A stretch of 64,000 nt of DNA from Lonicera japonica (taxonomy: Eukaryota; Streptophyta; Magnoliopsida; Dipsacales; Caprifoliaceae). The stretch lies in contig CM038467.1 of assembly GCA_021464415.1 (NCBI GenBank), positions 49,767,309 through 49,831,308 on the forward strand. Direction: 5' to 3'. Shown in pieces: positions 1-64,000 of the stretch. The first letter of the stretch is position 1; the number at the start of each line of letters is the position of its first letter. A program made the position numbers and the translations under genes. The notes beneath the pieces are model-generated. The model saw only the letters and a program-made list of their open reading frames with translations, ran no database searches and had not been told where the DNA came from.

Positions 1-288
1 CCATTCGTACACCTGCGCTACATATAAGATTGAGTCAGCTAAAATACTTGTCAAACAGCCGTAGGGGATGTACCACCTTACGGCTTACTTTACACCACCT
101 TTTTTAAAAAAACCCGAGTTTTTTCTCGACGGTTTTTAGTGATTCCTTTGGCAAAAAATCGAGTCGCGTCATAGTCTTCCTCCATCTTCGCCATGTGGTT
201 TCGTCTACAGCCGTAATACAATGACAGTCTGGAAGGTTGGGTCGATCAAGATCATACTGGAAGATTAGTAAGACCAAGCACACCCGCA
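1..288 (+). other. 5' leader of element A
   Basis: Non-coding stretch before the first gag ATG at 289. No primer-binding site or LTR end is visible, so the window starts inside the leader. Nothing else is recognisable. Confidence 0.5.
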
Positions 289-1900
289 ATGGCCGATGGA
301 CGCGAGAATCAAGAGACAGATCAGAGTCTAGCCGAGGCGTCTACAGCTCAGCCAACTTTAGCCGAGATGCATCGTTTACTAATGACCGTCAGCATGAATT
401 TAGCAAGTCTCACGACCGAGCAACAAGGTACCCGAATCAGAGTAGAAGAGTTGTCAGCCGAACGAACTGCACCACCGGGGTTTGAATGACTACCACCGAA
501 TCGGGATCAAAATCAAGGGCAGTCTTCACAAGTGCTTCCCCCGGTCCAAAGAACCAACCCACCACAAACGGGCCCCGTCACAATCGGTCCCATTCAAACC
601 GATCCCAACAATCAGAATCAATGGGCCCCAGATTCAGGCCCCACTTATCAACAACAAGAGCCACCCATCGTCTGGCCACAACCCCAACCGGGCCTTGATC
701 CCCAATACCAGCCTTGGCCACAAGTTCCCGCAAGGCCTATTCCACCCCCGGCCCCAGTAGCCCCTCTTAATGAGTACCCAGACATCAACCGACTCCGGGC
801 AGTGTATGCAGAATTGGTTATAACTCGGGAACAGCCCGACGAGGTATCAAGAGAGAGTGAAGAAATGAAGAAACTAAAGGAGCAGATGAAGGTTCTGCAA
901 AGGGGGATTTCTCTAATAAAAGGAGCAGACGAGATTACAGACATGAACGCCTTCTCCCTCTACCCAGAAGCAAGATTACCCCAGGGATTCAAGCTCCCTT
1001 CCATCACCAAGTTCACAGGAACCACACCCCCTAAAACTCACCTACAATCCTACATCAGGTCCATGCAAGTGTCCAGTTGTGGAGAACCGGAACTAGCTCA
1101 AGCCTTTCACATGACTCTCACGGGGGCCGCCCTGAGATGGTTTTTTGATCTAGAGAGACACCACACCAAGACTTAGGGAGACATTGTCAAGGAGTTCATG
1201 AATAAATACGGGTCCAACGAAGATTTGGAAATTACTCGCAAACACCTGAAAATGGCCAAGCAAGGCGAGAAAGAAAGCTTCAGCAATTTCGTCACACGCT
1301 GGAGAGAGATGGCCTCCCAAATGTCCAAGCGGCTCGATGAAGAAGAGCAGTTGGAGATCATACAGAAGAATTTCACTCCAGCTGTATTGAGTTGCATGTG
1401 AAAGCATGTATTCCCACACTTCAGAGCCCTGTTAAGCATGGGGTCACAAGTAGAGGAAGAACTGGCCAAGAAGGCAGAGATCGATACCAAGAAAGCCTCG
1501 TACACGGGAGAAAGACGGCCACTTCAACCGTGAACCAACTAAGCTCCTACCCATATCAACAAAACCCATTTCAACAGCCACAACAAGCACCTCCGATGAG
1601 TTGGCCCGCATAAGGAGACTTCTGCACCCTTCCCACTACCCTGGTCAAAAGCCTGGAACTACTCCGAAAGGCTGGACTAATCACTCCACTCAACCCACGC
1701 CCCCCACCAAACCCTATTCCCAACACCTGGAGAATGAATGAGAATTCTGCATACCATCAGGCCGCGGGCCATGACACGGAACGCTATTTGGCCCTCCGCC
1801 ATCGTATACAAGACTTAAATCGAAGCTGGCACCATTCCCGCGCCCGGTGGGCCAAATGTTACTAACAACCCCCTTTCCAACCATGCTCCACCTGCGGAAA
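289..1900 (+). pseudogene. gag: gag of element A (decayed)
   Basis: The capsid/nucleocapsid precursor that packages element RNA. ATG at 289 opens a Gln/Pro-rich N-terminus; the Retrotrans_gag core lies at about 960-1400 and includes the typical stretch MAKQGEKESFSNFVTRWREM. In-frame stops are TGA 487-489, TAG 1174-1176 and TGA 1399-1401, and a frameshift follows near 1530. The nucleocapsid motif near 1745-1785 has the Tat-type form (YHQAAGHDTER), but the first and last Cys appear replaced by Ser and Tyr, so zinc binding is probably lost. The sibling element at 55350 keeps C-x2-H-x6-H-x4-C at this place. Stops are one transition away from CGA or TGG. The family assignment is firm; the exact gag/protease boundary is not. 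Confidence 0.82.
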
Positions 1901-1938
1901 TTAACGCCTTAACCATTGATGAAGAAGGCTTTGATCCC

Positions 1939-3264
1939 GTGGGACTCATTCGAGATGACCCAGCCTACAAGTCACCCGCTGTACCGCCAGAAAGGGCTCA
2001 AGTTGCACCAGGTCTCAATCCGATAATTGACCAATGGATGGCTAAGATTAATTTCCTACCTAGGCAGGGTTTAGGAAAGGCCAATCAGGAAATCTCACAA
2101 CCACTTATAATCAAAACCAATCCTGAAAAATCTGGGATAGGATGGACCCAGGATAAGAAGAAACAATCATGGAAGCCCCGAGGCCTTCCCAAGGAGACAA
2201 TCTGTATGACAGAGACCTCCCCCAAGACTTTTAGTTGGTCGGCAGAACCAGAACCATCAGAAACCTCAGAGGGATCAGACCCAGCATCCTTTTGGATACA
2301 GCAAATTACCCGTTCAGGAAGGGTATATTAGCCACCACCGATGGATGCCGAGAAAGCACCTCTTCTTAAGGAAATAGGAGAGGATCGAGTACTGGAACAG
2401 TTGAAGAAAACCCAGGCACACATCACCATTTGGGGTCTCCTGGTTGCCTCCAAACCTCACAGGACCGCCTTCATCAAACTCCTAGATGAGGCCGTCATAT
2501 CACCAGATTCCACGCTAGAACAACTGCCAAACATGATTGGGTCACTTACAGTCCAAAGAAGTCTGTCATTTTTAGATGAAGACTTATCTCCACTAGGAAA
2601 GAAACACAGTCTGGCCCTCCATATTACTGTTCGGACCCGAGGAAAAATTCTGCCACAAGTCCTCATTGACAATGGGTCAACCATAAATGTATGCCCTTTG
2701 AAGACCGCCAGATGTCTGGGTATCTTAGATTCAGAGCTTTCTCCATCAGCTGTAACCGTCAGGACCTATGACAACACTAGGAGGGCCGTTCTGGGCTCTC
2801 TAAAGCTCAATCTCATGGTCGGTCCCAAAAACTTCCCAGCCGACTTTCAAATCATAGACATCCCCTCCAGTTTCAACCTCTTGTTGGGAAGAGAATGGCT
2901 ACACGACATAGGAGCACTCCCCTCCTCTTTGCACCAGAAGGTCAAAATACCATTCGAAGGGAAGATAATCACCATCCAAGGAGATCCTGAAAGGACCTTG
3001 ACGGATTTAGAATTACATGTCTTGGGCATCGGGAGTCAAAGCATAGAGCTGGGAGGCTTTTCTTACGAGCTTCAAGTGCAAGCCCTCACCACCCAGAGAA
3101 TCGAGTATCTTCCCCTTGATAATATCCCCGGTCTCAGCACCAAGATCACAAATATGCTGAGAATGATGAAATACTTACCTGGAGCCAGTCTGGGAATGGG
3201 GTAGCCAGGATTACTTCAGGCCTTAGAATCAGTGACGAGGCATGAAAAAGAAGGGTTGGGGTAC
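1939..3264 (+). pseudogene. G-patch / aspartic protease / G-patch segment of element A
   Basis: Polyprotein segment that matures Gag and Pol. A G-patch-like module at 2035-2145 shows QGLGK and a closing GIGW. The retropepsin follows, with catalytic LIDNGST at 2661-2681 and a hydrophobic FNLLLGREWL stretch at 2872-2901. A second G-patch-like stretch spans 3163-3264, ending EGLGYQ. TAG at 2329-2331 separates the first G-patch from the protease in the same frame, and TAG at 3202-3204 lies inside the second. G-patch modules usually bind RNA or DEAH helicases; some retroviruses carry one after the protease. Element F repeats the same order, which supports a designed arrangement and not chance similarity. 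Confidence 0.75.
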
Positions 3265-4002
3265 CAACACACCGAAGAAGACAACCAAGAGAAAAGGGAT
3301 CAAGGATATCAGTATCCGAGTTTTAGCTCCCTTAATGGATTTTTTGTCAAAGAAGGGGAGGACTTCCCTTTTTGCGGCTTTCAGGAGCCATGGAGAAACA
3401 ACGACAGAGATAACCTTCCAGGATGGGAAATCTTCTATGAAGAGGACCTTTATCTCAAGGAAAATGTTATACACAACTTCTCTACCAAGTTAACGATCGG
3501 GCCAAGAGAAGAAAATGAAAATGAGAAAGATAAAGAGGAAGAAATGATCGGAGATCTTTTCGACGTCATGGCTCTAGGGGATGATGAGCCAAGAGACGAC
3601 CCTGTACACTTAATACACGCTGATCCATATTACCAGAAAAAGGGGGGAAAGAGTGAAATTGTAAAGGTAAGAGATAAGAGCGAGGGTAGGGCTAAAGAGG
3701 AGTCTCTTCTGGATTTACTTTTTAAACTTGTACCTGTAAGTACTGTTATTAATGAAGAAGATTCTATTTTGCGGTATCCTGTTAGTTCTGATTCTGTAAT
3801 TGCTTATATGGAAATAGAAAGATTAAATGAACACCCTGAATGGGAAGAACAACGCATACAAAGCGAAGAGGGAGATACTCTTGTGATTAACTTCGGGGCG
3901 AAAAAAGAAAGGAAAGAGGTCCGTATTGGGGCAAGTCTAAGTGAGACAGAAAGAGAGGAATTCACACAAACTCTGAATGAGTACGTGGATATCTTTACCT
4001 AG
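3265..4002 (+). pseudogene. protease-RT linker of element A
   Basis: Open reading from 3232 to 4002 encoding an acidic, Glu/Lys-rich linker between the second G-patch and RT. Part of it (NGFFVKEGEDFPFCGFQEPW) recurs in element F at about 57040-57100, so it is a conserved part of this polyprotein and not random. It ends with the conserved EYVDIFT motif that normally precedes RT. The ORF stops at 4000-4002 because the RT N-terminus has been deleted at that point. Confidence 0.6.
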
Positions 4003-4490
4003 ATCTCAATAAAGCTTGCCCAAAAGACGATTTCCCATTACCCAACATCGATTTGATAGTAGACAATACCGCCAACCATGCCTTGAAGTCGTTCGTAGAC
4101 GGTTTTGATGGGTATAATCAGATCAAGATGCACCCGGATCACCAAGAAAAAACAGCATTTATCACGCCATGGGAAACATATTGCTACACCGTTATGCCAT
4201 TCGGGCTGAAGAATGCCGGGGCAACATATCAGAGGGCAACTACAGCTATTTTCCACGACATGATCCACAAAGAAGTAGAAGTATATGTGGACGATATGAT
4301 AATCAAGTCAAAAGAGAGGGAAGGCCATGTACCAGCCTTACGGGCCTTTTTTGACCGACTCCGCCAGTACCAGATGAGACTCAATCCGCAGAAGTGTGTG
4401 TTCGGGGTAACCAAGGAAAAACTCCTGGGCTATGTCGTCAGTAAAAAAGGAATTGAGGTAGACCCTGCCAAAGTTCGAGCTATCTAAGAA
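4003..4490 (+). pseudogene. reverse transcriptase of element A, N-terminally deleted
   Basis: RT copies element RNA into DNA. The frame resumes at DLNKACPKDDF (4003 on), shifted by one base relative to the preceding EYVDIFT. The roughly 80-90 residues that normally lie between these motifs are missing; they are present in element F at 61480-61730. The active-site box YVDD is intact at 4284-4295. An in-frame TAA at 4488-4490 (possible CAA origin) ends this segment and the frame continues directly after it. The loss of fingers-region sequence would inactivate the enzyme. Confidence 0.9.
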
Positions 4491-5110
4491 ATGCCCGAGC
4501 CTCGTACCGAGAAAGAAGTCTGGGGATTTTTAGATAATTTACAGTACATCAGCAGGTTCATCTCTCAGCTTACTCAGACTTGCGAACCTATCTTCAAACT
4601 CCTAAGGAAATCTTCACCAGGAGAATGGGACGATCAGTGCCAAGAGGCTTTTAATATAATCAAAGACTACCTCTCCAAACCCCCAGTATTAGCCCCACCA
4701 CAGACCGGACTGCCACTAATTCTGTACCTAACCGTCATCGATTCGACTGTAGGGGCCATGCTAGCCCAACATCTGACCAATACACGAAAAGAACAGGCCA
4801 TCTATTACATTAGCAAGAGACTGTCCCCATTTGAGATAAACTACACGCCTTTGGAGAAATCATGCATCGCTCTCATCTGGGTAACACAGAAACTACGGCA
4901 TTACATGCTAGTTTTCCTGATCATCCTAGCATCACGAATTGATCCGCTGAAATACCTATTCGAGAAACCAACTCTCTCGAACCGTATGGCAAAATGGTTA
5001 TTCTTGCTCTCCGAATTCGACATCACCTACATGACCCAGAAGGCAGTCAAAGGCAAGATCATAGCTGACTACCTAGCCCACAATCCAATATTGGGGGACA
5101 TGTTAGAAGA
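4491..5110 (+). pseudogene. RT connection and RNase H domain of element A
   Basis: Continues the RT frame after the TAA. It contains the thumb/connection stretch YISRFISQLTQTCEPIFKLL and the RT-linked RNase H, in which the family motif ILYLTVIDSTVGAMLAQ and the PLEKSCIALIW stretch are clear. RNase H degrades the RNA template during cDNA synthesis. No stop interrupts 4491-5396. Confidence 0.88.
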
Positions 5111-5148
5111 AGCCGAATTCCCAGATGAAACTATTATGAATGTTGAGA

Positions 5149-5537
5149 TCAATGAAGACTGGAAATTGTACTTTGACGGGGCCACCAACCGAAATGGGAA
5201 CGGGATAAGGATCCTGTTAGTCTCCCCGGACCAAACTCACTTCCCGGTATCATATCGTCTAGACTTCTTCTGCACCAACAACATGATCGAGTATGAAACC
5301 TGTATAATTGGATTAGAGATTGCACTCCAAAGAGGTATAAAGAGAATACAATTATACGAAGATTCGGCACTAGTAGTCCATCAAGTCCTAAAAGAATGAA
5401 AGATCAGAGATGAAAAATTAGTCCCTTACCTCGCTCGACTAGAGGATGTTGCAGGAAGATTTGAGCATTCAGAGTTTTACTATGTCCCTAGGTCACAAAA
5501 CAGTTTTGCTGACGCACTAGCAACCCTGCATCTATGA
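5149..5537 (+). pseudogene. second (archaeal-like) RNase H of element A
   Basis: An extra RNase H after the normal one, diagnostic for Tat elements. The expected acidic residues are visible in LYFDGATNRNG, MIEYETCI and the later EDSALVV motif. TGA at 5397-5399 interrupts the domain (the family usually has Trp here). A single-base loss near 5530 shifts the frame between DALATL and the integrase-side sequence. The element F copy near 63570 is more damaged. Confidence 0.85.
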
Positions 5538-6913
5538 TCGATATCCCAGAGGGGATGGAAGAAATAACTCTTACAATACAAAGAAGATCAGGACCAGCAC
5601 ACTGCATGGCCCTTGAGGTAGAGAATGAAAAAAATGGGGACTCAACCACTTGGTTATATGACATCTGGAACCTGTTGAAAAATCATCAGTATCCCGAGCA
5701 AACAGACAAGAGAACGCGGGTCACACTCAGGAGATTAGCATTAAGGTTCATACTTTGTGCCGGAAGGCTGTATAAGAGGAACTACGACGGGACCCATCTC
5801 CAATGTCTCACTGAAGAAGAATATGTCAAAGTGATGGATCAGATACATGGGGGCGATTATGGACCTCATATGAGCGGCCATACACTTGCCCGCAAAATCA
5901 TCAGACAAGGTTATTACTGGTCCACCTTACAGAACGACTGCGTTAACCACGTACGCCATTGTCACAAGTGTCAAATCTACGCTAAATCTCAAAAGTTTCC
6001 TCAGAAAGAATTGTACAACATGACTGCTCCCTGGCCTTTCGCAACCTGGGGAATCGAAATCATTGGGAAGATTTCGCCTAAAGCCAGCAACGGCCATGAA
6101 TTCGTACTAGTGGCCATCGATTACTTCACCAAATGGGTAGAGGCCGAGTCTTTCCAAACCCTTGACGCCAGAAAAGTTGCCCGATTCATCAGACGAAATA
6201 TCATCTGCCGGTATGGGGTCCCACACGAGATCATCTCGGACAACGGCACCCACTTTGAAGGAGAGGCTAATACAGTCACGGAGGAATACGGTATTACCCG
6301 ACATAGATCTTCGCCATATAGACTACAAACCAATGGGACAATTGAGGCCGCTAACAAGAATCTGAAGAATATCCTAAGCAAGATGACCGACACCTGTCGA
6401 GACTGGCCCAAAAAATTGCCATATGCATTGTGGGGATACCGCACTGCCGAGAGGGTCTCTACCTGGACAACCCCATTTTTCCTTACATACGGGATGAAAG
6501 CAGTCCTCCCTGTCAAATTAGAGGTCCCCTCCCTCAGAGTGACGCTAGAGAATTAAGTTAATGAGCTGGAGTGGGTCCAGGCACGTTATAACGAGCTGGC
6601 CTTGCTAGATGAGAAGAGATTGAGAGCCGCATACCACCACCAAGGGTATCAGAAGAGAATCGCCTGAGCATTTAACCAGAAAGTAAAAACTCGGGGTATC
6701 AATGAGAACGACATCGTGTTGAAAGAAATTCGAGAACCAGCCAGAGACCCAAGGGGAAAGTTCGGGCAGAAGTGGACAGGACCATATATCGTCAAAGAGA
6801 TTGATACAGGGGGTGCTGCCGTACTTGCCGACTTAGACGGACAATTATTGCATTCACCAGACAACATGGATCGACTGGAGAATACTACCAATAGATGTAA
6901 CATGTATAGATAA
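5534..6913 (+). pseudogene. integrase of element A
   Basis: Inserts element cDNA into the genome. The HHCC zinc-binding part lies at about 5850-5975 (H...H...CHKC). The catalytic core follows with SDNGTHF and, 35-odd residues on, the Glu in GTIEAANKNL. The first catalytic Asp, usually in WGxDxIG, reads Glu here (codon 6056-6058), which is expected to impair catalysis. The C-terminal domain continues in frame to 6913 past TAA 6554-6556 and TGA 6666-6668 and contains the conserved GKFGQKWTGPYIV stretch. No chromodomain is visible, as expected for Tat. Confidence 0.9.
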
Positions 6914-7112
6914 GAACTACGTAAACCTGAGCCCCAACTCAAAATTATGTTTTATGAAAAATCAAAAGGGGAACGTAGGCAACCTGAGAAGTGACTTCAG
7001 GCACGGTTTAAACATTGTAAAAAAATTTATTTTCCATAAACAGTCCTTCGTATATTATTAAGGTGGTTCAGAACACCAGAAGTTACAAAGGAGATACAGC
7101 ATACAGAAAAAC
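6914..7112. other. spacer between pol and antisense gene 1
   Basis: Two hundred bases between the convergent ends of pol and the antisense DUF7745-like gene. A block around 6970-7000 (aacgtaggcaacctgagaag) is matched in reverse complement at 50650-50675 in element E. That match places the pol deletion of element E. Confidence 0.6.
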
Positions 7113-8369
7113 CTAATCCCTAGGGGTTGGCCAAGCAGGGTCCTCCTTGGCCAAATCAATTCGAGCCTCATCCAGGATCTGGTACGCAAATACGATGCTC
7201 TCCTCGGTGGGCTTAGAATCCATAAACCGAAACCACTCCATTTGGAAAGGATCATCAATCAGCTCCCCTTCCAGAGACCCCCAACAAGAACGGATGATGT
7301 CAGCCTGGAGGGGCCGGGTAATACCAAAATGGGCATAATTGAACTGACGAGTTTGTCGAGCACGCCACATTCTCTCCACTGATAAAGAAACATGCGGGGT
7401 CACAAACTTAGACTCTGAAGAGAAGTTATTCAGGCCGAGGGGAATGTCCTAAGGAACATTGAATTGCCGAAGAAGACGTCCTGCGATATAAAAGGAGGTG
7501 AACCAGAGCCCATGGAGCTGAACGTAATTCTGCCCCCCGGTACTAAGCACCATCGCCCTCAGTTTCCACCAAGGAATGTTCCACCGAATGGCCCAAAAAT
7601 TCTCCGAAAACTACAATGTCCAATCAGAGGAAGACATGGTCAAAGCACCAAAGAGGGGACGGCGGAAAAAGTGTGTCGGGTTGTCTAGCCGAACCCCATT
7701 GGAACCCATCGATCGAAAACGCTCTAACAGCCACATGTATAGCAAATGCGGGCTTCCCCTGAAGAAGGGTGAAGCTCCCCTTTGAAGATCATCTAGGCCA
7801 TTTAGAGTTTCTGCAAGAACAATAGGCACTATAGACTCCCCATTCCTAGCATGATAAATCAAACTTAGAATAGTCGGATCAACACGAAAATAGCCCGTCA
7901 CCAGTAGCATATCAAAAATAAGACAGATCAAGGTCGCCGCAGTACGCCCCACGCTATAAGAGGCTTTCTCTTCATAATGATGAAAGAACCTCACCATTTT
8001 GTGAAAGTCAAGAAGCCCGTCGATAATAAAACCATCACAGGCCGCTTGGGGAATGGCTAACAGAGCGATCAGCATATCTGGAGGACCAATCTCTTCTATG
8101 GGAACAGCCATCGGGAGACGAACATCAGAACACAACAGCCAGGAAAACTCCTTGTAAGTCGGGCAAAGCTCATCTAGCCCGAAATGGAAAAGATGATCCG
8201 CAGGGCTCCAGAAATACAAAGCACCTAACAAAAAGGAAAAATCTATAGGACGATGGCACCAGCCCGCTAAAGGACTGAATGCACCAAAATTCAAGCCGTT
8301 TTTAGAAGATATCAAAGCATCTCGGGCTTTAACATAAGAAAAATCAGAATTTGTGCGATAAGAAGACAT
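7113..8369 (-). pseudogene. antisense gene 1: DUF7745-like protein
   Basis: A single 419-codon frame on the strand opposite pol, broken only by two TAG codons (7611-7613 and 7449-7451). It resembles the plant DUF7745 family found in retrotransposons: ELCPTYKEFSWLL at residues 67-79, VLAETLNGLDDLQRG near 180-195, LLYMWLLERF soon after, then a WNIPWW block and LHGLWFTSFYIAGRLLRQFN. The function of the family is unknown. The start ATG at 8369 sits about 40 bp downstream of a TATA box and a palindromic operator pair, so the gene has its own promoter. Both stops could come from CAG codons. The family call rests on remembered motif similarity and not on a search. Confidence 0.72.
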
Positions 8370-8408
8370 TTTGGGAAAGGTGTGAGGATGAAGGAAGGAG
8401 GATAGGTG

Positions 8409-8490
8409 TATTTATAGCAAAAAAGAGGGCCCTATACCTGTTTGTCGCACGACAAACCTATATCCAGGAGGGATTGTCGCCCGACAATCC
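8409..8490 (-). promoter_or_regulatory. promoter of antisense gene 1 with two palindromic operators
   Basis: TATAAATA on the minus strand at 8409-8416 lies 40 bp before the ATG. Upstream are two palindromes with 2-bp centres: GTTTGTCGCACGACAAAC (8440-8457) and GGATTGTCGCCCGACAATCC (8471-8490). Their centres are 32 bp apart, about three helical turns. The same core occurs at the PMD gene and LTR promoters. Confidence 0.7.
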
Positions 8491-8812
8491 TATTTGGTGT
8501 GCCTCTTTTTTGGTCTTTCTTACACGTTAGAGTCTTTTTGCCAAAAGAATCACTTTTGAATACATTTGTGCTCACTATGTTCTTTTGCAGGAACCCTAAG
8601 TACCACCGCGTTACAAGGTATGGCTCATAAATTACTAATTCATATAAATTATATTTTTTATCACAAATAAGGAATAAATATATGTTACCAACACAAATAA
8701 AGATTTTTCATAAACCCAATAAAAGAACAGTTTTCAAAACAAAATCTTTGTCTAAATATCTAAAAATAAAATTACATATATGTCTGAACTAACTAAATGC
8801 AGAAAAAAAAAG
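8491..8812. other. spacer between the two antisense genes
   Basis: AT-rich, non-coding. It should hold the 3' end of the PMD transcript and the upstream side of the gene 1 promoter. No convincing polyadenylation signal was recognised. Confidence 0.4.
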
Positions 8813-9181
8813 TTAGTCTATCCGAGCGCACTTCGATACGCTCCCACTATCACCCGAACCCTCCTCCGGAGTAGGATCGACCGCTGGGACATCTGAATGA
8901 GAAGGAATTGCTGCCTGAGAGGGCCCCGTTGACTGAACCAGAGTTGTAAGGCGGATCACTGAAGACCGTGAACGCTTGGAGGTCCGACTACTGCTCCTCC
9001 GAGACTCTGTTCGAGCGCAGGAGGAGGACAGTGGGTCATCCACCCGTAGAGACATGTCGATCTCCCTCTGGTAATCGTGCATGTACGCCGTGGGATCCCG
9101 ACCAACGAACTGGAGGAGGTTCCAGTTGTAGAGGTACTGGGCATGAAGAGCTCCCAGGTTTGTCGCACGAACACTCACCCG
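8813..9181 (-). other. PMD gene exon 5 (terminal)
   Basis: Follows a pyrimidine-rich TGCAG acceptor (9182-9186). It encodes 122 residues with a basic Ser/Arg cluster (RSSSRTSKRSRSS) and ends at a stop at 8813-8815. No internal stop. Confidence 0.72.
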
Positions 9182-9270
9182 CTGCAAAATGACATAAGAG
9201 AGGGAATTAGCACATTTTTAAGATAAATAGATATAAAAGAACAGCAGAAGGAAGAAAAGAAGGGACATAC

Positions 9271-10377
9271 CTCATCACCCACGCGGCCACCCAGATAATC
9301 AAAAGTATCCTCGGGTAAAGGATACTCGGGCACGGTATAGCAACGAAGACCAGCACCAACGTAAGTAATATCCCGAGGGAGGGACGAGATGTCAACCAGA
9401 GGAATGGGTGGACCCACCGGTACCGCCGCAGAAGTAGACCCACCCTCCTCACGGATCGGGAACAGAGGAGGCCAGGAAGAAGAACCGCTAAGACCAGAAG
9501 AGCTGGCCGGAGGGCCCATAGTAGCCAATGGAAGAGGGGTCAGTGTGGCATAGGTACGGACACCTCGAGGATCAGCAATGGCAGTCGCTCTCAGAGGCGG
9601 GACCCTGCTAGAAGGAGTGGCTGCAGCAGCAGGAGGGGTCCGCCCAAACTGCTCATAATCGGCCCCAAAGTCCTCAGGCTCCTAAGACCGCTCAGAAAAA
9701 GATGCTTCCCCCCTCTCAGCAGCCTCAGCAGCATAAAAAACTACCCCCAGGGATACCAACGGACCGGTAGGAAACTCGAAACCCTCGGCATGCTGCTCCT
9801 CTCTAGGCGTCGTCTGAGGAGGCTGCTCTGGAACCGCCGCTGCCTCCCCTCCCTTAGGTCTATTGTCTCAACCCTCGGCAGCAGCAGGGACGTCCCTCTC
9901 TCCCTCGGGGTCATCGTCATCAGAATCTAAAATATTGTCCCTCTGATCAGGGACAGGCGGCAGCTGACCGGGGACCGTCCTGGACAAATGGGTCTGTCCT
10001 CGTATATAGTTGGGATCGCCTCCCAACGCCCTGTACCTCTCATAAAAAACCCGTCCTCGAGTCCCCTTCCGCTCCCTCATCAAGTAACGGGCAGCGAAAG
10101 CAGCGTAGTCTCCCTCCTCGGTGAACGCCTGAAAACCAAGCCCGTCAACCAGGGCCTGCACCGTCATCGGGTAGATCTTACCCGTTCGCCTCATCAGAAC
10201 TGGCAGAAACAAAGGAACTCGGGGCCACTGGGCCGGTGTATGTTGGCGAATAACCCTCTTGCCCAAATAGAAGTGAAGGTCGTACTCATCCCTGATAAGC
10301 CGCTTGGTCCTCGAGGCGGTCAGAGCGCGGCAGTATCCAAAATGGAGACCCAGATCACCCCAAGGGGCCCACTCAAT
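9271..10377 (-). other. PMD gene exon 4
   Basis: Starts with IEWAPWGD after a TTTTTAG acceptor. It holds the end of the PMD, then an acidic run (DSDDDDPEGERD) and an Ala/Pro-rich tail. TGA 9868-9870 and TAG 9682-9684 are in frame. Ends at a GTATGT donor (9269-9270). Confidence 0.75.
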
Positions 10378-10463
10378 CTAAAAAGAGAATAAAATTTTAT
10401 TTCAGTTATTTATATTCTTTTTACTATTTATTTATTGAAAAGAAAGAATACTAAGATATTTAC

Positions 10464-10637
10464 CTGCTCCTCCAGTAGGTCATGGACGGCAGCAGCTCCG
10501 GTCTCCCGAGTCCGGTATACATAGGGAGCCTTGTAGTTCCCCGCAATGAATCGACGGAGAAGGGGAAACTGATCCTCGTTCTCAATGAGGAGATCCACCT
10601 GGGCACGACCCAGACGAGTGTAAGCCACAAACCAATT
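10464..10637 (-). other. PMD gene exon 3
   Basis: Fifty-eight open codons between a TTTTTCAG acceptor (ending 10638) and a GTAAAT donor (10462-10463). Continues the PMD. Confidence 0.72.
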
Positions 10638-10729
10638 CTGAAAAAGAAAGAAGGCAAAAGAATGTCAGCAACAATCAGCAGATAATATGTAAAGGATTGA
10701 AGCAAAGATAAGGGGACAAAAGTATATAC

Positions 10730-11395
10730 CTCCCACAGCAATGAGAAGCCTTTAAGGTTCAGGGCTAAGTGGTGAGAAACCTGGTCCATGGCATCATATA
10801 AGACAGCCAGAATAAAGCCCCCCCAGTCGTAGTCAAACATGATGCTAAAGTCCCGAAGATAGGGCAGCCACCAGAGATGGGCCGTATCCCCCCCACGAGC
10901 CTCGAACAAATCATGGAGCATCAGTAAGAGAAAGACGCAAGCATACTGACGTGCCTCCTGACGGGTCATCGGCGCTCCGGAAGCAACTAGCCGGGCCCTC
11001 TCTATAGCCAGGCGCGTAACTAAAACCGCCCAAGGGATCGTATCGCTCGAACTCCGTCGCTCAGGAAACCACCCAAGTGCACCCACGATGCCCTCTGCCG
11101 TCAGACGCAAAGGGACATCAATCTGGATAGGGACCCCCTGAAGGAATCCTGGTCAGAGCAAATAGGTCCAGGGGGTCATCGTCATCTTACCCCAGCTCCA
11201 ATGGAAGGTATGAGTAGTATCCCACCAATGGGAGGCCAGCGCTGACACCAAAACCACCGCCCTAGATACCCGCTCCGGGAGGGCGTCAAACAGAAAACCA
11301 AAAGGAGTCGCAAGGAGCAACTCCTATACAGGGGCCGGTGCCTGTCGCCACTCTAAAAAAATAGTGTTGGGGGAACCCCAACCTCGGCCAACCCA
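10730..11395 (-). other. PMD gene exon 2
   Basis: Starts after a TGCAG acceptor (AG at 11396-11397) and ends at a GTATAT donor (10728-10729); 222 codons carrying the first half of the PMD. TAG 11324-11326 and TGA 11153-11155. Around the TGA the neighbouring frame fits the family better for a few codons, which suggests two small compensating indels. Confidence 0.75.
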
Positions 11396-11431
11396 CTGCA
11401 GGCAACAAAATGGAGATGAAGATGTAAATAC

Positions 11432-12994
11432 AGGGTTATAGGGGTAAGTTATGTAATTTTCCAAAACCTGAGGGTACTTTGGTGTAATTATGAGAGTTAT
11501 AGGGTTATAGGGGTAAATTATATAATTTTCCAAAACCTGAGGGTACTTTGGTGTAATTATGAGAGTTATAGGGTTATAGGGGTAAATTATGTAATTTTCC
11601 AAAACCTGAGGGTACTTTGGTGTAATTATAGAGTTATAGGGTTATAAGAGTAAATTATGTAATTTTCCAAAACCTGAGGGTATTTTGGTGTAATTATGAG
11701 AGTTATAGGGTTATAAGGGTAAATTATGTAATTTTCCAAAACCTGAGGGTACTTTGGTGTAATTATGAGAGTTATAGGGTTATAAGGGTAAATTATGTAT
11801 TTTTCCAAAACCTGAGGGTACTTTGGTGTAATTATGAGAGTTATAGGGTTATAAGAGTAAATTATGAAATTTTCGAAAACCTGAGGGTACTTTGGTGTAA
11901 TTATGAGAGTTATAGGGTTATAGGGGTAAATTATGTAATTTTCCAAAACCTGAGGGTACTTTGGTGTAATTATGAGAGTTATAGGGTTATAGGGGTAAAT
12001 TAAGTAATTTTCCAAAACATGAGGGTACTTTGGTGTAATTATAGAGTTATAGGGTTATAAGAGTAAATTATGTAATTTTCCAAAATCTGAGGGTATTTTG
12101 GTGTAATTATGAGAGTTATAGGGTTATAAGGGTAAATTATGTAATTTTCCAAAACCTGAGGGTACTTTGGTGTAATTATGAGAGTTATAGGGTTATAAGG
12201 GTAAATTATGTATTTTTCCAAAACCTGAGGGTACTTTGGTGTAATTATGAGAGTTATAGGGTTATAAGAGTAAATTATGAAATTTTCGAAAACCTGAGGG
12301 TACTTTGGTGTAATTATGAGAGTTATAGGGTTATAGGGGTAAATTATGTAATTTTCCAAAACCTGAGGGTACTTTGGTGTAATTATGAGAGTTATAGGGT
12401 TATAGGGGTAAATTATGTAATTTTCCAAAACCGGAGGGTACTTTGGTGTAATTATAGAGTTATAGGGTTATAAGAGTAAATTATGTAATTTTCCAAAACC
12501 TGAGGGTATTTTGGTGTAATTATGAGAGTTATAGGGTTATAAGGGTAAATTATGTAATTTTCCAAAACCTGAGGGTACTTTGGTGTAATTATGAGAGTTA
12601 GTGGGTTATAAGGGTAAATTATGTATTTTTCCAAAACCTAAGGGTACTTTGGTGTAATTATGAGAGTTATAGGGTTATAAGAGTAAATTATGAAATTTTC
12701 GAAAACCTGAGGGTACTTTGGTGTAATTATGAGAGTTATAGGGTTATAGGGGTAAATTATGTAATTTTCCAAAACTTGAGGGTACTTTGGTGTAATTATG
12801 GGAATTATAGGGTTATAAGGGTAAATTATGTAATTTTCCAAACTTGAGGGTACTTTGGTGTAATTATGAGAGTTATAGGGTTATAGGGGTAAATTATGTA
12901 ATTTTCCAAAACCTGAGGGTACTTCGGGGTAATTATGAGAGTTATGGGGTTATAAGGGTAAATTATGTAATTTTCTAAAGAAACCTAAAGGGTA
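11432..12994 (-). repeat. 69-bp minisatellite with 413-bp higher-order units, inside PMD intron 1
   Basis: About 22 copies of a 69-bp unit containing gagttatagggttata and ttttccaaaacctgagggta. Variants (a 68-bp unit with atagagttat, a ttttcgaaaac unit and a gtatttttcc unit) recur in the same order every 413 bp (six units minus one base), for example at the 11628, 12041 and 12454 starts. The array lies wholly between exon 1 and exon 2 of the PMD gene. Its long minus-strand reading frames are a by-product of the 69-bp (23-codon) period. Confidence 0.93.
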
Positions 12995-13146
12995 TCACAA
13001 GTAAAAGTATGTGTTTACTAAAATCGGACGTTATTCTTAGGCAGACATGCATACTAACATAACAATTATTTTAAATACATGCAGGAAATGACATAAATAA
13101 CAGAACAAATAAATACACGAAAGGAAGGAATTTCAGGAAAACATAC

Positions 13147-13392
13147 CAGAGACCGTCGATGGATCTCACGAGAAACAGGCTCCATCAAGAGCCAAGGAAT
13201 ATCCGGGATTGGAGCAGCCCGGGTAACATCTCGGTAGACCACTGCCCGACCGCGGTCCACCCAGTCCTCACCATACCAGTCCAGGTCCGCCCAGTCATCA
13301 TGGTGAGGGCTGCACCGGAGAACGCCCTGGGCATCGGTAAAGGTGACCTCCTCCTAGTCACCCTCTAGTCTGTCTGGCTATGCAGGATCCAT
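13147..13392 (-). other. PMD gene exon 1
   Basis: Eighty-two codons from the ATG at 13392 to a GT donor at 13145-13146. TAG codons at 13378-13380 and 13354-13356. Encodes an Asp/Trp-rich stretch (DWADLDWYGEDWVD). Confidence 0.65.
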
Positions 13393-13436
13393 CCGGGTAT
13401 GAGAGAAATAAGAAAGAAGTCGAAAAAGTAGAAAAA

Positions 13437-13512
13437 GCGGTAGGGCTTCCGCGCTTGAGAGAAGAGAGAAAGAGAGAAAGAGAGCTAGAGAGAGAAAGAG
13501 AAAGGAGAGAAT
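13437..13512 (-). repeat. pyrimidine-rich 5' UTR tract of the PMD gene
   Basis: A GAGA run on the plus strand, hence CTCT on the PMD sense strand, between its TATA box and ATG. CT-rich leaders are common in plant promoters. Confidence 0.55.
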
Positions 13513-13538
13513 GAGGTGGAATGAGCTCAGCAAGGGGC

Positions 13539-13621
13539 TTATATATTGGATCAGTTTGTCGCGCGACAAACAGTCTCATTGTCGCGCGACAAACACCTTT
13601 CCACCGAGATGTTGCTCGACA
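13539..13621 (-). promoter_or_regulatory. PMD gene promoter with palindromic operators
   Basis: Minus-strand AATATATAA at 13539-13547 is preceded by GTTTGTCGCGCGACAAAC (13554-13571, perfect 18 bp), TTGTCGCGCGACAA (13579-13592, perfect 14 bp) and a weaker TGTTGCTCGACA (13610-13621). Centre-to-centre spacings are 23 and 30 bp. The ATG is about 150 bp downstream of the TATA box. Confidence 0.7.
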
Positions 13622-14524
13622 TTTGGTCCCCTCCCTTGACTTTTTGACCTTTATCTCATTTTTGTCTCCAGCAAGAATACTCCAGAGAAGCAGTTTTCGA
13701 AAACCTTTCTGAATACCGCACACCCATGATGAAAATTCAAGGAAAAGATTTCCAAACCATCTTTCCGAAAATGCGAGAACAAAATACAACGGTTAAAGTA
13801 GTCTCTGATCTCCCAAGAAGGACCAAGATCATCAATGAGAAAAAGCAAAATATCAGAATAAGATGGGAATAGAAAAAATTGAAAAAGTAGAAAAGAGAAA
13901 GAACCCGTATGAGCGCCTAGAGTGAGCAAGAGAAACAGAAGTGCAAAGTGACAGGAAGAACCACACCAAAAATGATAGCTAGGCCAAAACTGGCTCAGGG
14001 CTTCGTTTTGATTGAGTAAGTCTCTTGATCATGACAAAGGGATAAAAAGACTCTTGGTCAAAAACAGAGAAGGCCGGGAAAAGTCTTTCCCAAAAGAGGG
14101 AGAAATAAGGGCATCGAAAAACAGAAAACGATGTGGGCCCACCAAAAAGTAAGAACTAAAGACACTAGAGATCAGAGATTGACCTTTCATGCAAAATTTT
14201 CTTTTCAGCACGATACAAGAAGAGATGACTTGGAAATTTTTTGAATCATCACCTTGCGAAGAACAGAAGAAATCCGAAAACTGCTTTCCGAAAGAAGTAA
14301 CCTCCCTCGAGGGAAACATAAGAGTAAAACTTCAGAAAGATACGGGAAAATGAACATCCGGATAGAGATTAAAACTCCGAGAAGCCCTTTTTACTCTCTC
14401 AAAATTTCTCTCTCTCACTCTAGCAGTCTAAGAGAGATAATCAAATTCACCAGAGTACAACACAAAGCCCTCGCCAGAGGCAAAAAATACTCACAAAAAG
14501 CCCTCCTAGAGGCAAATTTTCTTT
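13622..14524. other. 3' non-coding region of element A
   Basis: No gene seen. Blocks near 13865-13900 and 14090-14150 match element E in reverse complement at about 48600-48900, so this is conserved Tat 3' non-coding sequence. Confidence 0.6.
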
Positions 14525-14990
14525 CTTTTACAGAACAAAAGCCCTCCCAGAAAGGCAACGTGTAGCAACGGTAGTCCTCCCACCTGAGGCGAGAAGATCA
14601 AAAGCCCTCCCAAAGAGGCACAGTGTAGCAATGGTAGTCCTCCCACCTGAGGCGAGAAGATCAAAAGTCCTCTCAGAGAGGCACAGTGTAGCAATGGTAG
14701 TCCTCCCACTTGAGACGAGAAGATCAAAAGCCCTCCCAGAGAGGCACAGTGTAGCAAAGGTAGTCCTCCCACCTGAGGCGAGAAGATCAAAAGCCTTCCT
14801 AGAGAGGCACAGTGTAGCAATGGTAGTCCTCCCACCTGAGGCGAGAAGATCAAAAGCCCTCACAGAGAGGCATAGTGTAACAATGGTAGTCCTCCCACTT
14901 GAGGCGAGAAGAACAAAGCCCTCCCAGAGAGGCAAAGTGTAGCAATGGTAGTCCTCCCATCTGAGGCAAAGTGGAGCAAATGAAAGTCCT
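14525..14990 (+). repeat. 63-bp tandem array upstream of the 3' LTR
   Basis: Seven copies with a start-to-start period of 63 bp (one of 62), for example gtagtcctcccacctgaggc at 14571, 14634, 14697, 14760, 14823, 14886 and 14948. Each unit contains agccctcccagagaggca, which can fold into a short GCCTC/GAGGGC hairpin. Single hairpin motifs of the same type flank the array at about 14467, 14498, 15020 and 15042. Confidence 0.92.
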
Positions 14991-15165
14991 CGAAAGAGGG
15001 AATGAGGTAAGACAAGCCCTCTCCGGAGGCAAAACCAAACACAAGCCCTCTTCGGAGGCATTCACGAACACGTTTGCATAACACACTTCCTTAGAGTTCT
15101 TACAGGAGCCATGGACCACGGTCTCTTCCAGTCGCCTCAATTCCTTGCAACAAGGAGCTTGAGTC

Positions 15166-15174
15166 GAGAGGGTC
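15166..15174 (+). other. polypurine tract of element A
   Basis: GAGAGGGTC directly before the LTR start. The same GAGAGGGTC abuts the 3' LTR of element E on the minus strand. Confidence 0.65.
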
Positions 15175-15315
15175 TGTAGACACCTCGATCCGTGACCCCT
15201 GCAAGAACCCTAACAACCTTCGAGAAGTACTATTTTTGAAGTCCGGGACCCACCCGAGCACCCAAAACTGCTCCAAAAGAGTTTGTTGGCCAAACGAACC
15301 TATTTTTAAAGAGAA

Positions 15316-15503
15316 TTGTTGCACGACAAATCAGTATGTTGCGCGACAATCTCCCTTGTGTCGAGCGACAAACGCCTCTGAAACCAGACCATCCACCCTC
15401 TGACACATCAGTCTGTCAGAAACATCACTTCAGCCGTTTGTCGCGCGACATGGTACACATTGTCGTGCGACACATGCCCTTTCTGGGGAAGTGTCGCGCA
15501 ACA
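15316..15503 (+). promoter_or_regulatory. six palindromic operators in the element A LTR
   Basis: Sites at 15316-15329, 15337-15348, 15359-15370, 15439-15450 (perfect TGTCGCGCGACA), 15461-15472 and 15492-15503. The core is TGTCGNNCGACA with at most one mismatch per site. Centre spacings are 20, 22, 80, 22 and 31 bp. The last centre is 25 bp before the TATA centre. Confidence 0.75.
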
Positions 15504-15518
15504 TTCTTCCCCGAGCAC

Positions 15519-15526
15519 TATAAATA
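15519..15526 (+). promoter_or_regulatory. LTR TATA box
   Basis: TATAAATA in CACTATAAATAGGCC, a canonical plant TATA context. Predicted start of R near 15550. Confidence 0.75.
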
Positions 15527-16697
15527 GGCCAACACCCCCAAGGGTTCAAGACAGCAACTTGGGATTGAAGAATTATTGGCTTATATCTTATTTTCTAGTC
15601 TTTCATCAAGCATTCTCGATTATCGTCTTATTTCTGAAGAATTATTGAATCTATTCTCGACAGTCGACGTGTCCCGTCTCGGGAATCGAATTCTCGAAAA
15701 TATCTGAAGAAGGAAAAGATTATTATCGCCGGAGATCTCTCTGCCATATTATATTTTCTTTCTTATTATCATTCTCGTCTGGAAGGTAAAGAAAGTCTTT
15801 TCTAGTATTTAACATTAGATATTTGTGTACTTGTTTTACTTCTATTGTTTTGTCCACGTTTTATTTGAAAAAAACTTATTGCCAAGTTACAAATAGTCTA
15901 CTGTTTTCAAAACAAAAGACCCTGATAAAATTATTTGCAAAACCAGAAGAGTAAGTACATTATCGTCTGGATAAAATCCTATTTTCAAAACCCGGACCGG
16001 TAAAACTTACTTAGGAATTAAAAACCTGGTATATCCTATCTTTTTCATAGATTGTGATATGTCTGGTAGAACTCCCCTCAAGAGTTCTAATTCCATATTA
16101 AATTAGTCCCGATACAAGATCCGAACTTTTCCAAAAGAAGTCAGAAACCGTCATTATCTGAGGAATAATACGGGAACTTTCCCTGAAATAAAACAACCTT
16201 TTGTCACTTGTATTTGCATCTTTAAAACATTGGATCTCGGAACACAAAGGTTTTATCCCTTTTCCCGCTTTTTCCCAGAAATTAGGGTTTTCTTGACTTG
16301 AAAAGTAGTAGACTGTCAGTAAAAGCGTCCAAGTTTTTCAATATAAAATAAACATATAAGACCACTAGAGACCGAAAGGGCAGAATGGGTGCTTAACACC
16401 TTCCCAATCCGTAACATAGTTTCCGAGCCTTATAGAATCCTGGTTTCGTAGACAAACGTGTAAAGAAAGGCTTATATGTAGCCTTTTCTCTTACACAACT
16501 ATTTTGTCCGTTTTCTCATAAAACGTACTGGCGACTCTGAACGAACCCTCTCGCATCTAAAAATAGAATATAGGGACACCCGATATGGAAATATCAACGC
16601 ATAGAAGCAAATGAAACAACAGAATCCTTTCCGATGTTTCAGACTCCCAAACTAGAGGCTGAGAACCTGGGGTCGCATTTGCGGATTCTCATAATAA

Positions 16698-17171
16698 CAC
16701 TTCAAGTTTCCCCCACATTCCGATGTGGGACCTTACATCCTCCCCTCTGGGTGGCTCCTCGGTTCACCAAGGATCACACACCCAGTTTCCCAAGGGTCTC
16801 TTGCTAGTGGGAACCCCTTGGTGCACACATATAGCACTTCAAGTTTCCCCCACATTCTGATGTGGGACCTTACATCCTCCCCTCCATGGGGACCAATGCG
16901 CTCGTCGGCACAATGTACTCTGTGGGGTCCGCTCTGATACCATTTTTAACAACCCAGGCCCCAACCTTGGTATTAGAGTACTCAGCAAAGATATTGTCCC
17001 CTCTGGGCAGCTTCGCTCCAGCTCCAACTGGGCAACCCTCTCCTTTAGGGTTTTGTCTCGGTTCACCAAGGATCACACACCCTGTTCCTTAAGGGCCTTT
17101 TACTAGTGGGAACCCTTTGGTGCACATATATAGCACTTCAAGTTTCTTCCACATTCCGATGTGGGACTTTA
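16698..17171 (-). mobile_element. TRIM-like short retrotransposon
   Basis: Three partial copies of a terminal sequence containing tcccacat(c/t)(a/g)gaatgtggg read on the minus strand (16698-16740, 16741-16877, 17008-17171), around a short interior. The interior holds tggtatcagagc on the minus strand near 16935-16950, an initiator-Met-type primer site. The GTCCCACATCGG motif is typical of plant TRIM elements. There is no coding capacity. The left terminal copy is doubled, and no clean target duplication was found. Confidence 0.6.
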
Positions 17172-18599
17172 TATTTTTCACGAGCTGTGAGAATTTGGAC
17201 CCGCAGATCTCTCTCGTTCTTTTTGTTTTAAGGGAAAACAATGTGTTTTGTAGAGTCGCTGGTTTGTTTAAAAAAAAAAACAAGCAACAGATTGTACAAA
17301 AGATAATTCAAAAACGAACAACCTTTCATATGTTTGAAACTAGAGATTTATTAATAACCTATTTCGCTAGGGTTTGGGAACTATGTTACGAATTGACAAG
17401 GTGTTAAGTATCCAATTCCCCCTTTCGGTCTCTTAATGGATCTTGTATTTAACTCTTATTTTAGATATCTTGCAAGTAGTTTGAATTGTTTTCAAAGCAG
17501 TCCTTTCCGGATAAATTCTGTTTAAAATAGTTATTTTGAAATTATACTCGAGCTTTGCGAGTGTCTACGTATTCATTCGTAGAATGAAATCAGAGTCTCG
17601 TAGTTCCCCTTGTTTGGAAACTATTTTTTTGTATTTTTATTTTGTTTTTGAAAAGGTGTCAAAACGGATTTTAGTTTTTATGTAAAACTTAGAAAGGGCT
17701 GATTTTGAAAGCAGTGACCTTCTTTGCAAGTTATCTAATTTTTTGTATTAAAACTTGTATTTAAATGCAGTATTGAAATCAGGAGAGTTGTAGAAAGACG
17801 TACCTGATGCATTTGAAGAACGAAGACTGCTTGCTTGCTCCTTTCTCTCTCTAGAACTTTTTCTCTTTAACTTTCTCTCTCTAAGATTTTTTGTCTCTAG
17901 GATTTTTTCTCTCTAAAACTTTATCTCTCTAACTCTCTCTCTAAAAGATTCTATAATGATCTCGACGGAGTTTCTCTTCTCTAAAAACTCTATTGAGTAT
18001 TGATCCCCTCAAATGAGATCACAAGGGTCCTATTTATAAAGAAATTTCCGCCAAAAATGCTTCAAAAAGAAGCCAGTGCTTGGGGGGTCACTACAACAAA
18101 AAACTTGATTTAGGACACCTTTAATATTATATAAAAGACATTCTAATATTACGTGTCAAATAATAATTAAGAATAATTTTTTAGGACAAGTATTTACAAT
18201 TAGTAAATATTTGAAATGCTTGTGAGGTTAATCTTAGAACATCAATGTGAGTTTCAATTTGAAATGCTTGTGAGGTTAATACTATATAATATGTTTAAAT
18301 TTTGAGATATTTTAATTTTTCAGTTCTCAGACCAAAAAAAAAGTTGTGAGTTCAATTTGAGATCTAAGCTCTTAATTTCTTACGACTGGTATGCTGTTGT
18401 TATATTGGAGCTCTCACTTCACTGCTAGCTCTTTTGATTTGTCTTAGTGTTTTGAATGATATTGCTTCTGTACTCCTGAATATCTGCACTCAATTCAAGT
18501 TTTAAGTAAATTATTTGAATATTTATTATATCTGCACTTAATTTAAGTTTTAAGTAAATTATTTGAATATTTATTAGTCTATTGCTTATTTGTTATTTA

Positions 18600-19401
18600 G
18601 GCCTTGTTCACTTGCCACTTAAATCTAAAAACTTAAAATTTTCAGATTTAAGTGGTTGTCAAAGTTGTTCACTAACTTAAAAAATTAAGTGACCACTTAA
18701 TTTTTACCACTTAAAACTTAAATTTTTCATCCAAAATTTTAAGTGGCAAAGTTGCCACTTAAATCTGAAACTTAATTTTAAAAGGTGTAAACAGTCCACT
18801 TTACCCCTTCTCTTTTCTCAAAATTACACAACACTCTACCCCCACTCCTTCTCAAAACGAAGTAGCTCTCTTCCGGTAAGATCTCTCTCTCTCTCTCTCT
18901 CATACACACAGCGACGATAATATACATACATAATATATATATGGACTGATTGCCTTTGCTGCATATTGATTGCCTTATGATGTGTTTATTAAACCTCTTT
19001 TATATGTATACAAATGGCAAATTTGATTGGTATCTGCCTAGTCCAAGAACCCCTTTTGGATGGCAGTGATAGCTTAAGTACAATTAATTTTCTTGGTCTC
19101 CTATTATCATTTCCTGCCATCCAATTCTTTTGTTATCTCTCAAACTCTTGAATACTATTGATTGCCTTTAAATACAATTGATTACCTTTATGTATAATTT
19201 GAGAAATATGAGCAGTAATTTAATGCACATATATAGTTAGGTGTAAGGGCAAAATGGTCATAATAAAAAAAATTCAATTTTCAGATGTGTTATATTCAAA
19301 CAAACAACATTTTTTCAGATACAATTTTCAAAAGTAAACAAACAACTTTTTCAGTTTTCAGTTTTCAGTTTCAGTTTTCATTTTTTTTACTAAACGCCAC
19401 C
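18600..19401. mobile_element. possible PIF/Harbinger-like element inside CACTA 2
   Basis: GGCCTTGTTCACTT at the left and ACTAAACGCCACC at the right are flanked by TTA on both sides, as PIF/Harbinger elements make. The terminal repeats match only partly. Internal sequence consists of repeated AAGTGGCAA and cagttttcag motifs. Confidence 0.4.
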
Positions 19402-19565
19402 TTAGTAGAAAGCTATGTAGTTGTTGACTTAAATTACTACCGGAAGGTTTCTTAGTTTGTTAAAGTTATGTGGTGTTTGAAAGGTTGACTTAAAATTATT
19501 GGCATTAACCAAATTATTGGGATTGTTCTTTTCTTCAAGTTTCACTTGATCTACTTACTTTTTGG

Positions 19566-19570
<5 letters not shown>

Positions 19571-19596
<26 letters not shown>
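19571..19596. repeat. (AT)n microsatellite
   Basis: An uninterrupted AT dinucleotide run of 26 bp. Confidence 0.9.
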
Positions 19597-19597
<1 letters not shown>

Positions 19598-21788
19598 GTA
19601 TTTATGCACCAGAAAGTAATAACTAAATAAGTCTTCAAGTTTAATGGATTCTATGTCCGCGCATAATATTTTTGCTTCACAATATATATAGGGAACTTCC
19701 TCAGCCTCACACAAGATCACATGTACAAAACAATATCTTCAGCACCATGTTACATTCAACAAACCATGATAATATTATCTTTCTGGTGGTTTAAATAGAA
19801 GTATAGATTGTATAATATCTTAAGCCTTATGGTAATAACTAGTTCTGAATCACCTGTGTCTAACTTTAAAAGCCATGACGATACTATACTTATCTTAAAT
19901 AGAAAGCAAACTCTTAGGAATAGACTCTAGCTAGCAGAGCAGCACAGTCAAAACTGTCTTGCAGCAAGGCTAGACTGTCCATATATTAGATATTACATGT
20001 GATAAAACTAGTAACAATCAGTATAACCAATGAGGAATCATTGAAAAGCCTCATAGGTTCTACATAACCAAAATTATTACTCGGAAGGCTAATTATCAGT
20101 ATGATGGATGCAATATACTGAACTTGCCAAACGAATATTGAAGAAAAAAGGATCAGATACAAAGTAATGGTAATATGGCTAATTTATTTCATCAGAGCTA
20201 CTATTACATAGAAAAAAAAAATAGTGTTGCTGAAGTATTTCTAACTTTCCTCTTTTGAAGTGTTGTAATTTTAAAAGTAACATGGTGATCTAACACTCTG
20301 TATAAAGATTTGCCCAATGATCTATTCCTTATATATAAACAAAAAAGGCCTGATTAAGTGGGTTCAAGTAATTCAAGCTGCACTAAAGGATCTGTATATT
20401 TTCAAGTTAAGAAACAAATTAATATTTATATCACAAATTACTTTTCATTTTTATCATAGGTTAAACACACATACACGTGAAAACAAAAGTTTTTTGGGAT
20501 GAGCCTTGTTATGATTCAATGTCAAATTTTCTTGCTTAATTATATCATAAAAAAACCCATCTCATCTATCAATATTTTGCATTAATAGAAGATCCTGGTC
20601 AATCTATTGAGACGAAGGTAGAAATTATTTTTATTCTTTTGATCTTTTAAGAATTTCACTCTAAAAACCATTTTATTGTTATTTGACATTTTAGATGAGC
20701 AACTTAGCTAGAAAAGATATGTACACTCAAAAAGAGATAGACGAAATCCAATGTGAGTTCATCGAGTTCATTGTGGAGTATATGGAACAGTGATGAAAGC
20801 AACAATAGCATATCAAGGAGGAGGTTAATTCTGATATTGTAATATGTACATCTAGTGTTTTATAACTTAATTTGTCTATAATAGAGTAATACTTCTATTT
20901 TTCATCCGGGGATACCCGTTCTTTAGTCTTAGAAGAAAGCCTTTGCAAATTCGGAGTAGAAAAACATCGTACAACATAAACTTGGAGATTGGAAATGTCA
21001 TTCACAGATGTGTGGGATAAAAGGCAACTATCATCAATTGATATCCTAGTACACAACACAAACCTTGTTTGGTTTTTTTTTTAATTCCAAAGAGGTTGAA
21101 CTTAATTCTGAAAGTAGAACAATTACATTTAAATTGATTGATATTGAACATGCAATTGGTGGGTTGAATTTGAATTTAAAACTGAAATTATTGGATTGAT
21201 TTGAATAAGGATTTTTTGGGTTGATTTGAATTGTATTGAAATTGAATTTGGAGAGGTGGTTCCAGGATTTGTTGCTGGCAGGTTCTTTTAAAAAATGAGA
21301 TACAATCTTGTCATGTATTTGGAAAGTGTCAAAAAAGCTACTTTGATTTTTTTTGACCCGTTTTCAAATTTTATATGACTCTGGCTTATAGGACGCCTGT
21401 TTGAAAATTGCAGGTTGTCCTAAATTGACATATATGACACCTTTTAGTTGTCCTAAATTAGGTTTTCCTTGTAGTGGGTAGCCGCACGGTTGGGAGGCGT
21501 GCAGCTAGGGCGTGCGGTTGGAGGCTACGGTTGGGGCCTGCTGCTAGGGCCCAACCGTACGGCTGGCAGGGAGCCATGCAGTTGAGGGCGTGCGGCTGGC
21601 TCTTTAAAAATACCCCGAAACACCTAAAAACTCAATGGCAACATTGGTCGTAGTAGACTCCTAACGGTTTCAAAGTCAGAGTATTTCCTAACAATCTTCT
21701 ATATACATGATGACTCAAGACTTGATGTAGAATTCTTGTTTTTATAAAAATCAGATTCATACGAGAATCGTGGATTGGGGTATTGACA

Positions 21789-22668
21789 TGCACATTGGGC
21801 CTATTAGCTGCCGGATAAAAATATTGGCGCCAATGTTGGTAGTTAGGCAATTTCGACCATTGCTTTTGAAAAAGCAAATGAGGATATGTTTTTTTTGTGA
21901 TTATTTTATTTTCGGACAATGCATTCTTTTGAAAATATAATATCCTATAATCTGAGATAAATATAAGTAAATCTATTATAAATAATTGAGTTTTTGTCAT
22001 AAGTAAATATTAGGGGTAAATCAAAAAACCGAATCAATCCAGTTTTATTATATTGGTTTGGTTAGGTTTATAAAACTAATAGAAAACAAGGATTGAGCCC
22101 TTAGAATTTAAATTATTTAGTGCTAAGGAATGCATGAGATTTGAAATTAGGATCACCTCCCTCGTTTGAAATTGTTACCGAAATCAACATTTAATTCTTT
22201 CTTGTCGAGCTGGATTAAATAATGCAAAAGACGATTGTACCCCTGTTTTCGTTTTTAATAAGTAATGGAGATTGCTTGATTGAAGGGTTTTGAATTCTGG
22301 TGGTAAATAAGGAAACTTTTAAGTGGTGTTTTGTTTTATTAATTACATTTTCAATAGAAAATTGTATTGGACAGGAATTTATCAGTTTCTTAGGATCATT
22401 ATTTGCATATATATATAATAGACAAGAAGTCAAGAAACCAATCCCTATTATTTTACTTTATGTTATATATGTTTTAAACTATAAATCCATTCTTTTAAAA
22501 CCATATTTCAAGTTTGAATTTGTAACAGTACACAACTGCCCAAGATTGCAGGAGTTAATTTCGGGAGTCATCTCATTGTATTTTGTATATATATTCATCA
22601 AACCAATATGAAGCCTATGTGGTTACATTTCTTCACTTCTGTTCTTCATACTTTCTACTCTTGTTCTT
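21789..22668. other. non-coding flank, probably including a copia 5' LTR remnant
   Basis: AT-rich, no gene. The right part (from about 22470) precedes a copia primer site and probably contains the LTR end, but no second LTR is available for comparison. Confidence 0.35.
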
Positions 22669-22722
22669 ATGGTATTAGAGCAACTTTAATTTATACTGCA
22701 GTTCCATCAAGCCACCACCAAA

Positions 22723-23754
22723 ATGACTACAACCAATAACAATAGTTCAATTCCCAATCCCGTAATCCAGAATACCAATGAACCAAATAACACCCTTATT
22801 GCCATCAATGTTTCTGCCCAAGCCTCACTGAAACTTACTACCAGCAACTACCTCTCGTGGAAGCTCCAATTTCACACTCTATTCATTGGTTATGATCTCC
22901 TCGGTTATGTCGATGGATCGAAACCATGCCCAGCCTCAACTATCACTGCAAACAACACCACTACACCTAACCCAGCTCATACAATATGGACACAACAAGA
23001 CTAATTGACTCTCAATGCACTTGTCGAATATTTTTCTCCCACCCTTATCCTATTCATTGCTTAAGCTAAAATGTCACAGGAGGCTTGGAAAATTATGGCT
23101 AATACATATGCAAAGCCCTCTCGTGGAAGCATTAAGCAAATAAAGAACTGTCTTAAGAATATTTCTAAAGGTTCTCAAAACATTACTTATTTTTTTCAAA
23201 CGGTCAAAGCTCGTGTTGATGAACATGCCATTCTTGAAGCACCGATTGACGAAGACAATCTCACGGACAAAATCGTTGATGGCCTTGGTGATTATTACAA
23301 GGAACTATTACGTTCTATTCAAGCCCAAGACAATCCAATCACCTTCAATGAACTTCATGAAAAACTCCTAAATTTTGAAGTGTCTCTTCAAGGAATAAAA
23401 TCAGAACCATCACACTTCCTGGCTTTGGCAAATCCCGCAAGTCGCAACAATGCGGGTTGGCGTCCAACACATAATCCATCAAACTCAAGAAACCAAAATA
23501 ACTCAAATTGGCGTCCAACACATAATCCAGGAAATCACAATATTGGATGGCGCCCATCCTTTAATAAACCCCCCCCCCCCCCCCCCCCCCCCGGTCTCCT
23601 ACCACTGGGCCCAATCTCTCTAAAACTGATTGACCTCCTCTTCGACCTTATCTTGCATAATGCTAGAGTTGTGGATTACAAGGATACACTGCCAAGAAAT
23701 GTCCCTTGTTCCGCCTTATTCCGGTTCAGTCCTCCACAAATCCAAACACAATAG
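22723..23754 (+). pseudogene. gag: copia 2 gag
   Basis: ATG at 22723 begins an Asn/Thr-rich N-terminus. The copia gag core includes NYLSWKLQFHTLFIGYDLLG and, after TAA 23002-23004 and a second stop near 23062, EAWKIMANTYAKPSRGSIKQ. It ends in an Asn/Trp-Arg-Pro repeat region. A run of 24 C (23569-23592) changes the reading frame just before the zinc knuckle, whose remnant at about 23655-23705 has a stop and a His-to-Tyr change. Confidence 0.85.
23569..23592 (+). repeat. poly(C) tract of 24 bases
   Basis: Continuous C run within gag of copia 2; it encodes poly-Pro in one frame and probably arose by slippage. Confidence 0.95.
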
Positions 23755-23799
23755 TGCCTAATTCTCTAATGCCATGGCAACCTCGAGCTCATTTTGCTG

Positions 23800-24945
23800 C
23801 AAACACTGCTTCCAACACTCCACAATGGCTCTTTGACAGTGGTGCTTTTCATCATATATGTCACTACCGATCTAAGAAATCTATCTCTTCATGCTCCATA
23901 TACAGGTTCCGATGACATTATGATTGGCAATGGCTTGGGTTTACCTATCACTCGTACTGGTTCTACATCACTTCCCACTTCCAATACTACATTTAAATTA
24001 GATAATGTATTATGTGTTCCTAGAATGAGAAAGAACCTAATATCTATTTCACAGTTTTGTACCTCAAACAATGTATCTGTTGAATTCTTGCCGTCTTCTT
24101 TTTTGGTGAAGGAACTTCGCACGGGGGCAATCTTTTTGAAGGGTCACACGAAGGATGGGGTGTTTGAATGGCCGGATTCTTCTCCAACCTCTTCTCCATT
24201 ACTCGCTTTCTTTAGTGTTAAAACTACTTATGTTGACTGCCATCATAGATTAGGTCATCATGCATTTCCCGTTTTAAAACACGTTGTCTCTAATCATTAG
24301 TTAGATTCCTCTACTATCTCATCTAATTTCTTATGTAATGCTTGCCAATGCAATAAAATCCACAGGTTACCTATTTCTAATTCTTCTCTTTCATCTTCTC
24401 AACCACTTCAAGTTATCTTTTCTAATGTATGGACCTCACCTATTACTTCTCACAATGGTTTAAAATAGTGTGTCATTTTTGTTGATCATTTCACCAAATA
24501 CATTTGGTTTTACCCACACAAACAAAAATTTGAAGTTAAAGATGTTTTTATAAGATTTAAAACCATTGTGGAAAAGCACTTCAAAAATAACATTCGTACA
24601 TTATATTCAGATAACAGTGGTGAATACTTGGCTCTTTCCACTTTTTTTGTTACTTATGGCATTGCTCACCTTACAACTCCACCTCACACACCTGAACACA
24701 ATGGGTACTTTAAACGAAGACATAGACACATTGTTGAAACTGGTCTCGCTCTTCTTTCCAATGCACTACCTTTAGCTTTTTGGTCTTATGCTTTTTCCAT
24801 AGCCATTTATTTAATTAATCGTATGCCAACTCCCACACTTCAATTTTCATCTCCATATGAAACAATCTTTGGCACTGTTCTTAACTATTCAAAATTAAGA
24901 ATTGTTGGGTGTTTATACTACTCATGGCTTCATCCTTACTCCTAA
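23800..24945 (+). pseudogene. copia 2 protease and integrase
   Basis: Protease active-site WLFDSGAFHH is at 23826-23855. After CHHRLGHH (zinc-binding pre-integrase part, near 24240) comes the integrase core. Its three acidic positions read Asn (24424-24426, in NVWTSP), Asp (24610-24612, in SDNSGEY) and Lys (24712-24714, in YFKRRHRH), where the family has Asp, Asp and Glu. Two of three catalytic residues are thus lost, both explicable by G-to-A changes. A frameshift follows the protease near 23890, and there are stops at 24298-24300 and near 24467. Confidence 0.85.
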
Positions 24946-25129
24946 CTATATAGTTTATCTTTGCCGAAATCCTATTTCTTGGACTTCAAAGAAGTAGCGT
25001 ACGTGTTGCAGCTATTGCTACTGAGATTAATTAGGTTTGTTCACTTCTTACTGAACTTGGTATTACTCTACCTCATTGTCTAGTGATTTATTGCGACAAT
25101 GTTGGGGCAACACAACTAAGCTCGAATCC
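24946..25129 (+). pseudogene. copia 2 RNase H remnant
   Basis: The frame [15 protein letters not shown] followed by [12 protein letters not shown] is the C-terminal RNase H signature of copia pol. It joins integrase directly, so the whole RT is missing. Confidence 0.75.
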
Positions 25130-25141
25130 TTTTTTTCATTC

Positions 25142-26246
25142 TCTGAGAACCCGGATCTCCGACCCATCTTTCTCGGGGTTTTTTTTGCTTTTCTTGTTTT
25201 GAAGGAGAACTTGTTTCGTAGAGTCACCAGTTTGTTTTACGAGAAAACAAACAAAAGATCATACGAAAGACCATTCGAAGAAGAACTATCTTTCATATGT
25301 TTGAAACCATAAATTTATTGGTAATTTGTTTTGCTAGGGTTCGGGAACTACGTTATAAATTGGGAAGCTGTTAGGCACTCAATTCACCCTTTCGGTTTCT
25401 TAATGGATAATTTATTTAATTCCTATTTTAGAAATCTTGCAAGTAGTTTAAATCGTTTTCAGAATAGTCCTTTCCTGATAAATTCCTTTTTAAAATAGTA
25501 TTTTGAAATCAGATTCGAGCTTTATGAGCACCTACGTATTCATTCGTAGAATGAATTCAGAGTCTCGTAGTTCCATTTATTTGGAAACTATTTTTGTATT
25601 TTGTTTTGTTTTGAAAACGTGTCAAAACGAACTTCTTCGCAAGTTATCTAATTTTCTATATTAAAACTTGTGCAATAATTAAAATCAAAAGAGTGGTAGA
25701 AAGGCGTACTTGATGCGCTTGAAGAATAAAGACTGCTTGCTTGCTTCTTTCTCTCTCTAGAACTTTCTCTCTCTAAAAACTCTCTTAATATTGATCTAAA
25801 CAGATTTTTCTCTCCCTAAAACTTATGTGCATGCTGATCCCTAAAATGAGACTCCAAGAGTCCTATTTATAGGGAAAAAATGCAGAAAAATGGCCTGGGT
25901 AACTGCGCGGCTAAGAGCCAGCCGTGCGATTGGGAGGGCTGCGGCTAAGGCGTGCAGCTAGGGCATGCGGCTCAGGCGTGAGGCTCGAAGCCAACCGTAC
26001 GGTTGGGAGCCAACCATATGGCTAGGGTATGCAGCTCAGGCATGCGGCTTGAAGCCAACCGTGCGGTCGATCCCCGTCCTAGTAAGCGAAGTGGCGACAT
26101 TGGTCGTGGTAGATTCCTAACGCTCTTGAAATCACGATTTTTCCTAACGGTCTCCTATATGCATGACAACTCAAGACTAAATGCGGAATGCTTGTTTTTT
26201 TATGAAAATCAGGTTCACACGAGAGTCGTGGATTGGGGTGTTCACA
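25142..26246 (-). repeat. 3' LTR of element E
   Basis: Minus-strand start TGTGAACACCCC at 26246 and end near 25142. A GAGAGGGTC purine tract abuts it at 26247-26255. Minus-strand TATAAATA lies at 25864-25871 with a GC-rich palindrome region upstream (25911-26070). Confidence 0.78.
25911..26070 (-). promoter_or_regulatory. palindromic operator region of the element E LTR
   Basis: A perfect 16-bp palindrome CCAACCGTACGGTTGG at 25991-26006, with degenerate copies nearby: gccgtgcgattggg (25920), ccaaccatatggc (26011) and ccaaccgtgcggtc (26055). It sits 40-200 bp upstream of the minus-strand TATA box. Related copies occur in the LTRs at 21481-21600 and 63361-63490. Confidence 0.6.
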
Positions 26247-26760
26247 GACCCTCTCGTCCCAGGATTCTTGCTCGCAAGGATTCTTGGACGATAATAAGAA
26301 GACAGCAATTCATGACTCTCGTGTGAATCACAACTTCTTGTTTTATTCATAAAAATCTTTGAATCGAAATGTACCCTTATGGCAGGGGAATTTTGTGGTG
26401 CTTTGGGTAATGTGATCCACGGTTGACCTTCATCTCGGCTAAGCTATCCTTGATACATCAATCTATTGTCCCGTCTACCCTCAGGGAATCCATCTCATTC
26501 CTTCTTCGGATTTTTTGAGCTTATCGATGTTTACCCCCCCAGCTTATGGGATGCACCAATCTTACCATTTACCCTCTGAATAACCTATTCTCAGGAACAC
26601 TTCTCGTTCTTTATAAATGTATTTGAAAAAGTTCTTGGAGTTCAAATTCTTTCAGAATGACACCTTCATGACTTCGTCGTGATAAAACTTCACATTCTTC
26701 TGAGAAGAAATGGTTACCAAGAGTAGTAGGGGTTTGCTCCTATCGCACTATCTTGTTGTC
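26247..26760 (-). other. 3' non-coding tail of element E
   Basis: Non-coding. Its inner end contains taccaagagtagtaggggtttgctc, a degenerate repeat that continues on the other side of the copia insertion (47520 onward). Confidence 0.6.
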
Positions 26761-26765
26761 GTAAC

Positions 26766-28240
26766 TGATGGAGACATAAATACAGGATCGTTTGATATTG
26801 CGTATAGATTGAACAAAAAACTTTTGCTAAAACCCTTTAAGAATAAAGGAATTTCACCTTTGTGGATCATGTAGAGGATCCATATAAGGATATTAGGGTT
26901 TGAAAGTAACAGATTGCGATTTGGTCAGATTTTTTAATTCTCGCTGAGCTGCGAAAATCGATTGTTTTCACCACTAAAACGACTTCTGATCATCCTGAAT
27001 TTTCTTTTGATAATTTTAACTTTGCATTTCGAACGTCATATCCAAAAATCAGCCCGATCGAACGGTGCGATCAAAAGTTACGATTGATTTACGATTGCAG
27101 TGCCGAAAACCTAAAGATCTTCTATCGTATTTCTTCCGCCATAAAATCTTGCACCGAGTGTGGGCTACGGTATCACCAAGATTTTCTCCTCTCTCAATAG
27201 AACAAACCCTAACTCATGAGAATTATTATAATCATAATGAGAAGAGACAAGGCCGACGTATATATAAGGCTACGATAGGGACCTTAAGGAGAAATAAGTG
27301 TTTGGGCTTCCTATGGAAAGTTGGAATCCTTATTCCACTATGAATTAGTTCCTTCCATAAATTATAATTCACACCGCTAAAGAATTATAATTGCACTCCC
27401 ATCCTTGTCTTAAAATTATATTTCGAGCTCCTTATTATTAATTACTTATTATTCTCCCCACGTTAAGATTACAGATAACCGTTATTTAAATTAAATTACT
27501 GACAATTTTATTTAAATGACTTCTTAATCCTTCAGCCTACCACTTAACTTATTTGATATGTCGGATTAACATAATCCACCTGCAGGGTTTAACATGATTA
27601 AAACTTATAAGCTTCTCAAGGGGCTATCATCAATCTCGATACTGGGACGTGGATTCCATCAATAATTAATATTCATCATACATATAGTGTCGTCACCCAA
27701 CTCAAGAAGATTATTGATCCATAAATGAATCTCACTCTTAATGAGTCAAAACAACAAAGACTACATATATATATGTCTATTAATTCTTTCAAGATTAAAA
27801 GCATAAGTAATCATAATGACCATGGGATTTTAAATTTTTTTATATAGTCAGTATAAAAACAATTAACCCAAACTGGTCCTATTCAATACACACAAAGTGT
27901 ACTAGCACAACGAGTTAAAACTATACCGTTTCCTGTAGTTAAGATAAACTACTAAAACTTGTGCTACAATCCTACCGATGGGTGTCTAATTCCATCTAAG
28001 ACTATGAACCATTAAACTTATATTTCACAAGAACCGATGATATGATCTTCTGTGTGTAAGCTATACTCTACACACCAAATCATCTACTATTTGGAATAAA
28101 AGACACACATACACAATATTTAAATAAATAATATAATACAACCATTGCCCATAAAGATTCTCATTAAAATAGCAAAACTAAGTTTATAACATATCTAAAC
28201 CAACAAAAAAAATTATGTCTTTTAGTATATCACTCTAACA
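26766..28240 (-). repeat. 3' LTR of the outer copia
   Basis: 1475 bp; minus-strand start TGTTAGAGTGATATAC and end TGTCTCCATCA. Same length as the 5' LTR of the inner copia (34033-35507). Confidence 0.93.
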
Positions 28241-29463
28241 ATCTCCCACTTAGACACAAAGCCACGCAACTATGTATCTCACTCCCATTCCCTCAACGTG
28301 AACATGTGTTTTCCCATTTTATGAATCCTCGGTTCTTTCGAGTTCGCAACTGTTTTACTATTATCAAAATAAAGTGAAATAGCTTATAACACTGAAGGTG
28401 CCACATCTAAATTCATATGGAAGTTCCTTAGCCAAATCTCCTCCTTAATTGCTTCTAAAGCAGCCATATATTCAGCTTTCATGGTGGAGTCAGCAATGCA
28501 TGACTGCTTAATACTCCTCCAACCAATGACTCCACCTCTTAGAGTAAACACATAACCTGAAGTTGACTTTCTGGAATCCTAACTTCTGACTAAAAATCTT
28601 TGTCTGTGTATCCAACAGGTACTAGACTACCTCATACCCGAATAAACAGGATTATTAATGTAAAGATCAATCACAAATGTACCAGAACAAACAAATTCTT
28701 TATTTTTTCTAATGATAACTGATTTATCATTAAAATAAACAAAATATTTGTCCTCAACCAATCTAGAAATAGAAATCAAATTCCTTCTAATGGAAGATAC
28801 ATATAGACATTCCTTAATCATTAATATCATATTCTGATTAGACTGAAGATAAATATCTTTTATTGCAACTGTTGCCATATTCGTAGCTGTCCATATGTAA
28901 ATTTTCTCTATTTTTAATTTGTCTGGTTTCTTGAAACCCCTACAAAGTATTGCAGACATGATTAGTGGCTCCCGAATCTACACACCAGGTACTGCTAGAT
29001 CGGACCACTAAACTAGATACAATAATAAATAGATGAAATTTATATATGTTGTTATAACGGTTTAGGAAACTGGGACAATCTTTTTTCAAATGCACTTTCT
29101 ACTGACAGTGAAAACACTGGCCCATAGGCTTTTTCACTCCTCCTAGAGGTTCAGCGACTGCTGCACGCACTGCACATTGTGGGACTACAGCTTATGCATT
29201 CTTCTTCTTCCTAACTTGCTTTTGGGCATAGAAGTTAAAGCTTTCTCAGCTACTAGAGTACTAGCCATCTTACCAAGGAGTTCCTCAACTGCTTGAAATT
29301 CTTTAAGAAGTTCCAACAATGAATAAAGCTTATTCATGTTGTAATTCTGTCGGAATTCCTTAAATAAATCCAGCAGCGACTGGAGAACGATATCGACCTG
29401 AGTTTCCCCATCGATTTCAGCTCCAAAGATCTCTTAGTTCATTTAGAAGACCGATCATCTTCA
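28241..29463 (-). pseudogene. outer copia interior, 3' part (gag end, protease, RNase H end; pol deleted)
   Basis: On the minus strand the gag tail, zinc knuckle (about 29130-29100), protease and pre-integrase region (NLISISRLVEDKYFVYF, open from 28959 to 28627) join directly to the RNase H end at about 28628. The intact copy at 34033 has roughly 2.4 kb of integrase and RT sequence between these points. It ends in the LTR-proximal tract cacttagac / ctcccac. Confidence 0.82.
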
Positions 29464-29504
29464 TACTACACCAAAAATAGGAAATTGCAACTTTCAATTA
29501 TGCA

Positions 29505-29635
29505 ATATTTGTGACTGTTAATAGCAATCACAATGATTATGATTGTCAACGACAGTCACAAAGATAAAATAGTCATAAACTTGGAGATTTATGACTGCTA
29601 TTGGCAGTCACACAAATTGTGACTGCGGCAGTCAC
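29505..29635. repeat. left subterminal repeats of CACTA 1
   Basis: Repeated tgtgactg and cagtcac units in both orientations, several forming tgactgctattggcagtca-type palindromes. Confidence 0.85.
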
Positions 29636-32600
29636 CTATTTTGTATCAGTTATATGTTTTATAAAAAAGCGATACCGTGCTGTATTTTATACAAATACAC
29701 CTCCACAAGCCCTAGATAACATTTGTATGACTCTCGCGCTCTCATTCTTTCACTATCAGATCCATCCAAGCCCTAGATAACACTTGTATAACTCTATCTC
29801 GCTATTTCGATCCATTATTTCACTCTCAAATCCAGTCAATCTCACATTCATTTGTTGAAATCCATCAAAGTCACTCTCCAGATTCGTTTGTTAAAATCTG
29901 TTCAGATCTGTTTATAATCTATTGTCAACCGAAGAACACTTTGATTCGTTTGTGCAAAGCCCTAGAAGAACAGTCTCAAATTCTCTTATGCATAGCCCTG
30001 CAAGAACACTCTCAGATTCAAGAACAATCTTAGATTTCTATAGCTACAGGTAAATAATAATCGCTCTCAGATTTTTCACATATTTATAATTCTATCTTTA
30101 GGTAAAGATTTAGAAGAGATACTTGTCTCTTCTTCTATACATGAGATATATATGTGTGTGTGTATGTGTGTGGTTCTCCATGTGAGGGCCAAAGACTAGA
30201 TACTTGTGCTGGTAGTTGCCTAAACAAGTTAGGACCCATCTAAATATCTCCTACTCTGTTCTTGTTTTCAATACAAACATATCTATGAAGATCTTACCCT
30301 CAGATATAAAAACAAATGTGAGGCCCAGCTTATTTTCTTAGTAATAAATATATTAATGCTCGATCTGAATAATTTGATAATTTTTTTTCTAAATCCTATC
30401 ATATATTCATAACCAAATTTTTAATCATATTATTATTCAAATATATACTATTGATTATATTTTCTAATTAGAAATAGGGAGGATCGAGTTTTACCATAGA
30501 TTCAATAGACATGTAATTTAAGACATTAGTCTAAGATGCTATTTAGTTGATATTGCTAATCCCCCACCCTTAAATAACAATCCGAAATAAGCTTTTTTAT
30601 GCGCAATATGCTATTAGCCAAGACCAAAATTTACAACACCCCTCATTTCTGCCAAAGGCCATGCTTTGATCTAAGAAGTTTAATGTTCTATTTATTTGTT
30701 TCCTTTTTCATCTTTTTTATCCCAACATAGGAAAGGATTGAATAAAATACATGTCTTACACTTGGCAATATTTGCTAAATTCAATAAGAAGGCAAGTGTG
30801 GCTTCTGAATTTTTCTATGCATATATATAATAAAAAAGGAACAAAAGAAGTGGTACATTATTTCCCTCATCATATATTGCTGTCTCTCTTCTCTCTTTTT
30901 ATGTATACTCATATATGTGTGTGTTTGTATGACTTGTAAATATGAACATTTCCACCTTGATTTAAGGATGCTTTTACACTGATGATGAATTTTTTCTTGA
31001 ATTTTAGTAAAATCATGAATCTTTGGTGGAATTGTCTTGTTGATTTTCCTACAATTTATGCATGCTATGGCTATAATTGCATGTGGTTGACATTTGGTGG
31101 GGGGATTCAATTGGTTGTAAACATATCTTGATACACATTATACTTCAAAGTTTGTTTATGGAATGTGATTTTCATTATTCTTACTTTATTCAAGTGAAAA
31201 ACGTAACCCAAAAAAAATCATATTTTTTACTTCCAGAGTAGAACTTAGGAGATAAATAAGAACTAGTTGTTAGATTTCCAATTCAAAATAAGAAAACTTG
31301 GAAGCAATTAATGCTGCCGATTTTTTATTTTTTTCTCGTTTCTATGTACATCTAATGGTTGGAATATAACTACTCGACTTGTAAGGACTATCAACAAAAG
31401 TTTTTATCATGTTTATTTGTTCTGTATCTGGGAAATGGGATTCTTTTTTATCATCTGATGCACGTGGGATTCTTTTTTATCATTTAATGCACATGAGATT
31501 TGATTTAGCATTACCTGGCAATTACTCAACTGAACAGTTACAAATAATATGACAATATTCGGCAAATGGAACCCCAAAATTCAAGGTTTGATCATACATG
31601 TTGCTAGCAGCAATTGTGCAAAAAAATAGTAGAATTTCTTATTTATTTCATCTAAGACAAAGAACTTATAACTGGATCATTTCATCAAAATTTTGTTAGA
31701 AATTGAGAACAGTGTAGCTTGCATTAAAGTAACCTTTCTACGTACATGGGTATATTGGCAGGCAGTAGCAGTAGGGAAAAGATTGCAATGACTGAATGAG
31801 TGTTCTTGGTGATATCGATCCCATTATAGTTCGGTACTCAGATTGGTTGGCCTTGTCCTATCAACCGGTGTTACTTTTGGCTATTACTACCCAATTTCCT
31901 GGGTGATACGAGCAACCCTGCTGATTAGTGAAAGCATTTTGGTATTTTCACAATTTATTTTTTATAGTTGGCTTTAGTCTTGGTTGCTAATTTATTGATA
32001 AGATATCTAAAAATGCCTCAATATTTTTATTTTACTAAATGATTTTTAGCTTTGTGCATGTTTGATTAGTGCTTCAAAGAAATGAAATCTAAATATAATT
32101 CATCATTTTCCCTCCGTGTATTCAGCAAGGAATATTTGTACGTGAATCTCAAAAGAAAATTCATTGGTTGAGATGCAATAGAAACTGTGACACAGAAGAA
32201 AAATAAAAACAGTGGAAGCATTTCAGCTATTGAATTTGCTGAATCAATATACAACACTTTAACTCTTCAACTGCCCATCTTCTTCTCTCTTCTTGTTCCA
32301 GTTATTCTCTATCTACATCTTTACTGCTCTACATATACCTACAAATATATATGTATATGTGTTTGTGTATATCTTTTTGTTATTCGGTTAATTTAGAAGT
32401 ATAAAATTGAGAATATTTGTTTGAAGTTGAGTTCCAGTAAAGTTAAAGAATTGATTATAATCATAATAAATTAGAATGAAATAACTAATAAATTAGAAAG
32501 CCATGCAACCAATCAGGAAAATCATAATCATCCATCCCGAATGAAAAATAGGCACCAGAAAATTGTTATTTTATCTTCTACTATTAGCACAAAATACTCC

Positions 32601-34032
32601 ATTAGCCTGAACTGAACCCTTTCGAAATTGCTAGCTTGTTTGATTCGAGAAAACTTTTTACAGCCCATAAACTAAGAATGGGAATCATGTGATTCTACTA
32701 AATACGATCATATAGTTCCTCCAATAGGTATACATTTCGTCTTAAGTGATGATTCTTACATGGACTCATCAAAGGTTGTACTCAACGTCGACAATAGTGC
32801 TCCCAAGCAGCGAATCGCTGCCCTCGAGCAAGATAAGATCTTCAAAGATGGTAATAATAATTATATATATATATAGCTTGTATATTATTTCTAGCTAGCA
32901 TCATTTTATTGTGCGCACTTGACTATTTGCATATATAAAATGATCGACATGCTTTAATGATTAAGTTTGGTGGTTGAGTTTGGTGTTGCTTGTTTGATGT
33001 CCAAAAAAAAGAGTCAATGATCACTTTAATGATTTAGTTCGTAGAATATTATTTTGTGTATAATTGTATATATGAGTTAGTATAGTTGGTAATGATTTGA
33101 ATTTTTCAGTGGTAAGGTTTATTTCAAATTTTGCCAACAGTGAGCTTTATCGCATGCTTATTTCAAATGTGAAGCTTTTATTGTGGGGATTTGGTATAGT
33201 TTTAATGTTATTGGGGTTCATGTAACTAATATTATAAGTGACCCAAAGACCAATTTCAAAGATATGCATTCCAAATAGAGCTGCAAATACCATGCTTCCT
33301 TGCTGCAAACTTGCACCTTCATAAACCACTAGAACTTATCAGCATTTTTCCACCAATACACATCATCAAGATTTGATATTAGATTCAAACCCATGGAGAA
33401 ATTTTGCTGCAGATTACAGTAGTAGCTTTTCTGATTATTGTGATTCCAAGGTACTTGTTCCCTCAAGTGCACCCTCCACTCTGACTAATTAATGCATTAA
33501 AGTAATGAACGAGTAATGGTTGTGAGACACTATTATTTTAATACATTAATCAATTAGAATATATCAAAGTAGATGATCATGTTAACCGTTACTTTAGTTT
33601 ATTTAATTTCAATTGATTTTGCAGTAAATGGTATATATGTGTTTTTTTAATTTTAAGTGCAACACATAACTTGTAGTAATATTTTATATTTGTTGGACAG
33701 GGGATTATCTCTCTTATATCACAAGCAGGGTTGAATGTTATCAATCATGCAGATTGTCTATAGTGGTGTCACAATGGCTATCGGTAGAGCAAAGGTACAA
33801 CACTTATTTTCGGCCATTGAAACTTTTGATAATTATCTAATCATTCAATAGTGGATTTTCATTTAAAAAGCGGTCAACCATCTATCCACGCAAGGGAAAA
33901 GTCTGTAAACAATTTAAAAGTAAGACGCGCTTTTTAGTACCTATACATCAGAATTTCGATTGAAATTTACAGCAGTTTCTGCTTATAATATGTCATTCCA
34001 ATTTAGTTGTGCAGTAAATCAAACCTATATAC
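29636..34032. other. CACTA 1 interior, left part
   Basis: No transposase seen. Two exon-like pieces stand out: ATG at 32760 with an open frame to a GTAATA donor (exon 32760-32850), and an open segment 33701-33794 between a TTGGACAG acceptor and a GTACAA donor. They may be captured host exons or parts of the element's own gene; neither was recognised. Confidence 0.4.
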
Positions 34033-35507
34033 TGTTAGAGTGATATACTAAAAGACATAATTTTCTTGTTGGTTTGGATATGTTATAAATTTGGTTTTGC
34101 TATTTTAATGAGAATCTTTATGGGTAATGGTTGCATTATATTATTTATTTAAATATTGTGCATGTGTGTCTTTTATTCCATATAGCAGATGATTTGGTGT
34201 GTAGAGTATAGTTTACACACAGAAGATCATATCAGCGGTTCTTGTGGAATATAAGTTTAATGGTTCACAGTCTTAGATGGAATTGGACACCAATTGGTAG
34301 GATTGTAGCACAAGTTTTAGTAGTTTATCTTAACTACAGGAAACGGTATAGTTTTAACTCGTTGTGCTAGTACACTTTGTGTGTATTGAATAGGACCAGT
34401 TTAGGTTAATTGTTTTTATATTGACTATAATAAACAATTTAAAATCCCATGGTTATTATGATTACTTATACTCTCAATCTTGAAATAAGTAATAGACACA
34501 TATATGTAGTGTTTGTTGTTTTGACTCATTAAGAGTGAGATTCATTTATGGATCAATAATCTTCGTGAGTTGGATGACGACACTATATGTATGATGAATA
34601 TTAATTATTGACGGAATCTATGTCCCGGTATAGGAATTGATGATAGCCCCTTGAGAAGCTTATAAGTTTTAATCATGTCAAACCCTGCAGGTGGATTATG
34701 TTAACCCGACATATCAAATAAGTTAAGTGGTAGGCTCAAGGAATAAGAAGTCATTTAAATATAATTTTCAGTAATTTAATTTAAATGACGGTTATCTGTA
34801 ATCTTAACGTGGGGAGAATAATAAGTATTTAATAATAATGAGCTCGAAATATAATTTTGAGATAAGGACGGGAGTGCAATAATAATTATTCTTTAGTGAT
34901 GTGAATTATAATTTATGGAATGAACTAATTCATAGTGGAATAAGGATTCCAACTTTCCATAGGAAGCCCAAACACTTATTTCTCCTTAAGGTCCCTATCG
35001 TAGCTTTATATATACGCCGGCCTAGTCTCTTCTCATTATGATTATAATAATTCTCATGAGTTAGGGTTTGTTCTATTGAGAGGAGAAAATCTTGGTGATA
35101 CCGTAACCCACACTCGGTGCAAGATTTGATGGCGGAAGGTATACGATAGAAGATCTCTAGGTTTTCGGCACTGCAATCGTAAATCAATCGTAACTTTTGA
35201 TCGCACTGTTCGATTGGGCTGATTTTTGGATATGACGTTCGGAATGCAAAGTTACATTTATGGCGCAAAAAATCAGGACGATCAAAAGTTATTTCGGTGG
35301 TGAAAACAATCAATTTTCGCAGCCCAATGAGAATTAAAAAAAATCTGACCAAATCGCAATCTAATACTTTCAAACCCTAGTCTCCTCATATGGATCCTCT
35401 ACATGATCCACAAAGGTGAAATCCTTTTATTCTTGTAGGGTTTTAGCAAAAATATTTTGTTCAATCTATACACAATATCAAACGATCCTGTATTTATGTC
35501 TCCATCA
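34033..35507 (+). repeat. 5' LTR of the inner copia
   Basis: 1475 bp, TGTTAGAG...CCATCA. Followed at once by the primer site. Confidence 0.94.
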
Positions 35508-35509
35508 AT

Positions 35510-35521
35510 TGGTATCAGAGC
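35510..35521 (+). other. primer-binding site of the inner copia
   Basis: TGGTATCAGAGC, complementary to the 3' end of initiator Met tRNA. Confidence 0.92.
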
Positions 35522-36995
35522 GATTGGTTTTCTTTGATACTGCGTACGGATTGAACTAGCCATGTTGTCTAGTTAAATCTATTCATGCATGTTGTTGTTG
35601 GATAGAACGTAGAACTCGCTAACCCTTGTTTTGCGGTGTTCTTGTCCCGCTATTATGGTCACGTAATTATGTTTTATGTGATTGGATCCCATGATATTTT
35701 TATTCGTGGTTAATTTTAATGTGCATGACGGTTTGGGTTTTATTCATGGTTGTAAATTAAATTTAGATCAGATTTGTGAACTCCTTAAAAGGAGGCATAA
35801 GATCTATGTAATTTTATTTACAGTTTAGATATAATAGTTTATGTGTGAACTCCTTAAATGGAGGCATAGGACCTTTGTATCTAATATTGCAGTTTCTTTA
35901 ACGAAGAACGTTGAAGAAGGCGTTTTCACCAAGGTTGATTCCTAACATAGTCAATGAAGTAGCGACATAGGTCATTATAGGTTTCCAACGGACTAGGGAT
36001 GATGAAGCTTGGACCATAACAGCAGGAATTTAATTATTCTTATTATTGAATGGTTTAATGCTTTATGTGATTATGTGTTGGTCATATATGTTTAATTATT
36101 AGGTTTTCTTATAATTTTAGACAACATGGATACATGACCATACCTAGATCACCTTTTATTTTATGTTTAGTTCTTGTCAAATTAAAAAAGGGTATATAAA
36201 TATAAATTTTGCATAATTAAAAAATATAAGGTTTTTTTTTTAAAAAAAAAGTAGCAAAATAATTTTATTGCACATGTCTTTTATATTTCATACCCTTGTA
36301 TTTTAGTTGACTAGAATTTAATATAATTTTTTTTTAACCCTCAGAAAATAATGTTTTAAATACTAAGCGGGTGAGGGATTTTTTCACATAAAAATCCCAC
36401 GGTCTCCATCATTGGTTTGTAGATGATGTAATTTATTCTTCATGTGTGTTATAGTGCTCACCTCCATATCGAAAAGAATATATTGCGGAATTATTGTACA
36501 AATTTCACTGACTGATAATTTTAAATGATGTGATTTATTTTTCGTGTGGGTTTTAGTACTCACCTCCATATCGGAGAGAATAAATTGCAGAATCATTGGA
36601 CTAAATTAAATGATGGTATACACTTAGATGTAAATAATAGTATACTCTCCAACTGAGTCTCTACTTTTATTTGTAGGACCAAAGGAACTCGACTATTTAA
36701 ATTTTACTTGACAATAAATGATTGTCTAGATAGTATATTTTACTTGACAATAAAATATTGTCTAGATAGTATGTATTGCTTGACGATAAAGGATTGTCTA
36801 GATAGTAAAATTTAATAGGTTTACATCTGTCTAAGAAATAATGGATAATAAACGACCTCACTAACGGGGCATATTGTTCAAAGTCTTGGGCTGCTGGCGA
36901 ACGCTTTTTGAAATGGTAGAGGGTACCATATTTAAAATATGTGTTCAAAGTTATTATTGTCCATCATAATTTGTATGTGATTTTCAAGTTTTAAA
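35522..36995 (+). other. 5' leader of the inner copia
   Basis: About 1.5 kb non-coding, matched by 44579-46007 in the outer copy. Confidence 0.7.
36697..36812 (+). repeat. three hairpin-type repeats in the copia leader
   Basis: Three units of about 38 bp, each with ttgacaataaa...attgtctagatagta, so that GACAAT can pair with ATTGTC. A shorter version is present at 44757-44840 in the outer copy. Confidence 0.75.
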
Positions 36996-37830
36996 ATGGC
37001 AAACTCTTTTGATCCACTTTTAATTATTCTCAACTTAAATAAATTGATTGGACCTAATTATATTGACTAAAAAAGGGAACTTGAACATTGTGATTACTGT
37101 TAAAGAGTACAAGTTTGTGCTCACTGAGTCTTGTCCCGCAAAACCTGGTAAAGGGGAGTCTGATGAGGAAACCCAGGCTTGCCGGAGGTGAAAAAAGGCT
37201 GATGAGATGGCGTGATTTTACATTCCGGCTTTTTTGTCAAATGTGCTACAACATTCGCATTAGTCTTTTACCACCACCTATGACATAATACTGAACCTCA
37301 AAGATATTTTTGGGGATCAGGATCATGCCGCAAGGCAGGTTTTGATGAAAGGCCTCATGAACACGACTATTACTGAAGGAACCCGAGTTAAGGATTTTGT
37401 TTTGAAGATGATCGGTCTTCTGAATGAACTAAGAGATCTTTGGAGCTGAAATCGATGGAAAAACTCAGGTCGGTATCGTTCTCCAGTCACTGCTGGATTT
37501 ATTTAAGGGATTCCGACTTAATTACAACATGAATAAGCTTTATTCATTGTTGGAACTTCTTAAAGAATTCCAAGCAGTTGAGGAACTCCTAGGTAAGCTG
37601 GTTAGTACTCTAGTGGCTGAGAAAGCTTCAACTGCTATGCCCAAAAGCAAGAAAGGAAGAAAAAGAATGCATAAGCTGCAGTCCCACAAAGAGCAGTGCG
37701 TGCAACAGTCACTGAACCTCTAGGAAGAGTGAAAAATCCTATGGGCCAGTGTTTTCACTGTCAGTAGAAAGTGCATTTGAAGAAATATTGTCCCAGTTTC
37801 CTAAACCGTTATAATAACATATGTAAATTT
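36996..37830 (+). pseudogene. gag: gag of the inner copia
   Basis: ATG at 36996 (MANSFDPLLIILNLNKLIGP) begins the copia gag (UBN2-type). The frame is broken by a stop in the first 40 codons and several later ones. The zinc knuckle at 37750-37791 keeps perfect C-x2-C-x4-H-x4-C spacing with a stop codon inside it. Start chosen because the outer copy has the same ATG (44578, minus). Confidence 0.85.
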
Positions 37831-37854
37831 CATCTATTTATTATTGTATCTAGT

Positions 37855-38295
37855 TTAGTGGTCCGATCTACCAGTACCTGGTGTGTAGATTCGAGAGCCA
37901 CTAATCATGTTTGCAATACTTTGCAGGGGTTCCAGGAAACCAGACAACTTTAAAATAGAGAAAATTTACATATGAGCAGTTACGAATGTGGCAACAGTTA
38001 CAGTAGATGATATTTATCTTCAGTCCAGTCAGAATAGGATATTAATGATTAAGGAATATTTATATATATCTTCCATTAGAAGGAATTTGATTTCTATTTC
38101 TAGATTGGTCGAGGACAAATATTTTGTTTATTTTTATGATAAATCAGTTATCATTAGAAAAAATAAATAGTTTGTTTCTTCTGGTACATTAGTGATTGAT
38201 CTTTACATTAATAATCCTGACTTGTCAGTACTACAAATGAGTGAATTGAATATCATTAATAGTTTACCGATTAAGAGAAATGAACCTTCAAAATG
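37855..38295 (+). pseudogene. protease of the inner copia
   Basis: Active-site region WCVDSRATNH at 37879-37908, where the family normally has DSGAT; the Gly is changed to Arg. A conserved NLISISRLVEDKYFVYFYDK stretch follows (38085 on). Confidence 0.82.
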
Positions 38296-39300
38296 AACCA
38301 AATGTATTTTTGGCACTTACGCCCTGGTCATATTAGTCTAAAAAGAATTCAAAAACTTGTCGAAAATGGACCATTAGGTTCATTGGAAGTGGAGGCACTT
38401 CCAGTTTGTGAATCCTGTTTAGAAGGTAAAATGACTAAGAGATCATTCTCGGCAAAAGGATATAGCTCTAAAGAACAGTTAAATCTGGTTCACTCTGATT
38501 TGTATGGTCACATGAATGTCCAGCCTAGAGGTGGCTTTGAGTATTTTATCACATTTGTAGATGATTATTTAAAGTATAGATACATTTACTTAATGCGACG
38601 TAAGTCAGAAGTCATTGAGAAATTCAAAGAATTCAAGACAGAAACGGATAAGCGTCTAGAAAAATGTATCAAGTCACTACGATCAGATCGTGGTGGTGAA
38701 TACCTCTTGGGAGAGTTCAAGAAATACTTATTAAAGAATGGGATTGCATCCCAGTTGGCTGCACCGGAGATGCCATAGCATGATGGTGTAGCAGAAAGAA
38801 GGAATAAGACTCTTATAGAAATGGTAAGATCTATGATGAGTTATTCAGACATACCTGATTCTTTTTGGGGATATGCTTTAGAAATAGCTGCATATATTCT
38901 GAACTTGGTACCATTAAAGTCAGTACCTACTACACCCATAGAATTGCGGACTGGGCGTAAGCCTAGTCTACGGCATATTCGGGTATGGGGTAGTTCAGCA
39001 CATGTGCTGAAAGGTAATGCGAATAAGTTAGAATCAAAAATGAAAATGTGTTTCTTTGTTGCATATCCAAAAGGAACCAAGAGTGGTTTATTTAATAATC
39101 CTCAAGAATATAATGTTATTATTATCAATGCCAGATTCTTAGAAGAGGATTATATCATAAACCATAAGCCCAGGAGTAGTGTTGTTGTAATGGAAATGAG
39201 AGGAGAGAAAAACAGGGCACAATTCGTTTATACCTTTAGTACAAGAGGAAATACCACAGTAAAAGGATATCGACATTCCATTACCTCGTCGTAGTGGGAG
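38293..39300 (+). pseudogene. integrase of the inner copia
   Basis: Zinc-binding start (WHLRPGH...CESCLEGK) and an integrase core with all three acidic residues in place: Asp 38497-38499, Asp 38686-38688 and Glu 38794-38796. TAG at 38776-38778 is the only stop in the core, one change from CAG. This is the best preserved coding part of the element. Confidence 0.9.
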
Positions 39301-39499
39301 GATTGCCGATACTTGTGCACATCTTGGACAAATCACTAATACGTAGGTTCTTGAACCAGCACAACGTGTGGATAGTGAGTTAGTATGTTCAATATTTGTA
39401 CAATGTACACAAACACAAGTAGTGCCTCGTCGTAGTGGGAGGATTGTTCGTCAACCTAGTCGTTTTATGTTCTTGGGAGAGTCTTATGACAAGGTTCCT

Positions 39500-40380
39500 G
39501 ATGAATAAGAAACGAACCCTTTTTAACTACAATGAAGTACTTCAAGATAAAGATACAGAAAATGGCAAAGGGTTATGAAATCTGAAATGGAGTCCATGTA
39601 CTCTAACAAAGTCTAGGATCTTGTAAAACCACCCGAAGGGATAAAACCTATCGGATGCAAGTGGGTATATAAGAGATAGAGAGGATTAGACGGGCTTAAA
39701 TCAAGGCTTGTTACTAAAAGGGTTCACTCAGAAAGAAAGGGATCGATTATGATGAAACCTTTTTGTTGGTAGCCATGCCAAAGTCTATTCGGATTCTCTT
39801 ATCCATTGTGGCTCCATCTTGATTACGAGATTTGGCAAGTGGATGTCAAGACAGGTTTCCTTAATGGAAGTCTTGATAAAAGCATCTATATGATGCAACC
39901 AGAATGATTCATAGCAAAGGGCCAAGAGCACATGTTGTGCAAGCTCAAGAAGCCCATTTATGGGCTTAAGCAAGTGTCTAGATCTTGGAACATCTGTTTT
40001 GACCATATAATCAAATCTTTTGGTTTTGATTAATGTTCGGATGAGTCTTGTGTGTACAAAAGGCGCAACGGAAGCGCGGTGGTATTCCAGGTATTGTATG
40101 TGGATAATATCTTACTTATTGGAAGCGATATGTGAATATTATCTTTAGTGAGGGTATGGTTATCAAGTCAGCTCGATATGAAGGACTTGGGAAAAGTCAG
40201 TCACATCCTTGGTATTAAGCTTATGCGAGATTGGAAAAATAGGATGTTGGGCTTATCCAAAGTACTTATGTCGATACAATTCTTACCAGAGTTAGTATAC
40301 AAGATTCCAAGAAAGGGTTTCTCCTTTTTTAGGTATGGAATCACTCTATCCAAGATCAATGTCATAAGACACATGATGAG
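39500..40380 (+). pseudogene. reverse transcriptase of the inner copia
   Basis: Recognised from EMESMY, IGCKWVYKR and the later catalytic box. The box reads YVDN (40097-40108) where the family has YVDD, which should abolish polymerisation. Several stops (for example in the NKV*DLV and YKR*RGL contexts) and frameshifts. Confidence 0.85.
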
Positions 40381-40960
40381 ATAGAGAGGATGAGGGGAGT
40401 TCCTTATGCTTCGGCAGTGGGAAGCCTCATGTATGCTATATTGTGTACTAGACCAGACATTTACTTTACCGTTGGTATGGTTAGCAGATATCAGTCTAAT
40501 ACAGGGAAAGAACACTGGATTGTGGTAAAATATATATTTAAGTACCTTAAAAGGACTCAAGTTTTTATGTTGGTTTACCAGACAAACAGTCTAGTACCTG
40601 TTGGATACACAGACAAGGATTTTTAGTCAGAAGTTAGGATTCTAGAAAGTCAACTTCAGGTTGTGTGTTTACTCTAAGAGGTGGAGTCATTGGTTGGAGG
40701 AGTATCAAGTAATCATGCATTGCTGACTCCACCATGAAAGCTGAATATGTGGCTGCTTTAAAAGCAGATAAGGAGGCGGTTTGGCTCAGGAACTTCCATA
40801 TGAATCTAGATGTGGCACCTTCAGTATTATAAGCTATTTCACTTTATTTTGATAATAGTGAAACGGTTATGAACTCGAAAGAGCCGGGGATTCATAAGAA
40901 GGGAAAACACATGTTCACGTTGAGGGAATGGGAGTGAGATGCATAGTTGCATGGCTTTGA
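40381..40960 (+). pseudogene. RNase H of the inner copia
   Basis: Frame 40390-40626 carries TRPDIYFTVGMVSRYQSN and PVGYTDKDF; the remainder is frameshifted but recognisable up to the purine tract. Confidence 0.82.
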
Positions 40961-40964
40961 GTCT

Positions 40965-40975
40965 AAGTGGGAGAT
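40965..40975 (+). other. polypurine tract of the inner copia
   Basis: AAGTGGGAGAT immediately before the 3' LTR; identical in the outer copy (28241-28251, minus). Confidence 0.88.
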
Positions 40976-42365
40976 AGTTAAGAGTGATATACTAAAAGTC
41001 ATAATTTTCTTGTTGGTTTGGATATGTTATAAACTTGGTTTTGCTATTTTAATGAGAATCTTTACGGGCAATGGTTGCATTATATTATTTATTTAAATAT
41101 TGTGCATGTGTGTCTTTTATTCCATATAGTAGATGATTTGGTGTGTAAAGTATAGTTTACACACATAAGATCATATCATCGGTTCTTGTGGAATATAAGT
41201 TTAATGGTTCACAGTCTTAGATGGAATTGGACACCCATCGGTAGGATTGTAGCACAAGTTTTAGTAGTTTATCTTAACTACAGTAAACGGTATAGTTTTA
41301 ACTCGTTGTGCTAGCACACTTTGTGTGTATTGAATATGACCAGTTTAGGTTAATTGTTTTTATACTGACTATATAAAACAATTTAAAATCCCGTGGTTAT
41401 TATGATTACTTATGCTCTTAATCTTGAAATAATTAATAGACATATATATGTATGATGAATATTAATTATTGATGGAATCCACGTCCCGGTATAGGGATTG
41501 ATGATAGCCTCTTGAGAAGCTTATAAGTTTTGATCATGTCAAACCCTACAGGTGGATTATGTTAATCCGACATATCAAATAAGTTAAGTGGTAGGCGAAG
41601 GATTAAGAAGTCATTTAAATAAAATTGTCAGTAATTTAATTTAAATAACGGTTATCTGTAATCTTAACGTGGGGAGAATAATAAGTAATTAATAATAAGG
41701 AGCTCAAAATATAATTTTGAGACAAGGACGGGAGTGCAATTATAATTCTTTAGCGGTGTGAATTATAATTTATGGAAGGAACTAATTCATAGTGGAATAA
41801 GGATTCCAACTTTCCATAGGAAGCCCAAACACTTATTTCTCCTTAAGGTCCCTATCGTAGCCTTATATATACGTCGGCCTTGTCTCTTCTCATTATGATT
41901 ATAATAATTCTCATGAGTTAGGGTTTGTTCTATTGAGAGAGGAGAAAATCTTGGTGATACCGTAGCCCACACTCGGTGCAAGATTTTATGGCGGAAGGAA
42001 TACGATAGAAGATCTTTAGGTTTTCGGCACTGCAATCGTAAATCAATCGTAACTTTTGATCGCACTGTTAGATCGGGTTGATTTTTGGATATGTCGTTCA
42101 GAACGCAAAGTTACAATCTTGTGCAAAAAATTAGGACGATCAGAAGTCGTTTCAGTGGCGAAAACAATCGATTTTTGCAGCCCAGCGAGAATTAAAAAAA
42201 ATCTGACCAAATCGCAATCTGATACATTCAAACCCTAGTCTCCTCATATGGATCATCTACATGATCCACAAAGGTGAAATCCTTTTATTCTTATAGGGTT
42301 TTAGCAAAAATATTTTGTTCAATCTATACGCAACATCAAACGGTCCTGTATTTATGTCTCCATCA
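40976..42365 (+). repeat. 3' LTR of the inner copia
   Basis: 1390 bp. The first dinucleotide is AG and not TG. It is shorter than its partner mainly because about 85 bp are missing near 41448, between short tatatgta repeats. Confidence 0.92.
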
Positions 42366-43681
42366 TAACTAACTCCAATTCTTTATTTTTATTTTTTTAG
42401 AAGAGGAGCTAGAAAACTTAGGAAAGAGAAACCTAAACAGAATATTTAGCAGCCAACGGTATAAACTTTAAAACACATTATTTTATCTTTCATAACTCGT
42501 AATCACATCTTACAATAAAATCACCCATATCTACTTTCTTAATTCCAATTGTGAGAAAAGATGTGGCCTGTATAAAACTAGTAAGCTAAACAATAATATC
42601 ATATCTACTTCCTTTTGAAGACTAAAACGGTGTTTTACAAACAGAGCTTTTGTTAGGATATAGTTCTTGATTGTTTATTTTAGGAAATTATTTGCTGATA
42701 GGTATGTGCATTTATAATGACATGCATGGTGAAGCAATTTTCGTGAAGGTACAGGTCACCAAGATCCTCTTTAATTTTGGTCATGTTTTGCACACTATTT
42801 AAGAATATGACATATAAGGGCTGGATAGTAAAGTATGAGAATTTATTAGATGGGTTCTATTCAGCCTTGTGTTTAGAGCAGGTCCTAGAGATGACTAATA
42901 TGATACGGTATAATATTATTCCCTTTTTCTTACATTGATAATCAGACAACGTCCCAGAGATGACAACTGTTTTCGATAATTTTAGTGGCCAATGTCATTG
43001 TTGATGGGCATATTGTTAATTGTGCCAATATCAGTGCCAACTATTTTGTGTTAATTGGGATGCTTGCTTTGTCTTCTATCCTTGATTGTATTTCTTCTTT
43101 ACTAGTTTTTTATGGTCAAGTGTGGTTCACTTCATTTTGTGTTAACTGGGATATTTCAGTGCTAACTCTTAGAATGATTCATCATTTTCTCATAAGCAGG
43201 AAATACTCTTGGGAGTGATTGCTAGGGAGAAGGCTGCTAATCTATTTGGATTTTTTGTTGCTGAACTTTGAAGTGTATTTCACTATTTTGCCATTTTGGT
43301 AGGTAATGTAGTTAGTAGTATAGTTGTTAGTCTGTTAAGAACTTAAGATGAAATGTTTATTTGCAAGCAAGTTGTTAAGATGTATAGGTGCAAGCAAGCT
43401 GTATAACTTATGAATTAATGCTGTTAAGCTTTACTAGTTTATTTGCAAATGTTTTTGGCTGTTGCACTGTACAAAACTGCTATGAAACTTTAGCAATATT
43501 GAACTTATTAGTTCGGAATAATATATATAAATTCGGTTTAGTTCCTATACCGAATTGCAGTGTAAATATATTGTGAATATTGACTGTGTTGTGGTATAAA
43601 ATCTATTGTTTATATCAATTGGATTGTAGGTCAAAAAATTTGGGATTTTTATTTTCGAAATAATTTTTTAAAAAATTATTC
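42366..43681. other. CACTA 1 interior, right part
   Basis: No recognisable gene. A 77-codon frame at 42985-43218 is of unknown significance. Confidence 0.4.
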
Positions 43682-44155
43682 CATATTTGTGACTGCCAAA
43701 AACAGTCATGTATCCTAAAAGTTATGATTGCCAGTAACAGTTGGACAAATATATGACTGTTTTATGACTGTTAAGAACAGTCACATATCTTAACAATTAT
43801 GACTGTTTTTATGACTGCCAACAACAGTTAGACATATATATGACTAACGCTTATGACCTATTTATAACTGCTACAAACAATCATAATTTTTATAATTGTG
43901 ACTGTTATGAACTGTCACAAAGTACCATAATTGTGACTGTTCATAGCAGTCACAAGTACAAAAACTTGTGACTGTCTATAATAGTCACAAGTGAGCTTTG
44001 TGACTACCTCTAATAGTTGGCTTGAAAAGTCATCTTTTTGCTGATTGTGACTGTTATGTGACTGTTTTTGGCAGTCATAATTTTTTTTGTGACTGTTGTT
44101 TTTATGACTGTTTTTGCCCTTTGTGACTGTTTTTTGGCAGTCACAAAAAACTGAT
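43682..44155. repeat. right subterminal repeats of CACTA 1
   Basis: More than a dozen tgtgactg / cagtcac units, often paired as tgactgtt...aacagtca palindromes. Confidence 0.88.
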
Positions 44156-44167
44156 TCTGGTGTAGTG

Positions 44168-44578
44168 TCAAAACAAGATCTTTAACTCGGGTTCCTTTAG
44201 TAATAGTCGTGTTCATGAGACCTTTCATCGAAACCTACCTTACGACATGATCCTGATTCCCAAAAATATCTTTGAGGTTCAACATTATGTCATAGGCGGT
44301 GGTAAAAGACTAATGCTAATGTTGTAGCACATTTGACAAAAATGCCAAAATGTAAAACCACGCCATCTCATCAGCCTTTTCCCACCTCCGACAAGCCTGG
44401 GTTTCCTCATCGGTCGCCCCCTTACCAGGTTCTGCTGGACAAGACTCAGTGAGCACAAACCTGTACTCTTTAACAGTAAGCAGAATGTTCAAGTTCAATT
44501 TTTTTAGCCAATATAATTAGGTCCAATCAATTTGTTTTAATTGAGAATAACTAAAAGTGGATCGAAAGAGTTTGCCAT
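44168..44578 (-). pseudogene. gag: outer copia gag, 5' part
   Basis: Minus-strand ATG at 44576-44578 matches the gag start of the inner copy. The frame ends at the CACTA insertion in the TRVKDLVL region and resumes on the other side at 29463. Small frameshifts near 44310 and 44500. Confidence 0.82.
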
Positions 44579-46023
44579 TTTAAAACTTGAGAATCACATA
44601 CAAATTATGATGGGGAATAATAACTTTGAACACATTTTAAATATGGTACCCTATACCATTTCAAAAAGCGTTCGCTAACAGCCTAAGACTTTGAACAATA
44701 TGCCCCGTTAGTGAGGTCGTCTATTATTCATTATTTTTTAGACAAATGCAAACCTATTAAATTTTACTATCTAGACAATCCTTTATCGTCAAACAATACA
44801 TACTATCTTGACAATCTTTTATTGTCATGTAAAATTTAAATAGCCGACTTCCTTTGGTCCTACAAATAATAGTAGAGACTCAGTTGGAGAGCAAACTATT
44901 ATTTATATCTAAGTGTATACCACAATTTAATTTAGTCCAATGATTCTGCAATTTATTCTTTCCGGTATGGAGGTGAGCACTAAAACCCACACGAAAAATA
45001 AATCACATCATTTAAAATTATCAGTCAGTGAAATTTATACAATAATTCTGCAATCTATTCCTTCCGACATGGAGATGGGAACTATAATACACACGAAGAA
45101 TAAATTACATCATCTACAAACCAATGATGGAAACCGTGGAATTTTTATGTGAAAAAATCCCTCACCCACTTAGTATTTAAAACATTATTTTCTGAGGGTT
45201 AAGAAAATTTTATATTAAATTCTAGTCAACTAAAATACAAGGGTATGAAATATAGACATGTGCAATAAAATTATTTTGCTACTTTTTTTAAAAAAAAAAA
45301 CTTATATTTTTCAATTATGCAAAATTTATATTTATATACCTTTTTTTAATTTGACAAGAACTAAACATAAAATAAAAGGTGATCTAGGTATGGTCATGTA
45401 TCCATGTAGTCCAAAATTATAAGGAAACCTAATAATTAAACATATATGACCAACACACAATCACACAAAGCATTAAACCATTCAATAACAAGAATAATTA
45501 AATTTCTGCTATTATGGTCCAAGCTTCATCATCCCTAGTCCGTTGGAAACCTGTAACGACCTGTGTTTCTACTTCATTGACTATGTTAGGAATCAACCTT
45601 GGTGGAAACGCCTTTTTTAACGTTCTTCGTTAAAGAAACTGCAATCTTAGATACAAAAGTCCTATGCCTCCATTTAAGGAGTTCACACATAAACTATTAT
45701 ATCTAAATTGTAAATAAAATTACATAGATCATATGCCTCCTTTTAAGGAGTTCACAAATCAGATCTAAATTTAATTTACAACCATGAATAAAACCCAAAT
45801 CATCATGCACATTAAAATTAACCACGAATAAAAACATCGTTGGATCCAATCACATAAATCATTATTACGTGACCATAATAGTGGGACAAGAACACTGCAA
45901 AACAAGGGTTAGCGAATTCTACGTTCTATCCATTAACAACAGGCATGAATAAATTTAATTGAACAACATGGCTTGTTCAATCCGTACGCAGTATCAAAGA
46001 AAACTAATCCCTCTGATATCAAT
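44579..46023 (-). other. 5' leader and primer site of the outer copia
   Basis: Non-coding leader homologous to 35508-36995. The primer site at about 46008-46021 reads TGATATCAGAGG on the minus strand, two changes from the consensus. Confidence 0.75.
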
Positions 46024-47475
46024 TGATGGAGACGTAAATACAAGATCGTTTGATATTGCGTGTAGATTAAACAAAAAACTTTTACTAAAACCCTATAAGA
46101 ATAAAGGGATTCCACCTTTGTGGATCATGTAGAGGATCCATATGAGGAGACTAGGGTTTGAAAGCAGCAGATTGCTATATAGTCAGATTTTTTAATTCTC
46201 CCTGGGCTGCGAAAATCGATTGTTTTCGCCACCAAAATGACTTCACATCATTTTGATTTTTTTCGCAATAATTGTAACTTTGCGTTCCAAACGACATATC
46301 CAAAAATCAGCCCGATCCAACGGTGCGATCAAACGTTACGATTGATTTACGATTGCAGTGCCGAAAACCTAAAGATCTTCTATCGTATTCCTTCCGCCAT
46401 AAAATCTTGCACCGAGTGTGGGCTACGGTATCACCAAGATTTTCTCTTCACTTAATAGAACAAACCCTAACTCATGAGAATTATTGTTATAATGAGAAGA
46501 GACAAAACCGGCGTATGTATAAGGCTACGATAGGGACCTTAAGGAGAAATAAGTGTTTGGGCTTCCTATGAAAAGTTGGAATCCTAATTCCACTATGAAT
46601 TAGTTCCTTCCACTAAAGAATTATAATTGCACTCCCCTCCTTATCTCAAAATTATATTTTGAGCTCCTTATTATTAAATACTTATTATTCTTCCCACGTT
46701 AAGATTACAGATAACCGTATTTAAATTAAATTACTGACAATTATATTTAAATGACTTCTTAGTCCTTGAGCATACCACTTAACTTATTTAATATGTCGGA
46801 TTAACATAATCCACCTGTAGGGTTTGACATAGTCAAATCTTATAAGCTTCTCAAGGGGCTATCATCAATCCCTATACTGGGACGTGAATTCCGTCAATAA
46901 TTAATATTCATCATACATATAGTGTCGTCATCCAACTCACGAAGATTAATGATCCATAAATGAATCTCACTCTTAATGAGTCAAAACAACAAACACTACA
47001 TATATATGTCTATTAATTATTTCAAGATTAAAAGCATAAGTAATCATAATAACCATGGGATTTTAAATTATTTTACATAGTCAGTATAAAAACAATTAAC
47101 CCAAACTGGTCCTATTCAATACACACAAAGTGTACTAGCACAACGAGTTAAAACTATACTTTTTCCTGTAGTTAAGATAAACTACTAAAACTTGTGCTAC
47201 AATCTTACCGATGGGAGTCCAATTCCATCTAAGACTGTGAACCATTAAACTTATATTCCACAAGAATCGATGATATGATCTTCTGTGTGTAAGCTATACT
47301 CTACACACCAAATCATCTACTATATGGAATAAAAGACACACACATGCACAATATTTAAATAAATAATATAATGCAACCATTGTCCATAAAGATTCTCATT
47401 AAAATAGCAAAACTAAATTTATAACATATCCAAACCAGCAAAAAAAATTATGGCTTTTAGCATATCACTCTAACA
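46024..47475 (-). repeat. 5' LTR of the outer copia
   Basis: 1452 bp; ends TGATGGAG (46024) and TCTAACA (47475) on the plus strand, then TSD GTAAC. Confidence 0.92.
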
Positions 47476-47480
47476 GTAAC

Positions 47481-48200
47481 CATGTGGTAAAACTCCCTAA
47501 TTCTTAGGAGGATGTTGGTGGTTACCAAGAGTGGTTGGGTCGGCACCCGTCGTACCATCTTGCTGGCATAACCGAGGTTGTCTATCAGGAGATATTCCTT
47601 TGTGATAGTTTTCTATGAAATGGCACTCCTAGCCACCCTTAGAAAGAATGTTATATTAGCGACTGCCAAGAGTGGGGAGTCTGCACCTCTTGCACCCTCT
47701 TGCTAGCACAGCCTAAAAAGGTTGAGTTAAGATTGCCAAGAGTGATTGGTCCTTGCGATAGGACGTTATCTTGCTGACACAATCTAGGCTGATTTGTAAA
47801 TTCCTATGGAATGAATCCAAAAGAGAAGGAAAGGTATGATGTGTTAGCGACTGCCAAGAGTGGGGGGTCTGCACCTCTCGTACCATCTTACTGGCACAAC
47901 CTGAAAAGGTTGAGTTAGAGACTACCAAGAGTGGCAGGGTCGGCACCTGTCAAACCGTCTTGCTGACATAGTCTAAAGCTGAACATCGGGAGATATTCCC
48001 TCATAACGGTTTCCAAGAAATGGCACTCCTGGCCACCCTCAGAAGGTATGACATGTAAGTGACTACCAAGAGCGAGAGGTCTTCGTGATAAGACTTCGTA
48101 CTTGCTGACACGGTCAAAATAGGTGATGTTAAGACTGCCAAGAGCGATGGGGTAAGCACCTGTCACATCATCTTGCTGTCACAGTCTATGGTTAGGATTG
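47481..48200 (-). repeat. degenerate repeat array in the element E 3' region
   Basis: About seven copies of a unit with ctgccaagagtgg...ggcacctgtc...atcttgctggcac (near 47520, 47664, 47732, 47850, 47922, 48063, 48136). An eighth lies at 26710 across the copia insertion. Confidence 0.75.
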
Positions 48201-50720
48201 ACTCATATCAACTTTATGTCACATCACATAATTCGAGACATGTTCTTGAGGATATTTGTCCATATTTTCTCTTATCCTTCGACACTTCTTCTTGCGTTGC
48301 CTCTGGTCTTGGCTGTTGATCATATATGCCTACTCATCTCGTGGCTAGAAAGTTATGCTAGGGAGAATATGGAAAGTTCAAGTGTTGCCTTTTTCAAAAC
48401 CTGTTCTTACCCACAGTTTGACTCTTTTTCTGTCATCAAGAAATTGGGTTGGTTCTCTTTGAATCTCAGACTTTAGTGCATAGTGGTGGACTCAGTTCTC
48501 AAGTCTACCCTCTACCTTTACTTTTTTGAACATGGGGATAAAGCTTTTCTAAAATCTCAGTTCCTTCTCCAGTTACCCTCTGGCTTATCAGAGGAAGGTG
48601 CTGGTCCGCATCGTTTTCTGTTTTTTGATGTCCATATTTCACCCTCATTTGCATTATTTTTAAGAATATCCGGGTCATTGTTTTGGCTTTCGGATCTTTC
48701 TTTCTTTCTTTTCTTCTCTTTTTATTAATTTATTTATTTAGACAGGAGTCTTACTCACCTAAGACGTAACCCTCTGCTTTTTTGGCATAGCTGTCACTCT
48801 TAGTGTGGCTCTCCCTGCTGATTTTTCTTCCTTTTTGTTTTTCACTATTCTCACTTGGACCAACGGGATTTTCACCTTTTCTACTTTTTCAATTTTTTCT
48901 TGTAACTGATTCTTCTTTTACACTTTCCTCTTTTTCCAGATTTGAACTATGTTTAGGACTGATCATTTCTCAAAGCTCAGCTCCACCACAGATCTCAAAA
49001 TTCAGATTTTAGGCTTTGTATCTTACTTCATCGTGTGGGTGTGAGTGATTCTTAGTCTGTTCATCTTAAAAAACTAACCAGAAAGCCTTTCAGACGTCCA
49101 AGGAGTCAATTTTGCAAAATTTTTGTCAAAACTTTGTTGATCTTGTCGTTTGGGATTACCCCCCACTTATTGTGTGACAAGGAACTTGTCATACAACAAG
49201 TGCCTAAACGACAGAATGAGCCGGGCAACAAAAATTTCACATTTTTCCATTTAAACTTCAAACTTTTCATTCTCTTCTTAGCATATCTTTTTCTTGCTTA
49301 CATACTTACTTTCTAGCAACCCAGTTGGTCATGTATTTCGTGATGAGCAGCCACGACTGTTTCTGTATGACGACGAACGGGTATGTATGGACTTTAAAGG
49401 ACCCCTTAGGGTCGAACGAATCTGATAGAGATTGATGTATCATCATATAGCACTTTAGCCTTTATTTGAAGGTCATTCATGGTGTATAATGGAGCCTTTG
49501 GCACACAAGATTCACCGACGTGTACGGATACGTTTTAATTCAAATTTCTCATTTTAAGAAAATTATATGAATATGTCGTTTATGCTAGAAAACATGAGAT
49601 ATGCATGCAATGTGGTGGGTCTGGTGGCTTTTTGTACAATTTTGATTTATGAAAATGTTTTTGTAAAGTTTTCAGATTTTAATATTACCCCATTTTAAAA
49701 TACCCCCAATTTTTATAGGAAAATAACATATGCGTCCCATCTTAGAGTATAACCGATGCTGGATTTTTTCCAAATTACCACTGAATTATGGATTTTCCAA
49801 AGCGTCTGCATTTGGATGAGAATGTGAGATGAGTCTTTGAAGATGGCATTTCGTCAAAGTATCCGTATTGGATCTTCCACTCCATATTTAGAATTGTCCT
49901 TACCTCATTCTTCAGTCACATTTAGAGTTTTGATATTGATCCCTCGAAGTATCAGCCTTGGAATCTTTTCCCATAAACCTTAGAGTAGTCCTTATCCTTT
50001 GTTGTAATCTTACTTAGAGCTTTAATCTCATTTGAAACCTTCTTTTCCAATGCATATTTAAAGTGATCCACTCCCTCTTTTGCAATCTCCTTCAGAGTTT
50101 CAATCTTACTCGAAACCTTGTAGCTCAAGTATCTTCATTGGGTTCTTCTGTCTCAAGAGTAATTCATACTGCCCCCGTACCCTTTATGTGTTAGGTTTTT
50201 CTTTGAAAAATTCCTTGGAATCATTATATTTATGTAGTATGGGTGTTTTCAAACTCATTTTTATATATTATTTCATGAAAATGTTAGCGCTTTGTAAAGT
50301 GCATTTTATTCATGAAAGTATTGGTTATTATATAATATGCTTTATGTGCAATTCACCCCCAGACGTATGCAAAATGCAAATGCAAATATCGTTCTTTCCG
50401 AAAATCTGGCAATTATAAAAGGTAATTCATATTTTGTTTTGTTTCAGTCGCGAGAAATCCTAAAACAAATTTGCTCGAGACCTTTATCAAGATTTGTCCT
50501 TTCACCCAAATTTTACCATAGAAACTTCTCTTTACAAACCCTTCATCGTTCCTCAAACTGACTTGTGCCTTTAAATGAACTATTCTTCCAATTCTTCATA
50601 TCTTATTGTGGGTGAATGAGATTGTTTTATTAGAATAGATCGGGTCTAATGTCACTTCTCAGGTTGCCTACGTTCTCCAATGTTCTAACATTCCAAAAAA
50701 TCCAATATAGGGCTCAGGTC
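48201..50720 (-). other. 3' non-coding region of element E
   Basis: No gene supported. Blocks at 48600-48650 and 48860-48900 match element A 13865-14150 in reverse complement, and 50650-50675 matches the post-pol block of element A. Confidence 0.55.
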
Positions 50721-50826
50721 TTCGTAGTTCATGTTTACAAATGACAAATGACAAATCTTCAATCATTGTTTCTCAAATTCTCCATCATTGGTTACAAATC
50801 TTTAATTTCTAGCTACAAATCTTCAA

Positions 50827-51616
50827 TCACTGATGGTTTAGAGGAGATGGGTCTGGTATCTTTCCTGCTTGGATAAGGTCCTGAATAGTATGCCGAAGAG
50901 CCATGCAATTGTCTGTCTTGTATCCCACATTTTGGTGGTATTCGCATCTTTCATTGAGGTTCCAATTAGTGGGGACTGGATTGGGTATTGGTCGTGGGTT
51001 CAACGGATAGATCATTCCTACATCCTTCAGCTCCTTGTATACTTTGCTTAATGGACCTGGCAGTTGTGAGAAGTTCCTTTTCATGTGTCTGACTCGGTTC
51101 GCCCCCTATTGTTGCTGTAATCCTAGTATCCTGCAGGAGAAATATTGGTTACTGTGACGAAAGGATTGGCAGAATAGTCAATATTGCTCTGAACAAAAAG
51201 GTTGTACGTTGAAATCTGGTTCGTGGCCGGGGTTGAAGCTTTCTTGTATTGTGCACTCGACTTCTTTGCTTCAGCTTGTTTAGCCAATTCTTCTTCTATC
51301 TCATTTCCCACATGCAACAATGCTTTAAAACAGTCAAAGAATTGGTGACCCATCTTATTCCGAATTTTTGCTTTTAGATTCTTAAAGATCATTCCCAATT
51401 GCTCTCTTCATCCATCCGTTCCACCATTTGTGCAGCGAGTGCCCTCCACCTTGTGATAAATTCACTTAAAGTTTCATCATCCTTCTGTTTTGCCATTTTA
51501 AGATGTTTGTGAGTAATCTTTAATTCTTCGTTCGTCTTATATTGGGCAATAAACTCGTTCACAATTTTGGTCCATGACTGCACCTGATACGTGATAACAT
51601 CAATAAGCATACGAAT
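50827..51616 (-). pseudogene. gag: gag fragment of element E
   Basis: Retrotrans_gag core on the minus strand (KITHKHLKMAKQKDDETLSE, from about 51536) with TAA-type and frame breaks, and a Tat nucleocapsid motif CEYHQNVGYKTDNC near 50965-50925 (one His changed to Tyr). The gag N-terminus is cut off at 51616, where the LTR of element F begins in the opposite direction. Confidence 0.82.
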
Positions 51617-51941
51617 GTTCGATTATAATTCCACGCATATCCTACTTAGAGACCGAAAGGGCAAATTGGGTGCCTAACACCTTCCCGATTCGTAACTTAA
51701 TCCCCTAACCTTTGAATCAACTGGTTTCGCATTAATTGTGTTTAAGAGGTCGTTTAATTCATAAATGTTCCTCTTTTACACAGATTTTTGTTTGTTTAGT
51801 AAAACAAACTGGCCACTCTGATTCTTTTGCAAATCGTCACTTTTTCATTATAATAAAACGAATTGTTTTCCAAAACTTAAACCGGGAAAACCGGAGGAAT
51901 CGCTGCCACGGGGGTTAGCATCAAAAGCGCAGGTTCTCACA
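51617..51941 (+). repeat. truncated 5' LTR of element F
   Basis: Only the last ~325 bp of the LTR remain: the gagaccgaaagggca block (about 51651), actggccactctg (51809) and the end ggttctcaca. Both internal blocks have counterparts in the element A LTR (16368 and 16530). Confidence 0.75.
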
Positions 51942-51942
51942 G

Positions 51943-51960
51943 TGGCGACTTTGCTGGGGA
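51943..51960 (+). other. primer-binding site of element F
   Basis: TGGCGACTTTGCTGGGGA directly after the LTR end, the Tat/Ogre-type primer site (tRNA-Arg by recollection). Confidence 0.7.
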
Positions 51961-53170
51961 TTTTTTTTTAAGAGGATTAGACTCAAAACAAGAGTAGAAT
52001 ATGTGTGGATAATTGTCTCTATTTGTATGTTTGTTTTTCTTTCTATGCGATCTAAGTGGATACCCTGATTCCCTTTTTGTTTGTAATTATTTGTTTGAGG
52101 AAAATCTTTTCATAATTAAAATTTAAAAGTACTCGAACAAATCTCAAAGCGCTCATCATAATATAGCTCCATAATTGTTATTTTGCACGCTCGCACTTTC
52201 ATCATGCATTATCGCGAGTGAGAAATTACCCAATTCAACCCGAAAAAACTGCTTAGTGAGTAGGGAGTTGGCTCGTCTAGGTCAACATAAACCGAAAGCT
52301 CTTATTTCCACTCTCCTTGGCCAAGTACCAACCGAGATATATCAAAGGACGAGAACACTCACGTACCCAGGACGTATATTGAAAGGTCCTTGCACGTACT
52401 CGCCCTTGGGGTATATAGCAAGACTTAGCCAAATAGGAGGGAGCCTAAACCTTACCCATCAAACCACACTTGCATATAGGATCCATCAACCTAGTACACT
52501 TGAATTTATGCATGTTTTCTTGACCGTCAGTCATGAGATTAGTGAACAAAAGGCCTTGTCATATATACCAACTCTTGGTTTGGCAAGTACGACCGGTGGC
52601 TGTTCAACCCCGTCCGTAAAAATCCCTAACGAAAACTCATTAGTGAGGATTTTCCTGTCACTATTTTCATGAAAAGCAACTTTAAGAAGAGAGAATTTTT
52701 CGATCTTCAAAAATGTTTTCCAAAAAAAAAAGTCATTTTCCAAAAATGAGTTTGCTAAAAATAATTTCCAAAATTGGAAGGTTATAAAGGGCACCCCGAA
52801 ATGTATATTCATACCCTAAACCTGTCCACGGGGCTCTCAAGTTGTTGCTGGTGCTCTATTTTCATTTGAACACCAAAAAGTGGTTTTCGGTTTGCATTTC
52901 ATCGCCGTACTCTTTTTCGAGAATTACGCAATCAGTTAGCATGAAAGTATCATTTATCTAGAAAAGTCCCGCCACCCTTATGCCCCCTTTTTCCACTACT
53001 CTCAGGTTTTCGTACCAAAACACATTGGTCGGTTGGGCTGGTAAGGATCGCACATGTAGACTTACTAGACCGGACTCACCTCTCATAATGCCGCCATGAC
53101 GTGCTCTCGAATACCATAATGAACAGGTTGAGGTTAACGAAGGAGGGGTGATGATACTAAGGGTCAACAC
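51961..53170 (+). other. 5' leader of element F
   Basis: About 1.2 kb without a supported gene. A 165-codon open frame at 52175 starts with TTG and was not accepted. Confidence 0.55.
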
Positions 53171-53668
53171 CATGCAGCGAATCTGCCGCCCAGTCCTGTT
53201 TTACCCATCAACCCCGAAGCCCTATCTCCAGAACAACTATACCAAATGATACAAGATATGGCCCAATCTATGAACACCATGGCTAATATGCAGAGAACCA
53301 CTCAGGCCCATTTAGATACCTTACTTGCCACCCGGGCACTATTGAACCAAACCAATTAAACCCGAATCCCGTTCATAATCAAGGCCGAGGCCAACCAATT
53401 CCCCCACCACAGCAGAATATTCTACCCCAACAAAAATGTCCTACCCAGTCCTTCGCCTCACCAAGGCCCACCAGCACCAGATGCCATCAATATGTGTCTT
53501 CATCTTGAACACATTCAACTCGACAGCACCATAACCCACTCTTCGAAGGGCACGAACCAGATCTGTATATGGAGAAGTATGTTGAATCAGTAGTCGAACA
53601 GGCCAAGGAAAACGAGGCCATCACCCTATTGAAAGAACAAGTGAAAGCATTGAATTAAAAGGTGATCG
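53171..53668 (+). pseudogene. gag: gag N-terminal part of element F
   Basis: An open stretch with LSPEQLYQMIQDMAQSMNTM and TQAHLDTLLATRALLNQTN, then stops; near 53571 the frame YMEKYVESVVEQAKENEAIT continues toward the gag core. It lacks a clear start codon. Confidence 0.6.
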
Positions 53669-54612
53669 AAAATGTCCTACCCAGTCCTTCGCCTCGGGGA
53701 ACAGTCCCTGAAAGAGATAAGGCTATTCATAGATTATGATTTGTACTTGGATACTTATGCTTATTGTTATTAATAAAGTTATTTATTTTACTTTATAATC
53801 TCCAGTTCATGCGTGACTAGATTGTGGGATCTAGTAATGTAATAATAATATTGTTTGTGTCATGTATTCTAGGATCTTGAACACATTCAACATGGATATG
53901 GAGATATCGACATAGATACTTGTTAGGGAACAAAGTATTGGACATGGGGAACGAGGAGTGTTACATAATGTCACAGTGATGTTCTTCGTATTATCCTCAA
54001 GGGCATGGTTACGAACCAGATCCGTAATTATAAAGATATGGAGAAGTATGTTGAATCATATATTGAGAGAGTATCGTCTTGATAAGTGAATTTGCATGGG
54101 CCAAATGAGATGTCATTTGTTTTGGATTAATTATAAAACAAGAAATAAAGATTGAACCAAGAATGACACTTGCCTAGTCTTTGTTCAATCTAGATATCGA
54201 TTGACAAAAGGAGTTAATGTGTGAAATATCAATTTAAGGTTGTGTCGTTTTTGACCTTTATACCCTTTGGATTGTAATGTTTTACTAAACCGCTTAGGTA
54301 TAATAAAACGGGTTTTAATTGTACGGCCAAAGAGTGTAAAACCTAAGGGTCGCACACCAAAACAGTTGGATCAAAACGAATTAAAACGGGCCAAGTTGGA
54401 CTTGGGCCCAGTTCGTTTGTTGCTTAGGGTTCTCACTAGGGTTCCTTATAAAAGGGAACCTGTCTCTCTTCCCCAAGAATCTCGTTCGTGTGTGCCGTAG
54501 AGGCGTCGGTTAAGGACGCCAGTAGATCCATCCTGTTTTCATTGACACAAATTCGATTAAGGTATTCATCTGTCGATTTTATTGAACTGCATAGATCATA
54601 GGATTCAATGAT
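53669..54612. other. unclassified insertion within element F gag, with a promoter-like hairpin
   Basis: Breaks gag. It begins with a second copy of aatgtcctacccagtccttc (first at 53437) and repeats other blocks of 53500-53590 in altered spacing. A TATA-like sequence within GGTTCCTTATAAAAGGGAACC (54441 on) is followed by leader-like sequence. It could be part of an unknown LTR. Confidence 0.45.
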
Positions 54613-55560
54613 TAGTGCGTAAATTAGTGTATGCGATGCATGATTACTGCCCTAATTTACTAACACCACCACACCTACATCTCAAGGCCTATGTCCGTAC
54701 TATGCAGTTGTATGGGTTAAACGAGGCTCACTTGGCCCAGGGTTTTCGTAAGACTTTAACAGGGCCTGCACACAGTTGGTTTTTGGGGTTGGAAAAACAC
54801 AGGGTGGCCGATTGGAAAAGTATTGTAAAGGAATTCATGGAGCACTACAAGTCAAACGAGGAGCTGAAGGTTACTCATAAACACCTTGAAATGGCTAAGC
54901 AGCATGAAACTGAAAGTGTCAGTAATTTTATCACAATTAGGGTTGATTGTCAAGAATTTTTAGCTCGAAATCAAAAATAGCACGGGGCCACAGTATTTCG
55001 AAAAATACAAAGCTTTAATGCATGTGGCCAGCGAAACTGAGGAAGAACTAGCAAAGGCCGCTAAGGTTAAGAAAGCCTAGTCTCAATACAAGAAAACTGC
55101 TTTTGCCATTAATCAAGTATGTTCTTAGCAAAATTCGGGGTCTTATCAGAGAAGTAATTTCCAGTATCCAAATGAACAGGAACTTGCCCAAGGCCAAGGG
55201 TTCGGAGAAAAAATAAAGACTGACATTTCTCACGTCTATCAGTCTCACTAAGCAAAACCCTGACCGCACTACAAGAAAGTGAAATCATAAGACCACTGGC
55301 CCCCCGGGCTCCCCCCGACCCACTTCCTAATGGTTGGAGGGCCAACAAACGCTGCAAATATCACCAAGGCCCAGGACACAGCACTGACCGATGCATAGCC
55401 CTAAGACACACCATCCAAGATCTAATCGACTCAGGAAGAATTCCTGACCCAGAGCCACCAAATGTTGTGAAGAATTCGTTCCCTAACCATGGAGGGGTCA
55501 TCAATGCTGTATTAGTTGAAAAAGAAGAATGTGATCCCATCTCCTTGATTAAACTAGTAA
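54613..55560 (+). pseudogene. gag: gag core and nucleocapsid of element F
   Basis: Retrotrans_gag core (LKAYVRTMQLYGLNEAHLAQ, then KVTHKHLEMAKQ) open from 54615 to 54980, then frameshifts. The nucleocapsid motif CKYHQGPGHSTDRC near 55350-55395 is intact, showing the Tat-type C-x2-H-x6-H-x4-C form. Confidence 0.82.
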
Positions 55561-55643
55561 GGGAGAACAGAGGAAAGGCTGTAGTAGTTTACTATGTTGA
55601 AGGCCGTGTAAGCCGAGGCTGTGTAAAGGAATAAGAAGAAAAT

Positions 55644-56978
55644 TTGGAAATCATGTTCCAAGATATAATGAAAGAAGCTTCGCAAGTTTTGAAGGAATCA
55701 GTGTATGATTCTCGCATTAGCAAGTGGATACGAGAAATGAAAGTACTGCCCGGACAAGGGTTGGACAAGAATAATCAAGGAATGGCCGAGCCCATTGTTG
55801 TCAAAACCCAACTACACTGGCAAGGTTTGGGTTACCAGGAAAGAAAAATGAAGATTGGGCAAGATGAACCCAGTAGGAAGTGGTCCATCTCAAGAAAGAT
55901 CACTCGAGCACACGTTGATATGATTAGTTTTGACTAGTCAAAGATGGCTGCAGAATCTGATATAGCCAAAAAGGAAAATTTGGCTAAATGGGTACAATAG
56001 CTCACTCAATCAGGGAAGGTTTATCAAACCTAAGAAAAAGGAAAGGAAAAAGGAAAGAAGGAAGCGGCTCAGCCCGAAAAGAGCCAAGTTGTTGAACAAC
56101 TGAAGAAAACGCAAGCTCAAATCTCTATTTAGGGGTTGTTAGTATCTTCCAAACCCTATCGAGCAGCCTTCCTTAAGCTTATGGACGAGGCCATAGTCCC
56201 TATAGAATCAACTCCCAGAACAGTTAACAGCCATGATTGGGACTCTGAATCTACATAACAGTTTGTCTTTTTTAGATGAAGACCTGTCGCCTTTAGGGAG
56301 AAATCATGATCAGGCTCTCCATATACTTGTTGAAACTAAGGGAAGGATAGTTTCGAAAGTGCTTATTGATAACGGGGCAACCATAAATGTCTGCCCACTC
56401 AAAACCTTCAAGGCTTTGGGACTCGATGAAGATATCCTGGAAGAATAGCCAGTGATAGTAAGGACATATGACAATACCAAAAGGTCGGTTTTGGGGTCTA
56501 TAGAATTTTGCTTATTGATTGGACCAATCGAGTTCCCAGTGGAATTTTAAGTCATCGACATACCATCAAGCTTTAACCTTTTACTTGGGCGCTCCTGGAT
56601 ACATGCTGTGGGAGCACTACCATCCTCTTTGCACCAGAAAATCAAGATCCCAGTAGGGGATGAAAGTTATCGTGATCGTGATACATGGTGATTGTGATAA
56701 AACCATAAAGCCTAAAGACACGTCAGTCTTAGGCATAGGAAGCCAAGATGTACAGTTGGGGGGTTTCAAATATGAACTAAGGGTACAGGCCTTGACCACA
56801 CAGAAGATCACATACCTGCCACCCGAAACAGTACCGTTTTTGAATGAGAGAGTAGTAACAATGATGCATACCTATGGGCTATATGCCGGGCTGAGGATTG
56901 GGAGATAGATAGATCGGGATAGCTGAGCCGATCAAACCCTATACGCAAGGGAGAAAATTCGCTGGATTGGGTTTCATA
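55644..56978 (+). pseudogene. G-patch / protease / G-patch segment of element F
   Basis: First G-patch-like module at 55725-55835 (WIREMKVLPGQGLDKNNQG, closing QGLGY). Protease with LIDNGAT at 56361-56381 and FNLLLGRSWIH. Second module at about 56861-56978, closing AGLGF after a frameshift and a stop. This is the same arrangement as element A. Stops near 55938, 56000, 56130 and 56446. Confidence 0.75.
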
Positions 56979-57586
56979 TGCGACATTGAGGATGAAATCA
57001 TAGATGAATCGGGTTATGGAATAATTAATACCTCTCTCAATGGTTTTTTCGTGAAAGAATGAGAGGATTTTTCATTTTGTAGTTTCCAAGAGCCGTGGGT
57101 CAATTCAGAAGGTAACATAGTGTCGGGGTTTGAAATCTTTTATATTGAAGATCTGTACTACAAAAAAAGCCAGATGCACAACACCGAGGGTCGGAGTTAT
57201 GGTAAGAAGCTTCAGGATGAGAATAACGAAAAGGAGTTGGAGATATAGCAAGTATGATGCACAATTTGTTCGTTGAAGAGACACAAATCATGTCAATTAC
57301 TAAGGAAAATAAAATACCGGATTCGGTCACACTGATCCATCCGGTTAAAGATGGGGAAAATTTGAGCGAGAAAGGGAGTGAAATTGTAAAGGATAAAATT
57401 GTGGGTAGAATGAGCGATTATGAGCTCTTAGGATAATTTTTTAATGTTTTTGATAACATTGTCATTAATAAGATAGCATTAATTTCTCAGTATCCAAACG
57501 TGTCTAATATTACCTTGGCAAAAATTGAATCCATGAATGATATCCAAAAAAAACACGAACATAGAATCCAAATCGAGGAGGGTGAA
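56979..57586 (+). pseudogene. protease-RT linker of element F (5' part)
   Basis: Contains NTSLNGFFVKE and FCSFQEPWVN, shared with the element A linker. It ends at the insertion at 57587 and continues at 61351 after the GTGAA duplication. Confidence 0.65.
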
Positions 57587-57734
57587 TGTAACACCCCGCC
57601 TTAATCTACAAGATAACACATGTATTTAAGGCCTGGAGCGTTACTAACCCATCTCAATAGAACTAAGATAGGTGTATAAGAAGAAAAAAAATAATACTAT
57701 AACATATATATCAAGTATTTTAAACATGGAGTGA

Positions 57735-57777
57735 AAAAAAAAAGCAAAAAAAAAAACAAAAAAACAAAAAAAAAACT
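57735..57777 (+). repeat. A-rich low-complexity tract
   Basis: Four A runs of 7-11 bases separated by single C or GC. Confidence 0.85.
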
Positions 57778-57848
57778 TAGTAACATGTTCAAGCATGCAT
57801 CACACATATATATAAACCCACACCACATGCATTCCCAAAAGATATACA

Positions 57849-59152
57849 TGATGGAAATTTAGTTCCAGAATTGTTTAATATTGCGTATAGACCGAACAAA
57901 TTTTTTTATGTAAAACCCTAGTGCAGAATCGGATTTTACCTTCAAGATCTCTCTGGTTTGATCTCGTCTTAGCACGAATAGGGGTTGGTGGAGACAAATC
58001 GAGAACACGGGCTCGATAGAACATCAAGATCTTCTATCATATTCCTTTCGCTGTGCAATCCTGTACCGAGTGTGGGCTGCGGTATCACAAAGATCTCCTT
58101 CTCTACTCTCTACAGCATAAACCCTAAATTTGTGAAAATTATTGTGTCGAGAGAAGAGGCAAGGCTGGCATATATATAAGGCTACGATTGGGACCCTAAG
58201 GAGAAATAAGTATTTAGGCTTACTATGAAAAACTGGAATCCTAATTCGATTAAGAATTGATTCCTTCCATAAATTATAATTCACACCACTAAAGAATTAT
58301 AATTGCACTCCCGTCCTTATCTCAAAATTATATTTCGAGCTCCTTGTTATTAAATACTTATTATTCTTTCCACGTTAAGATTTCAGATAACCGTCATTTA
58401 AAATTAAATTACTAACAATTATATTTAAATGACTTATTAATCCTTGAGCGTACCACTTAACTTATTTGACATGTCGGATTAACATAATCCACCTGTAGGG
58501 TTTGACATGATCAAAACTTATAAGCTTCTCAAGGGGTTATCATTAATCCCTATACCGGAACGTGGATTCCGTCAGTAATTAATATTCATCATACATATAG
58601 TGTCTCTATCCAATTCACGAAGATTATTGATCCATAAATGAATCTCACTCTTAATGAGTCAAAACAACAAACACTACATATACATGTCTATTAATTATTT
58701 CAAGATTAACAGCATAAGTAATCATAATAACCATAGGATTTTAAATTATTTTATATAGTCAGTATAAAAATAATTAACCAAAATTGGTCATCTTTAATAC
58801 ACACAAAGTGTACTAGCACAATGAGTTAAAACTGTATCGTTTCCTGTAGTCAAGATAAACTACTAAAACTTGTGCTACAATCCTACCGATGGTTGTCCAA
58901 TTCCATCTAAGACCGTGAACCAATAAACTTATATTCTACAAGAACCGATGATATGATTCTCTGTGTGTAAGCTATACTCTACACATCAAATCATCTACTA
59001 TATGGAATAAAAGACACACACATGCACAATATTTAAATAAATAATATAATACAACCATTGCCCACAAAAATTCTCATTAAAATAGCAAAACCGAGTTTAT
59101 ATATCAAAACCAATAATAATAAAATCATGGCTTTTAGTATATCACTCTAACA
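57849..59152 (-). repeat. solo copia LTR (family of the 26766 and 34033 elements)
   Basis: 1304 bp; plus-strand ends TGATGG and TCTAACA, flanked by the 5-bp duplication ATACA (57844-57848 and 59153-59157). Formed by LTR-LTR recombination of a full element. Confidence 0.92.
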
Positions 59153-60218
59153 ATACAATCCTCGGGCTAGCCGTGGCTTCCCGAAAAAAAAAACATGCAT
59201 ATATATATACCAAAAATAAACTGTATCAGAGCTTCTATCTCGTCCCTGATCCCGTCGCTTCCTGGTCCCCATGGGACTCATGAGTACGTGCAAAGATTTA
59301 AAGTAAACTGAGGTGAGCTATTTGCTCAGTAGGGGGTATAGGCCGAATGTTCAAAAACATACTTATAATCATATATTTCAATCCACGTTTACTCAAATAA
59401 TATCAACAAGAATCATTTTCATCAAGTAATAATGCATGAACGTGCTAATGCAGCTTACCTCTTGTGTCAACCGATTACCGTATAATAGAGAGCCTGAGCT
59501 GTGAGTACATCCCATTTGCCACCGACAATGCCAAATCATCGAACTGATACTCTGGGATCAATTGTCCTGATCCCATATGAATAGCTCTAGGATCATTCTC
59601 TCCGACCCCATATAAACACAGATAATCATAACACAGTAGTGCCTTGCCAATTTTCCTAGGTTCCCGGGCTCCACACCGGTGGCTTATAGGCTGCCAAACA
59701 TTGCTCCCCCAGGGGTTTAGGGCTTTTCAACCTAAGGGCACTGGGCCTTGCCTATTTTTCCATCCCGGCACGCACTATCCATTCGATACAAACATCCCTT
59801 TTCAAGAGACACAAGTTCTCCATATCATATATGAGCAACAGAAACTCTCCAAGAGTTAAATAATTGGTCCATAAGCCATGATGATACACCCAAACTTTCC
59901 GAACAATTTCCATGCTTTCGGTTGACCCAATAAGGATGCAAACATGTACAAATGCTAATAAATGAGCAAGCGAAACAATCTATGCCATACACCCTTCAAC
60001 AATTTCCACACATATTCCATGGTGTATATATTTTATCAATAGGTTCGTTTCACCAACATATAATATCCATACGACCATGGTATGTGTCGTACTAGTCCAA
60101 TATCACATATCTGCCGGGTGAAAATGGCATATATTACCTCAACGCACACTTTTGTAACATTGATATGCATAAAGTATTGCTTCACAAAACATATCAAGCA
60201 TCATAAAGACAAGCAGAG

Positions 60219-60367
60219 TTTTTTTTTTTTTTAAATTAAGGGAGGTCTAAGTCTCTCCCTTAATTCCTACAAATAAAGAAAAACCCTCCCCTCCTACCCC
60301 ATGAGTCGAACCATTGACCTCAAGACAAGGGTGGAGGTTGCCTACCACTGGGGCAACCCCTCTCCTC
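60219..60367 (-). mobile_element. tRNA-derived SINE
   Basis: Minus strand: A box in TTGCCCCAGTGGTAGG (60341-60356), B box GGTTCGACTCA (60302-60312), a body ending in an A tail (T run at 60219-60232). The 13-bp duplication AAGACAAGCAGAG lies at 60206-60218 and 60368-60380. All features of a plant SINE are present. Confidence 0.92.
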
Positions 60368-61350
60368 AAGACAAGCAGAGTTTTAAACATAATGATTTTC
60401 GTAAAATAAAGTCATACTTCGAGTTTTAAAAGCATTTAAACCCCCTACCTCAAGTTATTTGCTAGAAGGAAGGAGAAAAGACGAAGCTTCAAGCTTTGTC
60501 CAAAGAAATCCCAACGATGAAGATGATGAATAGTGAAGAAGAAGTTGATTCAGATGATCTTGAGCCTAAATCTTTGATACGGAAGGATTAATACGTAGAA
60601 ATCTCTTCCTTTCTCTCTTTAAACCCTCTAGAATCTCTCCTAGTATGTGAAAATGTTTGGGTCAAAAAATGGGTGAAAAATGTCATAAAACGCACTTAAA
60701 ACGATCTTAAGTTGGTGGAAAAAGTTAACAGGCGGAATGGTATGCCAAATACCCAATACTGGTCCGCGTGTCACAATTTTTGCAAAATTTTGTTACCGAA
60801 CTGGTATGCCAAAATGCCATACCGCTCCGCGCTTTAACATTTTTGGGCCTGAAGCACTGTATGTATTTTGGCCATAACTTTTTGCTTGGAACTCCGATTG
60901 AGGTGATTTTTATGTCCACGAAAAGCTAATTCAAAGATCTACAACTTCCTAAGAGGAAGATTTCCCAAATTCTAGATATATTTTTCCCAAAAATTAACCG
61001 AAGACAGCACTCTGCTAAAACACTACCAAATGACCGGAATTTTGCAATAGGACTACTTTGTGCCCTATTTTGACCCACAATGAGTGAGAACTAGCGTTCG
61101 GTCAAAACACGAAAGTTGTAGAATGGTAAAAATAATAGACACACACATAGATGGAACCTTAATCAGATAAGTAACGAAGAAATTATGATAGTTCAAAGTT
61201 AGCTAGAATTAACGAATCGTAAAGAACCAAAACTTCATATTTACCAACCGAAATCGATTCGGACCACCAGAATCACCAAACGATCATTCACATGTGTATA
61301 AAGGAGATATTATAACATAATTAACATTAATATAAATACAGGATGTTACA

Positions 61351-62562
61351 GTGAAACTATTACGGTTAACATAGGGACTGATTATGATAGGAAGGAAGTG
61401 AAGATCGGGGCTGACTTGAGCAAAGCCGATGGTAAAGACTTGCATAATTTATTGAAAGAATATGCCAATGTATTTACTTGGTCCTATTCAGACACTCCAG
61501 GATTGAGCTTAAGCCGGAATGTTGGTCAATCAAACAAAAACTCAGAAAGTGGATACCAGAATGGTCACTCAAAGTCAAAGAAGAAGTAAAGAAACAACTA
61601 AAAGTGGGGTTTATTCGGGTAATGGATTATCCGACATGGTTGGCTAACATGGTGCCAGTGCCGAAGCCAAATATGAAGGTAAGGGTGTGTGTAGATTATC
61701 TGGATCTCAACAAAGCCTGCCCAAAAGATGATTTCTCATTGTAAATAACACCGCCAACCACGCCCTGAAGTCGTTTGCTGATGGGTTTGCCGGTTACAAT
61801 CAGATAAAAATGCACCCCGACTACCAGGATAAAACTACCTTCATAACGCCATGGATAACTTATTGTTATACAATTATGCCATTCGGATTGAAAAATGTCT
61901 GGGCAACATACCAAAGGGCTATAACCATATTGTTCCATGATATGATTCATAAGGAGGTGGAAGATTATGTGGATGACATGATCATTAAGTCTAAAGAGAG
62001 AGAAAGGCATCTTCCAGCCCTCAAGACCTTCTTTGATAGACTCAAACAATTCTAGATGAAGTTAAATCCACAAAAATGGGTATTCGAGGTAACCAAAGGC
62101 AAGCTGCTGGGGTATATGGTTAGCAAGAAAGGAATCGAGGTAGACTCTGCAGAGGTAAAAGCAATCCAAGAAATGCCCGTGCCACGCACCGAAAAGGAAA
62201 TAATAGGGTTCTTGGGTAAGTTACAGTATATTAGCCGATTCATATCCCATCTCACGCAAAAATGTGAACCCATATTCAAGTTATTGCAGAAATCATCAAA
62301 TGGCCAATGGAATGAATAGTGTCAGGCAACATTCGATAAGATCAAAGAATATTTATTGAATCCACCAATCTTCGCTCCGCCACAGCCGAGACTTCCCTTA
62401 TTGTTGTATCTTAGGGTTAATGAAACTGCCGCGAAGGCCATGATGGCCCAACACATAGCTTAAAGAAAGAGCAGGCAATCTATTATATCAACAAGAAGTT
62501 GACATATGAAAGGAACTATTCGCCGTTGGAGAGATCATGCGCATCGATAATCTGGGCCACGC
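61351..62562 (+). pseudogene. reverse transcriptase and RNase H of element F
   Basis: Begins with the linker end (KVKIGADLSK-like) and NVFTWSYSDTPG. It keeps the RT N-terminus that element A has lost (EEVKKQLKVGFIRVMDYPTW near 61590; VCVDYLDLNKACPKDD near 61688). A short deletion after DDFSL at 61740 removes the PxIDxxVD stretch. YVDD is present near 61966-61977. Stops near 62053 and 62318. RNase H is recognisable to SIIWA at 62555, then cut by an LTR. Confidence 0.88.
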
Positions 62563-63541
62563 TGTGAGAATTCGGGCTTTCGACCTATCCTTCTCGGTTT
62601 CTTATTTTTCTTGTTTTGAAGGAAAACGTGTTTTCAGAGTCGCCAGTTTGTTTTACAAGAAAATAAACAAAAGATCGTACGAAGGACAATTCAAAAAACG
62701 AATTATCTTTCGTACGTTTAAAACCAGAGATTCATTGATAATTCATTTTTGCTAGGATTCGGGAACTACGTTATGAATTAGGAAGGTGTTAGGCACCCAA
62801 TTCACCCTTTCGGTCTCTTAATGGATCATGTATTTAATTCATATTTTAGATATCTTGCAATTAGTTTGAATTATTTTTAGAATAGTCCTTTTTGGATAAA
62901 TTTAGTTTTAAAATTGTATTTTGAAATCAGACTCTAGCTTTGCGAGCGCCTACGTATTCATTTGTAGAATAAAATCAGAGTCTCGTAATTTCATTTGTTT
63001 GGAAACTGTTTTAGTATTTTTGAAAACGTGTTAAAACGGATTTTAGATTTCTTGTAAACTTAGAAAGGACTTGTTTTGAAAGCAGTGGACTTCTTTGCAA
63101 GTTATCTAATTTTCTTGATTAAAACTTGTGCAGTAATTGAAATCAGAAGAGTGGTAGAAAGATGTACCTAATGCGCTTAAAGAATAAAGACTGCTCACTT
63201 GCTTCTTTCTCTAGAAATTTCTCTCTCTAAAAACTCTCTTCCTAATGATGTAGACAGAGTTTTCTCTCTCTAAAACTTACTTGAGTGTTTCCTCCTAAAA
63301 TGACAGCCCAAGGGTCTATAGCAAGATTTCCGCCAAAAACACTTCAAAAGGGGCTAGCCGCAGGGGGTGAGGCTAGGGCGTGCGGCTCGAAGCCAACCGT
63401 GCGGCTAGGGATTGCGGTTCGGAGACAACCGTACGGCTAGGGTATGTTGCTTGGAGCCAACAATATAGCTAGGAGGCAGCCGTGCGGCTGGCTCTTGATG
63501 TAGTAAAGCGAAGTGGATTGGTTGTTGTAGATTCCTAACGC
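62563..63541 (-). repeat. truncated Tat-type LTR in element F pol
   Basis: Plus-strand end TGTGAGAATTCGGG at 62563; homologous to 25142-26120. The distal ~130 bp (TGTGAACACC side) are missing, and so are about 190 codons of element F between RNase H and the second RNase H. A deletion after insertion explains both. Confidence 0.75.
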
Positions 63542-64000
63542 GCCATTATCCTTTCGGCTTCAGTTCAATTGCACCAATGATACTGTTGAATACGAAACTT
63601 GCATTGTGGGATTATGAATTGCACTTGAAAAGGGAGTAACAAAGATACAGGTATTTGGGGATTCGACTCTAATCATTCATTAGATACTCCGAAAATGGAA
63701 GAGGTGGCAAACAAGTTTGAAAAGTTTAAGTTCCATCATGTTCCTCGCTGCTAGAATAATTTTGCTGATGCACTAGCAACTCTGGCATCAATGGTAGAAA
63801 TTCTCGAAGATATGCAAATAGTACAAATAGCCATTAAGCAAAGGGAAATTCATGCCTACTACCTCGTCTTTGAGTGCGAAAGAGGAAGTGGCAGACCTAT
63901 CAACATGGTATTATGACATCTGGAGGGTTTTAAAGGAAGGAAAATACCCTAAGGGTGCTGACAAGAAAATCCGAATAGCACTTCGAAGATTGGTCGCTCA
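63542..64000 (+). pseudogene. second RNase H and pre-integrase region of element F
   Basis: Frames with NCTNDTVEYETCIVGL and VFGDSTLIIH match the second RNase H; then STWYYDIWRVLKEGKYPKGA and IRIALRRLVA match element A near 5650-5760. Several stops and frameshifts. Cut by the window end. Confidence 0.82.

Follow-up and report, generated by a model that had tools for sequence, protein, structure and literature searches.

A palindromic candidate operator at three likely promoters of a Tat-type retrotransposon and its antisense genes in Lonicera japonica

Introduction

Some plant transposon proteins are able to recognise family-specific motif arrays, as has been reported for VANC6 and VANC21 (PMC5735166), and the arrays of VANC21 and VANC6 in the VANDAL DNA transposons of Arabidopsis are of the YAGTATTAY and AGTTGTCC types (PMC5735166, PMC10398659). 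In VANC-type self-recognition systems the protein that binds the motif is encoded by the element and lifts silencing, and the motif spreads through the formation of tandem repeats. In the Tat lineage of LTR retrotransposons, for which dual RNase H is described as a trait (PMC9289625), the role of the antisense genes of Tat/Retand elements has been described as unknown, and the same literature already suggests a DNA-binding regulatory protein (PMC11963269, PMC7264820). The Grande antisense protein is reported to be nuclear (PMC7264820), the TRP28 antisense protein is predicted to bind DNA (PMC11963269), and Grande gene23 has its own promoter (Vicient 2025, PMC11963269; Vicient 2020, PMC7264820); no description of promoter palindromes was found in the accessible parts of these two papers.

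Here we describe a locus in a 64-kb window (the whole stretch of DNA analysed) that can be compared with these systems. Like VANC/VANDAL, it has dense short-motif arrays in non-coding transposon parts that are rare outside the family, being largely confined to the elements within the 64-kb window, and related families have different motifs (TGTCGNNCGACA versus ARCCGNNCGGYT). Unlike VANC/VANDAL, it is an LTR retrotransposon with a 5-2-5 palindrome, here known from sequence alone. As in Retand/Tat, antisense ORFs lie between pol and the 3' LTR, with tandem arrays in the same stretch, whereas PMD takes the place of the TRP28 of Retand proper (Vicient 2025) in the antisense pieces scanned. It also resembles the Arabidopsis proteins MAIN and MAIL1 with their DOWN motif, where PMD proteins are tied to a promoter motif (PMC7156037, PMC9899485). 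However, the palindrome described here bears no relation to the DOWN motif printed for the promoter of MORC1 (CATGCAGTTT); that motif was not enriched in the window (3 matches at up to one mismatch against 4.97 expected), with no match at the three promoters of the element and one (21575) in the U3 of a related LTR, LTR1. No mention of the palindromes was found in titles and abstract openings, a scope with most subscription journals outside it, and a search of papers for the literal motif strings returned one unrelated paper only.

Results

On sequence grounds, the element carrying the palindromes, element A, is a Tat/Retand-type plant Ty3/gypsy element. It has two traits of the Tat/Ogre/Retand group, namely antisense ORFs between pol and the 3' LTR and two RNase H-type domains between reverse transcriptase and integrase, with matches to RT_RNaseH (2.3e-20) and RVT_3 (1.8e-5, above its cut-off) in 4488-5399 and the integrase at 5513-6556. 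A protease match in pol was weak and below cut-off, and the 5' end of the element apparently lies outside the window. The 3' part of its 3' LTR is homologous to three other LTRs in the window (LTR1-3). A tRNA-Arg primer binding site after the 5' LTR is a further trait of the group, and in a second element, B, a TGGCGACTTTGCTGGGG stretch near 51942 resembles such a site. The main features are:

1819..6900 (end approximate), plus strand: pol of element A, with reverse transcriptase, two RNase H-type domains and integrase; interrupted by stops
7113..8369, minus strand: first antisense gene, three open stretches with two in-frame stops between
8409..8416, minus strand: TATAAATA, TATA box of the first antisense gene; its first T (8416) lies 47 bp upstream of the first ATG (8369)
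8813..13392, minus strand: PMD-type antisense gene, disrupted by stops and holding a 69-bp tandem array (11432-12979)
13538..13545, minus strand: TATATAAG, TATA-like box of the PMD gene; its first T (13545) lies 153 bp upstream of the first ATG (13392)
15175..16693, plus strand: 3' LTR of element A, starting TGTAGACACC and ending TTCTCATA; ends placed by eye (LTR2, element B)
15519..15526, plus strand: LTR TATA box TATAAATA, first T at 15519

From the TATA boxes and ATG positions we infer that the three sites are promoters. The first antisense gene had been named DUF7745-like in the initial annotation, a name that found no backing, as none of its three pieces had a Pfam match at E up to 10; its first piece had no NCBIfam or PDB match either, and a single-sequence structure model of the first antisense fragment (mean pLDDT 36) was unusable. 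The name PMD for the second gene is based on two colinear Pfam matches, both below Pfam's cut-off. The antisense pieces scanned (Pfam, NCBIfam, PDB) yielded no DNA-binding domain, and TRP28 (PF04195) was found in none of 14 minus-strand pieces from 7113-15061 (Pfam, E up to 10), which represent part of the frames of these broken genes.

With up to one mismatch allowed, the 64-kb window contains the palindrome TGTCGNNCGACA at 11 sites, seven of them exact and four with one mismatch:

8443..8454: first antisense promoter, D1, TGTCGCACGACA, exact core, symmetric over 8440-8457
8475..8486: first antisense promoter, D2, TGTCGCCCGACA, exact core, symmetric over 8471-8490
13557..13568: PMD promoter, P1, TGTCGCGCGACA, exact core
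13580..13591: PMD promoter, P2, TGTCGCGCGACA, exact core
13610..13621: PMD promoter, P3, TGTTGCTCGACA, one mismatch
15317..15328: LTR of element A, L1, TGTTGCACGACA, one mismatch
15337..15348: LTR of element A, L2, TGTTGCGCGACA, one mismatch
15359..15370: LTR of element A, L3, TGTCGAGCGACA, exact core
15439..15450: LTR of element A, L4, TGTCGCGCGACA, exact core
15461..15472: LTR of element A, L5, TGTCGTGCGACA, exact core
15492..15503: LTR of element A, L6, TGTCGCGCAACA, one mismatch

All 11 lie upstream of the three TATA-like boxes of the two antisense genes and the LTR, and the whole window held no match at up to one mismatch outside these clusters, which agrees with the confinement to three places claimed in the initial annotation; the two example palindromes quoted there were found at 13554-13571 and 8471-8490. 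Each promoter has a site 8-60 bp upstream of its TATA-like box, such stretches making up 7.5% of the window. The proposed comparison with a shuffled background also came out clearly: 60 dinucleotide shuffles of the window gave a mean of 0 exact matches and of 0.53 at up to one mismatch (maximum 3) against the 11 observed, and 2000 shuffles of the cluster sequence (470 bp) gave a mean of 0.02 (maximum 2), ruling out a chance origin of the clusters. At two mismatches the enrichment was only mild (21 against 10.3 expected, 1/100 shuffles as high), so the signal is carried by the near-perfect sites. In an unbiased tiling of the window TGTCG at the LTR of element A ranked first (6), followed, with tandem arrays excluded, by two sets of 3, one of AGCCG at LTR3 and one of TGTCG at the PMD promoter; the first antisense promoter, with two sites only, gave p = 0.03 (one mismatch) and 0.835 (two) in the unbiased test. 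Simple tandem amplification was rejected as the source of the sites, since spacers between sites differ and no tandem array was found at the LTR of element A or in the U3 of LTR2.

The proposal that the palindromes are a dimeric DNA-binding site is well supported by gap-specific half-site pairing, symmetry retained between families and helical spacing. Among 23 TGTCG half-sites in 7001-15530, 18 have a mirror half (one mismatch allowed) at a gap of 2, whereas gaps of 0, 1 or 3-8 each give 0-1; of the 58 TGTCG copies that the window has outside the clusters, none has a mirror half at gap 2. This test selects on one half only and counts a palindrome once per exact half. Additionally, the two bases immediately flanking the 12-mer, which were not selected for, are complementary to each other in 12/20 sites (p ~0.002). 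The central dinucleotide seems less constrained than the outer CpGs, being other than CG in 6/11 sites compared with 4/22, a weak difference (one-sided p = 0.04). CpG retention was set aside as a sign of selection because the CpG ratio of the LTR outside the array equals that of the whole LTR (0.99 versus 1.02). Neighbouring sites are 32 bp apart at the first antisense gene, 23 and 30 at the PMD gene, and 20, 22, 80, 22 and 31 at the LTR, so that seven of the eight spacings are close to whole helical turns (mean cosine at 10.5 bp 0.58, p ~0.009; 0.77, p ~0.001 without the 80, the phase tests having been picked after the data had been seen). Distances from site to TATA box come close to a whole number of turns at the first antisense gene and for the proximal three of the LTR sites, and are off whole turns at the PMD gene and for the distal three.

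LTR1-3 lack TGTCGNNCGACA and carry another 5-2-5 palindrome, ARCCGNNCGGYT, in the matching place, which is new here. All nine of its matches in the 64 kb fall inside their U3 regions, a VANC-type difference of motif between related families:

21480..21564, minus strand: LTR1 U3, ARCCGNNCGGYT at 21480 and 21553; LTR interrupted, TATA box beyond the insertion at 18038
25901..26068, minus strand: LTR2 U3, ARCCGNNCGGYT at 25901, 25920, 25993 and 26057; TATA box at 25871
63395..63489, minus strand: LTR3 U3, ARCCGNNCGGYT at 63395, 63427 and 63478; TATA position degenerate (TATAGACC)

The initial statement that no comparable group exists elsewhere is thus right for the TGTCGNNCGACA sequence but not for the type of site. 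In these three U3s, 13/24 A[AG]CCG half-sites have a mirror half at gap 2, against 0-2/24 at other gaps, and the spacings are again in helical phase (mean cosine 0.78, p ~0.002). The related arrays are not independent, given the 73-bp spacing common to LTR1 and LTR2 and a 32-bp repeat (2.4 copies) within LTR3. In unbiased tests LTR2 gave p = 0.07 (one mismatch) and 0.005 (two), and LTR3 0/200 and 0.03, respectively. A TATA-like box 8-60 bp away is absent in two of the three related arrays (LTR1, which is split, and LTR3, whose box is degenerate). Relative to element A, two arm positions and partly a third are altered on both sides. Across both families 19/100 cells are altered on both sides (shuffles 9.1, 0/500 as high), a count that is partly by construction because a palindrome search had led to the AGCCG family; pairs with a both-side change number 3, the same as in shuffles (2.9).

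Searches for relatives through RNase H, PMD and RT proteins in viral contigs, or RT in genome contigs, confirmed none. The motif did occur in viral contigs (75 loci by single motif, 3 by paired motif), where tblastn with five element proteins (E up to 1) gave no match at any of the 78 loci. These were rejected as relatives and taken as phages and the like, because in 73/78 long frames (at least 150 codons) cover at least 55% of the length.

Discussion

The data suggest that the palindromes could be operator arrays for a dimeric factor, most likely element-encoded, family-specific and VANC-like, a reading whose chances we consider evenly balanced and for which all evidence comes from one 64-kb window and one copy of element A. 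A dimeric, probably cooperative DNA-binding factor would act on all three likely promoters of the element, that is, the sense LTR promoter and those of the two antisense accessory genes, and might in this way coordinate sense and antisense transcription, as the initial annotation proposed. This factor may be the element's own antisense product, either the PMD protein or the unnamed one, and by recognising the operators of its own family it could activate, de-silence or autoregulate them. The related families keep the 5-2-5 geometry with two or three of the arm positions altered (A[A/G]CCG), a pattern that co-evolution of protein and operator would produce. Our broader proposal is more tentative and, in our judgement, somewhat less than an even prospect: a self-recognition system of Tat-lineage LTR retrotransposons, the counterpart of VANC, in which an antisense nuclear protein would bind as a cooperative dimer to a 5-2-5 palindrome specific to its family, at each of that family's promoters, with operator and protein co-diverging (TGTCG versus A[A/G]CCG).

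Alternatively, a host dimeric transcription factor could have been recruited to all three promoters, as happens in many LTRs, with a different or more tolerant one serving the related families; the lack of a detected DNA-binding domain in the scanned antisense pieces favours this alternative, which we regard as a serious if minority possibility. The comparison covered ARFs, which bind as dimers and prefer TGTCGG, with IR7/IR8 as the major pattern (PMC10690724). The TGTC core of the half-sites is shared with auxin response elements, but the halves here are mostly of the TGTCGC type, TGTCGG occurs in 1/22 of them, and by inspection the two 6-mers abut instead of standing at IR7/IR8 spacing. In addition, TGTC is missing from the related arrays (A[A/G]CCG), so that the two kinds of array would not share a single ARF-type factor, and the window has no further sites outside the promoters at up to one mismatch.

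The initial annotation had offered as its main alternative that the three promoters descend from one duplicated ancestral promoter, the palindromes being remnants without current function, which we now find improbable. A masked alignment of the first antisense promoter with the LTR did reach p = 0.026, one of nine tests, but other scorings of the same pair gave 0.065-0.088, masked flanks were no better than shuffles in 8/9 tests of one set and 3/3 of another, and opposite-strand controls at times scored equal or higher. Flanks and spacers show no clear homology between promoters, mean identity falling from 0.87 within the 12-mer to 0.44 in the adjoining 1-3 bp and to 0.27 at a distance of 4-8 bp, and a common origin would still require selection keeping the 12-mers while their neighbours diverged. 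Lastly, a role of the palindromes in genomic RNA, where they would form hairpins or let RNAs dimerise through self-complementarity, is very improbable: all sites would fall in the full-length sense RNA and five of six folded 24-nt sites (four of the 11 in element A, two of the related nine) form stem-loops of -7.4 to -15.2 kcal/mol, but the sixth (15436-15459; -2.9 kcal/mol) is weaker than the shuffle mean, Rfam gave no match in 7000-17000 at gathering scores, and helically spaced sites upstream of TATA boxes on both strands are not predicted by an RNA function.

Under the operator reading, a sequence common to the LTR and both antisense promoters would provide a concrete target for the role of the antisense genes. 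Furthermore, should the element itself encode the binder, having a separate operator for each family would account for the coexistence of related elements in one genome free of cross-regulation.

Element A and its surroundings

Element A, the retrotransposon bearing the TGTCGNNCGACA palindromes, is a plant Ty3/gypsy element on the + strand with the following features:

3981-4487, +, reverse transcriptase (Pfam)
4488-5399, +, two RNase H-type domains (Pfam)
5513-6556, +, integrase (Pfam)
8369 down to 7113, -, unnamed antisense gene with three open stretches, 3' of the pol domains
13392 down to 8813, -, PMD-type antisense gene, containing a 69-bp tandem array
From 15175, +, 3' LTR, beyond both antisense genes
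8416 (-), 13545 (-) and 15519 (+), TATA-like boxes, each downstream of TGTCGNNCGACA sites

The PMD call consists of two colinear Pfam matches (3.4e-05, profile 18-44; 2.2e-05, profile 108-192), both below cut-off. The window apparently does not include the 5' LTR, for which its self-comparison gave no match. The dual RNase H and the antisense ORFs assign element A to the Tat/Ogre/Retand group; TRP28, a Retand trait, was not detected in the 14 antisense pieces scanned with Pfam. Searches of viral and prokaryote contigs confirmed no relatives. A weak G-patch match was found in the polyprotein (1819-2331; E 0.013, below cut-off), and PMC9289625 reports plant gypsy elements with a G-patch.

The tandem array in the PMD-type gene (11432-12979) comprises 22.5 head-to-tail copies of the 69-bp unit with 94% matches and shows higher-order periodicity at 344 and 413 bp. 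Another (14532-14967; 63-bp unit, 6.9 copies), in the interval from the PMD promoter to the 3' LTR, has partial palindromes with GGGAG/CCTCT arms in its units.

Symmetric sites at three predicted promoters

The initial annotation had confined the palindromes to the three predicted promoters of element A, and this held: all 11 TGTCGNNCGACA sites that the window contains at one mismatch or fewer (7 exact) lie upstream of the three TATA-like boxes, against 0.53 expected from shuffles (0.02 in the 470 bp of the clusters). A site stands 8-60 bp upstream of the box at 3/3 promoters, and stretches at this distance from a TATA-like box account for 7.5% of the window. Allowing two mismatches gives a modest enrichment (21 vs 10.3 expected), and the central two bases are variable. 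Within the PMD gene, TGTCGCACGAAC (9161-9172) has 13 bases in common with the 8440 palindrome (GTTTGTCGCACGA), without the mirror half.

Symmetry was analyzed by selecting on one half only, with both strands counted, so that a perfect palindrome gives two half-sites. Between 7001 and 15530, 18 of 23 TGTCG half-sites had a mirror half (up to one mismatch) at a gap of 2, and 0-1 of 23 at gaps of 0, 1 or 3-8, a gap specificity that supports the earlier reading as dimeric sites. Outside the clusters, none of 58 half-sites in the window had a mirror half at gap 2. The unselected first base pair beyond the 12-mer was complementary in 12 of 20 sites, pooling both families described here.

Centre-to-centre spacings are 32 bp at the first antisense promoter, 23 and 30 bp at the PMD promoter, and 20, 22, 80, 22 and 31 bp in the LTR; seven of the eight differ by no more than a fifth of a turn from two or three turns of the helix. 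The mean cosine at 10.5 bp was 0.58 (p ~0.009), or 0.77 (p ~0.001) without the 80-bp spacing, in a test picked after the numbers were seen. Measured in turns from the TATA-like box, the sites of the first antisense gene (3.1, 6.1) and the proximal ones in the LTR (2.1, 5.0, 7.1) lie close to whole numbers; those of the PMD gene (1.7, 3.9, 6.7) and the distal ones in the LTR (14.7, 16.8, 18.7) do not.

Descent from one ancestral duplicated promoter, the main alternative in the initial annotation, is unlikely. With palindromes masked, the promoters aligned no better than shuffles in 8/9 tests of one set and 3/3 of another, the exception being the first antisense promoter with the LTR (p = 0.026). 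When sites were compared across promoters, average identity was 0.87 within the core, 0.44 at a distance of 1-3 bp from it and 0.27 at 4-8 bp. Either the sites would have arisen separately, or they would have been retained while all their surroundings changed.

A second spelling in related LTRs

Three related LTRs lie in the window:

~17215-18088 and 21470-21790, -, LTR1, split by an insertion
25130-26246, -, LTR2
62562-63543, -, LTR3, without the LTR start

The insertion (18090-21470) splits the U3 of LTR1 next to the palindrome array, and both its ends read CACTACAA... The LTR3 fragment interrupts the RNase H region of element B, a second related element (51600-64000, +) whose reverse transcriptase is ~80% identical to that of element A, other matched pieces being 26-65% identical.

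The 3' parts of all three LTRs are homologous to LTR A, the 3' LTR of element A (best E from 1e-14 to 4e-17), with no match within the first 345 bp of LTR A, its U3, and none of the three carries TGTCGNNCGACA at up to one mismatch. Their U3s instead hold ARCCGNNCGGYT, with A[A/G]CCG arms: two sites in LTR1, four in LTR2, three in LTR3 and none elsewhere in the window (9 at up to one mismatch, 6 exact; 1.66 expected; 0/100 shuffles as high). The claim that no comparable group exists elsewhere is thus right for TGTCGNNCGACA itself and wrong for the site type, a 5-2-5 palindrome.

Unbiased tiling for any 5-2-5 palindrome ranked LTR A first (TGTCG, 6). Of 26 tiles with at least three, those left after tandem-array tiles (GGGAG, CCTCT, TGGAA) were set aside were LTR A, the PMD promoter (TGTCG, 3) and LTR3 (AGCCG, 3); the first antisense promoter scored just 2, as did 60 tiles. 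Single-locus tests, covering LTR3, LTR2 and the first antisense promoter, gave at one and two mismatches 0/200 shuffles and p = 0.03, p = 0.07 and 0.005, and p = 0.03 and 0.835, respectively.

Mirror halves accompany 13 of 24 A[A/G]CCG half-sites in these U3s at gap 2, and 0-2 of 24 at other gaps. Here, too, the spacings come close to whole helical turns (mean cosine 0.78, p ~0.002), although the arrays are not independent: one spacing is common to LTR1 and LTR2, and LTR3 contains a 32-bp repeat. A TATA-like box lies 8-60 bp from the array in LTR2, and in neither LTR1 (box beyond the insertion) nor LTR3 (box degenerate). Between the families, arm positions 1, 3 and partly 2 are altered on both sides together. 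Doubly changed cells numbered 19/100 vs 9.1 in shuffles (0/500 as high), a count partly due to construction because the second family was found via a palindrome search, which affects the gap comparison less; the number of doubly changed pairs was at shuffle level (3 vs 2.9).

A candidate binder

All results on the TGTCGNNCGACA and ARCCGNNCGGYT arrays come from one 64-kb window. A symmetric fixed-gap site, repeated at whole turns near the TATA box of each of the three transcription units, is very probably what a cooperative dimer would require. Of six sites folded, five would be compatible with a role of the palindromes in RNA and the sixth would not. Binding by a host factor of the ARF type is unlikely, as the ARF spacing and sequence preference described in PMC10690724 do not fit TGTCGNNCGACA sites, and ARFs would not suit the A[A/G]CCG arrays.

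We infer that the dimer may be encoded by element A itself, because within the window the sites are restricted to this element, stand at the candidate genes' own promoters and are re-spelled in related families. Against this, no DNA-binding domain was detected in the antisense pieces scanned, and a host factor of another type may be the binder instead. Such a self-encoded binder would resemble VANC, the Arabidopsis VANDAL transposon proteins, where related families have differently spelled sites (PMC5735166).
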